This document shows, piece after piece, positions 1 to 64,000 of a stretch of DNA of 64,000 nt. Positions within the stretch are counted from its first letter, which is position 1. Each line of letters opens with the position of its first letter. The stretch lies in NCBI RefSeq assembly GCF_003086295.3, contig NC_092043.1, forward strand, positions 51,302,598-51,366,597. Direction: 5' to 3'. The notes beneath the pieces are model-generated. The model was not told the origin of the DNA and did not search any database. It worked only from the letters and a program-made list of their open reading frames with translations. The translations under genes were made by a program, and so were the position numbers. The DNA is from Arachis hypogaea (Eukaryota; Streptophyta; Magnoliopsida; Fabales; Fabaceae).

Positions 1-83
1 TTTTATTTGTAGTGGGGTCATTTAAAATTTGAAGTGAGGGCATATTATATATAACTATATCTTTTAAAACAAAAATTAAAAAA
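1..83. other. AT-rich flank at the LINE 3' side
   Basis: No gene is visible. The stretch borders a short inverted motif at 89-105 (GGGGGCAAGTGCCCCC) that looks like part of another degenerate element into which the LINE inserted or to which it is fused. There is no poly(T) tract on the plus strand here, so the poly(A) tail expected of a LINE on the minus strand is missing or decayed. Confidence 0.3.
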
Positions 84-3000
84 TCATGGGGGCAAGTGCC
101 CCCTCATTTGTATGCTTGGGTCTGTCCCTGCCTGATGCTGTATATCTTGATTGTGCTTAATTGCTGCGAAACTAGCTTCTGTTCTAATTAAATTCCTCAC
201 TTGATCAGGCGGATTCATTGTCCATTGTCTCCCCAGGTCATTTCCCGCTGCCATCGCTGCCAGTTGATGAGCTAGCTTGTTGCCTTCCCTTGGAGTCCAG
301 GTAGCTCCTACATCTGGAGCATCTTCCAGCAATTGGAGAATGTTACGAAAGATTGCATCCGCCTCCGCTATAGGCATTTTTGACTTGATTGCCTGAACCA
401 AAGGTAAGCAGTCTGTTTCAATTATGCAATTGGGAATTTGCAGATTTTTTATGAGTATGAGTGCCTCCCTGTATGCCTGAACTTCAGCTGTTAGTGCTGA
501 TGTCGTCTTGACTGTTGTTGTAGTCCCCGTAATGACTCTACCCTGCCAGTCCCTGACTACCACTGCTAGAGCTGCGATACCTGTTTCCTTTTGGAAAGCT
601 GCGTCTGTGTTCACTTTGACCCAATTCCTAGGCGGAGGTCTCCAGGTAATTCTCTTTTTCTCATCTCTCCTTGCTGTCCTTGATTTGTTGTCTGTACTGG
701 AATTTTGTGTTGCTTTCTGAAATTCTGCTGTTAGACACGCTGCTTGGAACATTACCTTTAGTGGATTTATTTTTGATTGTTGGAATACATGCTGATTTCT
801 TGCTTTCCAAATACACCAACACACACATCCTAGATTGCATAAGATTCTTGTTTGTTCATTTCCTGTTTCACTCCTAATTCTTCTTATTTTATCCATCATC
901 CACTCTCCAAATGATCTGACATTAGAGACCATAGGCACCAATTGAATGCTGGATCCAAACCACACTGCTCTTGTCCACGGACACAGTAAAAGCGCATGTT
1001 CAATTGTTTCTTCCTCTCTCTGGCATATGCTGCATGAGGGTGTCTTAGTAATCTTCCGCTGAAATAGGTTCGTGTTTACTGGCAAAATTCTATGCATTGT
1101 TTTTCATAAAAACATTCTAATCTTTTGAGGCACCGGTAGTTTCCAAATAGCCTCCCAAACCTCCCTCCAATCCTGACTAGTCGAGGCTTTGCAGATTCTT
1201 CTCTCTTCTCTTGAGTCTTTCTCTTCCTTCGCAGCATGGTAACCGGTTCTGACAGAATACTGCCCATCAGTCTTGTACGGCCAAACAAAGAAGTCCTTTT
1301 GATTGATCAGGCTTATGGGTGTTTTAATTATCAGATTGGCAACATCTCCAGGAAATAATTCCATGATTTTGTTCTTGTCCCAACCCTCCCCTTCTCTTAC
1401 CAGCTCGCTCACTCTTCTACTACCACTTACTTCGCCTCTCCCTAATTTTCCTGTCCCAGCCACCCAATTATCTTCGTAAATGTCTACATCCACTCCATTC
1501 CCTATACTCCATCTTCCCTTCTTTCTAAGAAAGTCCCTCCCTTCCAGTAGACTTTTCCATATCCACGATGCGTTTCTTCCTACTTCCGCCTCCCAAAGGC
1601 TGCAATTCGGATAATAAATAGCCTTTAAAAGGCGCACCCATATAGCATCTTCCTCCTTTAATAACCTCCATGCTTGTTTGGCTAAGTGTGCTATGTTTTG
1701 GCATTCTAAATCTTTGAACCCCAAGCCTCCATTTGTTTTGCTCCTTGTCATCTTTGTCCAACTCTTCCAGTGAATGCTTGTTTCCTTTCCATTGTTTCTC
1801 CACCAGAATCTTGCTATTGCTGCCTCAATTCTCTTGCAAAAGGATTTCGGGAATTTAATGATATTCATGGTGTAGACAGGTATTACTTGTATTACTGCTT
1901 TTATCAACACCTCCTTTCCGGCTTGATTTAATAGTTTCTCCTTCCAGCCTTGCATCTTGTCAAGCATTTTCTCTTGTATCCATTCCAATGCCTTATTCTT
2001 GGATCTTTCCCATCTCGCTGGGAGTCCTAGGTATCTTCCTGGATCCTCCCATGAATTCATTCCAGTGATTTTCTCAATGTTTACCCTCCTTTGTATTGAT
2101 ACATGCCTTCCAAAAATCAGCCCGGACTTGTCTGTGTTAATTCTTTGTCCTGACGCTTCTGTATATTTATTTATAATCTGGATAAGCTGATAAATTTCCT
2201 CCTCTTGCGCACCTGCAAAAATAATACAGTCGTCAGCGAATAGGAGATGAGTAATCACCGGTGCTGATGGAGCGAGCCTAATTCCGGAAATGAGATTTTC
2301 CCTCCTCGCCTTGTCCATGAGGATAGTAAAACTCTTGGCAGCCAAAATAAATAAATAAGGTGATAAGGGATCTCCCTGCCTGAGCCCCCTTTGTGGATAA
2401 ATCTTGGTTGACATCTTACCATTTATTTTGATTCTATAACTAGCACTCTTCACACAGCTCATCATCAATCTGACCCACTCTTTGCTAAAACCAAATTTTT
2501 CCAATACTCTTTGTAGAAAATTCCATTCCAACCTATCATATGCCTTGTTCATATCCAACTTGATGGCCATGTTATTGCTTTCATGATTTCCTTTTCTGTT
2601 TAATTTATGAAAAGCTTCCTGTACTATTACTATATTATCCTGTATGAGTCTTCCTTTTACAAAGGCGCTCTGAACTGGAGAAATGATAGCATCTAATATC
2701 TTCCTTAACCTCCCTACCAAGACTCTCGTAACAATCTTATACAAGAAGTTGCAACAGCTTATAGGTCTTAGTTGATTCAGGCTTTCCGGTTGACTTGTTT
2801 TGGGTATCAAAACTACTGTTGTCTCTCCCAAGTCCCCCGGTAAGTTGTCTTCATAAAAAATTTGTTTGATTACCCCACACACTTCTTTTCTCAAAATATC
2901 CCAGTGTTGTTGAAAAAATAAACCATTTAATCCATCTGGGCCTGGAGCTTTTAAACCCCCCATGCTGAACACCGCTTCTTTAATTTCCTCCTCTGTGACG

Positions 3001-4295
3001 CTTGCCATTAACTCCTTATTCATTTCTCTTGTAACTCTCCTTGGAATTTCTGTTACACACTCTTCCAGATTCCTACCTCCTTCCGAAGTAAAAAGCTTAG
3101 TGAAATGTCTTTCAACCAGCCGCATAATATTTGCTTCCCCTTGTATCCACTGTCCAGTTTCATCTTTCAATTTGTCGATTCTATTCCTTATTCTTCTCTG
3201 GATAGTTGTTGCATGAAAGAATGATGTATTTTTATCACCCCACTTTAACCATTTCAGCCTTGATCTTTGCCCCCAATATTTCTCTTCTTGTTTCCAAAGC
3301 TCTGCTATTTGGTTTTTCAAGTCTCGTTCCCTTCTCTGCTCCTCTTCCGTCTTACCTGTCTCTTGAATGAGATGTAGCTCTCTTTTCTTCTTTTCTATTT
3401 CTTTATTTGCTCTCTTGAACTTTCTGCTGCTCCATTCTACCAGCTTTCTTTTGCATCTGATCCTCTTTTTTGCGAATTGATTCCAGCAGTTCCCATTTCC
3501 TTCATCCATCTGCCAGCTCCTCTTGATCACCTCTCTACATTCCTCATGTTCTGCCAAGTAGGCCTCAAACCTGAACTCTTTTTTTATCCGAACTCGCCGC
3601 TGTGTATCTAAGATTAAGGCACAATGATCTGAGCTCACAGTCGGAGCAGCTCTTAAAGTTACATCTTGGTATATTTGCAGCCACTTCCAATTCACTAACA
3701 CTCTATCTAACCTTTCCCTAGTAATAACGTTATTTCTAGGATTACTGTACCATGTATATTTACTACCTTTAAGATCAACATCTATTAAACCATTGTCATC
3801 TACAAACATTCTGAACGTTTCTAAATAAATCCTTGGTTGTGGATGAATGCCTACCTTCTCTTCCTGACTTAAAATGTCATTGAAGTCCCCCAAATAAGCT
3901 TGTGGAACATCCTTACATATGTTGCTTACCGTTAGCTCCTGCCAAAGTTTCCTTCGCTTTTGGAAAATTGGATTCCCGTACACAAAAACTCCCTGCCAAT
4001 TTAAATCGTTGTTAATAATAATGTTTGCTTTAATGTAATTATCACACCACTCGTAAATATGGATGTTAGTATTAGATTTTCATAATAAACATAGACCACC
4101 GGACAAGCCCCGGGGTTCCACGCAAAACATATAGTCAAAATTCAGCTTTCTTTTTACCCTATTCATCTTTTCCTTACTAGCTCTAGTTTCCATTAAGAAC
4201 ACTATTAGCGGCTTTGCTATTTTACACAGATCATATAACTCAGAAATTGTCGGGGCAACCGCTATTCCCCGACAATTCCAGCTAATGATACTCAT
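84..4295 (-). pseudogene. LINE ORF2: endonuclease, reverse transcriptase, RNase H
   Basis: ORF2 would make the enzyme that nicks DNA and copies the LINE RNA. It starts at ATG 4295 with SIISWNCRG, the usual beginning of plant L1 APE-type endonucleases. The endonuclease shows GDFND and a later SDHC motif. The reverse transcriptase has the FADD box. A C-terminal RNase H has acidic residues in NTDAAF and IETDCL and ends in NKLAHQLAA. The 1,404-codon frame is continuous except for two TGA stops, at 4080-4082 and 1104-1106. Both sit where the family has tryptophan (after GGLCLL and after KIRMFL), so each looks like TGG to TGA. The last residues before the stop at 84 may come from the flank. Its start overlaps the upstream ORF stop as ATGA. 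Confidence 0.88.
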
Positions 4296-6346
4296 GGCTG
4301 AGGTTGGGGCATGTTAAGGCCCGCCTCCTCAGCCATTTGTATTCCCCTACTCTGACTAGATACATGCACGGCTAACTCATACTCCCCTGTTTCCAGAGCT
4401 GTTAAGCTAGTCTTCACTTTCTTGTGCTCCATGTCCTCCAGTTCCTCCTTCCCGTCCTTGTATGTAAGCATTGGAATGTTCCAATTCTCTCGTTTCCTTT
4501 TCAAGCTCAACTTCAATTCCAATTTCTTGGCTAGCTGTGCCAGTCTGCTTGTACCTTAGTTGTGTTGTCCTCATCTTCATCACTTGCTAGTTCCACATAG
4601 TAGATGTTTTCTCCCAAGTTGGCATGCTGACCCACTAGTTCAATTTCCTTATTCTGTGCCTTCTTGAATGGTTTGTTTAGATCATCATCTTCTTTTCCTC
4701 TTTTCACCACTTCCTGTTGAGTCTTGCTCTCTATTTTACCTTCACCTTGTATGTAAGCATTGGAATGTTCCAATTCTCTCGTTTCCTTTTCAAGCTCAAC
4801 TTCAATTCCAATTTCTTGGCTAGCTGTGCCAGTCTGCTTGTACCTTAGTTGTGTTGTCCTCATCTTCATCACTTGCTAGTTCCACATAGTAGATGTTTTC
4901 TCCCAAGTTGGCATGCTGACCCACTAGTTCAATTTCCTTATTCTGTGCCTTCTTGAATGGTTTGTTTAGATCATCATCTTCTTTTCCTCTTTTCACCACT
5001 TCCTGTTGAGTCTTGCTCTCTATTTTACCTTCACCCACCTGCTTATCTTTCTCCCTTGCTAACATGAGTCTTTTTAATTCCTGGCCTATAGTCTCTTTTT
5101 CTCTTCTATCCTCCTGGCCCAACTTCCAGTCTTCAGTTTTATAGCTGTTAACCTCCATTTCTTCTCTTGGATATTTACTCAGCCCACATCCTTCAATGTC
5201 CCTTATTTGCGCAGGACTTTCATCCAAGTTGGGTCCAGTAATTTTTCTCTGTCCATTTTCATTTAACTTCTGAGCCTCTTTCCCCTTATCCCCCTTATGG
5301 GCCTTTGTGTTGTTGGCCCATTCCATATTCCTTTCTCTTATCTCCTTGATAAAATTTTTGAATTTAAAGGCTACTTCTAGGTCAAACTGCATATTCCTGT
5401 CTCCCTGAAAATCAGGGATTTTCGCTGCTTTATCTACCTGCTCTTCTGCATCTAGCATCTCTTCCTCTCTCCTTGTTAGGTTTTCCCGTACGCTTTCTTC
5501 CCTGATTTTCTGCTGCAGTACCTGTTCAGCCCTTACCCTGCTCTCCTCAGAGCTCTGTTCATCACTACTCTCTCGTCCCTTGCCCAGTTTCTCACGCGCT
5601 TGCTCCTCCCCTTCCTCTTTCCCTCCATGTTGTCTTGAACTTTCTCCTCTCATGGTTGGAGCTGGTCGGTTCTGATTTACTCCCAAACCTGGTGAGTACC
5701 TTGTCTTGGATGGATCCCAGCATGCCATGGCCGTTGGATTTTTGCACGTCTTCTTCTCATGTCCCAATATACCGCAATTGAAACAGTAGCTGTCTGGCAG
5801 TCTTTCGTACTTAAAAAAGACCCAAAGTGGTGGCATTTCATCCCTGTCCAGCCAGAATTCTGTTGGCAGAGCTTTGGTGATGTTAATGCTAACCCTTATC
5901 CGCAGATATGATCTCTTGAGTACACCATCTACTTTTGGATCTTCAGCCTCAGCCAGTACTCCCAGCATTTCTCCTATAACTGTGCCCGTCTCCTTTTCCA
6001 TGAGATCATGTGGGATGCCATGCACTTGAATCCAGAATTCCATGACGTCATGATCCACTTCAAATACAGATTCTCCTTCTTTCCATAATCTGAGGTTGAC
6101 CATGTTTTTCTTAACATTCCAAGGGCCGTTCTAGATAATCTGCAGCCCTCTCTTCCTATCTTTAAAGCTGAATAACATCTTTTTTGCACCGATATCAGTC
6201 ACTGCCACTTCTTGTGGGTTTCCCCACATTCCCAGTAAAGCATGCTTGTATGTTCTGAAATTTATCTCCTTCTCGCTTATTACCTTCCCCACTACATTTA
6301 AGCAGTCTCTCTTATATCCCAGTTCTCCAGCTTTGTGCGTTTCTGT
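4292..6346 (-). pseudogene. LINE ORF1: gag-like protein with CCHC zinc knuckle
   Basis: The L1 ORF1 product binds the element RNA. The readable frame begins near 6346, has one TAG at 6131-6133, and continues from an internal ATG at 6103 to a stop at 4820-4822. It contains the DUF4283-like N-terminal region, then a knuckle CFNCGILGHEKKTC of CX2CX4HX4C form about 110 residues after 6103, then a charged, Glu/Lys-rich tail. A 289-bp tandem duplication (4456-5033) lies across the C-terminal part and shifts the frame. A further open frame at 4522-4292 carries on in the same style and ends with a TGA that overlaps the ORF2 ATG. The gene is truncated, interrupted and frame-shifted. Confidence 0.8.
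4456..5033. repeat. 289-bp tandem duplication inside LINE ORF1
   Basis: The block at 4456-4744 recurs at 4745-5033, directly abutting and nearly identical by eye. Because 289 is not a multiple of three, the two copies read in different frames. The same C-terminal peptide ending in ADWHS therefore appears twice in overlapping open frames. The near identity suggests that the duplication is much younger than the element. Confidence 0.9.
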
Positions 6347-6555
6347 CTAAAGTTGTTATGTATTTCTGGTGTTGCAGTGTTATAGGAAGCTTGGCTTAAT
6401 GTTGTATGTGTGTGGATATGGTTATGGGTTTTAGAGAAGATGGCTCCCCAATGGAGAAGAACCTGCTAATTCTCAGAAGACTCTCCTATTGAGAGAGGAA
6501 GGCTCCCTGATGGAGAAATTAAAGCAAAATCTCAGTCGGTAAACTATAAATTCTA

Positions 6556-6710
6556 ACATATGAGTTAGGTTTATGGGCTCAGTCACTTTTACTTTCTTCC
6601 TTTCTCTCTATTTTCAGGCAATGAGAAGAAAGATTTTATTTTAGTATTCCATAGAAAGAAAGGTTCAGTTTTGAGCCCATGTTTTCTTTATGAGGGAGCA
6701 AACCTACTAG
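6556..6710. repeat. 155-bp repeat X, copy A
   Basis: This block, with a motif GAGCCCATGTTTTCTT near its end, recurs in the same orientation at 50206-50360 with about 85-90% identity by eye. It may be part of the HAK-linked tandem duplication or an independent short element; its nature is unknown. The 200 bases before it (6350-6555) hold nothing I can name. Confidence 0.7.
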
Positions 6711-6717
6711 TAAGTTT

Positions 6718-6790
6718 TTTTATCAGTACCAAATATTTGGAAAGAAAACAAAACAATTAAAATTTTTATAGTGATCCCCACAACAGCATC
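6718..6790 (-). pseudogene. Relic of HAK transporter exon 5
   Basis: On the minus strand a TTCAG acceptor is followed by sequence encoding DAVVGIT and, in the same frame, FGTDK. This matches the start of exon 5 of the HAK gene in this window (16822 downwards), and similarity continues into the intron beyond 6790. The exon breaks off after FGTDK, where repeat X begins. It is the remnant of a second HAK copy in the same orientation and anchors the tandem duplication. Confidence 0.8.
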
Positions 6791-7014
6791 TGAACTTAAA
6801 AAAGAAGAGAGAAGATATATACACACAAAAAACATATATTTATAAAAACAAATTAAGAGCTGCATATCCAACTTGTAATTATTTTAATATAACTGCAAAA
6901 CGAATTTATTTATAAAAATATTAATAAAGTATATTTCTAATTAAGAGCTGCATATCCAACTTAATATATATATATATATATATATATATTTTCTGTTATT
7001 TTCCTCCAAAGGAT
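6791..7014. other. AT-rich spacer with (TA)n tract
   Basis: The first part resembles HAK intron 4. The motif AGAGCTGCATATCCAACTT occurs twice (about 6855 and 6943). A (TA)n microsatellite lies at about 6965-6989. No gene is visible. Confidence 0.4.
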
Positions 7015-7308
7015 TCATTCTGCAACAATTTCTAATGGCAGCTCCACACCTTGCAATTGAATTAGATATTTCAGAGCATTTTTCATTGTCTGGCGCTTTA
7101 TCTTTTCTGATGTTACTTCATCTTTCAATACCTTCCTTTTCAATTTCTCGGCCACCACTTCTGTCTGTAGTTCAAGCAGCACCGGCGGATGCAAATTCAG
7201 ATCCAAGAGATGAATAGAAGTCGGTCCGAAACCAACGTTAGGTTCTTTTCCAAGAGTTTGGGCAAGCGAATCATTTTGAAATTCATCACCACGTTGCTCA
7301 ATTACCAC
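7015..7308 (-). CDS. Unidentified last-exon-like open frame
   Basis: A minus-strand open frame of about 97 codons ends in a stop at 7015. It is preceded by a plausible acceptor (CGGTAG near 7316), and another exon-like piece may lie near 7450-7485. The product is charged, with a Lys/Glu-rich helical stretch (EKLKRKVLKDEV) suggesting a short coiled coil. I do not recognise the family. It could be the end of a decayed transposase gene or of a lost host gene. It lies between the HAK relic and duplicated segment Y. Confidence 0.25.
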   Translation of the reverse strand: MVIEQRGDEFQNDSLAQTLGKEPNVGFGPTSIHLLDLNLHPPVLLELQTEVVAEKLKRKVLKDEVTSEKIKRQTMKNALKYLIQLQGVELPLEIVAE

Positions 7309-7560
7309 AATTTTTTCCTACCGACATAAATAAGCAAACATAAGCTATTACGGGATATAGCATAATCGAATAAACTTTCAACACAATTTATAACAAATTT
7401 AAAACCAACGGGAAACAACATATAAAATATATACGTTACTTACAACAATAGTCCAAGCTTCTTGCATCTGTGACAATATATTTTAATGCCATTACCATAT
7501 TCTACTCAAATGAAAAAATGGAGATAAAGAGATAGTTCAAAAAGTGAATTCAAATTTAAT

Positions 7561-8528
7561 TTAAAGCAAGTGTGTTTCAGACTTCAAAAGTAGAAAAGCA
7601 ATTGAATAATGATTTCATTAATTAAACCATATCCAAGACTTGGCCATATGAACATAACTCATATCAAAGAATTTGGAACCATCATTTAAGATCCTACTTT
7701 ACAAAAATATATTGTTCAACTATGTCTTTTTATCAATAAATCACAGTTGAAATCATAAATAATCATATGTTACTAAAATAAGAAGTTTTCTTAGTCTAAC
7801 ATGAAGAAAAAAACCAATTAAGATTGCAAGGGAACAAAAAAGAGAGATATGCCTTTTTTTTAAAGAAATATAAATACCAATTTAGGTAAAAACACACCAT
7901 TTAGACAACATAATAGAACACATACATAAGAAAGTTGAAAAAAAAAGGGCACAATTTTTTTCCCTTTATTTTCTTACATTGTTGTCTGATTTAGGAATAA
8001 AAGAATGTACCTTGGTAAGAAGAGGATTTAAGGAGCCTCTCAAGGAGATAACATCTAATAAAAAAAATTGAAATTGCAATAACCTCACTAAAATTCTATT
8101 ATAATTTTTTATGCTTAACTAAATACTTAATTTATCTAATAAATAAATAATTATTTAATTGGCAAAAGAGAACCAAGGTCTTAAGTTATAGGATTTTTTA
8201 AAAAATAAGTATTTTAAGTTTTTAACATACGAATGAAAAAATTCAAAGATAATATTTCTCATGGAGAAGACTGTACTTAATTAAATACTAATGAAGAAAA
8301 TCCTACCAAGTTAATGCATTGTTAGTCATTAAAGCCTCTGGTCCATAAACATGAAACCAAAACATTACCACTATCACACACGTGTACACACACAACAAAA
8401 GACACAAAGAAGCTTTAGACTTCATTGGCAATCCATTCAATCAGTTTTGGCTTTTATTTTTAATTTTGAAATACAAAATTATAGGGAACAATTTGTTATT
8501 AAACCACACAGTAAAAAATTGCACCAAG
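7561..8528. repeat. Duplicated segment Y, copy A (uninterrupted)
   Basis: This segment matches, in order and orientation, 20822-20970, then 34762-35045, then 46075-46150, 46662-46710 and 47206-47707. Copy A lacks the insertions found in copy B. The Helitron site is 7709-7712, where AAAAATATATTGTTC runs straight through. The foldback site is near 7925-7930 and the hAT site near 8018-8022. Identity is about 85-90% by eye. No coding capacity is evident. Confidence 0.85.
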
Positions 8529-9349
8529 CAATTTTTTCTTCCCCTAACCAGGACAAAAATCACATAGATATTTTTTCTTCCCCACATATATGTGAATTTT
8601 CCAATCTGCTGTTATATCATTGCATATCACCAACCTTACAGCTATACAAAAACTAATTTACGTAATTTAATTGGATTTTTTAAAATTTTAACTTTTAATT
8701 TAATCAAAAATACTTATATCAATAAAAAGTTAATTAAAAGACAAACTTGACTTACATTAATATTAATATATTTGGGAAAACAAATTTAGACATTGAGTTT
8801 TTGAAAAACTTCATTAACATATACATTATTTCTTTTTTCTATTGTTTGAGAACTTTGAATGGATTGCTATAAATTAATCCATCTATAAACTTGCACTGAT
8901 ATTACACTGTGTAAAATCAAACAGATGTTTAAAGAAGTACAAAAAAGTGAACAGGAAAAAAAAAAGAAACAAATTAGTCCAAATGTTAGATATATATAAT
9001 TAAAAGGCTAATTAATAGCTTGCCTTATAGTCTTTAAGATTTCTTTATAAAATCACATATAAAATCATATTCTCTCTCTATATATAAATTTATTTCTTCA
9101 AAAATGCTAAATCAAAAGCCAAAAAGATAGTCTAAAATAAATGAAAAAACGCTCAATATTCACAAAATTTGATTGTACGTCCAACAATGGCATACTAATG
9201 TTCAACTTAGTGGTGCATGTATTTTTGCAATCAGAGTGGTATATGTATTTTAATTTTAAGATATTTCAAATTTGCATTAAAATAATAATATTATAAACAA
9301 AAGTGAACAACTTCCAATGGTGATAATGATAAACAGGGAAAAAAATGAA
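8529..9349. other. Non-coding AT-rich stretch
   Basis: No convincing gene. Small open frames here are short, Lys/Asn/Phe-rich and lack similarity to anything I know. Sequence similarity to copy B stops at its left edge. Confidence 0.4.
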
Positions 9350-9722
9350 CATAGAGGTAGGGGTGTTTGCGATGCTTTTGGTTCGGTTTTTGAGAGAAAA
9401 GTCATCCGATCCAATCGTTTAATTAAACTGCGATTCGGTTTGGTTCGGTTTGTTCAGTTTTTCAATCAATTCAAAAAAAATACTGTCATACTATTTCACA
9501 AATTCATAAGATTGAAATCGACAAACACAAATACACAATAGCTAACAAAGTCTTGATCCCATGAAATTTATCGATAAAAGGAATTCAGATAAATTGTACT
9601 ATTTTTGGGCCACACTCATGTAAACAACGTAGTTGTACAGGGCTGACTTAAATATCTACTCAAGAAACATCACAAAAAAACTAGTTTAATTGTATTCTCT
9701 TGTATAAAGAGGACAGAGCTTA

Positions 9723-10195
9723 CACTTCATGCAAAGTGCTTATGTTCCCTAGGGATGAAGGAATCTCTCCGTCGAATCAATTGTCTTCCAAGTGCCTTTA
9801 AATACAATAATAATATCCAGATAGTGAGCTTCATGGCATGAATACATCAAAGTTCTCTGATTTCAAACATTTAGATAATGGAATTGCATACAAAATGAGT
9901 TACTTACAATGTTTCTAACAGTGTTAGTGAACCTAGGTCAGGAATGTGCCCTGAGTCAATGAACTGAGATTTAGAATTAAGCACTTACAGATTAGTCAGA
10001 GCTGTCATATTGGTAACAAAAGGAGACAAAGATCCTGAAAGCTCCATACTTGTCAAATTTCTGAAAACAACAGGAAATCATAAGTAATATCGCATTTACG
10101 GAGTACAGTAACATTGGAACTGGAAGGACAAAGTATTGTGCCATGACAGCTCAACTCTGTGCTTACAAAGTCACCACTCGAATGTGGGGACCCGT
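9723..10195 (-). pseudogene. LRR receptor-type exon fragments captured by the hAT element
   Basis: Four exon-like pieces in order on the minus strand encode leucine-rich-repeat peptides. The most 5' (about 10195-10065) includes CHGTILCPSSSN. Next, ending near 9990, comes NLTSMELSGSLSPFVTNM. Then comes IPDLGSLTLLETL (about 9965-9905). The last (about 9797-9723) has FDGEIPSSLGNIS with an in-frame stop just before it. Splice-like AG and GTAAG signals separate them. The pattern is that of the extracellular part of an LRR receptor-like protein with short exons. The exact gene is not identifiable and there is no kinase domain. Confidence 0.6.
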
Positions 10196-10759
10196 AGAAA
10201 AAAAAAAAGCAGTTACATAATAAGAACAATAACAATAATAATATAGCACTAGTAGAAAAACATTTTAGTCTAGTTATACATTCTAATAATAAAGAGAACA
10301 ATTCATACCATAACAAGAGGTACTCAATTAGACTCAAATAAATTAAAAACAAGAGCAACAATCAGCAAAAATAAAAACCAGCAAAAACACAACAACAAAT
10401 GAATTAAAAACCAGCAACAATCAGCAACAATACCAGCAACCAGCAACAATACCAACAATAAAGTAATTCAACAGAAGTAATTCAACCAGCAATCAGCAAC
10501 AATACATTGATTTCAAATCTGCACCAAATTTAATTCTTCAAATCTGCTTCAAATATGATTTCAATATCTTCCTATCAAGATCCAGAACCAGTTTATCTGA
10601 TTTCAAATCTAAATCACTTCAAAAGTTTATTTTTATTTTATATTATTCTTCCAAAAAAAACTAATAATAACCAGGAGCAGTTTATATTATTTTTCCAACA
10701 ATACCAAGCTACCAACAATACAAATAGCAGTAATTCAAAACAGAAATTAGTCAAGTTAC

Positions 10760-11190
10760 ATACCTGACTCGGTGGCTCCGGTTCCATATCTGACTTGAAT
10801 CGGTGGCTGGGTGGGAGGTGCTAAGTTGTGGGTTGCCAGAAACGCTGCTGGGTGGTGGCGTGGTGCTGTGCTGGGTGAGTGGGTGGTGCTGTGCTACTGC
10901 TGCGTTCGAGGGTGGTGCTGGGCTGCTCAGTACTGGCTGGGCCTGGGGCTTCGTTGTGCTCTGTCCGCGAGGAGGTCCTGGGAGCAGTGGGAGCAAGGTT
11001 CGGAGGCGCTAGGGGGGAGAGTTCGGAGGCGCTGCAAGGTGGTGGGAGGAACGGTTTCGCCGGCGCTAGGTGGGTTCGCCGCAGGCCTCGAGAGTTCAGA
11101 GAGCGAGAGTGTGAGAAGAGAGTGGCTACTGGCTAGGTTCCGTTTGGGGGTGGGGTGTGGGGATTAGGTTAGGTCACGTTCGTCTGGGCC
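10760..11190. other. GC-rich block inside the hAT element
   Basis: A sharp rise in G+C with GGTGCTG/GTGGGTG-type low-complexity words and several CGs. Long overlapping open frames exist on both strands, which is what a GC-rich, stop-poor block produces by chance. It may be a captured promoter or first-exon segment. No protein family is recognisable. Confidence 0.4.
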
Positions 11191-11415
11191 TTTATGGGGG
11201 GAGAGGGTGTTGGTTTTTTAGGGTTTTTTCTGATCGGTTCGGTTTGGTTGGAATTTTTATTATCATAACAAAAAATCGAACCAAACCGTAATAAAAATAA
11301 CAAAACTATATTTTTTGGTTTTTTTGGTTTTTAATTTGTTCGGTTTTCAATTTTTTCGGTTCAATTAGTCGGTTTTATTCGATGCGGATCGATTTTGAAC
11401 ACCCCTATATAGAGG

Positions 11416-12289
11416 AATGGCTTACCTGAAATTGAATATGGCACCAACAGTTGTTATTTCACTGCTTCTCAATATAAGTTCTCTTTAAACTGGTACAAAG
11501 ATTTCAACTTCAGAATTTCAGAAAATTGACATTCAAATTAAAGAGTTTTAATTCCTTAGCAGAGAGAAAATATAAAGTGGGAAAGAAGAGAACCTTCTGT
11601 TTGGCTTGCGGTTGCTGTTGTTATTATTGTTGTCTTCATGATTGTTATTAGTCTTCCATCTCATAGGAACATATTTGAACATCTAAAAGACTAATTGTAA
11701 TCTCTAAGCACACTGGTTTGTGTTTTTTCATTTTTCCTAGTTAGTGACCCCATCGAAGAATTATATGGTTCCCTATTCTAAAAAATGAGACTATCACCCT
11801 CATAAATTGACTTGCAGTTTTGTAATTACAACTTACACCAAATACCATAATATCCTCCTGTTTGTCGTGAGTTTGATTGCAAAGAAATTAATTAATCTCG
11901 TACGTGAGAGATACAAACTTTAGCATTACCATCTAAGACTCATTTCAAAATTACAAAATCAAATAAACCTAACAAACAAAAAACATTGAAATTGAAGAAA
12001 AGGTTATAAACAATCAAACATAATTTCCAGCAGCAGAAGAAAATTGAAGAAAAATTTGGAATTGACATATGCACCTAATACATAGAAAAGGTTATACACA
12101 ATCAAACAATTTCATCATCTTGATTTCAACTATTAATAAAAAAATACGCAATCAAACAAAATATATCCATATTATGGCTTTCCAAGTTCTCTGAGTTTAT
12201 TAATTGTTACAACCACATAATCATGTGCAAATTATTTTTTCCCACTTACTCGCTTGCTTTTTTCTTGCAAACAAAAGTATTTTCTCACA
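11416..12289. other. Intergenic stretch without a recognisable gene
   Basis: AT-rich sequence with no open frame or element end I can support. Confidence 0.35.
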
Positions 12290-12700
12290 GCTGATCAGTG
12301 GAGTCAAAGAAAGCTTTCATCTGCGCCCCCATGCTCCTGTAGCTCTTCAGAAACCCGAACAGCACCCTGTTCAAGGCCGCCAGCTCCTCTGCCGTTATCA
12401 CAAGTATTCCATCGTCTTTGGACGACGCCCACATTTGCTGCAGAATCTCTGCTGAGAAATCTCCGGCACCCTGTAGAGGACCCCTTCCACTCCCTCAATG
12501 CCGTCCACGCCCTTGTTCAGCCTCCTTGCTAGGCCTTCCACGTGCTCATACATTGAGTAAAATACGATGAAGATTCTCAACCTCCCTGCGCCGGTAGCAG
12601 CGGGGCCACCCTATACGACGACTCTTGGGCGTTTTTGGTAGTGTCGTATGTGGAGGTGTTGTCACAGGGATCGATGCGGTCCGAAACATTCCGGTAGCAG
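12290..12700 (-). pseudogene. NAD(P)H:quinone oxidoreductase (FQR1/WrbA-like) fragment
   Basis: FQR1-type enzymes are FMN flavodoxin-fold quinone reductases. On the minus strand from about 12580 the frame reads IFIVFYSMYEHVEGLA and then EGVLYRVPE, the N-terminal flavodoxin signature. A frameshift near 12450 moves the match to another frame with MWAS, ITAEELAA and QMKAFFDSTDQL, where it stops at a TGA. The second half of the enzyme is absent, and the upstream part to 12700 is frame-disrupted. It is an unspliced, truncated copy lying in the part of copy A that has no counterpart in copy B. Confidence 0.8.
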
Positions 12701-13378
12701 CAGAAGAGGGAGAATCACTGGTGACATGTAGTGATCGAGTTGAGATTTAAATCTGAGAAAAGCGAAATTGAATATGAGAGAGAGAGATGAAAATTTTGGA
12801 ATTGGTAGGGTAAGATTTGAAATTTGAACTTACCAGAATATTCTGCAAGTTACCGCTCAATCAGATATCCAATCCCTTCTTTTAGAATCAAATTTGAGTG
12901 GAAAAATTAATTGGAATTACTGCAGCAACATCTTCCTTCAATTTGCTGCGTAAAACAATTCTTCAACCCTTTCAGCTTCACAGTTCTCCACCCGTGTTTG
13001 AATTTCACAATGAAGTAAATCAGTTGATAATCCAGGGTTAAGCCGACTCAACCAATCAGAGCAAAGTATCATTAGTTAATCCCATCGTTTTGGGATTGCT
13101 GATATTCTAACATGTGCTACAAACAAAGATAAAAGTAGATCTCAGAATTTAGCAAAAAAAAAATTGCGGCTTTTTTTGCTCTTCTCATGGACCGGTGGTA
13201 GGCAAAGTGTGTGTTATAAGATGTTTTGTAATTAACAATGGATAAGTAGGATAACATTGTAATTTTTATAATAAAAAAAAGACGAGTGTTGGATTCAGAG
13301 TTGTGTTAACTACGAGAATAATGCAATATGTAAAATTCTTAATGTAATTATAACAACAACTAATAGGAAGAACTAACA
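12701..13378. other. Intergenic stretch
   Basis: The first 200 bases may be promoter/5' UTR DNA brought along with the quinone-reductase fragment. The rest is AT-rich with nothing recognisable. Confidence 0.35.
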
Positions 13379-13388
13379 TTAATGTAAA

Positions 13389-13529
13389 GTGAAAATTTCG
13401 GTGCAGTCGACTTCATATCAAGTTGATGGTTGAAATTTGTTAGATAAAAAGTTAATCAAATCAGTCAAATTATCTAACCACTCTCGGCCATCAACTTCAT
13501 GTGAAATCGACTGCAACTGAATTTCCACC
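13389..13529. mobile_element. Mutator-type MITE (AhMITE1-like)
   Basis: A 141-bp near-palindrome begins GTGAAAATTTCGGTGCAGTC and its complement begins GGTGGAAATTCAGTTGCAGT; the centre shows GGTTAGATAATTTGACTGAT. Flanks TTAATGTAAA (13379-13388) and TTAATATAAA (13530-13539) match at 9 of 10, a Mutator-size duplication. From memory this resembles the AhMITE1 group abundant in peanut; that identification is unverified. Confidence 0.8.
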
Positions 13530-13539
13530 TTAATATAAA

Positions 13540-14264
13540 CATATAATTTTTTAAAACCATTAATTGCATAATGGCATAATGGCATTTGAAACACATGTAT
13601 GAAACCATATTCCATCTGAGATTTGACTAATTAAAATTAATGGAAAAAAAAGAATAATTAAAATATGTAGTCAAATCACTTGAAGTCAAAATATGTAGTT
13701 AAATCACTTGCACAATCATAGCACAAAGAACCAAAGTGTTTCAAATAATCTCCATTTACTTGATAAATCTGTAAATATCCTAAGCGATATGCAAAAGAGA
13801 AATATGTAGAAAAAGCAAAGCAAGCCACCAAAACTATCACATGAAAAATACAAAAAAAGTTTTGTACCCACAAATGAGATTTAAACATGAAATATATGAT
13901 TACAAATATATTTATGTCAAAATACAATTATCACCATCTCTATATTTTCTTTTTTTTTTCCCACTAATTTTAATTAAAGGCAGATATATTTATGATTGTC
14001 TACATATTTTAGGGAAGACTACTGGTGTCTTTTTCTAATCATAAATTACTAAATTTTTGACAATAAAATAAAATTAGACCCAAAAATTAATTAAATTAAA
14101 AAAGAATACAAATAATTTCAAAAAATCTATGGTTAAGATTTTATTTCAAATTTGATGACCAAAGCCTAATAAACCGACACAAAGCTATATATAGTTTAAA
14201 CTTTAAAGGGGCTATGCCCCCCAAAAATTATAATTTTTCTTAAAAAAAATAGAAATTTTACAAT
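13540..14264. other. AT-rich stretch, no gene
   Basis: Contains a short GGGGCTATGCCCCCC inverted motif (about 14209-14223) of the kind found at degenerate transposon ends. Nothing else supportable. Confidence 0.35.
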
Positions 14265-14480
14265 TATGACTCCAATATATTAATTAATTCTTTTTAAATT
14301 ATATTATTTAAGTATGGTCCCTTCCAAAAAATAATCTAACCCTATCTCTACATGTAAAGATAAGAAATTTTATTTGACTTATAATGTAAATTTGAGTACA
14401 AGTTAATATATTTATAACATGACTCATTTTGTTTAGAATGTATATGTAAATATGAAAATTGAAACTAAATAAGAGTTACA
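14265..14480. repeat. Duplicated segment Z, copy A
   Basis: This segment matches 48356-48540 in the same orientation (shared words include AAAGATAAGAAATT and ATTTTGTTTAGAA) at roughly 80% identity by eye. It lies just downstream of the HAK gene, so copy B should have held a second HAK 3' end nearby; none is seen. The following 14481-14864 is AT-rich 3' flank of HAK. Confidence 0.65.
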
Positions 14481-14864
14481 GATATGTCTTTATTTTTATT
14501 GTAAAAGGAGTGATTTTTACTTTTTTATTGAATAATATTTTTTAATGTAGAATTACTCGAGAATTAATATGATGCTGAATATAAAAGTGAAATTAAAATT
14601 AAAAAAAAAACTAGCAAAGTGGGAGAAAGAAAAAGTACTTCCCAATTAATATTAACATGACGTGAAATATTCAGACAAGTATTTTATTATTTGATATTTA
14701 CTTGAGTAGTTTGCTTACATGAAAATACAAGGAATAAAAGACGACGAAAACTAAGTACAAATATATTTGATGCATGTGAAAATGTAATAGTACAAGAGTA
14801 AGCAAGAAATTAAAGGAGTACACTGGTGAAAATTATGAATATGCATGCAGCATTCGATGATGAG

Positions 14865-17800
14865 TTATATTTCATATGTCATTCCAATTTTGAGAAGTCT
14901 CTTAGGTGGGATACCCATCAATTTGTTTCTTTGGCGGAAGTTCTTTCTTAAGAAAGTATAAGCATAATTGACAACTATCTTATTGAGAAAGGATGAATTT
15001 GGTTGAGCCACCACTTCTACTTCACCAAGCATATACATCACACCCCTTTGCATTGCCATGTCGATGAAGTTGACCTCAGCTTGATAACTACCCTCACACT
15101 CTTTTAGGTGAATGAAAGCCTTGAGATTTTGTATTAACTGCGATTCAAACACGAGAGCATCGTCAAGTTTATCTTTGTAACCGCATCTAACCACGCAATG
15201 GAACATTCGGTACTCTCTGGGCTCTAAATAGCAAAATAGAAACCTCTCCTCCAAGGAAACTCTGCTGATAGGGATGACCTTGATGGAAACAAAGACAAGG
15301 ACTGAATGAATGGATGACATACAGGCTATGAGATGGGGGAATATTGGAGGAATCCCCTGCACAAAATCAGAGTAGAGGAGCCCCACCCCGGGAACTCTTT
15401 TTATGCCTCTATCCATGGCCAATTCCCCTATGTACTTACTGCAAACCTTATTTCTAAACTCAAACATATACCTCTCTTTGTGCACGTAATGCCAGATTCC
15501 CATGATCATTGTCAAGAACAAAGAAGACATAATTGGAACATAACCTCCCTCCATAAACTTTGTTATTTGAGATGAGAAATAAATAACCTCTATGAAACCA
15601 AATACCAATAAAAAGATAGTAGCTTGCCATATACTCTTCTTCCATATAATTACCATTATCAATGAAACCAGCCACGTTGTGATCAGCATATCCCCAATAA
15701 CTGCAATCCCGTATGCTTGACTTATCTTTTCTGTAGTTTTGAAGGCAGCACACATAATAATGCTTCCAATCATGAACATATAGTTGATCTCAGGAATATA
15801 CACCTGACCCTCGTGTTTAGCGGAAGTATGCACAACCTTAACTCGTGGGAAACAACCTAAACTCAGGGCCTGCGATATGATGGAAAATGCTCCTGAAATC
15901 ATTGCTTGGCTTGCTATGATAGCAGCACCAACAGCCACCACAAATGTTGGCCAGTACATAGAATCTGCATGTATTGATACATTGGACTTTACTTTAATCA
16001 TAATTAATCATAATAACTACAGTAACTAAATTTTCTAGCTCAACTTACTTGGTAGACTTTCATAGAAAGCATTGCCCACTTTTTCAGGGAACTTTCGAAG
16101 AAATGCAGCTTGCCCAATATATGCAGACAATATTGCAGGACATGTAATCAAAGTGAAGCTGATCTGCGTCAATAATAACGATAATTTAGCAAGCTTACTT
16201 CTTATATAACTCTTAAAAATTAGAATGTGATTGGATAACATAATAAACGTTGCTATATGACCAAGTAAATATATTAGCAAAGTCCGCCAAATCAGAAAGG
16301 AAAAAAAAAGCAAGTTTAATATAAGATAGAGAAAATATATGCACAAATACAAGTTTACATTTATTTACTCACTTGAATTGCTCGTACATTAAAATGACCC
16401 AAGTCTGCAAACATGGCTTCAGATCCTATGATTATATGAGTACTAATTAGAATTAAAGAACAATACAACTTAATTAAGGAAATTAATAAACTAGGAGTGA
16501 AACTGATTTTCCGATTAATAATAAAAATAAAATGCTCTAGGCATATACGCTATATGCCTACCTGTTATGCATAAAAAGACTCCACCAAGTGATAGTCATC
16601 CTTGCTTACCGTTGCGTTTAAAGTAATCAACTATATATTTTGGATTGAAAGCACGCAACACTCCAGTATCATATTTGAACAAATTATAGAGACCAATTCC
16701 CCATATGAGTAAAAACCACACTAAAATAATTGGTGCAAATAAGAATCCCATTTTATCTGTACCGAATCTTTGCGAAAAAAACAGAACAATTAAGATTCCT
16801 ATAGTGATCCCCACCACAGCATCTGGATAAAAAAAAAATAAAGATTATATATATACACACATAAAAAATTAATAATAAATGTTATATTCATTAATTTTTT
16901 TTTGAACATTTTTTTGTATTTTTATCTTTTGTATTAAAAATAACTAATAAAAAAATAAAAGATACAAAAATCTTATATCATAAAAAATATAAAAAAAGAT
17001 GTACACAAAAAATAAACAAATATTTTTTTTTATTATGTACCATTTAACCAAACCTAGTCTAAGATTAAAAGAAAATGAAGTCATTGGTTTAAGTACCTTG
17101 ACCGAGTGATTTACTGATCCCACTTACGGCAGAAAGGACTGCATGTAAAATGAACATCATGTTTATATATAGATATATATAGAGAGAGAGTATATGGATC
17201 TATATATATACACACCTGACATTGAGGGAGTAAGAAAGCCGTCTCCAATGACCATGGAAGTTCCCAGAATGGTTGCAAGCAAAAGAAGAATACGAGCAAA
17301 CTGACTGTTCTCAAGCATCTGCTTCAGTGTTTGGGTTCTTTTGAGCTGACTGGACGGTAATTCCAGCTTGTAGTTTGAAAGTTTTCTGTCCTCTGGCTGT
17401 TGATTTGGAATCAAACTCACCTCTATGTGTCTGCATATCAGCGAATACAATGCAAATGCTCCACCTACACAACACAAGTTTCATATATATGATGATGTGC
17501 AGCATCATCAAGATAAAACTGACAAGTGTATTTAGTGTATTTACCCGTCAAACGCACGAGAATAAGATGATGAGGTAAAATAAAAATATTTTAACATTTC
17601 ATAGATAATGATTTGAGTATTACTTGCCAGTTGCCACGCTCAAAATGATTATTGCAATACCAAGGAGTTTCATATAACAAATTAAGTAAATTAATTAAAG
17701 AATTTAATAAAATCAAGAAGAGATATTTGTCGTCCATTATTAAAGTAACAAAAATAATAAGGTTAAGAGTTAATAATAAATGTATAACATGGGACATCAA

Positions 17801-18206
17801 AAGATAGGAATGGATTGAATTAATATTTATATGAGATATTGAGAAGCTACCGTTGCCGTTGTCGTTCGCCCATAGTACAATGAAGGCATACTTAAGTAAA
17901 GGAATGAGCAAAATGGTATAGATGATAAGGGATAAGACGCCAAGAATATCATCGTTGTTTTTTATTCCACTGGTAAAGACGCTCGAATACACATAAAGTG
18001 GAGATGTGCTGATATCACCATAAACAAGTCCTATGCTTTGAATTGCCAAACTCAGCGTTGTCCACCAACTAACCTATAACATTACATTGTTTACTTATTT
18101 ATCGTTAAAAAAAAGAACTACACTACACTATATAACAGTAGTATACCTTAGAGACATGGGTTTCACTCATGGTAACACGTCCAGCTTCCAAGTTGAGAGA
18201 CTCCAT
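14865..18206 (-). CDS. HAK/KUP/KT potassium transporter (HAK5-type), in-frame TGA in exon 5
   Basis: HAK5-clade proteins are plasma-membrane proton-coupled high-affinity K+ importers. Eight exons join in phase: 18206-18147, 18073-17851, 17464-17216, 17138-17097, 16822-16562, 16425-16373, 16163-16049, 15964-14865 (701 codons). Features are LNLEAGRV near the N-terminus, [14 protein letters not shown] in the first membrane helix, [20 protein letters not shown] and the C-terminal GMTYEI, with many hydrophobic segments. The N-terminus is shorter than usual (family about 780 residues), so an upstream exon may be missing. A TGA at 16596-16598 replaces the tryptophan expected before LSLGG. A GTAAGC donor at 16609 would splice in phase and remove the stop plus 15 other codons (16562-16609). 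Either way, a conserved motif is lost. It is close to intact otherwise, so recent inactivation is likely. Confidence 0.88.
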
Positions 18207-20821
18207 GTAATTGAAGGCTAAGCTTTAAAGAAAGAAAATGGTTCATCAGCATTCATATATTACTCTACACCATAATTCTAATTGTTATATACTAGTGTTA
18301 TAAAATCATTGCTTAAATGAAAGTACATCCTGTAAATTATAAATTGTTTAAGATTTTAAAGTTATAAATTGCTGAATACAAGAAAATTTGGAGAATTCAT
18401 AAATTCATAAATTATGTAGCAAGATAGGGAAAAAACACCTTTTTTTTAATAATAATAATCAAATCTCATAAAAAAAAGGGACAATTTATCAACAAAAACG
18501 GTTCTCCCTGTTAATAGATACAAAATATAATAAGAGAAAATATAGTAAAAAAATGGAAATAGACAACAACATAGAAAAGTAGCACACAAATCTATTCATC
18601 ATCACTCAACTCGGGAAAAGAAGATTCATATGTGCAATTAGTAACTTCATTTACAAGTTTAAATTGTGCATGCATCAATAAGTTCCAACAGTACCCCTAA
18701 CACAATTAGAACTACCGATAAGATTATAGTTTTTTATTGCCAATAGCAGCTCATAGCGGTGAACAAAAAATTCGCCATAAAATTATGGTGTGTGGCATTG
18801 CAGAAAAAATTGCAAATATAATTAATTATAAAATTAAATTTAATCTATATAAGCATTTTTTTTAGTCATAAGATGTCCAACTAACGCAGCAAATACAGTA
18901 ACAAACTTAGAAAAATAAACAAAACATAAGACATACAACTTAAAAACTAAAACTTAAAATAAAGACCAAAACTATTCTTTAAACTAACAAATGACGAAAT
19001 AAACCATCTAAATTCTAACAAGAGACATTAGAGTCAGGGACTTGTCTTGAACTAGCATGGCAAACTGAAGGAAAAAAAATTGGAAGAGATGTTCATATAA
19101 CACTGATAAAAATAGGAGCAATCGAAAAAAATATGAAACTGTGGATGACAGAAAAAAAATAAGATGGAGAGTGGTTTGCAAAATGCAGAATGTATGATCC
19201 AGAGAGAGAAGGAACCGTGGTTTGAAGAGGGCGGCAATGCGGCGGCAAGCAGTGGTGGAAATAACTGCGCAACCAGAGCAAGGAGGGAGAAGTCGAAGAG
19301 TTTAATTTTTTCATTCTCTTATATAGAGTTAGTGTACTCATGGGCTTCTCATTGTTCTGGTCAGAAAGGAGTTGGGTGATGGGTGAGGAGGATAAGGAGT
19401 AGGGTCGGCAGATCATCCTAACCCTATTCGACTATATGTGTGCAAGACAAGAATAAAGCTTATTGCACGGGTTAAGGGATTATTTTGGCAAAGAATTGGG
19501 GGAATGAATTGAGAATCCAAAGGATGAATTAGGTGAATATAACCGCTCAAGTTGAAGAGATTAAATGAGACCATCCTTGCCATAGTTCCGGCGATGATGG
19601 AAGAAGCAGCGCCGTCGGAGAAGCAGGACACGTCGCTGCTGTTGCTTGGGCGCCGATGGAAATGTGGCTATGCTGAACGCCACTAAGATGCGAGGCTAGA
19701 CACACGGAACCAATACTTTTATGAGAAAGACGCTGCCGCCGGGGCAACCATCTTCTTTAGCTCTAGAGTTTTCTTCTTTACTCTGGGCTGTGTCTCATAT
19801 ACCAAAAATTTAAGAATTTTTATGAGTATTCATCCAAAAAAATTGTGTGTTATATAGTTCTATACTTTTATCCAAAAAAATATTTTAATATTTATTAAAA
19901 ATATAAAGCCCAAACTTTTTTTTAATAATTTTATAAAAATCAAGTAATTTGTTGGGCCTATTTTTTCTCCCTTGTGATAACCAAGTATTTTTATGAGCTA
20001 TAGTCCCACACTCTTATAAAACAAAACTAACAAAAATACTGGTTTGTACACTCGAGTGAGACACCAAATTTTTAACACATCATAATGTAATGTAATTCTT
20101 ATTTTAAGATTTTATATTTGTAAAACTTTGATAATATAATTTTGAATGGACTTAGTTTTGTATAAATTTTGAATGCAATGAGCCAATGACAATAATCTAA
20201 CTATTTATCAATATGAAATTTTAAACTTGCAAATATATAATAACTATCATTCTCTTCAATTTAGCTTCAAATTATTAACAAAGTTCAGGTATTACCTAAA
20301 AAATTATTAACTCAAGAATTAATTTAAACCAAATACACTCATTGCATTCATTTGGTGTTCCTACGCCTGCTAACTTAATCTAATTTTAATATATTTCGTT
20401 TCCACTTTTCATTAATATAGCTTAACCCATCCATTAGTGCAAAAAAAAACTAAAATTAGTAAATCGAAGATTAAGTTTAGGGACAGAAATACTATATTGT
20501 GATATTACAATATTAAAATAGCATACTATTATCAGTGTTTGAAAAAAATCCTAGAAAATGGCAGCATGATAATAGGTTATACATCTCTTATTATTGCATC
20601 TCTTATTCCTTTGTGAGTTTTTCTAACTTTTTCTCTTCGGTTAGTTAGTGTCACAGAAAAAAATCAACCATCAAATAAGATATCTAAAAAATAAAGTTGT
20701 ATTTGATTATACTTATAATGTTATGTACCTTAATAAATATAGCACATTGAAGTGCCCTGGAATAACAGGGATGGTATGAGCTTTCATGGTGTGAATGCAC
20801 TTTCCTATCTCAGTCTATCAA
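18207..20821. other. HAK upstream region and intergenic DNA
   Basis: This holds the HAK promoter side, whose elements are not identifiable by eye. A degenerate block near 18720-18790 (TAGCGGTG...) resembles common transposon debris. A GC-richer patch at 19160-19780 has open frames on both strands but no recognisable product; it might be an eroded first exon. The rest is AT-rich. Confidence 0.4.
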
Positions 20822-20970
20822 TTAAAGCAAATGTGTTTCAGACTTCAAAAGTAGAAAAGCAATTGAATAATGATTTCATTAATTAAAGCATATCAAAGAC
20901 TTGGTCGTATGAACATAACTCATATCAAAGAATTTGGAACCATCATTTAAGATACTACTTTATAAAGATA
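20822..20970. repeat. Duplicated segment Y, copy B, first part
   Basis: Matches 7561-7709 with the same orientation. It ends exactly at the left end of the first Helitron; the match resumes after the second one at 34762. Confidence 0.85.
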
Positions 20971-22954
20971 CTAGTGTAAAACCCGGGTTATGTACGAGAC
21001 AAATATTGTTTTATTATAAAAATTTATTGATACTTATTTATTGATATTAATAATTATTATTTTTAACTTTAAAAGTTTTCATATATAAAAGTTAATTATT
21101 AAAAGTATAAAACTGTTTCAATCTCTATTTAATAAAAGCTAAAATAATGTTGTTATTTTTTAGTTTGTATTAGTAAATTCTACTTAAATATAAAAATTAT
21201 TATATTTGTGTGTTTAAATAAATATTGTTACGCGATTCCTATTGTACTATTTAAAAAAATTAAAATTTTAATCAAAATAGTTTATATTCTAATCACACAA
21301 ATAACAAATAAAATAAATTGTGTATCATTTTAAAGAAGTTCCTATTTTCTGAAGAAAAAAATAATTATATTAATTAAAATACAAATACTTAAAAAAATTA
21401 TTATTTGTACACTAAATATTTTTTGTACCTATATAAAAATATATTTATTATTAATTAATCACATATATAAATTATTTTTAATTAACAAAACAGAAAAAAT
21501 TTGTGTATAATTGTTAAAAAATACTGGTATCAAAATAGTATTTATTATAAAGATGTATATACATCAGGAATAACAAAAATTAACCACTTAAATTGTTTCT
21601 TTTAGATATTCATTACTAATAAATTCATAAATATATCTTACTTTTTATTGTAATATATCCACCATTACCTAAATTTTGAATAAAATAAAAAATATATTTA
21701 ATTTATTATTTACCATAATAGCAGTAAAGATGATAAATTTTATTTGTTTGTTTAATTATTCAATAGAAGATTTTTACATAATATCTAAAAATAGAAAGAT
21801 AAAAATACTTCTTACAAAAATAGTAATAATACATACCACCATCATCTCCTACACAAATATGAAAATTACAAAAAAATTTAAATATGAGATCATTTTTCTA
21901 TTTTATAAAAAAGATTATTATTATTATTATTAATAACAAAAAACACTAATTATAAGAAAAATACTGAAGTAGTGAAAAACAAATAATTTTGATACGATCT
22001 AATTTTTTATATGGTTTTCGAGTCTCTGCGTATTTGATAGTTAATATTTTTTATTACTATTATTTGGTAAGTATTTTGTGAGTTAAATAAGATATAATTA
22101 TTTATTTATTTTACCAACCTAAAATACCAATAAAATCTTAAAATTTTATCCTTTAATTAATACCGCATGAAAAACACTTACCATTTGACAGGTATTTTTT
22201 AAAATGACAATTTCAACTCCCAAGTCATAAAAAGCTATCCATGGAAAGAAGTACACTAATATCCCAAACATATTACACAAAAATAAAACCAATTTTTAAG
22301 GACAAATAAATTATAACACCGTATAACGGTATAAAAATAGATGTCTTATAATACATTTTCTAATTCATGTATTTCAAACATTTCATAATACTGGAATCTC
22401 AAATTATCACAGTCAAGATCGAGTTAAGTAGTGCAAGAGTTGCACTACTGAAGCAATCAAAGACAATATATGCCTATTGGTTGCAAAAGAAAAAATTAGT
22501 CTTTAAAAGAAGAACACACATGAAAAGTAAAGAAAATACCTTGACATAACCCAAAATCATCACATCAAACTCAGAAATGCAATGTCAGATAAAGAAAAAA
22601 AAAACACAAAACAAATAGTGTCTCAAGCTGATAAAGTGATACCTTAACTACAATGGACTTATGTTGGAGGATAATGACAGTATTGGAAGAGCACTCATAA
22701 TCTGCAAAAATCATTTGGAAGGACTTGATTGAGCATCCTCACATAATCAATTTCCTACTCTGAAGTTGAAAAAAGGAAAAAAAATTATTTTTTACAAAAT
22801 GAGTGAAAAGAAATCTGTACAATTATCAAATTGTTATAGTTATAGATTTCTCTCTGCTTGCATTCCGAACCTTAATGGCGTTTTATGTAACTTTTTCTTA
22901 AAAGAAAGAAAAATAAAAATAAATTTCTGCTTTTAAAAAAGAAAAATTACCCAG

Positions 22955-23103
22955 ATTGCCGATGAAAGGATCTCCGAGCCCTCCATTCTTTTGACCGGTG
23001 TTTCAACTTGTTGCCAACTTCTACTTCTTCACTGATGACAGTAACACCACTCACCATGCCACTATTCTTTCTGCTTGCAGCTGTATCAACAGTCACCGTC
23101 GGC
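22955..23103 (-). other. Unidentified exon-like fragment in Helitron 1
   Basis: After a CTATCAG acceptor at about 23104 a minus-strand frame encodes about 50 residues without a stop (TVDTAASRKNSG, then SEEVEVGNKLKHRSKEW), giving a hydrophilic, basic peptide. I do not recognise the source gene. Splice-like borders and codon use suggest another captured exon. Confidence 0.35.
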
Positions 23104-26100
23104 TGATAGAAAATAATTTATTCTATATTAAAAATATAAAAAAATAAAAAATCACAAAAATAGTATATACCTCACAGGGTGATATAAAACCATTTTGACC
23201 TTTGTCAAAAACATTAAAATCCAAAAAAGGAATACATTTTGAGCTCCTCTTTTGCATCATTTTTGAATTGCAATTGGCATTTTTTAAAAAAGGGAATACA
23301 TTAGAATCAAAAGAAAGCTAAAATTCAGGATGCTCTTTGATATTTTGTTTTAAACATACCAAAGTTACAATGCAAAGATTCTCAAGAATGGACTCTCAAT
23401 AAGCAAACTAAACGGGTTTGAAGCAAATTTCTGTTTTATTTTATTAGGGAATTATTTGAACAACTGATGCATCAAATTGAATCCATTCAAAGAAACCAAA
23501 TTTCAGCTAGTGAAAACAACAATTTCATCATTGCAAAATAAAATTTTTTTTATAAAATTGCAAAGGTTAGTAATCAAACACGTAGCCCCATATGTTTTCT
23601 CCTTAGAACTGCTTTTGTGCCACCTTTCTCCTCTTCTTCTTGAGCTTGTGAAATCCAGTCACATAGTCCCTTCACAACCAAACTAAAATTCCAACTTTTA
23701 TTAATATTAATATCATTATACACTTAAACTCTAAATCACAATCACATAAGTTGCAAATTTTTTCAGCACAAACAAAAATTCTAGGAAATCAAAACCAAAA
23801 ACAAAAACAAAACGGGGCACCGCCTATTTTTCTTGGCATAACGAAGAAATAAAAAGGATTCATCATCAAAACTACCAAACTTGGAACTCACCAGAAATAA
23901 AATTACTAAACTAACATCTTCTTTTAAAGGAATCATGGACAATTCCAATCAGAAAATATTGCTTTCGACGTGTTGTTTCTTAATTCAAACTCATAAAAAA
24001 CACAAAGAATTAGTCTTTATCTCAAGATATTGTTCTTACCAAAGCAGTTCACACACAAATCATCTATATTTACTGAAAATTAACGTAACATCAACCAAAC
24101 GATCAGCGAGTGGTCAAGTCACTGCCTAAACAAGTGCAATAATTTAGCTCAACTAACCAAAATTGCTAATTAACACAATGCTACTTACCTAACACATACA
24201 TGAGACCAAGAAGTAAGTCAATGATGGCTTGAACTCAAAAAATTAAATTGCCGCTGAAACTAACAGATTGGCAAAAGATAATCCTACCGATATATCTGCT
24301 ATCCAGACTCCAACAGAGTTTCAGTAATATGAGTATCCCAAAAGTTTTCCATTAATACAGAACAGGCTCCCATGAATACACCTCCAATGTTATTAAGTGA
24401 AACTGGAAGGGTATGCGCAATCCGCAGGAGAACAAATTTTGACCAAATGAAGAACAAATTTAAAAGATGAAAAACTGATCAGCTACACATTAATTTTAAA
24501 TTAGTTGTACAGTCCAAAAACCTTGAAAAAATATTCTTACAGATTTTTTTTGGCATTACTTGATGATCTTCATTGCTCCAAACTTATCTGGTATAGAATG
24601 TCCAAAACCAAAGTATTCTTTCTTCTTTATATGTTATAGAATAAGGGCTGCTGATTACAGGCATCAAACCCAAATAAATAGAATAATCAAGAGTACTAAA
24701 GAGGATAACAAAAAGTATAACAAAATTTAATCAAAACCCAAAAATGAAATGATAGAATAATACCTCTGTTTGGGTACAGTACTATGGGGAGGTTTTTATA
24801 TGATTCATATTCGATTGCATCGGACTGGACAGAGTAAGCTGAGTTTGCATCATCCCACCCTCTTCTCCTTCTTCTGCCAGGCTTCCTTTCGTCACCATCG
24901 TGATTTCTTCTTCTTCATAACCATGACAAAATACTCACTTCCATTAGTATCATTATCAGACACTTATAATCTATATCACAACCACAAAAGTTGCAATTTT
25001 TTACAGCACAAACCGAGAAAACAAAATGGGAGTCTCCTATTTTTTTCGGCAGAAGGAAAAATAAGAAGGAAAACATGAAGGATTTTAAGTACTAACTGAA
25101 ACCCCTAGTCGGACTTGGATGAACAAATAGTGGCGGTGCCTCTCGTCGACAACAGGGTCTAAATCTCCAACGTACGTCAAACGTGTAATGAAGTGGTTCC
25201 TCACAGCTGGGCTTGCTGATGAGAGAAAAATACAAAGGAAACACATCAGCTTGTCTGTAACTCAAAGGCCTTAGCCTATTGTAATCTTCTTGTCTTATAA
25301 TCCACAGAATTAATCCATATAATATAAGCATTGTTAACAGCATTAATGATGTAACATCAGAAACAATACAAGATGAACAGCTTTAACAAAAACATCTTAC
25401 CTAAAAGTATGCTCAAAATAGAGCCTTTTTGTTTTCTTTTTTTTTTCTTTAATTTTTTCTTATAGAAGCAAAAGAGAGGGACAAAGCTCTTACCAGTACT
25501 CGAAAGTATGCTCAAAGTAACTCAGCTCGCACTGCTTCAGAGGAGTAAGCCTCCCTTGAACCAAAGACATGCACAACACCACTACACATGTTCACATTTC
25601 AGCTTAAAATGCTCTTACAGAATTATTTTTTGCTTACTTGATGATTTTCATTGCCCCAAAATTATCACTTATAGAATTTCCAAAAACAAATTCTTTTTAT
25701 TCAAACCAATTCCAGCTAATAAATTGAGAACTCAAAACATCTTTCCAGAAAATTCATATTGGCATATGTGAAGTGTTAGTGATGAGATGATTGACATACC
25801 AAATGAAGAATTTTTAACAATGTGATGCTGGGTGCAAATCCATAACACTGTTAATTTAATCTTGGATCCAATTAGTTAAATAGAAATATCACTACAGAAG
25901 AGGATAGAAAATAGTATAACAAAATTTAATCAAAATCCAAAAATAAAATGATAGAATAATATCTGTCTGCTAGGGTACTTTGGGAAGCTTTGATATGATT
26001 CATTTTCAACTGTATCGGACTGGATAAAGTAAGCTGAATTTACGGCAGGCATTGATGGAAACTTATATTTTTGGTTCTTTGGCTTTTGATTGCAGTTTAT

Positions 26101-26967
26101 AGTAAAGGAAAGCAATTAACTATTTTTTCTGTTGAAGTTAATGTATTAAAAGGAATTATATATTTAATGTAAAAGTATATATCTATAGATATTTGAATTG
26201 CATCCACAACCTAATCAGCAATATAAAGTTACATTGAATAAGTGGCTAATAAACAATCACAATGATAATACGGTTTAATAATCAAATTTCACTATTTTTG
26301 TTGAGTACTCAGACGTACTCTCTCCCTAGGTTTTCCTCTAATGATGTGTATGAATATCCTTTACACTTTTCAACTTTCAGTTTATTAAAACCCGACTCAC
26401 AGGCCAGCTTGATGGAAAGCTAAAGCTTGTATCACCAAATAAAAGAGAAGGAAATCAAACAAAATAGTCGAGTGAGAAAATCTCTTAATAGTTTCTTGTC
26501 CTTCTCATACAGTATAAACTTCATTAATATTTTACTCAACATACATGTTGCATTTCAATAAAAAAAATATTTAATGGCAGAAAATATCAGGAGAAAAAAA
26601 CACAGCTCGATTCCTACTACTACTCTCCTATTTTCAATATACAAATCCTAAAATTATAATGGAACCATCTCATCAAAGCATCACATGTTTAAGTTACAAA
26701 TAAAAAATCAACTGCCCTATGTTCATCAGAATTTAATTTAATTAAACCAAAACTTTTTTTAATTCTTACCAATGCTTTTAAATGATGAGGTAACTATTTT
26801 TAAAGATATATACTTCGTAGAATAATCTTTAAGCTTCAATTACATTGCATCATAATAAAAACAAACCAACCCATAAATAAATAGTCAAAAGTGAACTGAA
26901 AGAACAAAGAGAACTCAAAAACCACCTCACCTGACCAAAAAGAATATTATGCACAACGAAGTCAATC

Positions 26968-27049
26968 ACAATTCTCAGCTTCTTTCCTCACCACATCAAG
27001 CACTGAATCCATCAACTCAGCGCGTTCCATGTAGTGTCCTTTCGCCCAG
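26968..27049 (-). pseudogene. Beta-tubulin exon fragment in Helitron 1
   Basis: After a TATTAG acceptor the minus strand encodes [20 protein letters not shown] and then RKEAENCD, the conserved beta-tubulin segment that lies before its nucleotide-binding G-box loop. It follows the phosphatase fragment in the Helitron sense. Similarity stops after NCD, where unrelated sequence with an in-frame TGA follows. Only about 27 codons were captured or survive. Confidence 0.8.
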
Positions 27050-27215
27050 CTAATAAAAAATTATGTTCTCAACAATTTAAAGACTCATATATAAAAAAGC
27101 CATACAAATTTGTTAAGTAATAAGTGAGTTAAAGACTTTACACAATTGAAAACTCTTCGGAGTTCCTGGGCCTGGATATACAGAAACATTTGTAAATTCC
27201 AAGTTAAATACTTAC

Positions 27216-27319
27216 ATGATATAATGATGACGGCACCACCGTTTTATACTGTTCATTCAGAGAAATTACACCTTCAACACCAAGCTTCTTCAAGTCAGGA
27301 ACATCTTTAGGGGATGGCA
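27216..27319 (-). pseudogene. PTPMT1-type dual-specificity phosphatase exon in Helitron 1
   Basis: One exon with a GTGCAG acceptor and a CAT/GTAAGT donor encodes PSPKDVPDLKKLGVEGVIS and then LNEQYKTVVPSSLYH. This matches the segment upstream of the catalytic loop in plant phosphatidylglycerophosphate-phosphatase/PTPMT-like enzymes. The exon with the CX5R active site is not found nearby, so it cannot be functional. The borders are intact, meaning that the fragment was taken from genomic DNA with introns. Confidence 0.78.
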
Positions 27320-27954
27320 CTGCACCCAGCAACAAAAACGGTAATCAACAACAAACACACTTCAGTTAAACCACTAATCATGGAGACAAACAAAAATTAC
27401 AGAAAATAAAAAAAATGGAGACTTGCCTATTTTTGTCGGCATAAGAAGGAAAAAATAGGAAGGAAACATGAAGGATTTTAAGTACCTCATTCTTGGTTGA
27501 ACTGAAACCACTTGCCGGACCTGGATGAACAAATCATAAAGAACTGGTTCATCACATTCGAGGTACCTACCTCCGGTTACGAAGGAGCGGTTGCGATGCT
27601 GTTCTGCCGTGGACACGGTTCTGCAGTCGACACCCATTCGTCGCCACCTTCTTCTCCTTCTCTGTTATATTTTCTTCTTCTGCTTCGTTGTGTCTCTCTC
27701 ACCATTAACCCTCTTTACCTGCAATGTCGTCGGAGGAAGTCTTTTCCCAACCACCGCCATTCTCTACCTTCTCTTCCAGCTACTCCTTCTGTCACCGCGA
27801 GCTTCTTCTATCTTGTCCGTGAGAGAGAGAGCGAGAAAGAAATAAGAGAAAGAGAGAGATGCAGAAATTCAAAATTTGTTCACTCAATTTTTTATTTCAA
27901 ATACTGTGATTTTTTGTTCAAATTCTGATCTTTTGAAAAAGATCCCGCTCAAAA

Positions 27955-28370
27955 CCTTTTCTTTGTTTGAGTGGAAAATGGAAAAAAAGAAAAGGAAGGA
28001 AAGAAAATGGGAAGGAAAATGATTATTTTTCATTGTTTGGTTGAAGAGGAAAATTGAGGGGAAAGAAAATGGATAGAAAAAAAAGTGGTGGGGTCCATCA
28101 ATTTGTTTTCTCTCCAACATTGGAAAAAAAATGGAGAGAAAACTAATGTTTCTCTCTACTTCCAATACTACCTCTTCACTTTTTTCAATATATATTATAA
28201 TATGGGGGTAAAATTGTCTTTTTATAACATTTCTTTCCTTCTTATTTTCCTTCCAACTAAACAATCTAAAGAAAATAAAAATTCACTCAATTTTTTTCCT
28301 TTCTTTTCTTTCCTTTCTATTTCTTTCTTCTCTATTTCTTTCTTTTCAATCAAACATAGCTTAGAGTAGT
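27955..28370. repeat. Purine/pyrimidine inverted repeat near the Helitron 1 5' end
   Basis: The left half is rich in GGAAAATGG/GGAAAGAAAATGG words and the right half in CCTTTCTTTTC words, forming loose inverted arms around about 28160. The outer parts contain TTGTTTGAGTGG and its counterpart TCAATCAAACATAGC. It resembles a MITE-like foldback of a sort common in legumes. Boundaries and duplication are not clear. Confidence 0.45.
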
Positions 28371-28985
28371 CTTGTTTTTTCCAATTTTTTGTGCTACTTA
28401 TCATACAAATAAATTAGACATATCGACAAAATAGACTATATACTTGTCAAACATTCAACCAACTCCTGTTCTCCTATTATATATAGAGAGATACTAGTGC
28501 ACGACCCGTGCACGGCACAAAAATAATGAAAAACGTTAAATATATCGTATATGTTAATTAAAACTGAAAGGCATAAAATTAGTATTCAATTAATTTAAAT
28601 AATAAAAAATTATTAATTTATATAAATATATATATATAATATAATAATTAATATTTAAAATACATAAAATATTTTTTATAATAATTTAATTTATATAATT
28701 TTATAATGGTAGATAAACTATTAAAAATAAAAAAATACTAAAATCTTATGTTCTATTTAAACGTATCTTATATTTTTTTTCAGCCAATTTGTTCTTATTT
28801 TAAGCTCTAAGCATTAAGTTTTAAATTTTGTATAATTTGAATTTCATTATTAAATACAAAAAGAATAAATTTTATGGTGATATAAATTATCCCTTTGTTT
28901 TTAAAAGTGTTCCATCTATTAGATAGGATGTAATATTCAAATCAACTAAGAAAAAAAAAATCTGTTCAAAGATCGCATCTCCCAG

Positions 28986-29135
28986 TTTACATGTTTCTTG
29001 GCTTTTATGAGTTTATTAATTCAATTATATTCTTGTTATCTAACACCAACTTCAAATTGTTTTACATGTTTCTTGGCTTTTATGAGTTTATTAATTCAAT
29101 TATATTCTTGTTATCTAACACCAACTTCAAATCGT
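28986..29135. repeat. 75-bp perfect tandem duplication
   Basis: Units at 28986-29060 and 29061-29135 begin TTTACATGTTTCTTGGC and are identical until the last bases. The length is a multiple of three, so an open frame runs through both, but nothing else suggests that it is coding. Confidence 0.9.
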
Positions 29136-29771
29136 CAATTTTGGCATGTACAACATTTACCAATAAATTTGCAGTGTATCTTCATTAGCTTTTTTTTGTA
29201 CCATTTTTTCTATCATGTACACCACTTTATTTTTTACTTTAGATTATTTATCTTCATTGACATTAATTATTGTAGGGAGTCAAAAATAAAAAATACAGAA
29301 AAAAAAGTAAAATAAAGAGGAAACAAATGTATTTTATATGCCATAAAAAAACACTAAATAATGGAAAGAAAAAAAAATCAAAATTGAGTAACAATAGTTA
29401 ATAATAATAAAGAATTCGAGTTTTTAAGCTTATATCAGTTGTAAATGGTAGGTTATGCATGGGATGTGAATGAATTATTGTAACCAAGTTAAATACTGTA
29501 TTTTGACATTTATTTTCATGTAGTTCATTGGTCTAGAATTCTCACGGTTTTCAGATTTTATTGATTAACATTAGTTTTGAATGTGGAATCACCAAAAGAA
29601 GCCATTTAGATAAAGGAAAAATTGGTAAAATTGTGTGTTGAGACAAAATGAGTTAGTCATTCTCCTATATTACATTACACAAAGAGCATTTTGAAAGCCA
29701 GCCATCCCAAAAGTATTTGCTTTTAAATGAAGTTTAACATGGTAAACCAAATAGGCATGCAGATGAAGTAC

Positions 29772-30287
29772 CTCATAACAGTAATGGATATGAAGTTTTT
29801 TTAAATCCCTACAGCCAATAGGTATACCACATATAGCACCATCCCCAAGGTTTGAGTAATTTACCTTTTGAAGAATTTATAGGAACTTGCATCCTTTTCC
29901 ATCTTGAAGAAGACCAACATTAACAATTCTTTGATAGTAAAGTAATGCCAACTCAATAAGATGTATGTCATTAGAAAGTCGAGCTTAGCACCACAAATGA
30001 AAAATACAGAGAAACACACATAGCAAGCAATGAAAAACTTGACCAAATGTAAATATAAAGAGGCCAAACATGTGTCCCATGCTTCCTTATGTTGCCTATT
30101 TATTGAACGGTTAATTCATTCCTTATTTTACATACAAACTGGCAAGATCTTCCAATGGATTCTAGCCACAAAGCTCGAATATTATGACATCCATTGACTT
30201 AAGATATGTAAGTTCCTTGCATCCGGTAGCAATTGCTTCCAAACCCTTGCGACTTAGTATTAGATTCCTTAACTTGCAAACAAATTC
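29772..30287 (-). pseudogene. F-box/LRR protein (FBL4-like) fragment captured by Helitron 2
   Basis: FBL4-type proteins are SCF ubiquitin-ligase substrate receptors with AMN1-like leucine-rich repeats. The first exon (30287-30136) encodes LSRKGLEAIATGCKELTYL, then shifts frame to NGCHNIRALWLESIGRSC. After an intron, the next exon (about 29965-29772) reads ALLYYQRIVNVGLLQDGKGC, then NLGDGAICGI and IGCRDLKKLHI, ending at a proper GAG/GTACTT donor. It carries one frameshift near 30190 and one TAA where the family has glutamine (after CKFL). Exon order and introns are preserved, showing capture from genomic DNA in Helitron sense. No F-box is present. Confidence 0.85.
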
Positions 30288-31180
30288 CTGAAATTAACCA
30301 TTATTCAAAGAAAGGAGATTACTAACTAAAGCAGGAAAATAATGATAGAATTCTTAGCAGAATTCAGAATTTAACAATTGGAGACATGAGGAAAGATTGT
30401 GCAATTGCATGCAACAACACTTAAGGATCATGCAAATGGAGCTAAATAAACAATATAGTTAAGCTTATATAACTAAATGTGCTTGAACACTATCAAAGCA
30501 GTGTCAACATTGTAAATAACATGTTAAATCATATAATGATTGGTTGCATGATGATAGTTGAAAGACACAAAGCATCATATGGTACATTCAACATGGCTAA
30601 TAATTTAATAAAAAATAGCAGCATTCATTTACATATATGGTGCATTCTTTCTAATTTATAATCTTCGGGATCTGATTATTCTTGCTTATAGTTTCATTCT
30701 TGTCTATCTGGTTAAAAAGGTACATTCCAAAATTCTAAAGAGAAATGGTATATTAGCACTACAAAATTTATGCCAAAGAGCATACATCTTGTAATGATGA
30801 AGCAGTGACTGCATATTATTTTTTGTTTCCTGCAACTCATCTCTTTACCTAAACATCCATACAATTAGTGAAGCTCTTTCCCAAATCAAAATCAAGTTGC
30901 ACCAAAAAAATTATCATCAAGTACAAACCCAATCAATTGGTGAGACTTTAAGTAATAAACCAAACTGAAAGTTTGACCCATAAACCTTACAATGACAAAA
31001 ATAAAAAACCTATAAAATAGATAATAAATCATTAATAATTTACCTCATTAGTAAGCTTCAAATACAATATACCCTTGTAAAAATTTCAGATTCATCTAAT
31101 GTATTTGGTCTTCAATCCATGTCCCTGAAATTTTAAACACATTATATGAAACTAAAAGAAATGAATCATAAGATAGTACT

Positions 31181-31181
<1 letters not shown>

Positions 31182-31234
<53 letters not shown>
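31182..31234. repeat. (ATA)n microsatellite
   Basis: About 17 uninterrupted trinucleotide units inside Helitron 2, likely to vary in length between genotypes. Confidence 0.95.
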
Positions 31235-31506
31235 TTCATTTTATTTACCCACAAAAAAAGAAAGATTAAATAAAACTAAGTGATAGCATCCATGTAAAAA
31301 GCAGCTTCAGGTGAGTAATTTTGTATCAACAATTAATGATTATCTTTGGCTCTTTTGGAGCTTATAAGAACAAAAGGAACCCCTATTTTGAAGCAGAAGT
31401 GAGGTGGGCATTGTGCATACAAAAGCAGTTATACACCAAAATGCATTACGAACCATAAAGCTATCATAAACACTAACTGATGAGTGAGAAAGAGAGAGAT
31501 AGAGAA

Positions 31507-31617
31507 AGTGACCTGAACAATGGAAAACTCCAAAATCCATTCACGCTTGAAAACGTAATGCAACCCAAAAGGTAGACCAATGGAGAAACCCTCAACTTTA
31601 CCCTTCCAATCACTCAA
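31507..31617 (-). other. Unidentified exon-like fragment in Helitron 2
   Basis: A minus-strand stretch reads SDWKGKVEGFSIGLPFGLHY and then FKREWILEF, ending at a CAG/GTCACT donor-like site. It may be a captured exon. I cannot name the gene. Confidence 0.3.
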
Positions 31618-34039
31618 AACCCGTCACTGATTGCCCTAATGTAGTTGTCGATGCCGCAAAGAGCAAGAAAATTAACGAAACCCTGGCAGGGGCATTCCTT
31701 GCAAGGTCTAACTCGTGTGTAAAAACATGCTTGGGCAAGTATAGTTCCATATGTTTGACCCTAAAACTTGGTTAATAGCCATGGATAATAACACAGACCA
31801 GAGAGTAAGAGCCCTTTCCTATGATTAAGATCATCTACATTGCAATGATACTGTCACCAACTTCACATGCTACATAATATCACAAAAGTCATGTAAAATT
31901 ATAAATATACATTAATAGAGCAGCAGTCAAAATAATAATGATAATAAGAGAAAGGAAAAGTATGAGAAACCAATGGAATATTTATACAATGTGTACAATG
32001 GAGGTTTATGGAGTATTAGAGATATAACCATTAGTGTTACCTTTTCCCATTAGCTGAAGCTTTTGGGATGAGTGGTATCATGATATGGTATTAGAGCGCT
32101 AGATCCGAAAGGTTTAAGTTTTTGGGAAGATGTTTATTATTCCTAGTACTCGGATGGTTGTTCTAAATAGTATGGGGGATGTTCATTTTGTAACTCAATA
32201 GCCCATTGTACACATTGTACAAATAGTCCATTGTCTCCCTAGCGGGATCCTAAGAGAAATACAATTATGGACGTTCAAAAGAGCATAGAATATTATATAT
32301 CACATAAGCAAGTCTTTTGAGAACTTCATAGCTCTAAATCATTTAAGAAATATGAATAGCTATTTTTCTAGAAAATAGGATGCACAATGTACGCAATCCA
32401 AAATGGTTGATCTCTAAACTCTCATTATGTAGAATAATAGGTTCTCATAAATGGAAGAGTCTAAGAAAGAACTATCTTAATTCTATAGGAACAGAAGCTT
32501 TCAAAAGAAAAATTGAAAAAATAGTTTAAATGCATATATTTGCCAAACATAAAATTTTCAAGATAAAAGTCACCATCTCAACAAAAATTAGCTGAAAAAA
32601 TATAGCATGTGTAGTTAGAGCGTGAATATTCAATAATAAAAGCTAAAGCAGAAAAAAATAAAAAGCTTCATGATTCTTTTTAAAAAAATAAATTGGCTTC
32701 TTATTTAATTGGATCCTTATATAGAGGAGAAATTTGCCATGTCTAGTAAGATATTTAGATAGTACATGTACTAAGATTGACAATAGTAAAATAATAAAGT
32801 AGTGAATTGAAATTTACACCTTGAATTATGTACTTCTGCTGATAGTGGATTTAGATACCGAAAGCACCCACCAATGTTAGTATAGAAAAAGTTTTCCTAA
32901 AAGAAAAAGAATTAACTAAAATAAGAAAACATACTAACCTGAATTTAAGTCTTGAACTCTATTATCATTAATACCATATAAATTGATGTTCAATGCTTAG
33001 TTAACATATAATTTGGCTACATGTATAGGGTGCATCCCATATCTATCCTTAAACTCTAAGAAAACATAAAATTTGAATACAATCCTATGTAAATTTAGAC
33101 TATCATCTTCTAAAATAAATAGAATTTAATTAGATGGTAAATGAAGACTACCATCGTGTTTATGCTTTGAAATCAGCGGACTCAAGTTGTTCCCCACTTC
33201 CCCCACCTTGTACACTAAACCAATTTATTTAAAAAAAAATCACGATGGGTAAGATCACAAAATTTATTTCAATTGCAAGGAATATAACAAAGAGATCCTT
33301 CTTACATATTGCTATTGCTCACTCCCAAATACCGAACCAATCTCTGTATTTCTGCTGCATGCTCTGCTGCTTCAATACCCGTTTTGTATTAGACTCGGAA
33401 ACTATCTCAAGCAAAGGTGCCTTGCTCTACTTAGATCAACCATTCAACCTACCATGAAAACACCAGAAACTTCAACACTCTTTTATCATGGATACAGGTG
33501 GTTGAGCATATTATGTGTGATCTAACCATGAAATAACTAAAGGTAGTCGAGGGATTGTCCAAATATAGATGTGTTAAAAAAATATGTAACTCAGTACAAC
33601 AGATGCACAACAAATAAAAACAACATATTAAGCACTAACGTTAGAAATAACTAAAGTTCCAAAAAAGAGGAAAAAAGAATTACCTGTAGATACCAAACTC
33701 CATGATCAAAGCTCAAAAGGAGATACCGAACCATGTTTCACAGACAGCTGATTTGATTTTGTTGTCTAATACTGCAGCTCCCAGTATTAGAGAGCGAGAG
33801 AAAGAGTGATGAGAAGAAAAAATTGGAAAACATTATTTGTGAGGATAATGAAAATGAACATGTACAAATGATTTTTTTTTTCAAATTAATTTTCAATTCA
33901 AAATTTAAATTTTGAAATAATAAAATTTGTAGATTAAACAAATAATAATCATTTACATGATTTATCTAATTAATTAATTAAAACAAACAAAATAATAACC
34001 ATGAACGCCGATTAGATCTCACAGCTCTGTTCTGCTGTG

Positions 34040-34340
34040 CTTTCGGCTTTCATAGTCTCACTGTATGTGCTCTCTATGAACGCCACTTAGTACTTTCCAG
34101 CTATATGCTTTCTTCCGCTGCTTCCTCCTCCGTATCCATCACCACACATGGATAGTTACCACGAACTCCACCACACCCACTGCGACCACCACGTCATACC
34201 ATCGTCCACCACCACAGCAATCGGCACCTCATCCACCGCCGTAACCCTACCACCACCGCTGGCGTTGCCTCCACCGCGATGACTCCCCTGAAGTTTGGAG
34301 CCATCAGGTACAATGACATCTTCTGCCTTGGTGAGTACAT
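34040..34340. other. GC-richer block near the Helitron 2 5' end
   Basis: CCACCAC-rich sequence with an open stretch ending in LKFGAIRYNDIFCL followed by a GTGAGT donor on the plus strand. It may be the first exon of a captured gene, in antisense to the Helitron. The source gene is unknown. Confidence 0.3.
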
Positions 34341-34761
34341 GAACTTTATAACCTCCATCTCCAACTTAATTAGGAACAGGAAGAAGAAACAAACGGAAGA
34401 AGGGAAGGAAAAAAAGAGGAGGAACTGACGATGAAAGAGAAGAATTAAAGAAGAAGAGGAGGAAGAGAGAAAAATGAAACAGAGAATGGAGAACGTAAAT
34501 GATGAAAAATTGGGAATGAATTCCTTTTTTAATTGATTTTGAATTCGAAATTTGAAATTTCAAGGGAGTTTGTACATGTAAAGTAGGCACGATGTTCAGA
34601 AGAGTAGTGGAATGCGAATGATTTGATCATGGGGTATTATTGTAATAAACACCATACATAAAAAAATTTGAAAAAATCTAAAGGATGCCACATAGGAATT
34701 CCACTACTGAATAAACCTTCTTTTAAAGGATTGTTATAGAATAGAATAAGACAGGATAAGA

Positions 34762-35045
34762 TTGTTCAACCATATATTTTTATCAATAAATTTAGTTCTG
34801 TCAATAACTTATAGTTCACAGTTATAATCGTAAATGTATGTTACTAAAATAAGATGTTTTCTTCGTCTAACATGAAGAAAAAAACCAATCAAGATTCCAA
34901 GTGACGTATCTAAATGGTCATTTTTTATTAACCAAGAACATGGAAGGGAACAAAAAGGGAGATATGCCTTCTTCTTTTAAGAAATACAAATACCAACTTA
35001 GTCAAAAGCACACAATTCAAACAACACAATAGGACACATACCTTC
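34762..35045. repeat. Duplicated segment Y, copy B, middle part
   Basis: Matches 7712-7928 with some length differences (for example GTTACTAAAATAAGA and GGAGATATGCCTT-type words). It ends where the foldback element begins; the match resumes at about 46075. Confidence 0.8.
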
Positions 35046-36172
35046 GGGAGATTCTATGGTGCTTATAGTTGAAAAAAGCATAGTATGCTGACTATATGTG
35101 TCAAGAGGAGAAGAGTGACGCGTAACTTTGTATGCTTGTTTCTACCTCACACTGTCACTTTTATACACATAGTTACAGTCACACGTATAATTTTTCGTTT
35201 CTTATTATGAGTTAAATTACAGCATAATATTTTGATTAATTTTTGAAAAGCTGAAATTTATTTTTGATAATGAACTGAATTTATTTAATTTTTAGACTTT
35301 TAACTGGACTTATAATAGTTGATATTTTATAGACCAAAACTTGATTGAAATCATATATAATAAATATATATAATTTCTTGAAACTTAAAAAGAATATATA
35401 TATATAACTCCTTCCGTACAGTAAAAAAATTATATACACGCTACCTTTTTTAATGTAGTTTTTTATAATTAATATCCCATGACACATCAAAATAGACAAA
35501 AAAATATTCTTAAAAAATTAACAATAATTTTATAAATTCCGTAACATTAGTTATTATAAAAACTTCATTTCATAATATTCGCAAAAACTACTAATCAGTT
35601 TATTTGATATTTTAATCTAATTTATTATTTTATCTCTATTTTTATTCTTAATTATTTATATAGTTTAACTAAGTTATTAATCATAATTGTAGATTTCTTG
35701 TAATAATTGCAATTTCATTTAGCTAGCAACATGAATTAGATTTGTTAGTTAGGTTGGTGGAGTTCGTTAATACAGAAATAAGTTTTTGAATTAAGAAAAA
35801 TAAAAAAAATAATTAAAAATTGAGAAAAAAATTATTACTAATAATAATGTATAGAATAAACTAAGTGTGAGTAACAGTAATTTTATTTTTGATAAAATTA
35901 GTAGTTATGAGAATATGATATCTTTTTGCCTTTAAGAATTTGAACAAAAATTTATATTTAATATATAAAAAATATTATGTATATATTAAAATTAATTATT
36001 ATGTATTTAATCATAAATACATGTATTGTATGTTTAATTAATTTTTAAATTATTTTAAAAAATGATCACATTAAAAAGTATTTACTAAAAAAAAATAATT
36101 CTTTTAAAAAATAAGTTATAGATTAAAAACATGAGAAATGATAATTTTATTTCTATTTTTTGATAATGTTAC

Positions 36173-36702
36173 TGTTCATACCCTGGCCCAATGATAAAGG
36201 CCCAGGTCCAAATAGAAAGGCTTAATCCGAAGAATTAAGCCTAGCTAAGCACCGACCTTCATATAAGAAGTCGGTGTTGACTACGACTTACTTCGAAGAA
36301 GTCGGACATGAGGTTAGCTGGCGGATAAACACTCATTTGAATGAGTAACTGCCCCTAAAATCTCTCTAACCGCTTCATCAAGCCATATCTTAACCTCCCT
36401 AAGATAGAGGGACGGTTAACACCCAAAAGATACGGCACTACTCCAACGGTGGTCATTGGCTCACCACTATAAATACACTGACACCCCTCAGGTATCTCTA
36501 AACCCAGTACTCTCTAGACCTGCTAACGCCCTTGCTAACTTAGGCATCGGAGTGTCTTTGCAGGTACCACCCCCCCATTCACTCACGCACACAAGTCGGA
36601 AGGAGGCTCCAGCGTGCGAACCAGCTCGGAGACTACCATCCGCGGGCGATTGGGCCAACCAACGTCATCTATTCTGTTAATCTCCGGTTACCCACCGTAA
36701 CA
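36173..36702 (+). repeat. 5' LTR of the gypsy element
   Basis: Begins TGTTCATACC and ends CCGTAACA. A TATAAATA box lies at 36468-36475 and is the likely promoter of the genomic RNA. Confidence 0.93.
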
Positions 36703-36720
36703 TTGGTGCCGTTGCCGGGG
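36703..36720 (+). other. Primer-binding site, tRNA-Asp type
   Basis: TTGGTGCCGTTGCCGGGG directly follows the 5' LTR. Apart from one G-T wobble position it is complementary to the 3' end of plant tRNA-Asp, as I remember that tRNA. Confidence 0.7.
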
Positions 36721-36740
36721 ACCCGAGAGATCATCCATCG

Positions 36741-38972
36741 ATGGCGGACAGATCCCACGAAGAAGGCCATGTGGAGACAGATTCTGAGCAAGAGAATCTG
36801 GACACAGGCAATAACGATGTGGACCTCGCCCTCCACCAGGAAGTGGATAATCAGCATAGAGAAGGCACCTCCGGGGTAAAAAACCCGAAGGTAAACTCCT
36901 CAGAAGGGCGCGAGTCACAGAAAGGAGGACCATCCCACGTAACTGAACTCATGGGGTTAATCCACAGCCGCCTGGAACAGTTAGAACAAGAGCGGGAGCG
37001 GCAAAAAGAAACCGAAAAGAGCCTAAAAGAGGAGATGGAACGACGAAAAGAGTTGGAAAGAAAACTCTTGAAGTTAGAATCCTCCCTCAAAGGTCGTAAC
37101 TCCCGTGATGAACAAGAAGAACTGCCTTTAGGTGGGGAGGATCCTTTTAGCGAGGACATAATGAGAGCAAAGGTTCCGAGGAACTTTAAAAGCCCTGACA
37201 TGGACCTCTACGATGGAACCACGGATCCAAAGCATCACCTGAGTAATTTCAAAAGTCGGATGTATCTAGCCGATGCTTCCGACGCTACGCGATGCAAAGC
37301 TTTTCCGACCACTCTATCAAAAGCAGCGATGAAGTGGTTCGACAGCCTCCCCCCGAGGTCGGTTACTAGCTTTGAAGACCTCTCAAGGAAGTTTTTGATG
37401 AGGTTCTCAATCCAGAAAGACAAAGTGAAGCATGCACCGAGCCTCCTGGGAATAAAACAGGAGGTCGGAGAATCTTTACGAGCCTATATGGAAAGGTTCA
37501 ACAAAGCATGTTTGGAGATTCAAGACCTGCCCACAGAGGCAGTCATAATGGGGTTAGTCAATGGACTCAGAGAAGGTCGCTTCTCACAGTCCATATCTAA
37601 AAGACACCCCGTTTCTCTAAGTGATGTACAAGAAAGAGCTGAAAAGTACATCAATATGGAGGAAAATTCCAAATTGAGAGACCTGAGCTGGCGACTTGGG
37701 GTCCCTCCCTCAACAAAAGAGAGGGAAAGGGAAACCAAGAAAAAGGAAGAACTCGGTCTCGAGAGGCCAAGGAAATATCACTCTTATACTCCACTGAAAG
37801 TTTCTATAGTGGATGTATACAGAGAAATTTGCAACACTGAAAGACTGCCACTCCCTAGACCCATTAAAAATAAAAAAGGGGGGAGCCGCAGCGATTACTG
37901 TGAGTACCATAAAATATATGGTCACTCCACAAACGACTGCTACGACCTTAAAAATGTGATAGAAAAGCTGGCCAGAGAAGGTCGGCTTGATAGATATCTC
38001 ATAGAAAGGTCGGACAGTCATGGAAAGAGAAAGCGAGATGATATGGATAGAAGAGACCCACCACCGCAGACTCCAGAAAGACATATCCATATGATCTCAG
38101 GAGGGTTTGCGGGAGGGGGACTCACCAAATCCTCTCGCAAAAGACATCTCAAAAGAGTCTACCAGGTCGGGGAGGAGTCACCCGACCTTCCTACCATTTC
38201 ATTCACAAAAGAAGATGGGCAAGGAATAATCCCTGGACACGACGATCCAGTGGTAATAACTATGATCCTAGCAAATGCCCATCTCCACAGAACCCTAGTA
38301 GACCAAGGAAGCTCGGCAGACATTCTCTTTAAGCCTGCTTTCGACAAGCTAGGGTTAGATGAGAAAGAGTTGAGAGCCTACCCTGACACCCTATACGGAT
38401 TAGGGGACACGCCAATAAAACCACTAGGATTTTTGCCCCTTCACACCACTTTTGGAAAAGGGGAAAAATCAAAGACTCTGAGCATAGACTTCATAGTCAT
38501 CGACGTGGGGTCAGCATATAATGCTTTAATCGGCAGAGTTACCCTTAATCGGCTCGGAGCTGTGGTATCCACTCCCCACCTCTGCATGAAATTCCCGACC
38601 TCAGCGGGGATAACAACGGTAAGGGGGGACCAAAAATTGGCAAGGAAATGTTACAATGAAAGCCTAAATCTGAGAGGAAAGAACAGAGAAGTTCACATAA
38701 TAGAGCTCGGCGGCGCAAGGGCCAGAGAAGAGTTGCGACCACAACCGGGAGGAAAAACCGAGGAGATACAGGTCGGCAAAGAGGAAGGGAAAAACACTTA
38801 TATAGGAGCCGACCTAGAGGAAACTCTAAAACAAGGGTTGGCAAAACTCCTAAGAGCTGGAAGCCGGCTTTATCAGAGAGGTCAAGTACCCAACATGGCT
38901 AGCCAATGTAGTGCTAGTCAAAAAACAGAATGGCAAATGGAGAATGTGTGTCGACTATACCGATTTAAATAA
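36741..38972 (+). pseudogene. Gypsy gag-protease, running into a broken pol
   Basis: The open frame of 743 codons starts at the first ATG after the primer-binding site. It encodes a Glu/Lys-rich coiled-coil region (about residues 70-125), a retrotransposon gag domain (about 150-320, with MDLYDGTTDPKHHL) and a CEYHKIYGHSTNDC zinc-finger-like motif near 393. A retropepsin-type aspartic protease follows, with DQGSSADIL near 523 and ALIGRVTLNR near 600. Gag packages RNA and the protease cuts the polyprotein. At about 38855 the normal frame is lost: a stretch of roughly 50 codons between protease and reverse transcriptase seems deleted out of frame, so the ORF ends in aberrant residues at 38972. 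Confidence 0.85.
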
Positions 38973-41790
38973 GGCATCTCCCAAGGACCCTTATCCCCTA
39001 CCAAGTATTGATACCCTAGTGGATTCCAGCTCGGGGTACCAATACTTATCGTTCATGGACGCCTACTCGGGATATAATCAAATCCCGATGTATGAGCCAG
39101 ACCAGGAGAAAACTTCATTCATCACACCTAGAGCTAACTTTTGCTACGTGGTCATGCCATTCGAATTGAAGAATGCAGGAGCCACATATCAAAGGTTGAT
39201 GAATAAAGTATTTTCCCCCCACCTGGGGAACCTAATGGAAGTATACGTCGACGACATGCTAGTAAAAACCAAGAAGGAAGTCGACCTCTTGTCCGACCTC
39301 TCACAAGTCTTCGACACCATAAGGCTGCATGGGATGAGGCTAAATCCCGCAAAGTGCGCCTTCGCGGTGGAGGCAAGAAAATTTCTAGGGTTTATGCTGA
39401 CACAAAGAGGGATTGAAGCCAATCCCAACAAGTGTAGAGCCATCCTAGAAATGAAAAGTCCGACTTGTTTGAGAGAAGTCCAGCAGCTCAATGGCCGACT
39501 TGCAGCCCTCTCTAGATTTCTGGCAGGATCGGCACTAAAATCCCTTCCACTATTTTCCTTATTAAGAAAGGGATGCCAGTTCAAATGGACTCCTGAATGC
39601 GAGGAGGCGTTCCAGGAGTTCAAAAAGTTTTTAAGCCAACCTCCTATCCTAACCCGACCAGTACCGGGGAAAGACCTCATTCTGTACCTATCCGTCGCAA
39701 ACAGGGCTGTCTCGTCAGCCCTGATAAAAGAAGACGAGGTCGGACAACATCCAGTCTACTTTATCAGTAAAGTACTACAAGGCCCTGAACTAAGGTACCA
39801 CAAACTAGAAAAGTTTGCCTACTCCTTAGTAATAGCCTCACGAAGTCTACGACCTTACTTTCAAGCTCACACAATACGAGTCCGTACGAACCAACCCATG
39901 AAGCAAATCCTCCAAAAGACGGATGTTGCAGGAAGAATGGTTCAATGGGCAATAGAACTCTCCGAGTTCGATTTGAGATATGAAACTCGGACAGCAATTA
40001 AAGCCCAATGCCTCGCCGACTTCGTGGCGGAATACGCAGGGGATCAAGAGGAAAAACCGACTACATGGGAACTCTATGTAGACGGATCCTCCAACAAAAC
40101 GGGAAGTGGCGCGGGCATAATATTGGTAGATGAAAGAGGAACCCAGATAGAGGTTTCCTTAAAATTTGAATTTCCGGCTTCAAATAATCAGGCAGAATAT
40201 GAAGCCTTGATCGCCGGACTATAGTTGGTAGAAGAAGTCGGTGCTACAAAGGTAAGGATATACAGCGACTCACAGGTGGTGACCTCCCAGATAAGTGGAG
40301 AATATCAGGCAAAGGACCCAAACATGAAGAGGTACTTGGACAAAACTCTGGAACACCTCGGGCATTTCGCGGAAACCGAGGTTAAACACATAACTCGGGA
40401 CTTAAACAGCAGAGCAGACGCCCTGTCCAAGTTAGCAAGTACCAAACCAGGAGGGAACAACAGAAGCCTGATTCAAGAAACCCTCCAAGAACCCTTCGTA
40501 GCAAAAACGGAAGACAAGCAAGAAGTACTTGAGGTAACAGGTTTAAACCTCGGATGGATGAACCCTCTAGTCGAATACATAAAATTCGACGTCCTCCCTA
40601 AGGAGGAGAAAGAAGCTAAAAAGATCCAAAGGGAATCACAACACTACACCTTGGTAAGAAATGTCCTCTATAGAAGGGGGATATCAACGCCATTGTTAAA
40701 GTGCGTACCGACCTCAAAAACTCCCGAGGTATTGGAGGAAGTACATAGTGGGATTTGCGGAAATCATCTCGGAGCAAGGTCACTAGCCAGAAAAATAATC
40801 TGAGCTGGATTCTACTGGCCGACCTTGCAGAAAGATGCCACAGAATTTGTGAAAAAGTGTCAACCATGTCAGATACATGCGAATTTCCACTTGGCTCCAC
40901 CAGAAGAGCTCATCAGTATCACTTCTCCATGGCCTTTTGCAAAATGGGGAATGGATTTGTTAGGTCCTTTTCCCCAAGCGCCAGGACAAGTCAAATACCT
41001 GATCGTGGGAATAGATTACTTCACAAAGTGGATAGAAGCAGAACCATTGGCCACCATCACCGCTCAAAGAAGTCGCAGGTTTCTCTACAAGAACATCATC
41101 ACAAGATATGGGATACCTTATTCCATTACTACAGATAATGGAACCCAATTCACCGACGCTACCTTCAGAAGCTTAGTAGCCAGTATGAAAATCAAACATC
41201 AATTCACCTCGGTAGAGCACCCACAAGCCAATGGGCAAGCCGAGGCAGCCAACAAAGTCATACTGGCAGGGCTAAAGAAGAGACTACAGGAAGCAAAAGG
41301 AGCTTGGGCTGAAGAGCTCCCTCAGGTGCTATGGGCTTATAGGACAACCCCCCAATCCGCCACGGGAGAAACACCTTTCCGACTAGTCTATGGCATAGAA
41401 GCCATGATACCAATAGAAATCAATGAGCAAAGCCCAAGGGTAGTTCTCCATGACGAGGTCGGAAACGTATGGGGACACAAAGAGGAGCTCGACTTGCTCC
41501 TCGAAGTCCAAGAAGATGCCCAGATAAGAGAAGCAGCCTTGAAACAAAGGATGACTACAAGGTACAACAAAAAAGTCATTCGAAGAACATTCGCCCCTGA
41601 TGACTTGGTCTTAATCAGAAACGACATTGGAGTCAACAAATCAGGAGAAGGAAAGCTCGCCGCAAATTGGAAGGGACCATACAAAGTCAATGAAGTTTTA
41701 GGAAAAGGTTATTATAAAGTAACCGACCTGAACGGCATTGAATTACCAAGGTCGTGGCATGCTTGTAATATGAAAAGGTACTACAGTTAA
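38856..41790 (+). pseudogene. Gypsy pol: reverse transcriptase, RNase H, integrase
   Basis: The reverse-transcriptase frame is entered near 38860 (AGFIREVKYP, then VLVKKQNGKWRMCVDY) and has the YVDDMLV catalytic box near 39244. The Ty3 RNase H follows. A second RNase H-like region starts ELYVDGSSN, as expected of Tat elements with an additional RNase H. A TAG at 40222-40224 interrupts it and a TGA at 40801-40803 interrupts the integrase zinc-binding part. The integrase keeps HHCC residues (CQPCQ) and D-D-E positions in GIDYFTKW, TTDNGTQF and PQANGQAE. Both stops fit C-to-T changes of arginine or glutamine codons. The upstream frame loss at about 38855 separates it from gag-protease. Confidence 0.88.
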
Positions 41791-42654
41791 AAGCGAACTC
41801 TACTCCCTGATGTACTCTTTTCCCAACTTCATGATTTTTTCCCAAAAGGGTTTTTTCTGAAGAAGGGTTTTTAACGAGGCATCATAGTAGAGGCTAAGGG
41901 AAGATAGGCTATAAAAACCCTTAGAAGCAAGAAGGTACCTCCCCAATAAATAAAGATCTTTTTCATCTACAATATCTCTTATAAAATCCTTTTTATTTTT
42001 TATAAGTCTTTCTACGAAACGCGCCGACTTAAGCTCGACAAAACGTGAAAATCCTATGAACCGACCTAGATGGTCGTCAGGATAAAACGATGAGGTACAA
42101 GTCGGTGTAAAGAGGTTATATAAGTTGAACGTGAAAACTCGGGAACAATCCGACTCATAAGTCGAAATGAGAACCCGAGCAGAAAAGCTCGGAAATACTC
42201 CGACCCGTAAATCGGAGCGAAGAACTGAGTATAAGAGAAACGTATCGCAAAAATAACCTAAGTCACAAAAACTCGCTAAAACAAAGTCGAGTATAGGGGA
42301 TAACAAAAAGAGATTGGAAAACCTAGGAAAAAGTTTAAAGGCTGTCCCAAAAGTCCTTAAACAAGAAGCTCAGAAAAACAAACAAGCCAAAAGGAAAGGT
42401 TTTCAAGAAAAGATCAAGGGGACTTCAAAAAACCAAAAAGCATACACGCATAAGGTAATCTAAACCCTTATCCCAAAAGGGTATCCATTTTGTTAACTTA
42501 AAAACCCTCATCAAAAAAGGATATTTTTTAAAATATTTTGTTTACGGCCTGGGGAGGCCAGAAGAAATTGTTCAAACCACACAACCAGTTATAAATAAAT
42601 AAAGAGTTTAAAAATGGGGGGGCCCACAGGCCGGACCCCCCAAATAGCCAAAGA
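41791..42654. other. Non-coding part of the gypsy element between pol and antisense ORF
   Basis: Short repeats of the AAAAGG/TCGGA type and GAACCCGAG-like words are present. No coding region is supportable. It may be the 3' untranslated part of both the sense and the antisense transcripts. Confidence 0.45.
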
Positions 42655-44489
42655 TCATTTTTTCACAGCAGACGGATCGCCACCACCAGAATCGGGAGGA
42701 GCGCCACCAGAAGCATCCATGGGAGATGAAGAGATCGGAGGAACTGCTGAAGAACTCGGAGCGTCTTTAGAACGAGGAGGAGACTCAATAATCCTCTGCC
42801 CCCGAGTCTTCAACTCTGACTCAGAAACGATTACGGGGACAGGAGGATCTACAATGGCACCGTCAATAACAACTTTGTCGGAATGTAAAGGAGAAAGATC
42901 CAAGTCGGGAGCAATAACTCTGACCTGCTCCAGGAAGATCCTCCAAGACTCCTCGGCACCATCGGCAATAGAGTCCTCCAACTCCTCATATGCTTTCCGA
43001 GAATTCAACAGGTCAGTCTTCACAGACACAAGATCTTTGAATAAGCTTTGATAGCTGGCCTGCGCTGTTTTCCTCAGATCCATCTCCATGTTGCATTGGG
43101 CCTGCAAAGCCTTCCCTTTCTCCCGGAGGGTATCTCTCTCCTCCCTCAGCTTGGCAATTTCCTTCCTCAACTCTCTCTCATGCTCTTGATATGCACGAAG
43201 CCTTCCTTCCAGCTCCTCGACCCTCGAGGTCATCCCTAAAGAGCTGAGAGGAGCCTTTTCGAAAATATCCAAGAGCTTGCCACAGACCCCGCCGCTTTGA
43301 GACTCTCCTCGATCATAGTGGTAAGGTGGCTCCGAACAGACATATCATTCATGCCTATACGAGCATGGGGATAGATATTCTTTCGGACGAACGCAAGAGC
43401 ATCCGCCTTAACCTCACCAGAAGAACCAGACTCTAAGGTCTTGCGCTTCTTGGGATCAGGGGAAGGTCGGACGACGGGGGGCGGCTGAGAGGGAGCTGAA
43501 GAAGAAATCACCATGGGATTGGAAAGAGTCCCAACGTTCCGAGGAGGAGGAGGAGGAGAGATAACCCTGGCACCACCAGCCCGAGCGCGGGACTTAGCTT
43601 TAGCCTCCTGGACCCTCTGGAAAGATTCTTGAGCATTTGCCTTTGCCATTTCTGAAAAAGAAAACAATAGCTAAAGAATTAAACAAGTCGGGCTTTTCAT
43701 TTAACAAGTCAGAAATCTAACAGACAAGAGAAAACTACCTAGCTGCGATTGGATATAGGCCGGAGACCCTTGGAGAAACCTTTTAGTATCCAAATATGGG
43801 GCCCTCCCCCATACTTCTCAGAGGAACCCCACAACGGCAGCCTCTACTTCATCCAGGTCATCCAGACCATATTTCTCACAAGGAGAGGCCTCCAGCCAGT
43901 ATAAAGGAAAGCGAGGAGAAGAATTATCATCCAGAAAAAAGGGGTGATGACCCTCTACAGCTTGCACTTTGAAAAAGAAATTTTTAAAGTCATGAAAAGA
44001 TTCGTCGAAAAGGGTAAAAATCCTCCGACCTTGTATGGCTCGGAAGGAAACCCATTGTTGTTTATTGTTCAGCCCACTAAAAGGCTTGGTCATATGAAAA
44101 AGATGGAAAAAGATTTTCAGAGAGGTCGGGAAATCCAGAGCATGGCTAATAAACTGATAAATTTTCAAGAAACCCCAAGAGTTGGGATGAAGCTGGGTAG
44201 GGGCAACCCGACAATGCTGCAAAACAGACATCTCAAAATCTGAAAAGGGTAGAAAGACGCCCAGACGGGTGATCATGCACTCATACATAAAGAAGAAATG
44301 GGGAGCCGTTTCGTTGGCTCTCCCATGACAAACTCGGTCCTCTGAACCAGGAACCAGCAATTCATACTTAGGCTCATCCTCGTCCGAAGTACAGAGCCGG
44401 TGGTGGGTGCGAAGATGAGTAATAAACTCCGCATCAACCAACGGCTCCTCCCCTAGAACAGTAACATCGATCCAATCTACGGAGGCCAT
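42655..44489 (-). pseudogene. Antisense ORF of the gypsy element (PF04195-like, coiled coil)
   Basis: On the strand opposite to pol, exon 1 starts at ATG 44489 (MASVDWIDVTVLGEEPLVD). It encodes a roughly 220-residue domain resembling the plant 'putative gypsy type transposon' family PF04195 (HPNSWGFLKIYQ, KQQWVSFR, PFFLDDNSSPRFPLYW). A TGA at 43818-43820 interrupts it, and similarity continues to about 43740, where an AG/GTAG donor lies. Exon 2 begins after TTTTTCAG near 43656 and encodes a Pro-rich then strongly coiled-coil region (EELEGRLRAYQEHERELRKE). A one-base frameshift near 43270 splits it. It ends at 42655. Function is unknown; the antisense position in Tat elements is established. 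Confidence 0.75.
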
Positions 44490-45053
44490 TTTCTTTCTCT
44501 AAGGAAAAATGAAGAAACCTACAAAGGGAAAAAGAAAAGAAAAAATCAAAAACAAAGGTCTCTAGAGAGGAGAAAAAGGAACCAAGCAAAAGTCCATAAA
44601 CCTATTTCTCTACAAAGTAAAGTCATACAAAAAGTGCGAAGAAGGAAAAAGAAGCTAACCGCTTTCTGAAAATGAAGGTTGGAAGAAGCAGAAGTCTCCG
44701 GAGCACGAGAACACAGTACAAATAAATGCAGCACGAACAAAGAAAGAAGAAGTTTGAAAGATTGCAGAAACGGAAAAATGAAAGAGAGGGAAAGTATTTA
44801 TAAACATGCTAAGGGGCATAATGATAAAAACGGAGCAGTCATTAATGAGAGTGCACCGTTATCAAAGCCATCAATCCCTAAATGCATCTCTAACGGACAC
44901 GACGCTTGAATAGACGTAACTGTCAGAAACAAAAGGTCGCGAAAATCACGTCGGTTTAAAAACCCGTGTTTCCTCCAAGAAAGTCGGCTACGAATTCGAG
45001 TTGAATACTTGAACCCAAAGCCCTAAAGAGATCTTGGGCTCAAGTAGGGGCAC

Positions 45054-45582
45054 TGTTCATACCCTGACCCAATGATAAAGGCCCAGGTCCAAATAGAAAG
45101 GCTTAATCCGAAGAATTAAGCCTAGCTAAGCACCGACCTTCATATAAGAAGTCGGTGTTGACTACGACTTACTTCGAAGAAGTTGGACATGAGGTTAGCT
45201 GGCGGATAAACACTCATTTGAATGAGTAACCGCCCCTAAAATCTCTCTAACCGCTTCATCAAGCCATATCTTAACCTCCCTAAGATAGAGGGACGGTTAA
45301 CACCCAAAAGATACGGCACTACTCCAACGGTGGTTATTGGCTCACCACTATAAATACACTGACACCCCTCAGGTATCTCTAAGCCCAGTACTCTCTAGAC
45401 CTGCTAACACCCTTGCTAACTTAGGCATCGGAGTGTCTTTGCAGGTACCACCCCCCATTCACTCACACACACAAGTCGGAAGGAGGCTCCAGCGTGCGAA
45501 CCAGTTCGGAGACTACCATCCGCGGGCGATTGGGCCAACCAACGTCATCTATTCTGTTAATCTCCGGTTACCCACCGTAACA
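45054..45582 (+). repeat. 3' LTR of the gypsy element
   Basis: Same ends as the 5' LTR. It is followed by the GTTAC target duplication. Differences from the 5' LTR are eight transitions and one missing C in a run of C. Confidence 0.93.
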
Positions 45583-45638
45583 GTTACTCTATATATAATT
45601 TTTTTTCGGTATATCTTTTTTTTATTGTATAGAAGGAG

Positions 45639-45640
<2 letters not shown>

Positions 45641-45698
<58 letters not shown>
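45641..45698. repeat. (TA)n microsatellite
   Basis: About 28 TA units within the right arm of the foldback element. The corresponding place in the left arm (about 35395-35405) has only a few units, so the tract expanded after insertion. Confidence 0.95.
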
Positions 45699-45702
<4 letters not shown>

Positions 45703-46152
45703 CTTTTTAGGTTTAAGAGATCATATATATTTATTATATATGATTTCAACTAAGTCTTGGTCCAAAAAATATCAACTATTATAAGTTTAGTTAGTAGTCT
45801 AAAAATTAAATAGATTCGGCCACTACCAAAAATAAATTCCAATTTTTCAAAAATTAATCAAAATATTTTGCTGTAATTTGACTCATAATAAGAAACAAAA
45901 ATTGCGTGTGTGATGATAATTGTGTGTATAAAGCTAATAGTGTGAGGTAGAAAGAAGCACATCAAACTACGTATCACTCTTCTTTTCTTGACACATATAG
46001 TTAGCATAGTATGTTTTTTTCAGCTGTAAGCACCATAGAATTTTTCTCTTCTATCTAAGAAAGGCGGATAAAAAAGGGCACAATTTTTTTTCCCTCAATT
46101 TTCTTACATTGATGTCTGATTTAGGAATAAAAGAATGGACCTTAGTAAGAAG

Positions 46153-46661
46153 TAGGACTGTCAAACGGGCTAACTCGGTCCATTTAAATCTGATCCGTTA
46201 AGTTCGTCGGTTAATGGGGCTGATCCGTTTAAATCCACTTTATTCGCGGGTCAAAATATTTTAGTACAGACCGATTATGATAAGTCTGATGGATTAAACA
46301 GGCCAGCCCGTTTATTATTTAATTTTATTTTTCGAAAAATATTTTGATAAAAAAAATAATACTTTTAGGTCAAAAACCTTTAAAAACTAATATTTTTTTA
46401 GTTGTTGGGTCGGATTTTCGGGTCAAATAAAAAAAAATTATCGGCTAAAAGTACTATTTTTTTTTCAAAATGTGAAAAAAGAATAAACAGACCACCCGTT
46501 TAACCCGAGGGCTAACCCGTTTAACCCGTCATTTTTTTAGGTTAATCGGGCTTAGCCTGTTTAGCACAAAATTTAAACGGTTCAATTATAGAGGCAAAAC
46601 CCGCCCATTTAAATGGGTAAACGTGTTGGCCCCATGGGTTTAGCCCATTTTGACAGTACTA
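46153..46661. mobile_element. hAT-like non-autonomous element, about 0.5 kb
   Basis: Ends are TAGGACTGTCAAACGGGC and, inverted, TAGTACTGTCAAAATGGGC, the TAGGGCTGTCAAA-type termini of plant hAT elements. It is absent from copy A near 8018-8022. Internal GGGTTAAACGG-like words recur. No transposase is present. The 8-bp duplication has decayed beyond recognition. Confidence 0.75.
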
Positions 46662-46775
46662 AGAAAAGGATATGAGAAGCCTCTCAATAAACTTCCTATC
46701 CATGAAGCTATCATCAACCATCAACATATGAAATTGTTGTGACTCTCTAGCAATTGCAACAACCATTCTCATTAT

Positions 46776-47203
46776 GTTTCTGCGAGTCGGATGGCAATAC
46801 CACCCGAATCCGCGAGTATCTACCCTGCCCCTACCCACTCGAGACGGGTAATTACTCGCCCCGCTATATATAATATATAATTTTAATATGTAATATGTAT
46901 AATATATGTAAAATAATTAGTAAATGATTAATAATATTGTATCATATTTAAATTTTTACTTTAATTTATGTTATGTATGTGATGATGGTTATATAAATTT
47001 TTGAAATTTAATTTTATTTATTAGATTTTAATAATTATAGGGGCGGGATGGGGGTACCCGCAGGGACATGTTAGGGTTCAATGTTTTACTACACGTGAGT
47101 AGAAGTGGAGCGGATTCTATACGGATTGTTGTTCGACGAGACGGAGTCGAGTAGAGCAAAAATCCACCCCTACCCGTAGCATTACCACCCCTATCTGCGA
47201 GAA
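46776..47203. mobile_element. Second hAT-like fragment
   Basis: Contains GGATGGCAATACCACCCG at the left and, inverted at the right, GATAGGGGTGGTAATGCTAC. Both are versions of the GGGGTGGCAAT terminus common in plant hAT debris. Copy A lacks the segment. Boundaries are approximate and no duplication is seen. Confidence 0.5.
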
Positions 47204-47715
47204 TGGAGATAACATCTAATAAAAAAAATTGTAATTGCAATAACCTCACTAAAATTCTATTATAATTTTTTGTGCTTAAGTAAATACTTAATTTATCTAA
47301 TAAATAAATAATTATTTAATTGGTGGAAGAGAACCAAGGTCTTTAGTTATAGGATTTTTTTAAAAATAAATATTTTAACATAACAATAAAAAAATTTAAA
47401 GTTAATCTTTTTTATGGAGAAGACTATACTTAATTAAATACTAATAAAAAAATTTTAAAAATTCTAGAGAGAGAAGGCAAGTTAATGCATTGCTAGTCAT
47501 TGAAGTCTCTGATCCATAAACATGAAACCAAAACACCACCGGCCACAATCACACACGTATACACACACAACAAAAGACAAAAAAAGGTTTAGAGTTTGGA
47601 CTTAATTGGCAATTTATTCAATCAGTTTTGGCTTTATTTTTAATTTGAGATACATAATTATAGGACATAATTTGTTATTAAACCACACAGTAGAAAATTA
47701 CACCAAGTTATTAAA

Positions 47716-47945
47716 GGAGTCATTTAAATAAAGATGCTTAAAATATATTTTTTAAAAAATATTTTATAATAATTAAAATTTAACATATATAATTAATTAA
47801 ACTGTATTATTTTTGTCAAAATTAGATTAGACAAATCAATTTGATTAAAAAATCGGTGAACTAAATCTTAAATCAATCTAAATTAATATTTTTTTTATAG
47901 AAAATAAATATAATACTCTTATTATAAAAAATTACTAAAACATTC

Positions 47946-48000
<55 letters not shown>

Positions 48001-48074
48001 TTTGAACATTCTAAATCATAAATCCTAATCCTATGACGACATAAAGAGAAAATAAGGGTTAGGATTTAGAATTC

Positions 48075-48119
<45 letters not shown>

Positions 48120-48355
48120 GAAGTATTTTAGTCATTTTTTATAATAATAGAAATATTATAATTATTTTTTATAAAAAAATATATTAATTTAGACCGATTC
48201 AAAGATTAATTTATTGATTTTTTAATCAAATTAGTTTGATCAATTTAATTTTGACCAAAAATAATACGATTTAATTAATCACATATATTAAATTTTAATT
48301 ATTAAAAAGTATGTTTAAAATAAGATGTTTTAGGTAGTTTATGTAAATGATTCCC
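47716..48355. mobile_element. MITE-like inverted-repeat element
   Basis: Termini GGAGTCATTTAAATAAAGATG and, inverted, GGGAATCATTTACATAAACT face each other, and the arms stay complementary for about 250 bp. Two (TA)n tracts (about 47950-47995 and 48080-48113) lie in the arms. The termini are related to the MULE at 52207-54085, so it is probably a smaller member of the same family. It separates duplicated segments Y and Z. Confidence 0.65.
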
Positions 48356-48540
48356 ATATATTAATTATGTCTTCTTTAAAATATATTATTTAATTATGGT
48401 CCCTCCTAAAAAACGAGTCTAACTCTATCTCCGCAAGCAAAGATAAGAAATTCCATTTGACTTATTGTCAATTTTGAGTTCAAGATAATATATCTAATAA
48501 CATGACTTATTTTGTTTAGAAGATATATGTAAAGATATAT
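48356..48540. repeat. Duplicated segment Z, copy B
   Basis: Counterpart of 14265-14480 in the same orientation; it ends at the next foldback element. In copy A this segment leads into the HAK 3' end; here the HAK gene is missing. Confidence 0.65.
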
Positions 48541-48550
48541 GATTCCAGTA

Positions 48551-50164
48551 CCGTGAATTCTATGGTGTATAAAGAGAGAATCTTTTACATTTATATATAT
48601 TTGTTGTCAATAAAAAAACTATTAAATATCTAAAAAAATTTAAAAATAATATCTTTTATTGTTTTAATAAGTTGTAAAATTTTGTATTTTTGTTGTTTCT
48701 TGATACACATTAAAGGATTTAAATGTAATAAATATTTATTTAATTAGTGATTATGAAAATAATGTTGGATTTTTATTTGTTTTTTTTTTATTCTCGTGAA
48801 TTCTATTTATTTTGAATTAGACCACATTTATAAATAAAAATAAAAAATACAGACTTAAATTTTATAAAAAATTTTATGTGTATTAAAGTATATATTAAGT
48901 ATAGTGCAGCAAGAAAAAAAAGTCCTTTTAAGACGTTCACAAAAAATACATAAAAAAAATTCCATGATAATTTGACACGTTTTTTGGAATAATAATTAAC
49001 AAAATTTATATTAAAATATTAATTAAATTAAATAATAATTTAAAATAACTGTCAAAATTTATTAAAAATACCACAAGAGTAATAATTTGGTTAAAAAATA
49101 TACATAAATAATAGTTATAGTAAATAATATAAAATTTGTGATATACGTAAATATAATTTTTAATTAATATATGTGATTTGAATACTAATTTAAATTTAAA
49201 TTTATCTATTTTACAATATTAAATAATATTTTATATTGTATTTTAATTTTTAAGTTGATAGATGAATAATTAATTATTTTTAATTTATTATGTGTTAATT
49301 TTTAATTATAAGATAAATTTAATTAATTCACATATCAAGTATTAAAATCGTATTTACGTATATTGCAAATTTTATATTATTTACTATAATTATTGTTTAT
49401 GAAATTTTTTTAACCTTTTAAACAGTAATCATTATTATTTTTTTAAATATATATTACTTTCTCAAATTTAACCAAATTATTACGGTTTTAGTATTTCTAA
49501 TAAATTTTGACAATTATTTTAAATAATTATTTAATTTAATTAGTATTTTAATATAAATTTTGTTAATTATTATTCTAAAAAAATGTCTAATTACCATAAA
49601 AAAAATTTATGTATTTCTTGTGAACATCTTAGAAGGAGACTTTTTTTTTTCTCTGTTGCACTTGTACCATACTTAATACATGCTTTAATACATATAAAAC
49701 ATTTTATAAAATTTAGGTCTATATTTTAATTTTTATTTATAAATGTGATCTGATCCAAAATAAATAGAATTCACAAAAAAAAGTAAAAAATAAAAAGTCC
49801 AACATCTTTATTATAATCACTAGTTAAATAAATATTTATTACATTTAGTTATTAAACCCCTCAAGAAGCAACAAAAATAAAAAAAATTCTGAAATGGCAG
49901 ATATTGTTTTTAAGTTTTCTCTCTGTGGACACTTGATAGTTTTTTCTATTGACAACAAGAATTTTACTTTAGAGAGTAAAGTGTGATCTCTCACCATTGA
50001 TTTCATAAGTGGGACCAAGAATAAATATGAAAGAAAAATTATTCAATGATAGAAGATCACATTCTACTCTCTAAAATAAAATTAAAACTTTAAAGGATCA
50101 AAATCCTGACAATAAATATATATAGGTATAGAAGATTTTCTCTTTCTAGACCATAAAATTTACC
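48551..50164. mobile_element. Foldback (Mutator-like) element with arms of about 700 bp
   Basis: The two halves are inverted copies around about 49290; for example AAATATTTATTTAATTAGTGAT in the left arm is mirrored at about 49815-49840. Outer ends share ATTCTATGGTG/ATTTTATGGTC. The flanks carry ATTCCAGTA (48542-48550) and CTTCCAGTA (50164-50172), 8 of 9 matching, as in Mutator-type insertion. No coding sequence is seen. A small MITE sits in the right arm. RNA from such long arms would fold into double-stranded RNA. Confidence 0.7.
49968..50075. mobile_element. Small MITE nested in the foldback right arm
   Basis: About 108 bp with inverted ends TTTAGAGAGTAAAGTGTGAT and TTTTAGAGAGTAGAATGTGA. 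It is absent from the left arm of the host foldback, so it inserted later. Confidence 0.7.
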
Positions 50165-50205
50165 TTCCAGTATATTAATTATGTCAATTTGACAGGGTGA
50201 GTCAG

Positions 50206-50360
50206 CATATGAGTTATGTTTATGGGCTCAGTTACTTTTACTTTCTTCCTTTCTCTCTATTTTCAGGTAACGAGACTAAAATTTTCTTTTAGTATTCTGG
50301 ACAGAAAGAAAGGTTTAGTTTTGAGCCCATGTTTTCTTACTAAGGGAGCAAACCTACTAG
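50206..50360. repeat. 155-bp repeat X, copy B
   Basis: Counterpart of 6556-6710, same orientation and same length. It marks the right limit of recognisable duplication. Confidence 0.7.
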
Positions 50361-51053
50361 TCAGTTTTAGCCCAAACTCGCTGCAAATGGATAGGCCAGG
50401 CTACAGGCAATTCCAAATCTGCGACCAAATCTTGTTTGGATTTTTTCTTTTTAAAATATAAAAATAACAATTTCATTCATTCAATGCTGCACCTGCACAT
50501 GAGATGAACCATTGGGATTTGGGAGAGTGGGCAGTGAATCGGTGATCGCTCTATGGTTTGCTAATAATGACTACAAAATAAAATGAAAAGGAAAGTGGTG
50601 TATGGTTGCATGTTCTTCATGCATTTAACTCTGATTTGGAAATACCAACCAATAATAAAGACACACTGACTTAGATGGACTGCATCCACAAGGAAAATGA
50701 CAAACGTTGCCTAGTGATCTAGGCCCTATGGTTTTGGCTTAGCTTGTCGCATGTGATAAGGGGGCACACGGGTTGTTAACCCACCAAACATAATCATAGA
50801 GCATGGTTAGCATCCCTTTCAATTGGATGGCCTAGAAAATTTATTAGAAAAACAAGTTAAACCACATTTAGTAACATCTAAAAGATATTGTATCTATAAA
50901 AGAAATATTAGTAATATGTAAGCTATTAGTTATTAAATTGTTTTTATAGGTACTTTTTATTTCAAAATGTATTTTGTTTTTCAATGCGTGTAATCCATTA
51001 TTTGCAGAGGGAATATGATATACAACAACCACAAACACACACAGATATTGAAG
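50361..51053. other. Intergenic, 3' side of the Mpo1-like gene
   Basis: No gene seen. The last part should contain the 3' UTR and polyadenylation site of the minus-strand gene that ends at 51054. Confidence 0.45.
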
Positions 51054-51855
51054 CTAAGAAAGTTTCTTTTGTTTCTTGTCTTGCCATTGCTTGCGTTCGG
51101 CTTCAATCCTTGCCTTCACCTTTGCTTGGAACCCTGGGTATGGTTCATATCCGACAGATAATTGGAGAGCCTGAAAAAGACCCTTGAGCTTGTTTAAATT
51201 GTCAAGCAGACTATTATATATATAATGAATGAATATGTGAAGGTATTAATTACCTCAAAGAGGACAAAGAATGGGGCCATTAGGAAAGCTTGAACAAGGT
51301 TATCGAAGAGGGCTGGAGCACGTTTCTAACAGAGGAAGATCGAATAAGATGAGTGAGATGCATCAAAGTGGTGATTAGTAATGAAATGATTTACCTCAAA
51401 GACGCCGTGACCAATAAACTGTCCAGTCCAACAGAATATCTGAGAAGCCAACACAATCTGAAAATAGACTGAATCAATTAGCGTTGACAAGATAATAATA
51501 ATAATAATAATAAGAAGAAGAAGTGTACCTTCCAGGCGAGGGAGAATCCGAGGTGGTTGGCGAGGAAAGAGGAAGCGAGCCAGCAGAGGAAAGTGAGGAG
51601 GGCGGCGAGAGAGCCAGCTTTGAGGTCGAGGGAGGCGTAGAAGAGGGCGTAGATGGCGGTGAAGAGGAAGCCGTAGTTGAGGAGGAGAGGGGGAGGGAAG
51701 AAGGAGAAGGAGAAGAGGGTTGGTGTGAAATAGAAAAGTAATTGAGCGGTGAATAGGATGGGCCAGACGAAGAGCATGTGAATGAAGATGTTAACGGGGT
51801 TGCTGTGGTATGCTCCATAGAAGGCGAAGTGTTTCTCCAGATCTATCATTGCCAT
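51054..51855 (-). CDS. Mpo1-like (DUF962/YGL010w) membrane protein
   Basis: The family includes yeast Mpo1, an ER Fe(II)-dependent dioxygenase that shortens 2-hydroxy fatty acids in sphingolipid breakdown; a similar role here is inferred. Four exons join in phase 0: 51855-51529, 51457-51395, 51325-51254, 51170-51054 (192 residues). The first ATG is at 51855, with another two codons later. The N-terminus has LEKHFAFYGAYHSNPVN and IHMLFVWP, holding conserved histidines, followed by several membrane segments. Exon 2 carries QFIGHGVFE and exon 3 the PALFDNLVQAFLMAPFFVLFE signature. The tail is basic (AKVKARIEAERKQWQ). All splice sites are GT-AG. It looks intact and is the best-supported host gene on this strand. 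Confidence 0.93.
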
Positions 51856-52195
51856 CGCCACTTGCGACTTTCTTCACCACTCTTCCAACTCCGCCCAATA
51901 TTCTGTGTCAACTTACTCACCGGGCCGGGTTCCAGATAAGTAGCATAGTAGATAACTATTCCCAAAACAAAAAAAAAAGTTAATATTAATCCTATTCGAT
52001 TCCAGCTAATGAATTAAATAAGTTCATATCTTTCAACATTTTTTATATTCAATTATTAGGTGTGAACTTTTTAAAAATATTTTTATTATAAAATGTGAAT
52101 GACATTTTGTTATATTATTTCGTTTCTTTCTTTTCTTAAAAAATACTGTTACAAAATTTTAACAATTTTTTTACTTGATATTCGTACAAAGCTCA
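51856..52195. other. 5' flank of the Mpo1-like gene
   Basis: Holds the 5' UTR and presumably the core promoter. The MULE begins about 350 bp upstream of the start codon, so the promoter is compact or has been displaced by the insertion. Confidence 0.45.
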
Positions 52196-52206
52196 TATAA
52201 AAAAAA

Positions 52207-53824
52207 GAGATCACTCAAATAAAGACGCTTAAAACATTTTTTTTAAATGTTCTTATGTTGTATTTTAATTGGTTTCTGTATAATTTATTCAGTGTTCCTC
52301 ATCACATATTATTAAATTTTTTAAAAGATTTTTTTTCCAAAAATAATAAAAAATATTTAATTTGGACTAAAACAAAAAAGTAATAAATTAACTATTATTT
52401 TTTAAAGATTATTTACATAAAAAAATATATCACATTTATCAAAATAATTTTTTTATTATTTTTGTTGTGAAAATTTTAATTATTTTAATAATTAATTATT
52501 TTTAAAAAAAATAATTAAATAATACAAAAAAGTCTTATTAAGAGTAATTTATTTATATATGATTAAAAAATAATTGAATAATTATATACGGTAAAAAATT
52601 AATATTATTAAAAAATAAAAATAAAATTTATTTTAAAATTAAAAATAAAGTTTATTTAAAAATAAAATTAAAAATTATGTTTTTTTTTTCAAAATTTATC
52701 TACGAGTAATTCTATAAATATTTTATGATGAATAAAAATATTAAATTCGTACTAAAATTTATTCTAATAAAATTTATTTTTATTCTACTAAACGTTAAAT
52801 AAACTATTGAAAAGAATTTTGTTTCCTCCATTAAAGAAGAATGAAGATATGTATTTCAAATTTTAATTTTAAGTTTTTAACTATTTTATATTTTATATTT
52901 ATGTGAGACCGATTTTATCGGTTCAACCAGTGATTTATCAGTTGAACCAATAAACCAGTGAACCAGTAGCTTGACTAGTTCGATCATTGGTTCAGTTCTA
53001 ACAACTATGTTTCAATCTAATTTCAAAAATTTCGATTTACTCAATTTAGTCTTCCAATTTAATAGTTATGACTCACATTGGTTCTTAATCTTATTTTTGT
53101 CATTGTCTCATAAAATCGTTAACGACATGTTGAGATGGACTAACGACTGCTACATTATACATTCTAGCAACTATTTGATGTAACAATTGAAAATTTTTTT
53201 ACCTTATTTTTTTCAACTAAACACTTAAAACCCTAATACAAGTCACGGATACCTAAGTTAAAAAATCAAACTAAGTAAATTGAAACTTTAAAAATTAGAT
53301 TAAAGCTCGAATATAACTTCAAAACATAAATTTAACTTATGTAGTGATTAATTTAAATGAGAATCAAATAAATCAAAATTCAACATAATTTTTATTAATG
53401 TTTTCAAATTCGAAATTTCTATACCAAAATTAACTAGGATTTTTCTTTAAATTAAAAATTTATTGAAATAATGACTTTAATTATCTTAACTAATGTCCTA
53501 ATTAATTACTTTTATGTCTTAAAAAAATTGTATATGAGAAGAAAATAATTAATTTGTCTACTTTAATAAATAGTTATTTTACTAAAATGAAAGAAACTAT
53601 TTTTTTAAAATTTTTTAAAAACTAATTAATATTTTATATATTTTGTTACACTACATTTAGTTATAAAAGTTTTATTTATTTCTAATGCTTATATTAAAAA
53701 AAATTAAATTAGTGAATCTTAATCTATAATATAATAATAATATAGTAATTATTTTATATATTGTACGATCGAATATAAATTAATTATTTTTTTATTTATA
53801 AAAATTTTAAGAGGCTTGAACTTG

Positions 53825-53856
<32 letters not shown>

Positions 53857-54085
53857 ATGAATGTGATATAATTTTTTTAAATAATCTAATAGTTAATTTA
53901 TTATTTTTTTTGTTTTAGTTTAAATTAAATATTTTTTATTATTTTTGGAAAGAAAATCTTTTGAGAAAATTAATAATAAGTGATGAGGAACACCGAATAA
54001 ATTATACAAAAATTAATTAAAACACAATATAAAAACATCTTTAAAAAAAGACGTTTCAGACGTCTTTATCTATCTGAGTGGTCTC
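52207..54085. mobile_element. Non-autonomous Mutator-like element with perfect 11-bp duplication
   Basis: Termini GAGATCACTCAAATAAAGACG and, inverted, GAGACCACTCAGATAGATAAA begin arms of about 230 bp that stay complementary (for example TTCCTCATCAC at the left and GTGATGAGGAA at the right). Both sides are flanked by TATAAAAAAAA (52196-52206 and 54086-54096), within the 9-11 bp typical of MULEs. There is no transposase ORF. The interior is AT-rich, with a (TA)n tract at about 53828-53853. It lies between two divergent host genes. Confidence 0.85.
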
Positions 54086-54096
54086 TATAAAAAAAA

Positions 54097-54972
54097 TGTT
54101 TATATACCAAAAAAGTCTTTATATACTCCCAAAAAATAAACTACACGAGCCTAACTAAATTCACCTTTTTTTACTGGCCTGACTCGTCTATTTGTACGAA
54201 ATCCAAACAAACTCGTGAGTTATAGCTCCTTTTGATAATTTTATTATTCTTTTCCTTTTATATAATTTTGTATTTTTATAACATAAAGATTAAAGACAAC
54301 TTTTTCTTTTTGACTTTTTATCAATATATAAAGATGGGGCTCATTTGTTTTATATGTAAATTCTATGTGTATTTTACATGGTTATGAAAGTGGGTGGTAT
54401 TAAACATAAATTTAAGAATAATTTTTTTTGAATTATGAAGTGAAAGAAACTAATTGTCTAATTTTTTTTATTAAAAAAATTAAGAACACAAATCAGACTA
54501 TTTAATTTATGTGAAAAAAAAATTGAAGGATCCTATTTATACTTTTAAATTTTATTTTTATTTTAAAAACAAAAATCGAATGATCCGATTTTAATATTAA
54601 TTTTTTTTAATTGTCTAAAACACAAATCAAACAATCAAAAAGTCTGATTTGCTCTACATAAAACACTCATACACTTCATACCTGCCTCCTACCCCTTCTA
54701 TATTTAAATTAAAAAGCGTAAAGATGGTGTGTATATAACATTTTCTTTTCCATTTTCTCGCATTTCAACAAAAACTATAAACTGTTGCATCTTTTTGTCC
54801 ATTAGTTAGTGGTACCAACTCAAAAGGTCAAAAAACTATAAACTAATGCATCTTTTTGTAGGGTGGTTCTTCACTTGACTCTTATCCACTCTATCCTCAC
54901 TTGTGTAAGTACCATACCAGTACGCAGTACCTTCTTCTTTTTCTTTTTGTTTTGTGCTCTGCACTTCACACC
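54097..54972. other. Upstream region of the PnsB5-like gene
   Basis: AT-rich flank. The phrase AAACTATAAACT-GCATCTTTTTGT occurs twice (near 54770-54800 and 54835-54860), a short direct repeat that may flank or lie in the promoter. The last 100 bases should include the transcription start. Confidence 0.4.
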
Positions 54973-55952
54973 ATGGCTGAAGCTATCATTGGTTTCACTA
55001 CCGTTTTCAAATCCTGTCTACAAACAAGGAGATTTGAAGCCAACCCCTCCTCAAGATTGGTATAATTAAAATCGGAAACAATTGAATAATATAAATGCAA
55101 GCTTGATGTATTTCTAGTTTAGTTCGACAGTAAAGGTGCGTTTGTTTTGAATTTGCAGCCTAAGCAGCATTCAAGCTCTACCCTTTTCAGGCGATCAGGG
55201 CAGGTAATTAAGTTGTAGTAGTTTCTTTAAAATTAAAGCAGTTTCAGTTGAAACGTAAGATTATACTATATATATATATGCAAGGTAAGGTTGAAGAGAG
55301 TAAGAGGAAAAGAGGTTGTTTGCATAAAGTGAATGGTTTGGGGGATTGGCCACTGATGGCAGTTCTAGTGGAGACAATGGAAGGGCAGAGAGACATGTTA
55401 ACCACTAAATCCATTGTGCATCTCAGTGATGACGCCATCAAGAATGTTTGTAAGTCTGTCTCATATTATATCGTATCAGGTTTGAGCTCTTTGAATTTGA
55501 ATTAATTTCCTGTGTGGTGGCATGCATGCAGACTCTTGGTACATAATGTTCACCGTTTGGGGATGCTTATTCTTTGGTTCCATGAAGGTTAACTAATTTC
55601 ATTCAACAAAGTTGTGAATTGTGATATATGCAGCATTGAAACAAACTAAATGAATTAATTGTGGTGTTTAGGACCCATATTACGACTCGGAGACGTACAG
55701 GGGAGATGGAGGAGATGGTACTGGAAACTGGATTTATGAGAAGGTAAGCTTTTATTTAATTTAATAGCTGCAGTCAGTGATGGATATTACATTACATCAT
55801 TATACGAATATGAATGCATGCAGCAAGAGATTATGGAAGCAGAAGCGAGAGAAGCGTTGTGGCGTGAGGAGTTGATAGAAGAGATAGAAGAGAAGGTTGG
55901 AGGGTTGAAAGAGCTTGAAGAAGCAGGCAAGAAGGAGGAACTAGTCAAGTGA
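54973..55952 (+). CDS. Chloroplast NDH complex subunit, PnsB5 (NDH18)-like
   Basis: The best match I recall is PnsB5, a thylakoid membrane subunit of subcomplex B of the chloroplast NDH complex, which supports cyclic electron flow around photosystem I. Six exons join in phase: 54973-55059, 55159-55203, 55290-55449, 55532-55587, 55672-55743, 55824-55952 (182 residues). The Ser/Thr/Arg-containing N-terminus suits a transit peptide. The core has DWPLMAVLVETMEGQRDML, then HLSDDAIKNVYSWYIMFTVW leading into one membrane helix (GCLFFGSM), then DPYYDSE and GDGGDGTGNWIYEKQE. The C-terminus is an acidic helix (REELIEEIEEKVGGLKELEE). All introns are GT-AG. It appears intact. The subunit name is from memory; membership of the NDH-associated family is the firmer part. 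Confidence 0.82.
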
Positions 55953-58311
55953 TGAATATGTATATATACAGTGCATGTGCCTTCTCCCTAAATTTCCAAT
56001 TATTCAAGAATATTGCAAATTGCATAATCATATCGTGTATGTGCTGTATGCATCTCAATATCAATCATCACTTTGTATTCTCTGCCTCTGCCCCTGCCCC
56101 TAGTAAACTGAATGGAAAATAATCTCACACTCGCGCGGTGGCTCAGTGGCGGAGCCTAGTGCAGCCTAAAGGGAGAAATGGCGCCTCCCAAATTGATCAT
56201 TTTATATGTAAAGTTCTCTTTAATTTTATTTTTTGGCCTCTTATCCAGTTATGTTTTTTATGTTGGCCCTTTTTAACAAAAAATTCTAACTCCACCCCTG
56301 ATTCATGGGTGGGCATTTAGCGGCGATAAAGCTTCACAACGGCGGCGGCAAGGACCGTGTTGGCCGTCAGTGAGGCTCCTGGCTGGAAGGGGAGAGAAGA
56401 GAGAGGATGGGGAGAGGGTCACAAATTTGAAAGATAATATGCATCTCTTTAAGGAAAACGGTGTATTTTATTTAGTTGATTTACCGTTCAACGATAACAT
56501 TTCACGCCAATTAAATAAGTTTTGTGCTTTATTTTAGCATTAAAATAGACAATTCGACTACTAAATCCACAAACTAGTCTTTTATATTCACAACTTTTAC
56601 TATTTTAGTTTTTCAAATTTAAAATTACCTATATTGATTTTTGTTGTAAACACTATATTAGTCTTTAGACTCTTTTTAATATTAAATCAACAAACTAAGT
56701 ATTGAATTTGCTCAGACTTGCTATGCTGGACATATAGCATCATTTTATTTTGGCACTTAAACAAAGCAAAAAAAAAAAAAGTGTTTAAATAATTTACAAA
56801 TCATTATATTTTCCTTCATTCTTTAAAACAATTTCATTCTTGCCTTATATAAGAGCTAAAACCAAAAGATACTATTTAATTATGTGTCTAACATTGTAAG
56901 TCAAAATTAGCTCAGCATTCTGATTATTGATTGAACGCTGAAAAGAGTCCAATAACTAATACAGTACTTAGAACTAGATCTAAAAAATAAGTATAATAAA
57001 TTTTAAATTTGTGGGACTAAAAAAATAAAAATCCTAAATCTTAAGAACCAATGTGAAAATTTAGTCACAATTCAACCGTTATTATTGACAAAAATCTTGG
57101 CATATTCGGACGTAAAATTTGACAATAATTATTGCAGAATAAATTCGACCATAATTTCAAGAATACTCAATACATTTCTTAAGGTATTGGCTAGTGTAAT
57201 TTTTGTTCTTTTCATAAATTTGAGATTTTGAGGTGCTTACAAATATTTTATATCATTCTGTAGCGCATAAAAATCTTTGCAATTGTATTCTCATTGAAAT
57301 ATTTGACATATATGCACTTGCCTATAACACATGAATGCATATGTCTCCTGCAGTCCTGCAATATTTTTGCATTATCCAAGATATAATACATTGATGTTTC
57401 AGCAATAAATATTTTTTGATATTAGTAAGAGCTAATATTTATTAGTTTACTTTAAAAATATAATTGAACAGATAAAAATTTTACTTAGTAAAAAAAGAAG
57501 AATATAGGAGGAGATGAAATACGAAACTTTCAATTTTATCTTAGTTCGGTTTTGATTTTATTTGAATATATTGAGAATTTTTATGGATACTATAATTTTT
57601 TTTTATTTTAAATGGACTAGAGATAATTATAAGAGACATTAAATCTTAAATGTAACTGTACAAATCCGTAATCATTTTAACTAGATTTTATTAGTTATTG
57701 GGTGAGTTGTGAGTGGTTAAAATTAGTTATTGGCTGTATGAATTATCCGTTGTAAAAGTTGAGCTAGAAGAATAGAAAGTGTAATAAAAAGTTTTAGTTT
57801 TAGTAGGTGAATTGAAAGGCTGAAGATGGCAATGAAGTTAAAATAATTATCCGTTTTGCATAGCATTATTATTAAGAGGACATATAGAGAGCCACACATG
57901 TGACTCAACAAGAAGCAATCCAATTCCAGTTGACGTGGATTTGGATAACCATCCTCTTCTTTTCTTTTTAGTAGTAAATTTTCTCAAACGGATAAAGGTT
58001 ATTTATTGACTGATTGACTCGTTTCGCTTTTTAAAAGAAAAAGACAGCGTATCAACAACAGAAATATTGAATTAAATTATATCCACTGTGTTTGTTATTC
58101 ACTTATTTGAACTAACTCTCTTTTCGTCTCTCACTCTCTCTCATTCACAGGAAGAGAACACTGTTTTTTTTTTATCTGATTAAAGCGCTGCTCTGCACTT
58201 TTTATTATCCATTGAATAGCAACACAAGGGTGCTGGTGTTGCTTTTCTCGCCTTTTGCCTTTTTGGTTTCATATAAAACAGGAATATTTGCTCCTTAATA
58301 CTTGCTCCTTA
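55953..58311. other. Intergenic region between PnsB5-like and ACHT genes
   Basis: A short element-like block at about 56146-56300 has ends CAGTGGCGGAG and, inverted, CAGGGGTGGAG, a common plant transposon terminus. A GC-richer patch follows at 56310-56430. The rest is AT-rich without coding support. The last 200 bases (CTCTCTCAC-rich) look like the promoter/5' UTR of the thioredoxin gene. Confidence 0.45.
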
Positions 58312-59221
58312 ATGGCTTCCTCCTTGAACTTGAAGAGTGTTGTTGTCTGTGTTCCTGAGAACATGATTTACTCAAAAGGCAAGCCTTGTCCATCTTCAAT
58401 GAGACTAGCTGGTAAAGCAAGATCAAGGGCGTTGAATGCTAAATTCATGGGGCAACCCATCATCATTAACACAACAAAACTCCAAGATGAAACGGGTTTA
58501 TGCAGTTCCAAAACCTCAATTCATGTACGTATATTGCTTTCTTTTTGTGGGATTATATATTTATTCCTGAGTAACAATGCAATGCAATGCAAGGTGTTTC
58601 AGGCAGAAGCAAGTATATGCATTAGCAGATCGATGCAGTGGTGGAAGAAGAACCTGAAGCCCAACATGATTGAGATCCATTCAGCACAAGAGCTTCTCAA
58701 TTCTCTGCTCAGCGCGGGTGATGCTTTGGTTGTTGTTGACTTCTATTCACCTGCTTGTGGTGGCTGCAGAGCCCTTCATCCCAAGGTATATATCTCCATA
58801 TCTATGAACAATCAATTTTAATTGGGTCTTGAATTGAAGATTGTGTTATGTGATTGGATTCAGATCTGTCAAATTGCTGAAATGCACCCGAATGCAATAT
58901 TCCTGAAAGTAAATTACGACAAGCTGAAAACCATGTGCCAGGCTCTGCAAATTCATGTCTTGCCATTCTTTAGGTTCTACAGAGGTGCAGAGGGTCAACT
59001 TTGTGGATTCAGCTGCACCAATGCAACTGTAAGATTATTTCAAGTCCTAATTAATTAATTTGTTGTTATGAGTCCTAATAATATAACTTTGTGTGCAGAT
59101 CAACAAGTTTAAGCGTGCGTTGTCAAAGCATGGGAATGAAAGATGTAGTCTAAGGCCACCTAAGGGTTTAGATGAGTTAGAGCTGACCAATTTGGTCTCA
59201 AGTTCTCAGATTTGGTTTTAG
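58312..59221 (+). CDS. Atypical Cys/His-rich thioredoxin (ACHT, thioredoxin-like), chloroplast
   Basis: ACHT proteins are chloroplast thioredoxins that oxidise targets such as 2-Cys peroxiredoxin-linked metabolic enzymes in changing light. Four exons in phase: 58312-58524, 58603-58785, 58864-59028, 59099-59221 (227 residues). The first exon encodes a Ser/Lys-rich transit-peptide-like region. The thioredoxin domain runs from NMIEIHSAQEL to about residue 195, with the active site CGGC in SPACGGCRALHPK instead of the usual CGPC, and the cis-proline loop VLPFFRFYRG. FSCTNAT, typical of ACHTs, follows. The tail is GLDELEL...QIWF. An alternative acceptor nine bases upstream (exon 2 from 58594) would add VFQ in frame. 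It appears intact. Confidence 0.9.
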
Positions 59222-60002
59222 TTTAGCCATAGCACCAAGCTGGGTTTTGCATCAATAATTAGAAAATGAAGGGTTTGGATGGGAGGCTTGTAATTTTTTA
59301 GTTAAAATTGAGCTCCCTCTTTTAGGCGATAGCAATTCTTTTTTATTCCTCAAGTTCAGTTGAGGACAAAAAGGCAACAGGGATCGGAGTGGATCTCACT
59401 TCTGTCAATTAATAACAATGATATTGAAGATAATCTTGAGCTCTTATTCCGTTTAGCTACATTTTTAGTTTAATTAGTTTCTGTCAATTATGTGATCCAT
59501 ATGTACATAAGCATAATATATAAATTTTGGCATTATTTTTCCTTTTATTTTAATATTAATATTAAAAGGTGTATCTATACCTAGTACCTAGTTCTAGTTG
59601 TCCTGCCTGATTTAATAATATCGAAACACATGATAATATTAATGATACAAAGAGTGACAGATCCATGAAAAGAAGTTTTCACATCACCAATTTTACTTGA
59701 AGGTATGAAAATTTTGGAATCTTATCACCATTAAAATAAAAATGAAAGGAAAGGGATAGAGGAGGCCCCACAATGTTGCGTCTCCCGTGGCATTGAATTG
59801 GATAGTAAAGAATCCTACTCAGCGTGGGGCCCATGAAAATGAGTAAAACCTAATATGGACATGGACATGTGCTGCCGCTAGCCCATTGGAATTTGGAAGC
59901 ACTGCACGCTGTTTCAGTTAGCCGCAATATCTACTAAGCGCTGACTCACTTCCCACTCCTAGCTGATACAACTTATAACAAAAGACATTTACATGATACA
60001 AC
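59222..60002. other. 3' flank of the ACHT gene and intergenic DNA
   Basis: The first 250 bases should be 3' UTR. The remainder shows no gene. Degenerate Copia sequence begins at its right edge. Confidence 0.45.
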
Positions 60003-60840
60003 TTGAGAGCTTTGTTCAACAAACTGAATAAAAGTTGTTATGGCCTCAAGCAGGCTTCTAAAATTATGTTCTACCCTTTATTTTATTTTTTTTTTGGTTT
60101 TGAGAACACCAAATCTGACATTTTTCTATTTATGAAACAAGACCCTACATATGTTATTTATATGTTATATTATGTGGATGATGCAATAATTACAGAGAAT
60201 GATGTTACAAAAATTAATTTAATGATAAAGAAATTAAATACATGTTTACTTTAAAGAATCTTTGTATACTCCATGTTTTTCTTAAGAATAGACGTTCATC
60301 AAAACAAAGAGGGGCAAGTTCACCTATCACAGATTCGATATATTGAAAATCTATTATCAAAAGTTGACATGAATTCAGCTGCCTATGCCAACGCCCATGA
60401 TTTCTTTCTTACAATTGATGTCATTTGGGTCCGAACAGTTTGAGGATTTTTCTTTGTATAGATTAGTTAATGGGTCCTTCAATATATTACTGTTACATGA
60501 CCAGACTTATCTTTTTCTATATGTAAATTGAGGTAATTTATGCATCATCCATTAACTTTTTATTGAAAAGCCTGTCAAAAGAGTTATAAGATATTTATAA
60601 GAAATTAAATATTATGGTATTGTTTTTAATAAATGTACAGATTTTAGATTTTATAGGTTTGTAGATTTGGATTGGACAAAATAGAAAATCTGTCTTAGAA
60701 TTGTGTGTATTGTTTGGTACTAACTTAATTTTATGGCATTGTAGAAAGCAAACCACTATAAGTAAGTCATCAACCGAGGATGAATTTCGAAATCTTGCCT
60801 CCTGTGAAGCTGAAGGGGAGTTCAGTAACGTAGTGACAGG
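60003..60840 (+). pseudogene. Degenerate Ty1/copia reverse transcriptase-RNase H fragment
   Basis: The start encodes LNKSCYGLKQASK and IYMLYYVDDAIIT, the Copia reverse-transcriptase signature with its YVDD box. In another frame it continues LGIDVHQNKEGQVHLSQIRY-like sequence (about 60280-60400). Near 60710-60830 it has FGTNLILWHCRKQTTISKS and then LASCEAE, the Copia RNase H end. There are many stops and frameshifts between these parts. No LTRs are visible, and the fragment ends in unrelated GC-richer sequence after 60840. Confidence 0.85.
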
Positions 60841-61605
60841 AGACGAATTAAGACGGCACGGCGACCCGGAGAGAGAGCGTGATGTCACAGCGATCTTGGT
60901 TGGAGTAGTAGCGCACGTGTTTTTTTAGCACAGGCCTAATTTTTTAAAATTTTACAATCAGATTTTTTAAAACTATTAAGTTAACCACTTGGCTGCATAT
61001 AGAGTTAGTTACCTGTACTTTTTTTATTAAACAGTTATGAAAGTTGTTTCATTTTACATTTTTTACTTCATTTGATTATAGCTTAGGTAGCTTAATTAGT
61101 AGACATTTGTATAGTTAAGTATTGTTTTCTTTTATCAAATTTTTTGTTCATTTTTGAACGAATTTATCCTATGAAAATAATAATTCATAGTTTCATTTCC
61201 ATCATTTTTCTTCCTCTTCTGTACCCTCTATTCCTCCTCTCTCTCTCTCTCTTTCACTACTACTTAACGCTTTGCTCTTTCTATCCACATCCTCTTTTCC
61301 TCTTACCACGACTCTCCTCCTTTCTCCTGCTCGACCTTAGCATCTGCTGCCTTGATCTATATTCAAGTTTCCTCCGCCTTTGCCAAAAGAGATTCTAGCT
61401 TTAGCAAGATTCAATATAGTAAACAGAAGCAATGGAGGGCAAGGACTGAAGAACAGAATGAAAGAAAAACAGAGAAAAAGAAAGAAACTTGTGGCTTAAG
61501 CAATTTGTAAAGTTGAATACTAGAATACAAGAGTAGTAGTCTCACTAGTCACTGATTACAGATATATAGTGAGTAAAATAAAGCTAAATCAGTGAGTGAA
61601 GACTA
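60841..61605. other. Intergenic stretch
   Basis: Includes a CT-rich low-complexity run (about 61205-61330) that gives a hydrophobic open frame by chance. No gene supported. Confidence 0.4.
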
Positions 61606-62470
61606 CTAACAAACTTTAATAAAATATCTAACAGTTCTGAACCACATGGCCTTGGCGAATGGCGACCACACAGCCGACAAGCTCCTTCTGCCACCTCTAT
61701 TCTGCCTACAACCTCTACCTCTTCTGTTCATCATGCCACACTCACCTTGAAAGTCATAAGCAGTAGGTAGTTGTGGCAGATTAGCCATACGAAGCCCTCT
61801 TTGAGGTATCTTAAATCACTTTAACATGTCATCATAGGCAACGAAAAATGATTCTGCCTCTGCAACCTTGAAAGTCCCTAAGCGAGACATCATTTAAGTG
61901 ATGAATATGGTATATTCTTCTGATAGGTCATCCAAGATTGTAGCAATGTGATCTTCTTCTTGGGATTTATAACCAATTGCAAACAAGGAATCAACTAATC
62001 CTTGAATCTTAGACAAGTATTCTTTGACTGAACCAGTCTTTTTCACAAATTTCAACAATGATTTTAGGCTTTGAATGCGAGTAGCTGATGATTCTGAGAA
62101 ACAGTCGTTTAGAATGCGACATACCTCATGAAATCTAGTTCAGTGAATAGTCTTGTTCTTGAGAGAATTTGAAATAAATGCAACCAGCCAAGTAGTTGAA
62201 GTTAGATCATCTAGTCACCTTTCTTTCTAGGTGGTGGTTTCAGATTTTGTTTTCTTTGCTGCATTTTCCTCGAATTATTCTGGAATTTCGGCAGCTGATT
62301 GATGATCTTTGAGGTTGAGGTTCTAAATGATGAGAATCACAAGATGATGCCATGTAGTGAAATTATTGTCAGTGAGTTTTTCAGAAATTGATAGTAGAAT
62401 CTTTTTTTTCACCGATGAATTGAGAGTATGATAGACATGTTGATTATTCAAGACTGTTGCCTCTGGATAC
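61606..62470 (-). pseudogene. Degenerate Ty1/copia gag fragment
   Basis: On the minus strand the order is ISEKLTDNNFTTWHHLV (about 62400-62340), SESSATRIQSLKSLLKFVKK (about 62100-62040), KEYLSKIQGLVDSL, then ATILDDLSEEYTIFIT (about 61945-61900) and RRGRGCRQNRGGR near 61700. These are successive parts of a Copia gag (UBN2-type) protein. Several stops and frameshifts interrupt it. It points opposite to the Copia polymerase fragment at 60003-60840, so the two come from separate insertions or an inversion. Confidence 0.8.
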
Positions 62471-62904
62471 CATAAAGAATAACTTATTAAATTAGCGGTA
62501 ACAATTAAAAAGTAACAATGATAAATAACAAAAATAAGGTAAATGTGAATATAAATGAATAAATGACCATATGTACCCATGAAAGATGAAAACGCTGACA
62601 ATTGTACCCATAGCAGACCGAAACTAATTTTGTACCCATTGAAGATGCAGTCCGTGTGACAAAAATATCCTGCCTTGGTTTGATACCAACTTCGTCCTTA
62701 TACGAACCTACGTGGCACTCCAAATCCCCCAAACCCCTATCTATGTGGATTTGAACGTTACTATAAGGATTAACCCATGAAGTGGAAACCCTAGGGAGTC
62801 ATCTTCCCCAATTCGAACCACACCCCAATAAATGCAATCGACTTCAACCTCATCCAGTGTCAAGTGCACATAAGGAGAGAAGGAATTTTCTCGTGAGCCC
62901 TAGG
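62471..62904. other. 5' flank of the GRF zinc-finger gene
   Basis: The word TGTACCCAT and close variants occur three times at about 62570-62640. The flank looks like part of a repeat family. No gene seen. Confidence 0.4.
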
Positions 62905-63469
62905 ATGTCTTTGCGAAGATTTAACTCTCGTGCAAGTGATGGAACTCGCAGCAATTCTTCGAGTTTGAAAAGGATGAAGGAAAAGATGCTCGACGGCAAA
63001 TGCTTGTGTGGGAGGGATGTTGTGTTGATGGAGTATGGCACAATGACAAACCTAATAGATGGTTCATCAGATGTCCTGGGTGGGCGGTAATGCACACGCG
63101 GTGTTGTTGTTCAGGTTAGAAATCTATTTTTGACATTGTAGTTGACACTTTGGTTCATTTTTTTTGTTCCAAACAAGAGATTGCAAATACTTTGTGTGGG
63201 TGGATGAAATTGAAGAAGGATGGGAGGGCCTAGCAAGAGCTTTAGCAAAAAGAAATTCCGATCAGTCTTATTCAAGGCATGAAGATGGTGTGACTGTCAC
63301 GAGTGGTGTGGAAAATCCACAATCATCCTCAATGATGGCCAGGAAGTTGGAAAAATTTAGGGGTGAAGTTAGGGGAGAACTTAAGAGAATGAGGTTGTTG
63401 CTTTCAACCATTGCATTGGGGGTTGCTTTCTGTTTATTTTGTGAGTTGTATTTGGTTATGAAATTATAA
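62905..63469 (+). pseudogene. GRF-type zinc-finger protein with C-terminal membrane helix, 1-base frameshift
   Basis: Exon 1 from ATG 62905 encodes a Ser/Arg-rich start and the GRF finger beginning CLCGRDVVLMEYGTMTN. One base is missing near 63050, after which the finger continues in the next frame (NRWFIRCPGWAV) to a GTTAG donor at 63115. Exon 2 (63180-63469) joins in phase and supplies DCKYFVWVDEIEE, a Lys/Arg/Glu-rich helix and a final membrane segment (LLLSTIALGVAFCLF). GRF fingers bind nucleic acid or protein, but this finger-helix-membrane arrangement has no known function that I can name. Apart from the single indel it looks well preserved, so a sequencing error is possible. Confidence 0.78.
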
Positions 63470-64000
63470 GATGTGTATGAGTTGGGAACTTTGGTATGAC
63501 ATGCTGCTTAAGTGATTGTAACTTTGATCTTATTAATTCTAATGCATTAACATAGACACGAAATCTTGGATTTCTAATAGCGTTTTGTTTATTTTGTAGT
63601 TGATGCAGCCATGTAAAATGAGGTAAAGTTTATATTGAAACAATGCCTATGTATTGTCACCTGAATCTATCTATTCTTCCTAAGGAAGTAAGTATAACTA
63701 GAACAAGAAACATAGCAACAATATGCTTTTGGTGTCCATTCAAAGCTTTCATCCAAATTCAAAAGAAGGTGCTGTTAAAAGACTGATAAAATAACCATTG
63801 TAAAAAGTGAATTCTGATTCTCAAAAAATAGTAATGACATAAGCCAATGAAGGCAAATTCGGTTGGTCAAAAAACACCCTGAAATCAAGTTTAACTACCT
63901 TATCCTAACCCAGACTATGATAATTACACAATACAAGAGTCTTGAGTTGCTCTTTAATAAACAAAACAATCAAAAGCCAGCAAGAGTTTTTGATGATCAA
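63470..64000. other. 3' flank of the GRF gene
   Basis: AT-rich, no gene visible up to the window end. Confidence 0.4.

What the first reader, a model, noticed from the sequence alone, without database searches (positions are those of the whole stretch)
20971..34761. Two Helitrons inserted side by side, two bases apart, with the empty site preserved in a paralogous copy
Helitron 1 (20971-28491) and Helitron 2 (28494-34761) lie in the same orientation, separated only by TA. Removing both restores ...AAAGATATATTGTTC..., which matches copy A at 7700-7715 (AAAAATATATTGTTC). The reconstruction is self-consistent: Helitron 2 entered ATA|TTG first, then Helitron 1 entered the A|T two bases to its left. 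Both have TC 5' ends, CTAG 3' ends and A/T flanks. Such base-level evidence for two separate events in one AT-rich pocket is rare from a single sequence.
Basis: partly seen in the sequence, partly recalled or inferred. Interest (0 to 1): 0.8.

Follow-up and report, generated by a model that had tools for sequence, protein, structure and literature searches.

The report
Two neighbouring Helitron transposons, empty site
In a large plant genome two jumping genes of the Helitron kind sit two bases apart in one copy of a repeated stretch while sister copies of that stretch are still empty, which is a neat, base-exact example of a situation already described in maize and bats.

Summary
Two inserts, 20971-28491 (H1, 7521 bp) and 28494-34761 (H2, 6268 bp), read 5'-TC...CTAG-3' on the MINUS strand between A and T, separated by TA. 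Removing both gives AAAGATATATTGTTC; the two closest paralogues (in-window copy A; copy C, 13 kb left of the window) read AAAAATATATTGTTC with the same spacing.

H2 is a Helitron by descent: its 3' end recurs at about 15 places with different flanks, its 5' end in 20 other copies read, and one of its two closest relatives has a clean empty site. Unexpected: this family's 5' end is a variable pentamer array, A|(TCCTA)nTAACAATCC, n = 1-5; H2 has five degenerate units.

H1 is a Helitron by structure only: the searches meant for its own ends were swamped or unanswered, and its 3' hairpin is weak. The order of insertion (reader: H2 first) cannot be read from the site. Neighbouring Helitrons are on record in maize and Myotis (PMC2267711, PMC4778049), so the pair is a new example of a known thing. 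The pentamer array is the more novel part.

The parts
20971..28491 (-). Helitron 1 (H1), 7521 bp, non-autonomous
   Evidence: Empty-site alignment; 5' TCTCTCTATATATAATAG from 28491 downwards, 3' ..AACCCGGGTTTTACACTAG ending at 20971; A/T flanks; longest start-to-stop ORF overlapping it is 138 aa. Recurrence of its ends not established.
20971..21000 (-). H1 3' terminus with palindrome AACCCGGGTT, 9 nt before the end
   Evidence: folding energy only -1.3 kcal/mol for the last 30 nt; tied 4th-7th of 254 CTAG-ended 40-mers of the window by likeness to a family 3' consensus.
28492..28493 (.). TA spacer of the target between the two inserts
   Evidence: Present in copies A and C at the same place.
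28494..34761 (-). Helitron 2 (H2), 6268 bp, non-autonomous
   Evidence: Both ends shared with dispersed copies.
28494..28523 (-). H2 3' terminus: short hairpin followed by GTCGTGCACTAG|T
   Evidence: -10.4 kcal/mol for the last 30 nt; in 25 of 30 family loci read (H2 included) a CTAG or CTAA end could be placed, each followed by T.
34737..34761 (-). H2 5' terminal array of five degenerate pentamers TCTTA TCCTG TCTTA TTCTA TTCTA
   Evidence: Compared with 20 other 5' ends A|(TCCTA)nT AACAATCC.
20708..20970 (+). Left flank, copy B of the local duplication
   Evidence: 94% to copy C; the part shared with copy A is 95%.
34762..35041 (+). Right flank, copy B
   Evidence: Aligns to copies A and C.
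7561..7925 (+). Copy A: paralogous empty site (H1 point 7709|7710, H2 point 7711|7712)

Best explanation
Two non-autonomous Helitrons of different sequence inserted independently, in the same orientation, at two A|T dinucleotides two bases apart in a short AT-rich target (82% A+T over 62 bases), within one copy of a locally duplicated stretch. Mechanism (inferred from established Helitron biology): a Rep/helicase encoded elsewhere nicks 5' of TC, peels the strand off to the hairpin/CTAG end, and joins it between A and T without target duplication. Shown: boundaries, empty site, membership of H2. Inferred: mobilisation in trans, independence of the two events, Helitron identity of H1. Order unknown.
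For: Exact empty site with spacer in two close paralogues; TC/CTAG/A-T at both inserts; H2 3' end: T follows in 25 of 25 loci where an end could be placed, of 30 read (the script sought CTAR within 12 bases of the expected end, so CTAR is by construction, the T is not); H2 5' end: A precedes in 21 of 21 read, H2 included (with L070 set right by its empty site); one of the two closest relatives has an empty site TTTTTCCAA|TATACAG at 96%; H1 and H2 share no long similarity, so they are not tandem copies of one element; none of the other 24 H2-type 3' ends placed is followed by H1's 5' end, so no second copy of the pair was seen.
Against: H1's hairpin is weak and recurrence of its ends was not established. 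The distant paralogues are mostly 2 bases shorter at the spacer, so the ancestral TA rests on two copies. The empty sites are paralogous, not allelic. No Rep/helicase partner was searched for.
Confidence: 0.8

Rival explanations
1. One event: H1 and H2 moved together as a compound element (3'-end bypass), inserting 20971-34761 at once.
For: Both lie in one orientation, and the compound would also start TC and end CTAG between A and T; 17 of 20 distant paralogues are 2 bases shorter at the site, which would fit an ancestral site without the extra TA. Bypass of a 3' end is documented (PMC4778049, passages).
Against: The two closest copies carry the TA; none of the 24 other H2-type 3' ends placed is followed by H1.
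Confidence: 0.08
2. H1 is not a Helitron but another insert (for example an element giving a TA target duplication) beside H2.
For: The left flank ends in TA and the spacer is TA; H1's hairpin is weak; recurrence of its ends not established.
Against: No terminal inverted repeats at H1's ends by eye; TC/CTAG/A-T is met exactly, an unlikely chance combination (my rough estimate from base composition, order 1e-5 to 1e-4 for a fixed insert).
Confidence: 0.1
3. The occupied state is ancestral and copies A and C lost both elements by precise excision.
For: Putative Helitron excision has been suggested (PMC2267711, PMC4683698, passages).
Against: Would need precise double loss in two paralogues plus absence in 20 more distant loci.
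Confidence: 0.02

Closest known systems
Adjacent Helitrons No.1/No.2 in the maize r1 region (Du et al. 2008, PMC2267711)
   Same: Two different gene-carrying Helitrons, head to tail, argued to be consecutive insertions; order unclear (passages).
   Different: The maize pair abuts directly (G/T junction) and has line-by-line presence/absence data; here the elements are 2 bp apart, each with its own A/T site, and the empty site is paralogous.
Helibat elements inserted right next to another Helitron in Myotis (Grabundzija et al. 2016, PMC4778049)
   Same: 5' end of one Helitron beside the 3' end of another, with empty-site evidence mentioned; AT-rich target preference of Helraiser (passages).
   Different: Animal families; direct abutment.
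Non-autonomous plant Helitrons (maize and rice, PMC2575219; Mothra in rice, PMC4683698)
   Same: TC and CTRR ends, A/T target, no Rep/helicase gene of their own (passages).
   Different: H2's family has a variable pentamer array at the very 5' end; I did not see this described in the passages read.

Membership tests
Helitron (H2) | 5' TC and 3' CTRR ends | tested here: met
   the insert edge is TC, while the innermost repeat unit reads TTCTA against TCCTA in the 20 other ends read.
Helitron (H2) | 3' hairpin about 10-12 nt before the end | tested here: met
   (-10.4 kcal/mol) and the aligned family ends.
Helitron (H2) | Insertion between A and T, no target duplication | tested here: met
   Empty sites.
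Helitron (H2) | Dispersed copies share its ends, flanks unrelated | tested here: met
   about 15 independent 3' ends by eye and 20 other 5' ends.
Helitron (H1) | 5' TC and 3' CTRR ends, A/T target, no target duplication | tested here: met
Helitron (H1) | 3' hairpin | tested here: inconclusive
   Weak fold; likeness to the family end not above other CTAG sites of the window.
Helitron (H1) | Dispersed copies share its ends | tested here: inconclusive
   One search was swamped by a high-copy repeat from about H1 base 129 on; later searches unanswered or capped.
Autonomous Helitron | Rep/helicase coding sequence inside | tested here: not met
   Longest start-to-stop ORF overlapping either insert is 138 aa. 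Only 7 of the segments were scanned with Pfam, none matched; no Rep/helicase profile was run on the DNA, so decayed remnants are not excluded.

The most novel reading that the evidence does not exclude
The H2 family's 5' terminus is an element-borne, length-variable pentamer array, (TCCTA)n, in which every intact unit restores an A|TC nicking site; the array would act as a buffer of redundant 5' ends, so that a copy whose innermost TC is mutated (as in H2, TTCTA) can still be cut at an outer unit. Evidence: n = 1 in 12, 2 in 6, 3 in 1 and 5 in 2 of 21 ends read (one mismatch per unit allowed; L070 corrected from 3 to 2 by its empty site), against 1.6% of window pentamers within one mismatch of TCCTA. 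For H2 (paralogous empty sites) and for the C9 copy the extra units are absent from the empty site. The self-insertion route for gaining units was tested and not seen; multiple cutting was not tested.
Probability: 0.3. Interest if true: 0.5.

Novelty: new member of a known kind. Interest (0 to 1): 0.32.

Why it matters
It gives base-exact evidence for two Helitron insertions in one small AT-rich site, in line with the known A|T and AT-rich preference. The variable 5' array, if general, would bear on how Helitron transposase chooses the 5' cut and would affect annotation of Helitron ends, which usually assumes one fixed TC.

Tried and rejected
Considered that H2's 5' edge was wrong by 20 bp: relatives L066 and L068 begin at TCCTATAACAATCC or TCCTATAGCAATCC, which maps to 34741. 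Rejected after reading 18 more ends: the 20 bp are four further pentamer units, and the paralogous empty sites put the insert edge at 34761.

Considered that pentamers are gained by Helitrons inserting into the TCCTA|T of a relative: the predicted junction was searched with up to 3 mismatches and found 0 times (reversed control pattern: 1 forward, 2 reverse).

Looked for an empty site of the relative at C8:41.1 Mb: its two flanks match different places (C18 and C20), so nothing was learned. Looked for another copy of H2's first 34 bases: only itself within 3 mismatches, so no donor with the same array was found. Four places with the 15-mer AAAGATATATTGTTC showed no similarity to the flanks. 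Pfam and PDB gave no firm name to the gene-like pieces. Two paper searches aimed at variable or repeated 5' ends listed nothing on it by title and abstract; absence from print is not claimed beyond those listings.

Full report
The window is C8:51302598-51366597 of a 2.557 Gb genome in 440 contigs. Size and contig lengths (C8 51.5 Mb, C15 160.0 Mb) look like cultivated peanut to me; this is recalled and was not tested.

Observation. On the minus strand the first insert, H1 (20971-28491), reads TCTCTCTATATATAATAG...AACCCGGGTTTTACACTAG, and H2 (28494-34761) reads TCTTATCCTGTCTTATTC...GTGCACGGGTCGTGCACTAG. Each has A before and T after it. Between them lies TA. Joining the flanks with the TA gives AAAGATATATTGTTC. 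Copy A in the window and copy C (C8:51289161, 94% to the left flank) read AAAAATATATTGTTC at the same place with the same number of bases. Twenty more distant loci (19 distinct places) also span the site without inserts, but 17 of them are two bases shorter there and three align with gaps elsewhere, so the spacer is supported by two close copies and not by the distant ones. Copies A, B and C belong to a local duplication several kilobases long.

H2, 3' end. A search with its last 300 bases gave 54 matches, 40 of 77 candidates being scored. Thirty loci were cut out and read. In 25 of them (H2 itself included) a CTAG or CTAA end could be placed within 12 bases of the expected point, and each is followed by T; in five (L032, L035, L038, L048, L056) none could be placed. 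Of the 24 others, L053 repeats L052, L055, L058 and L059 repeat L054, and L046 duplicates L045, leaving 19. Of these, L040/L042, L052/L054/L060 and L036/L039 have related flanks (clusters or duplicated regions), so about 15 are independent by eye. The shared end is a CCCGTGC...GCACGGG-type hairpin followed by about 12 bases and CTAG.

H2, 5' end. A search with the first 300 bases gave 48 matches including H2, 40 of 72 candidates scored. I read 20 of the 47 others: 18 as short stretches, and L066 (C10) and L068 (C2) from longer stretches fetched earlier. L066 and L068 are 95% identical to each other over their long aligned blocks, about 84% to H2 over its 5' part, and end at the same 5' and 3' points with different flanks. 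In one search the base before the end is A in 20 of 21; the exception, L070, becomes A when its outermost 'unit' TCCAA is recognised as host sequence from the empty site.

The 5' end turned out to vary. The common core is TCCTAT AACAATCCTTTAAAAGAAGG. In 12 of 21 ends one TCCTA unit stands there, in 6 two, in 1 three, in 2 five (one mismatch per unit allowed, L070 corrected from three to two). L080, L086 and L087 have further broken units upstream, so their counts may be too low. L081 and L083 share flanks and are probably one old insertion seen twice. H2 has five units, each with one change: TCTTA TCCTG TCTTA TTCTA TTCTA. Its two nearest relatives (95% over query bases 15-300; C9:117.07 Mb and C8:41.14 Mb) have two units. 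The C9 copy has a clean empty site on C19 (96% over 115 bases), TTTTTCCAA|TATACAG, against TTTTCCAA|TCCTATCCTATAAC...CTAG|TATACAAA, so its two units came with the element. The same is indicated for H2 by copies A and C, which are paralogues and so weaker evidence. For the C8:41.1 Mb copy no clean empty site was found.

How units are gained is open. Insertion of one copy into the TCCTA|T of another, followed by mobilisation from the outer end, would add one unit each time, but the junction it predicts was not found. Replication slippage or use of an outer A|TC in the donor remain. H2's units differ from TCCTA at 5 of 25 bases, four of them C to T, which would fit cytosine deamination; this is inference.

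H1. It meets the structural definition but not more. Its 3' palindrome folds weakly, and its likeness to the family 3' consensus is no better than that of some other CTAG sites in the window (tied 4th-7th of 254). A search with its first 300 bases scored 40 of 579 candidates; the 39 matches besides the locus itself begin at query base 112-136, that is, they are a high-copy repeat inside H1 and say nothing on its end. A search with the first 126 bases and one with the last 300 did not complete and then met the cap. A piece of H1 reads VPSPKDVPDLKKLGVEGVISLNEQYKTVVPSSLYH, which I recall as like a plant PTPMT-type phosphatase; pieces of H2 look like an F-box/LRR protein (best PDB match E = 0.31, F-box/LRR-repeat protein 2; no PDB match for the H1 piece). 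Pfam gave nothing for seven pieces. Both namings, and gene capture, are leads.

Order. Whether H2 went in first at TA|TTG and H1 then two bases to the left, or the reverse, the final sequence is the same.

Chance. With about ten thousand Helitrons in a genome with a few hundred million A|T sites (assumed round numbers, not measured), a pair within two bases would be expected of the order of once even without site preference; AT-rich preference (shown for Helraiser, PMC4778049, passages) raises this. So the pair needs no special mechanism.

Literature. Passages seen: PMC2267711, PMC2575219, PMC4778049, PMC13286980, PMC4683698. Search listings only.

Noticed in passing
36173-45582: An LTR retrotransposon with LTRs 98.3% identical and a 5-base target duplication GTTAC lies in the right flank of copy B.
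   Followed up: partly
35051-35406 and 45688-46041: Inverted repeats of about 355 bp, 85% alike, bracket the LTR element; copy A lacks the whole stretch, so a long-TIR element probably inserted there first. No clear target duplication seen.
   Followed up: partly
4456-5035: Exact 291-base tandem duplication (100% identical).
   Followed up: no
G000 C17:1085379-1096241 and C1:6776997-6784374: Clusters of H2-type 3' ends in one orientation, a possible Helitron array or tandem duplication.
   Followed up: partly
28192-28363 (inside H1): A high-copy repeat (579 first-look candidates) begins about 128 bases from H1's 5' end.
   Followed up: no
29673-30293 and 27207-27344: Gene-like fragments inside H2 (F-box/LRR-like) and H1 (phosphatase-like), named from recall with only weak tool support.
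   Followed up: partly
L080 and L087: Upstream of these 5' ends stands TCCTATAA, like a truncated second 5' end of the same family.
   Followed up: no
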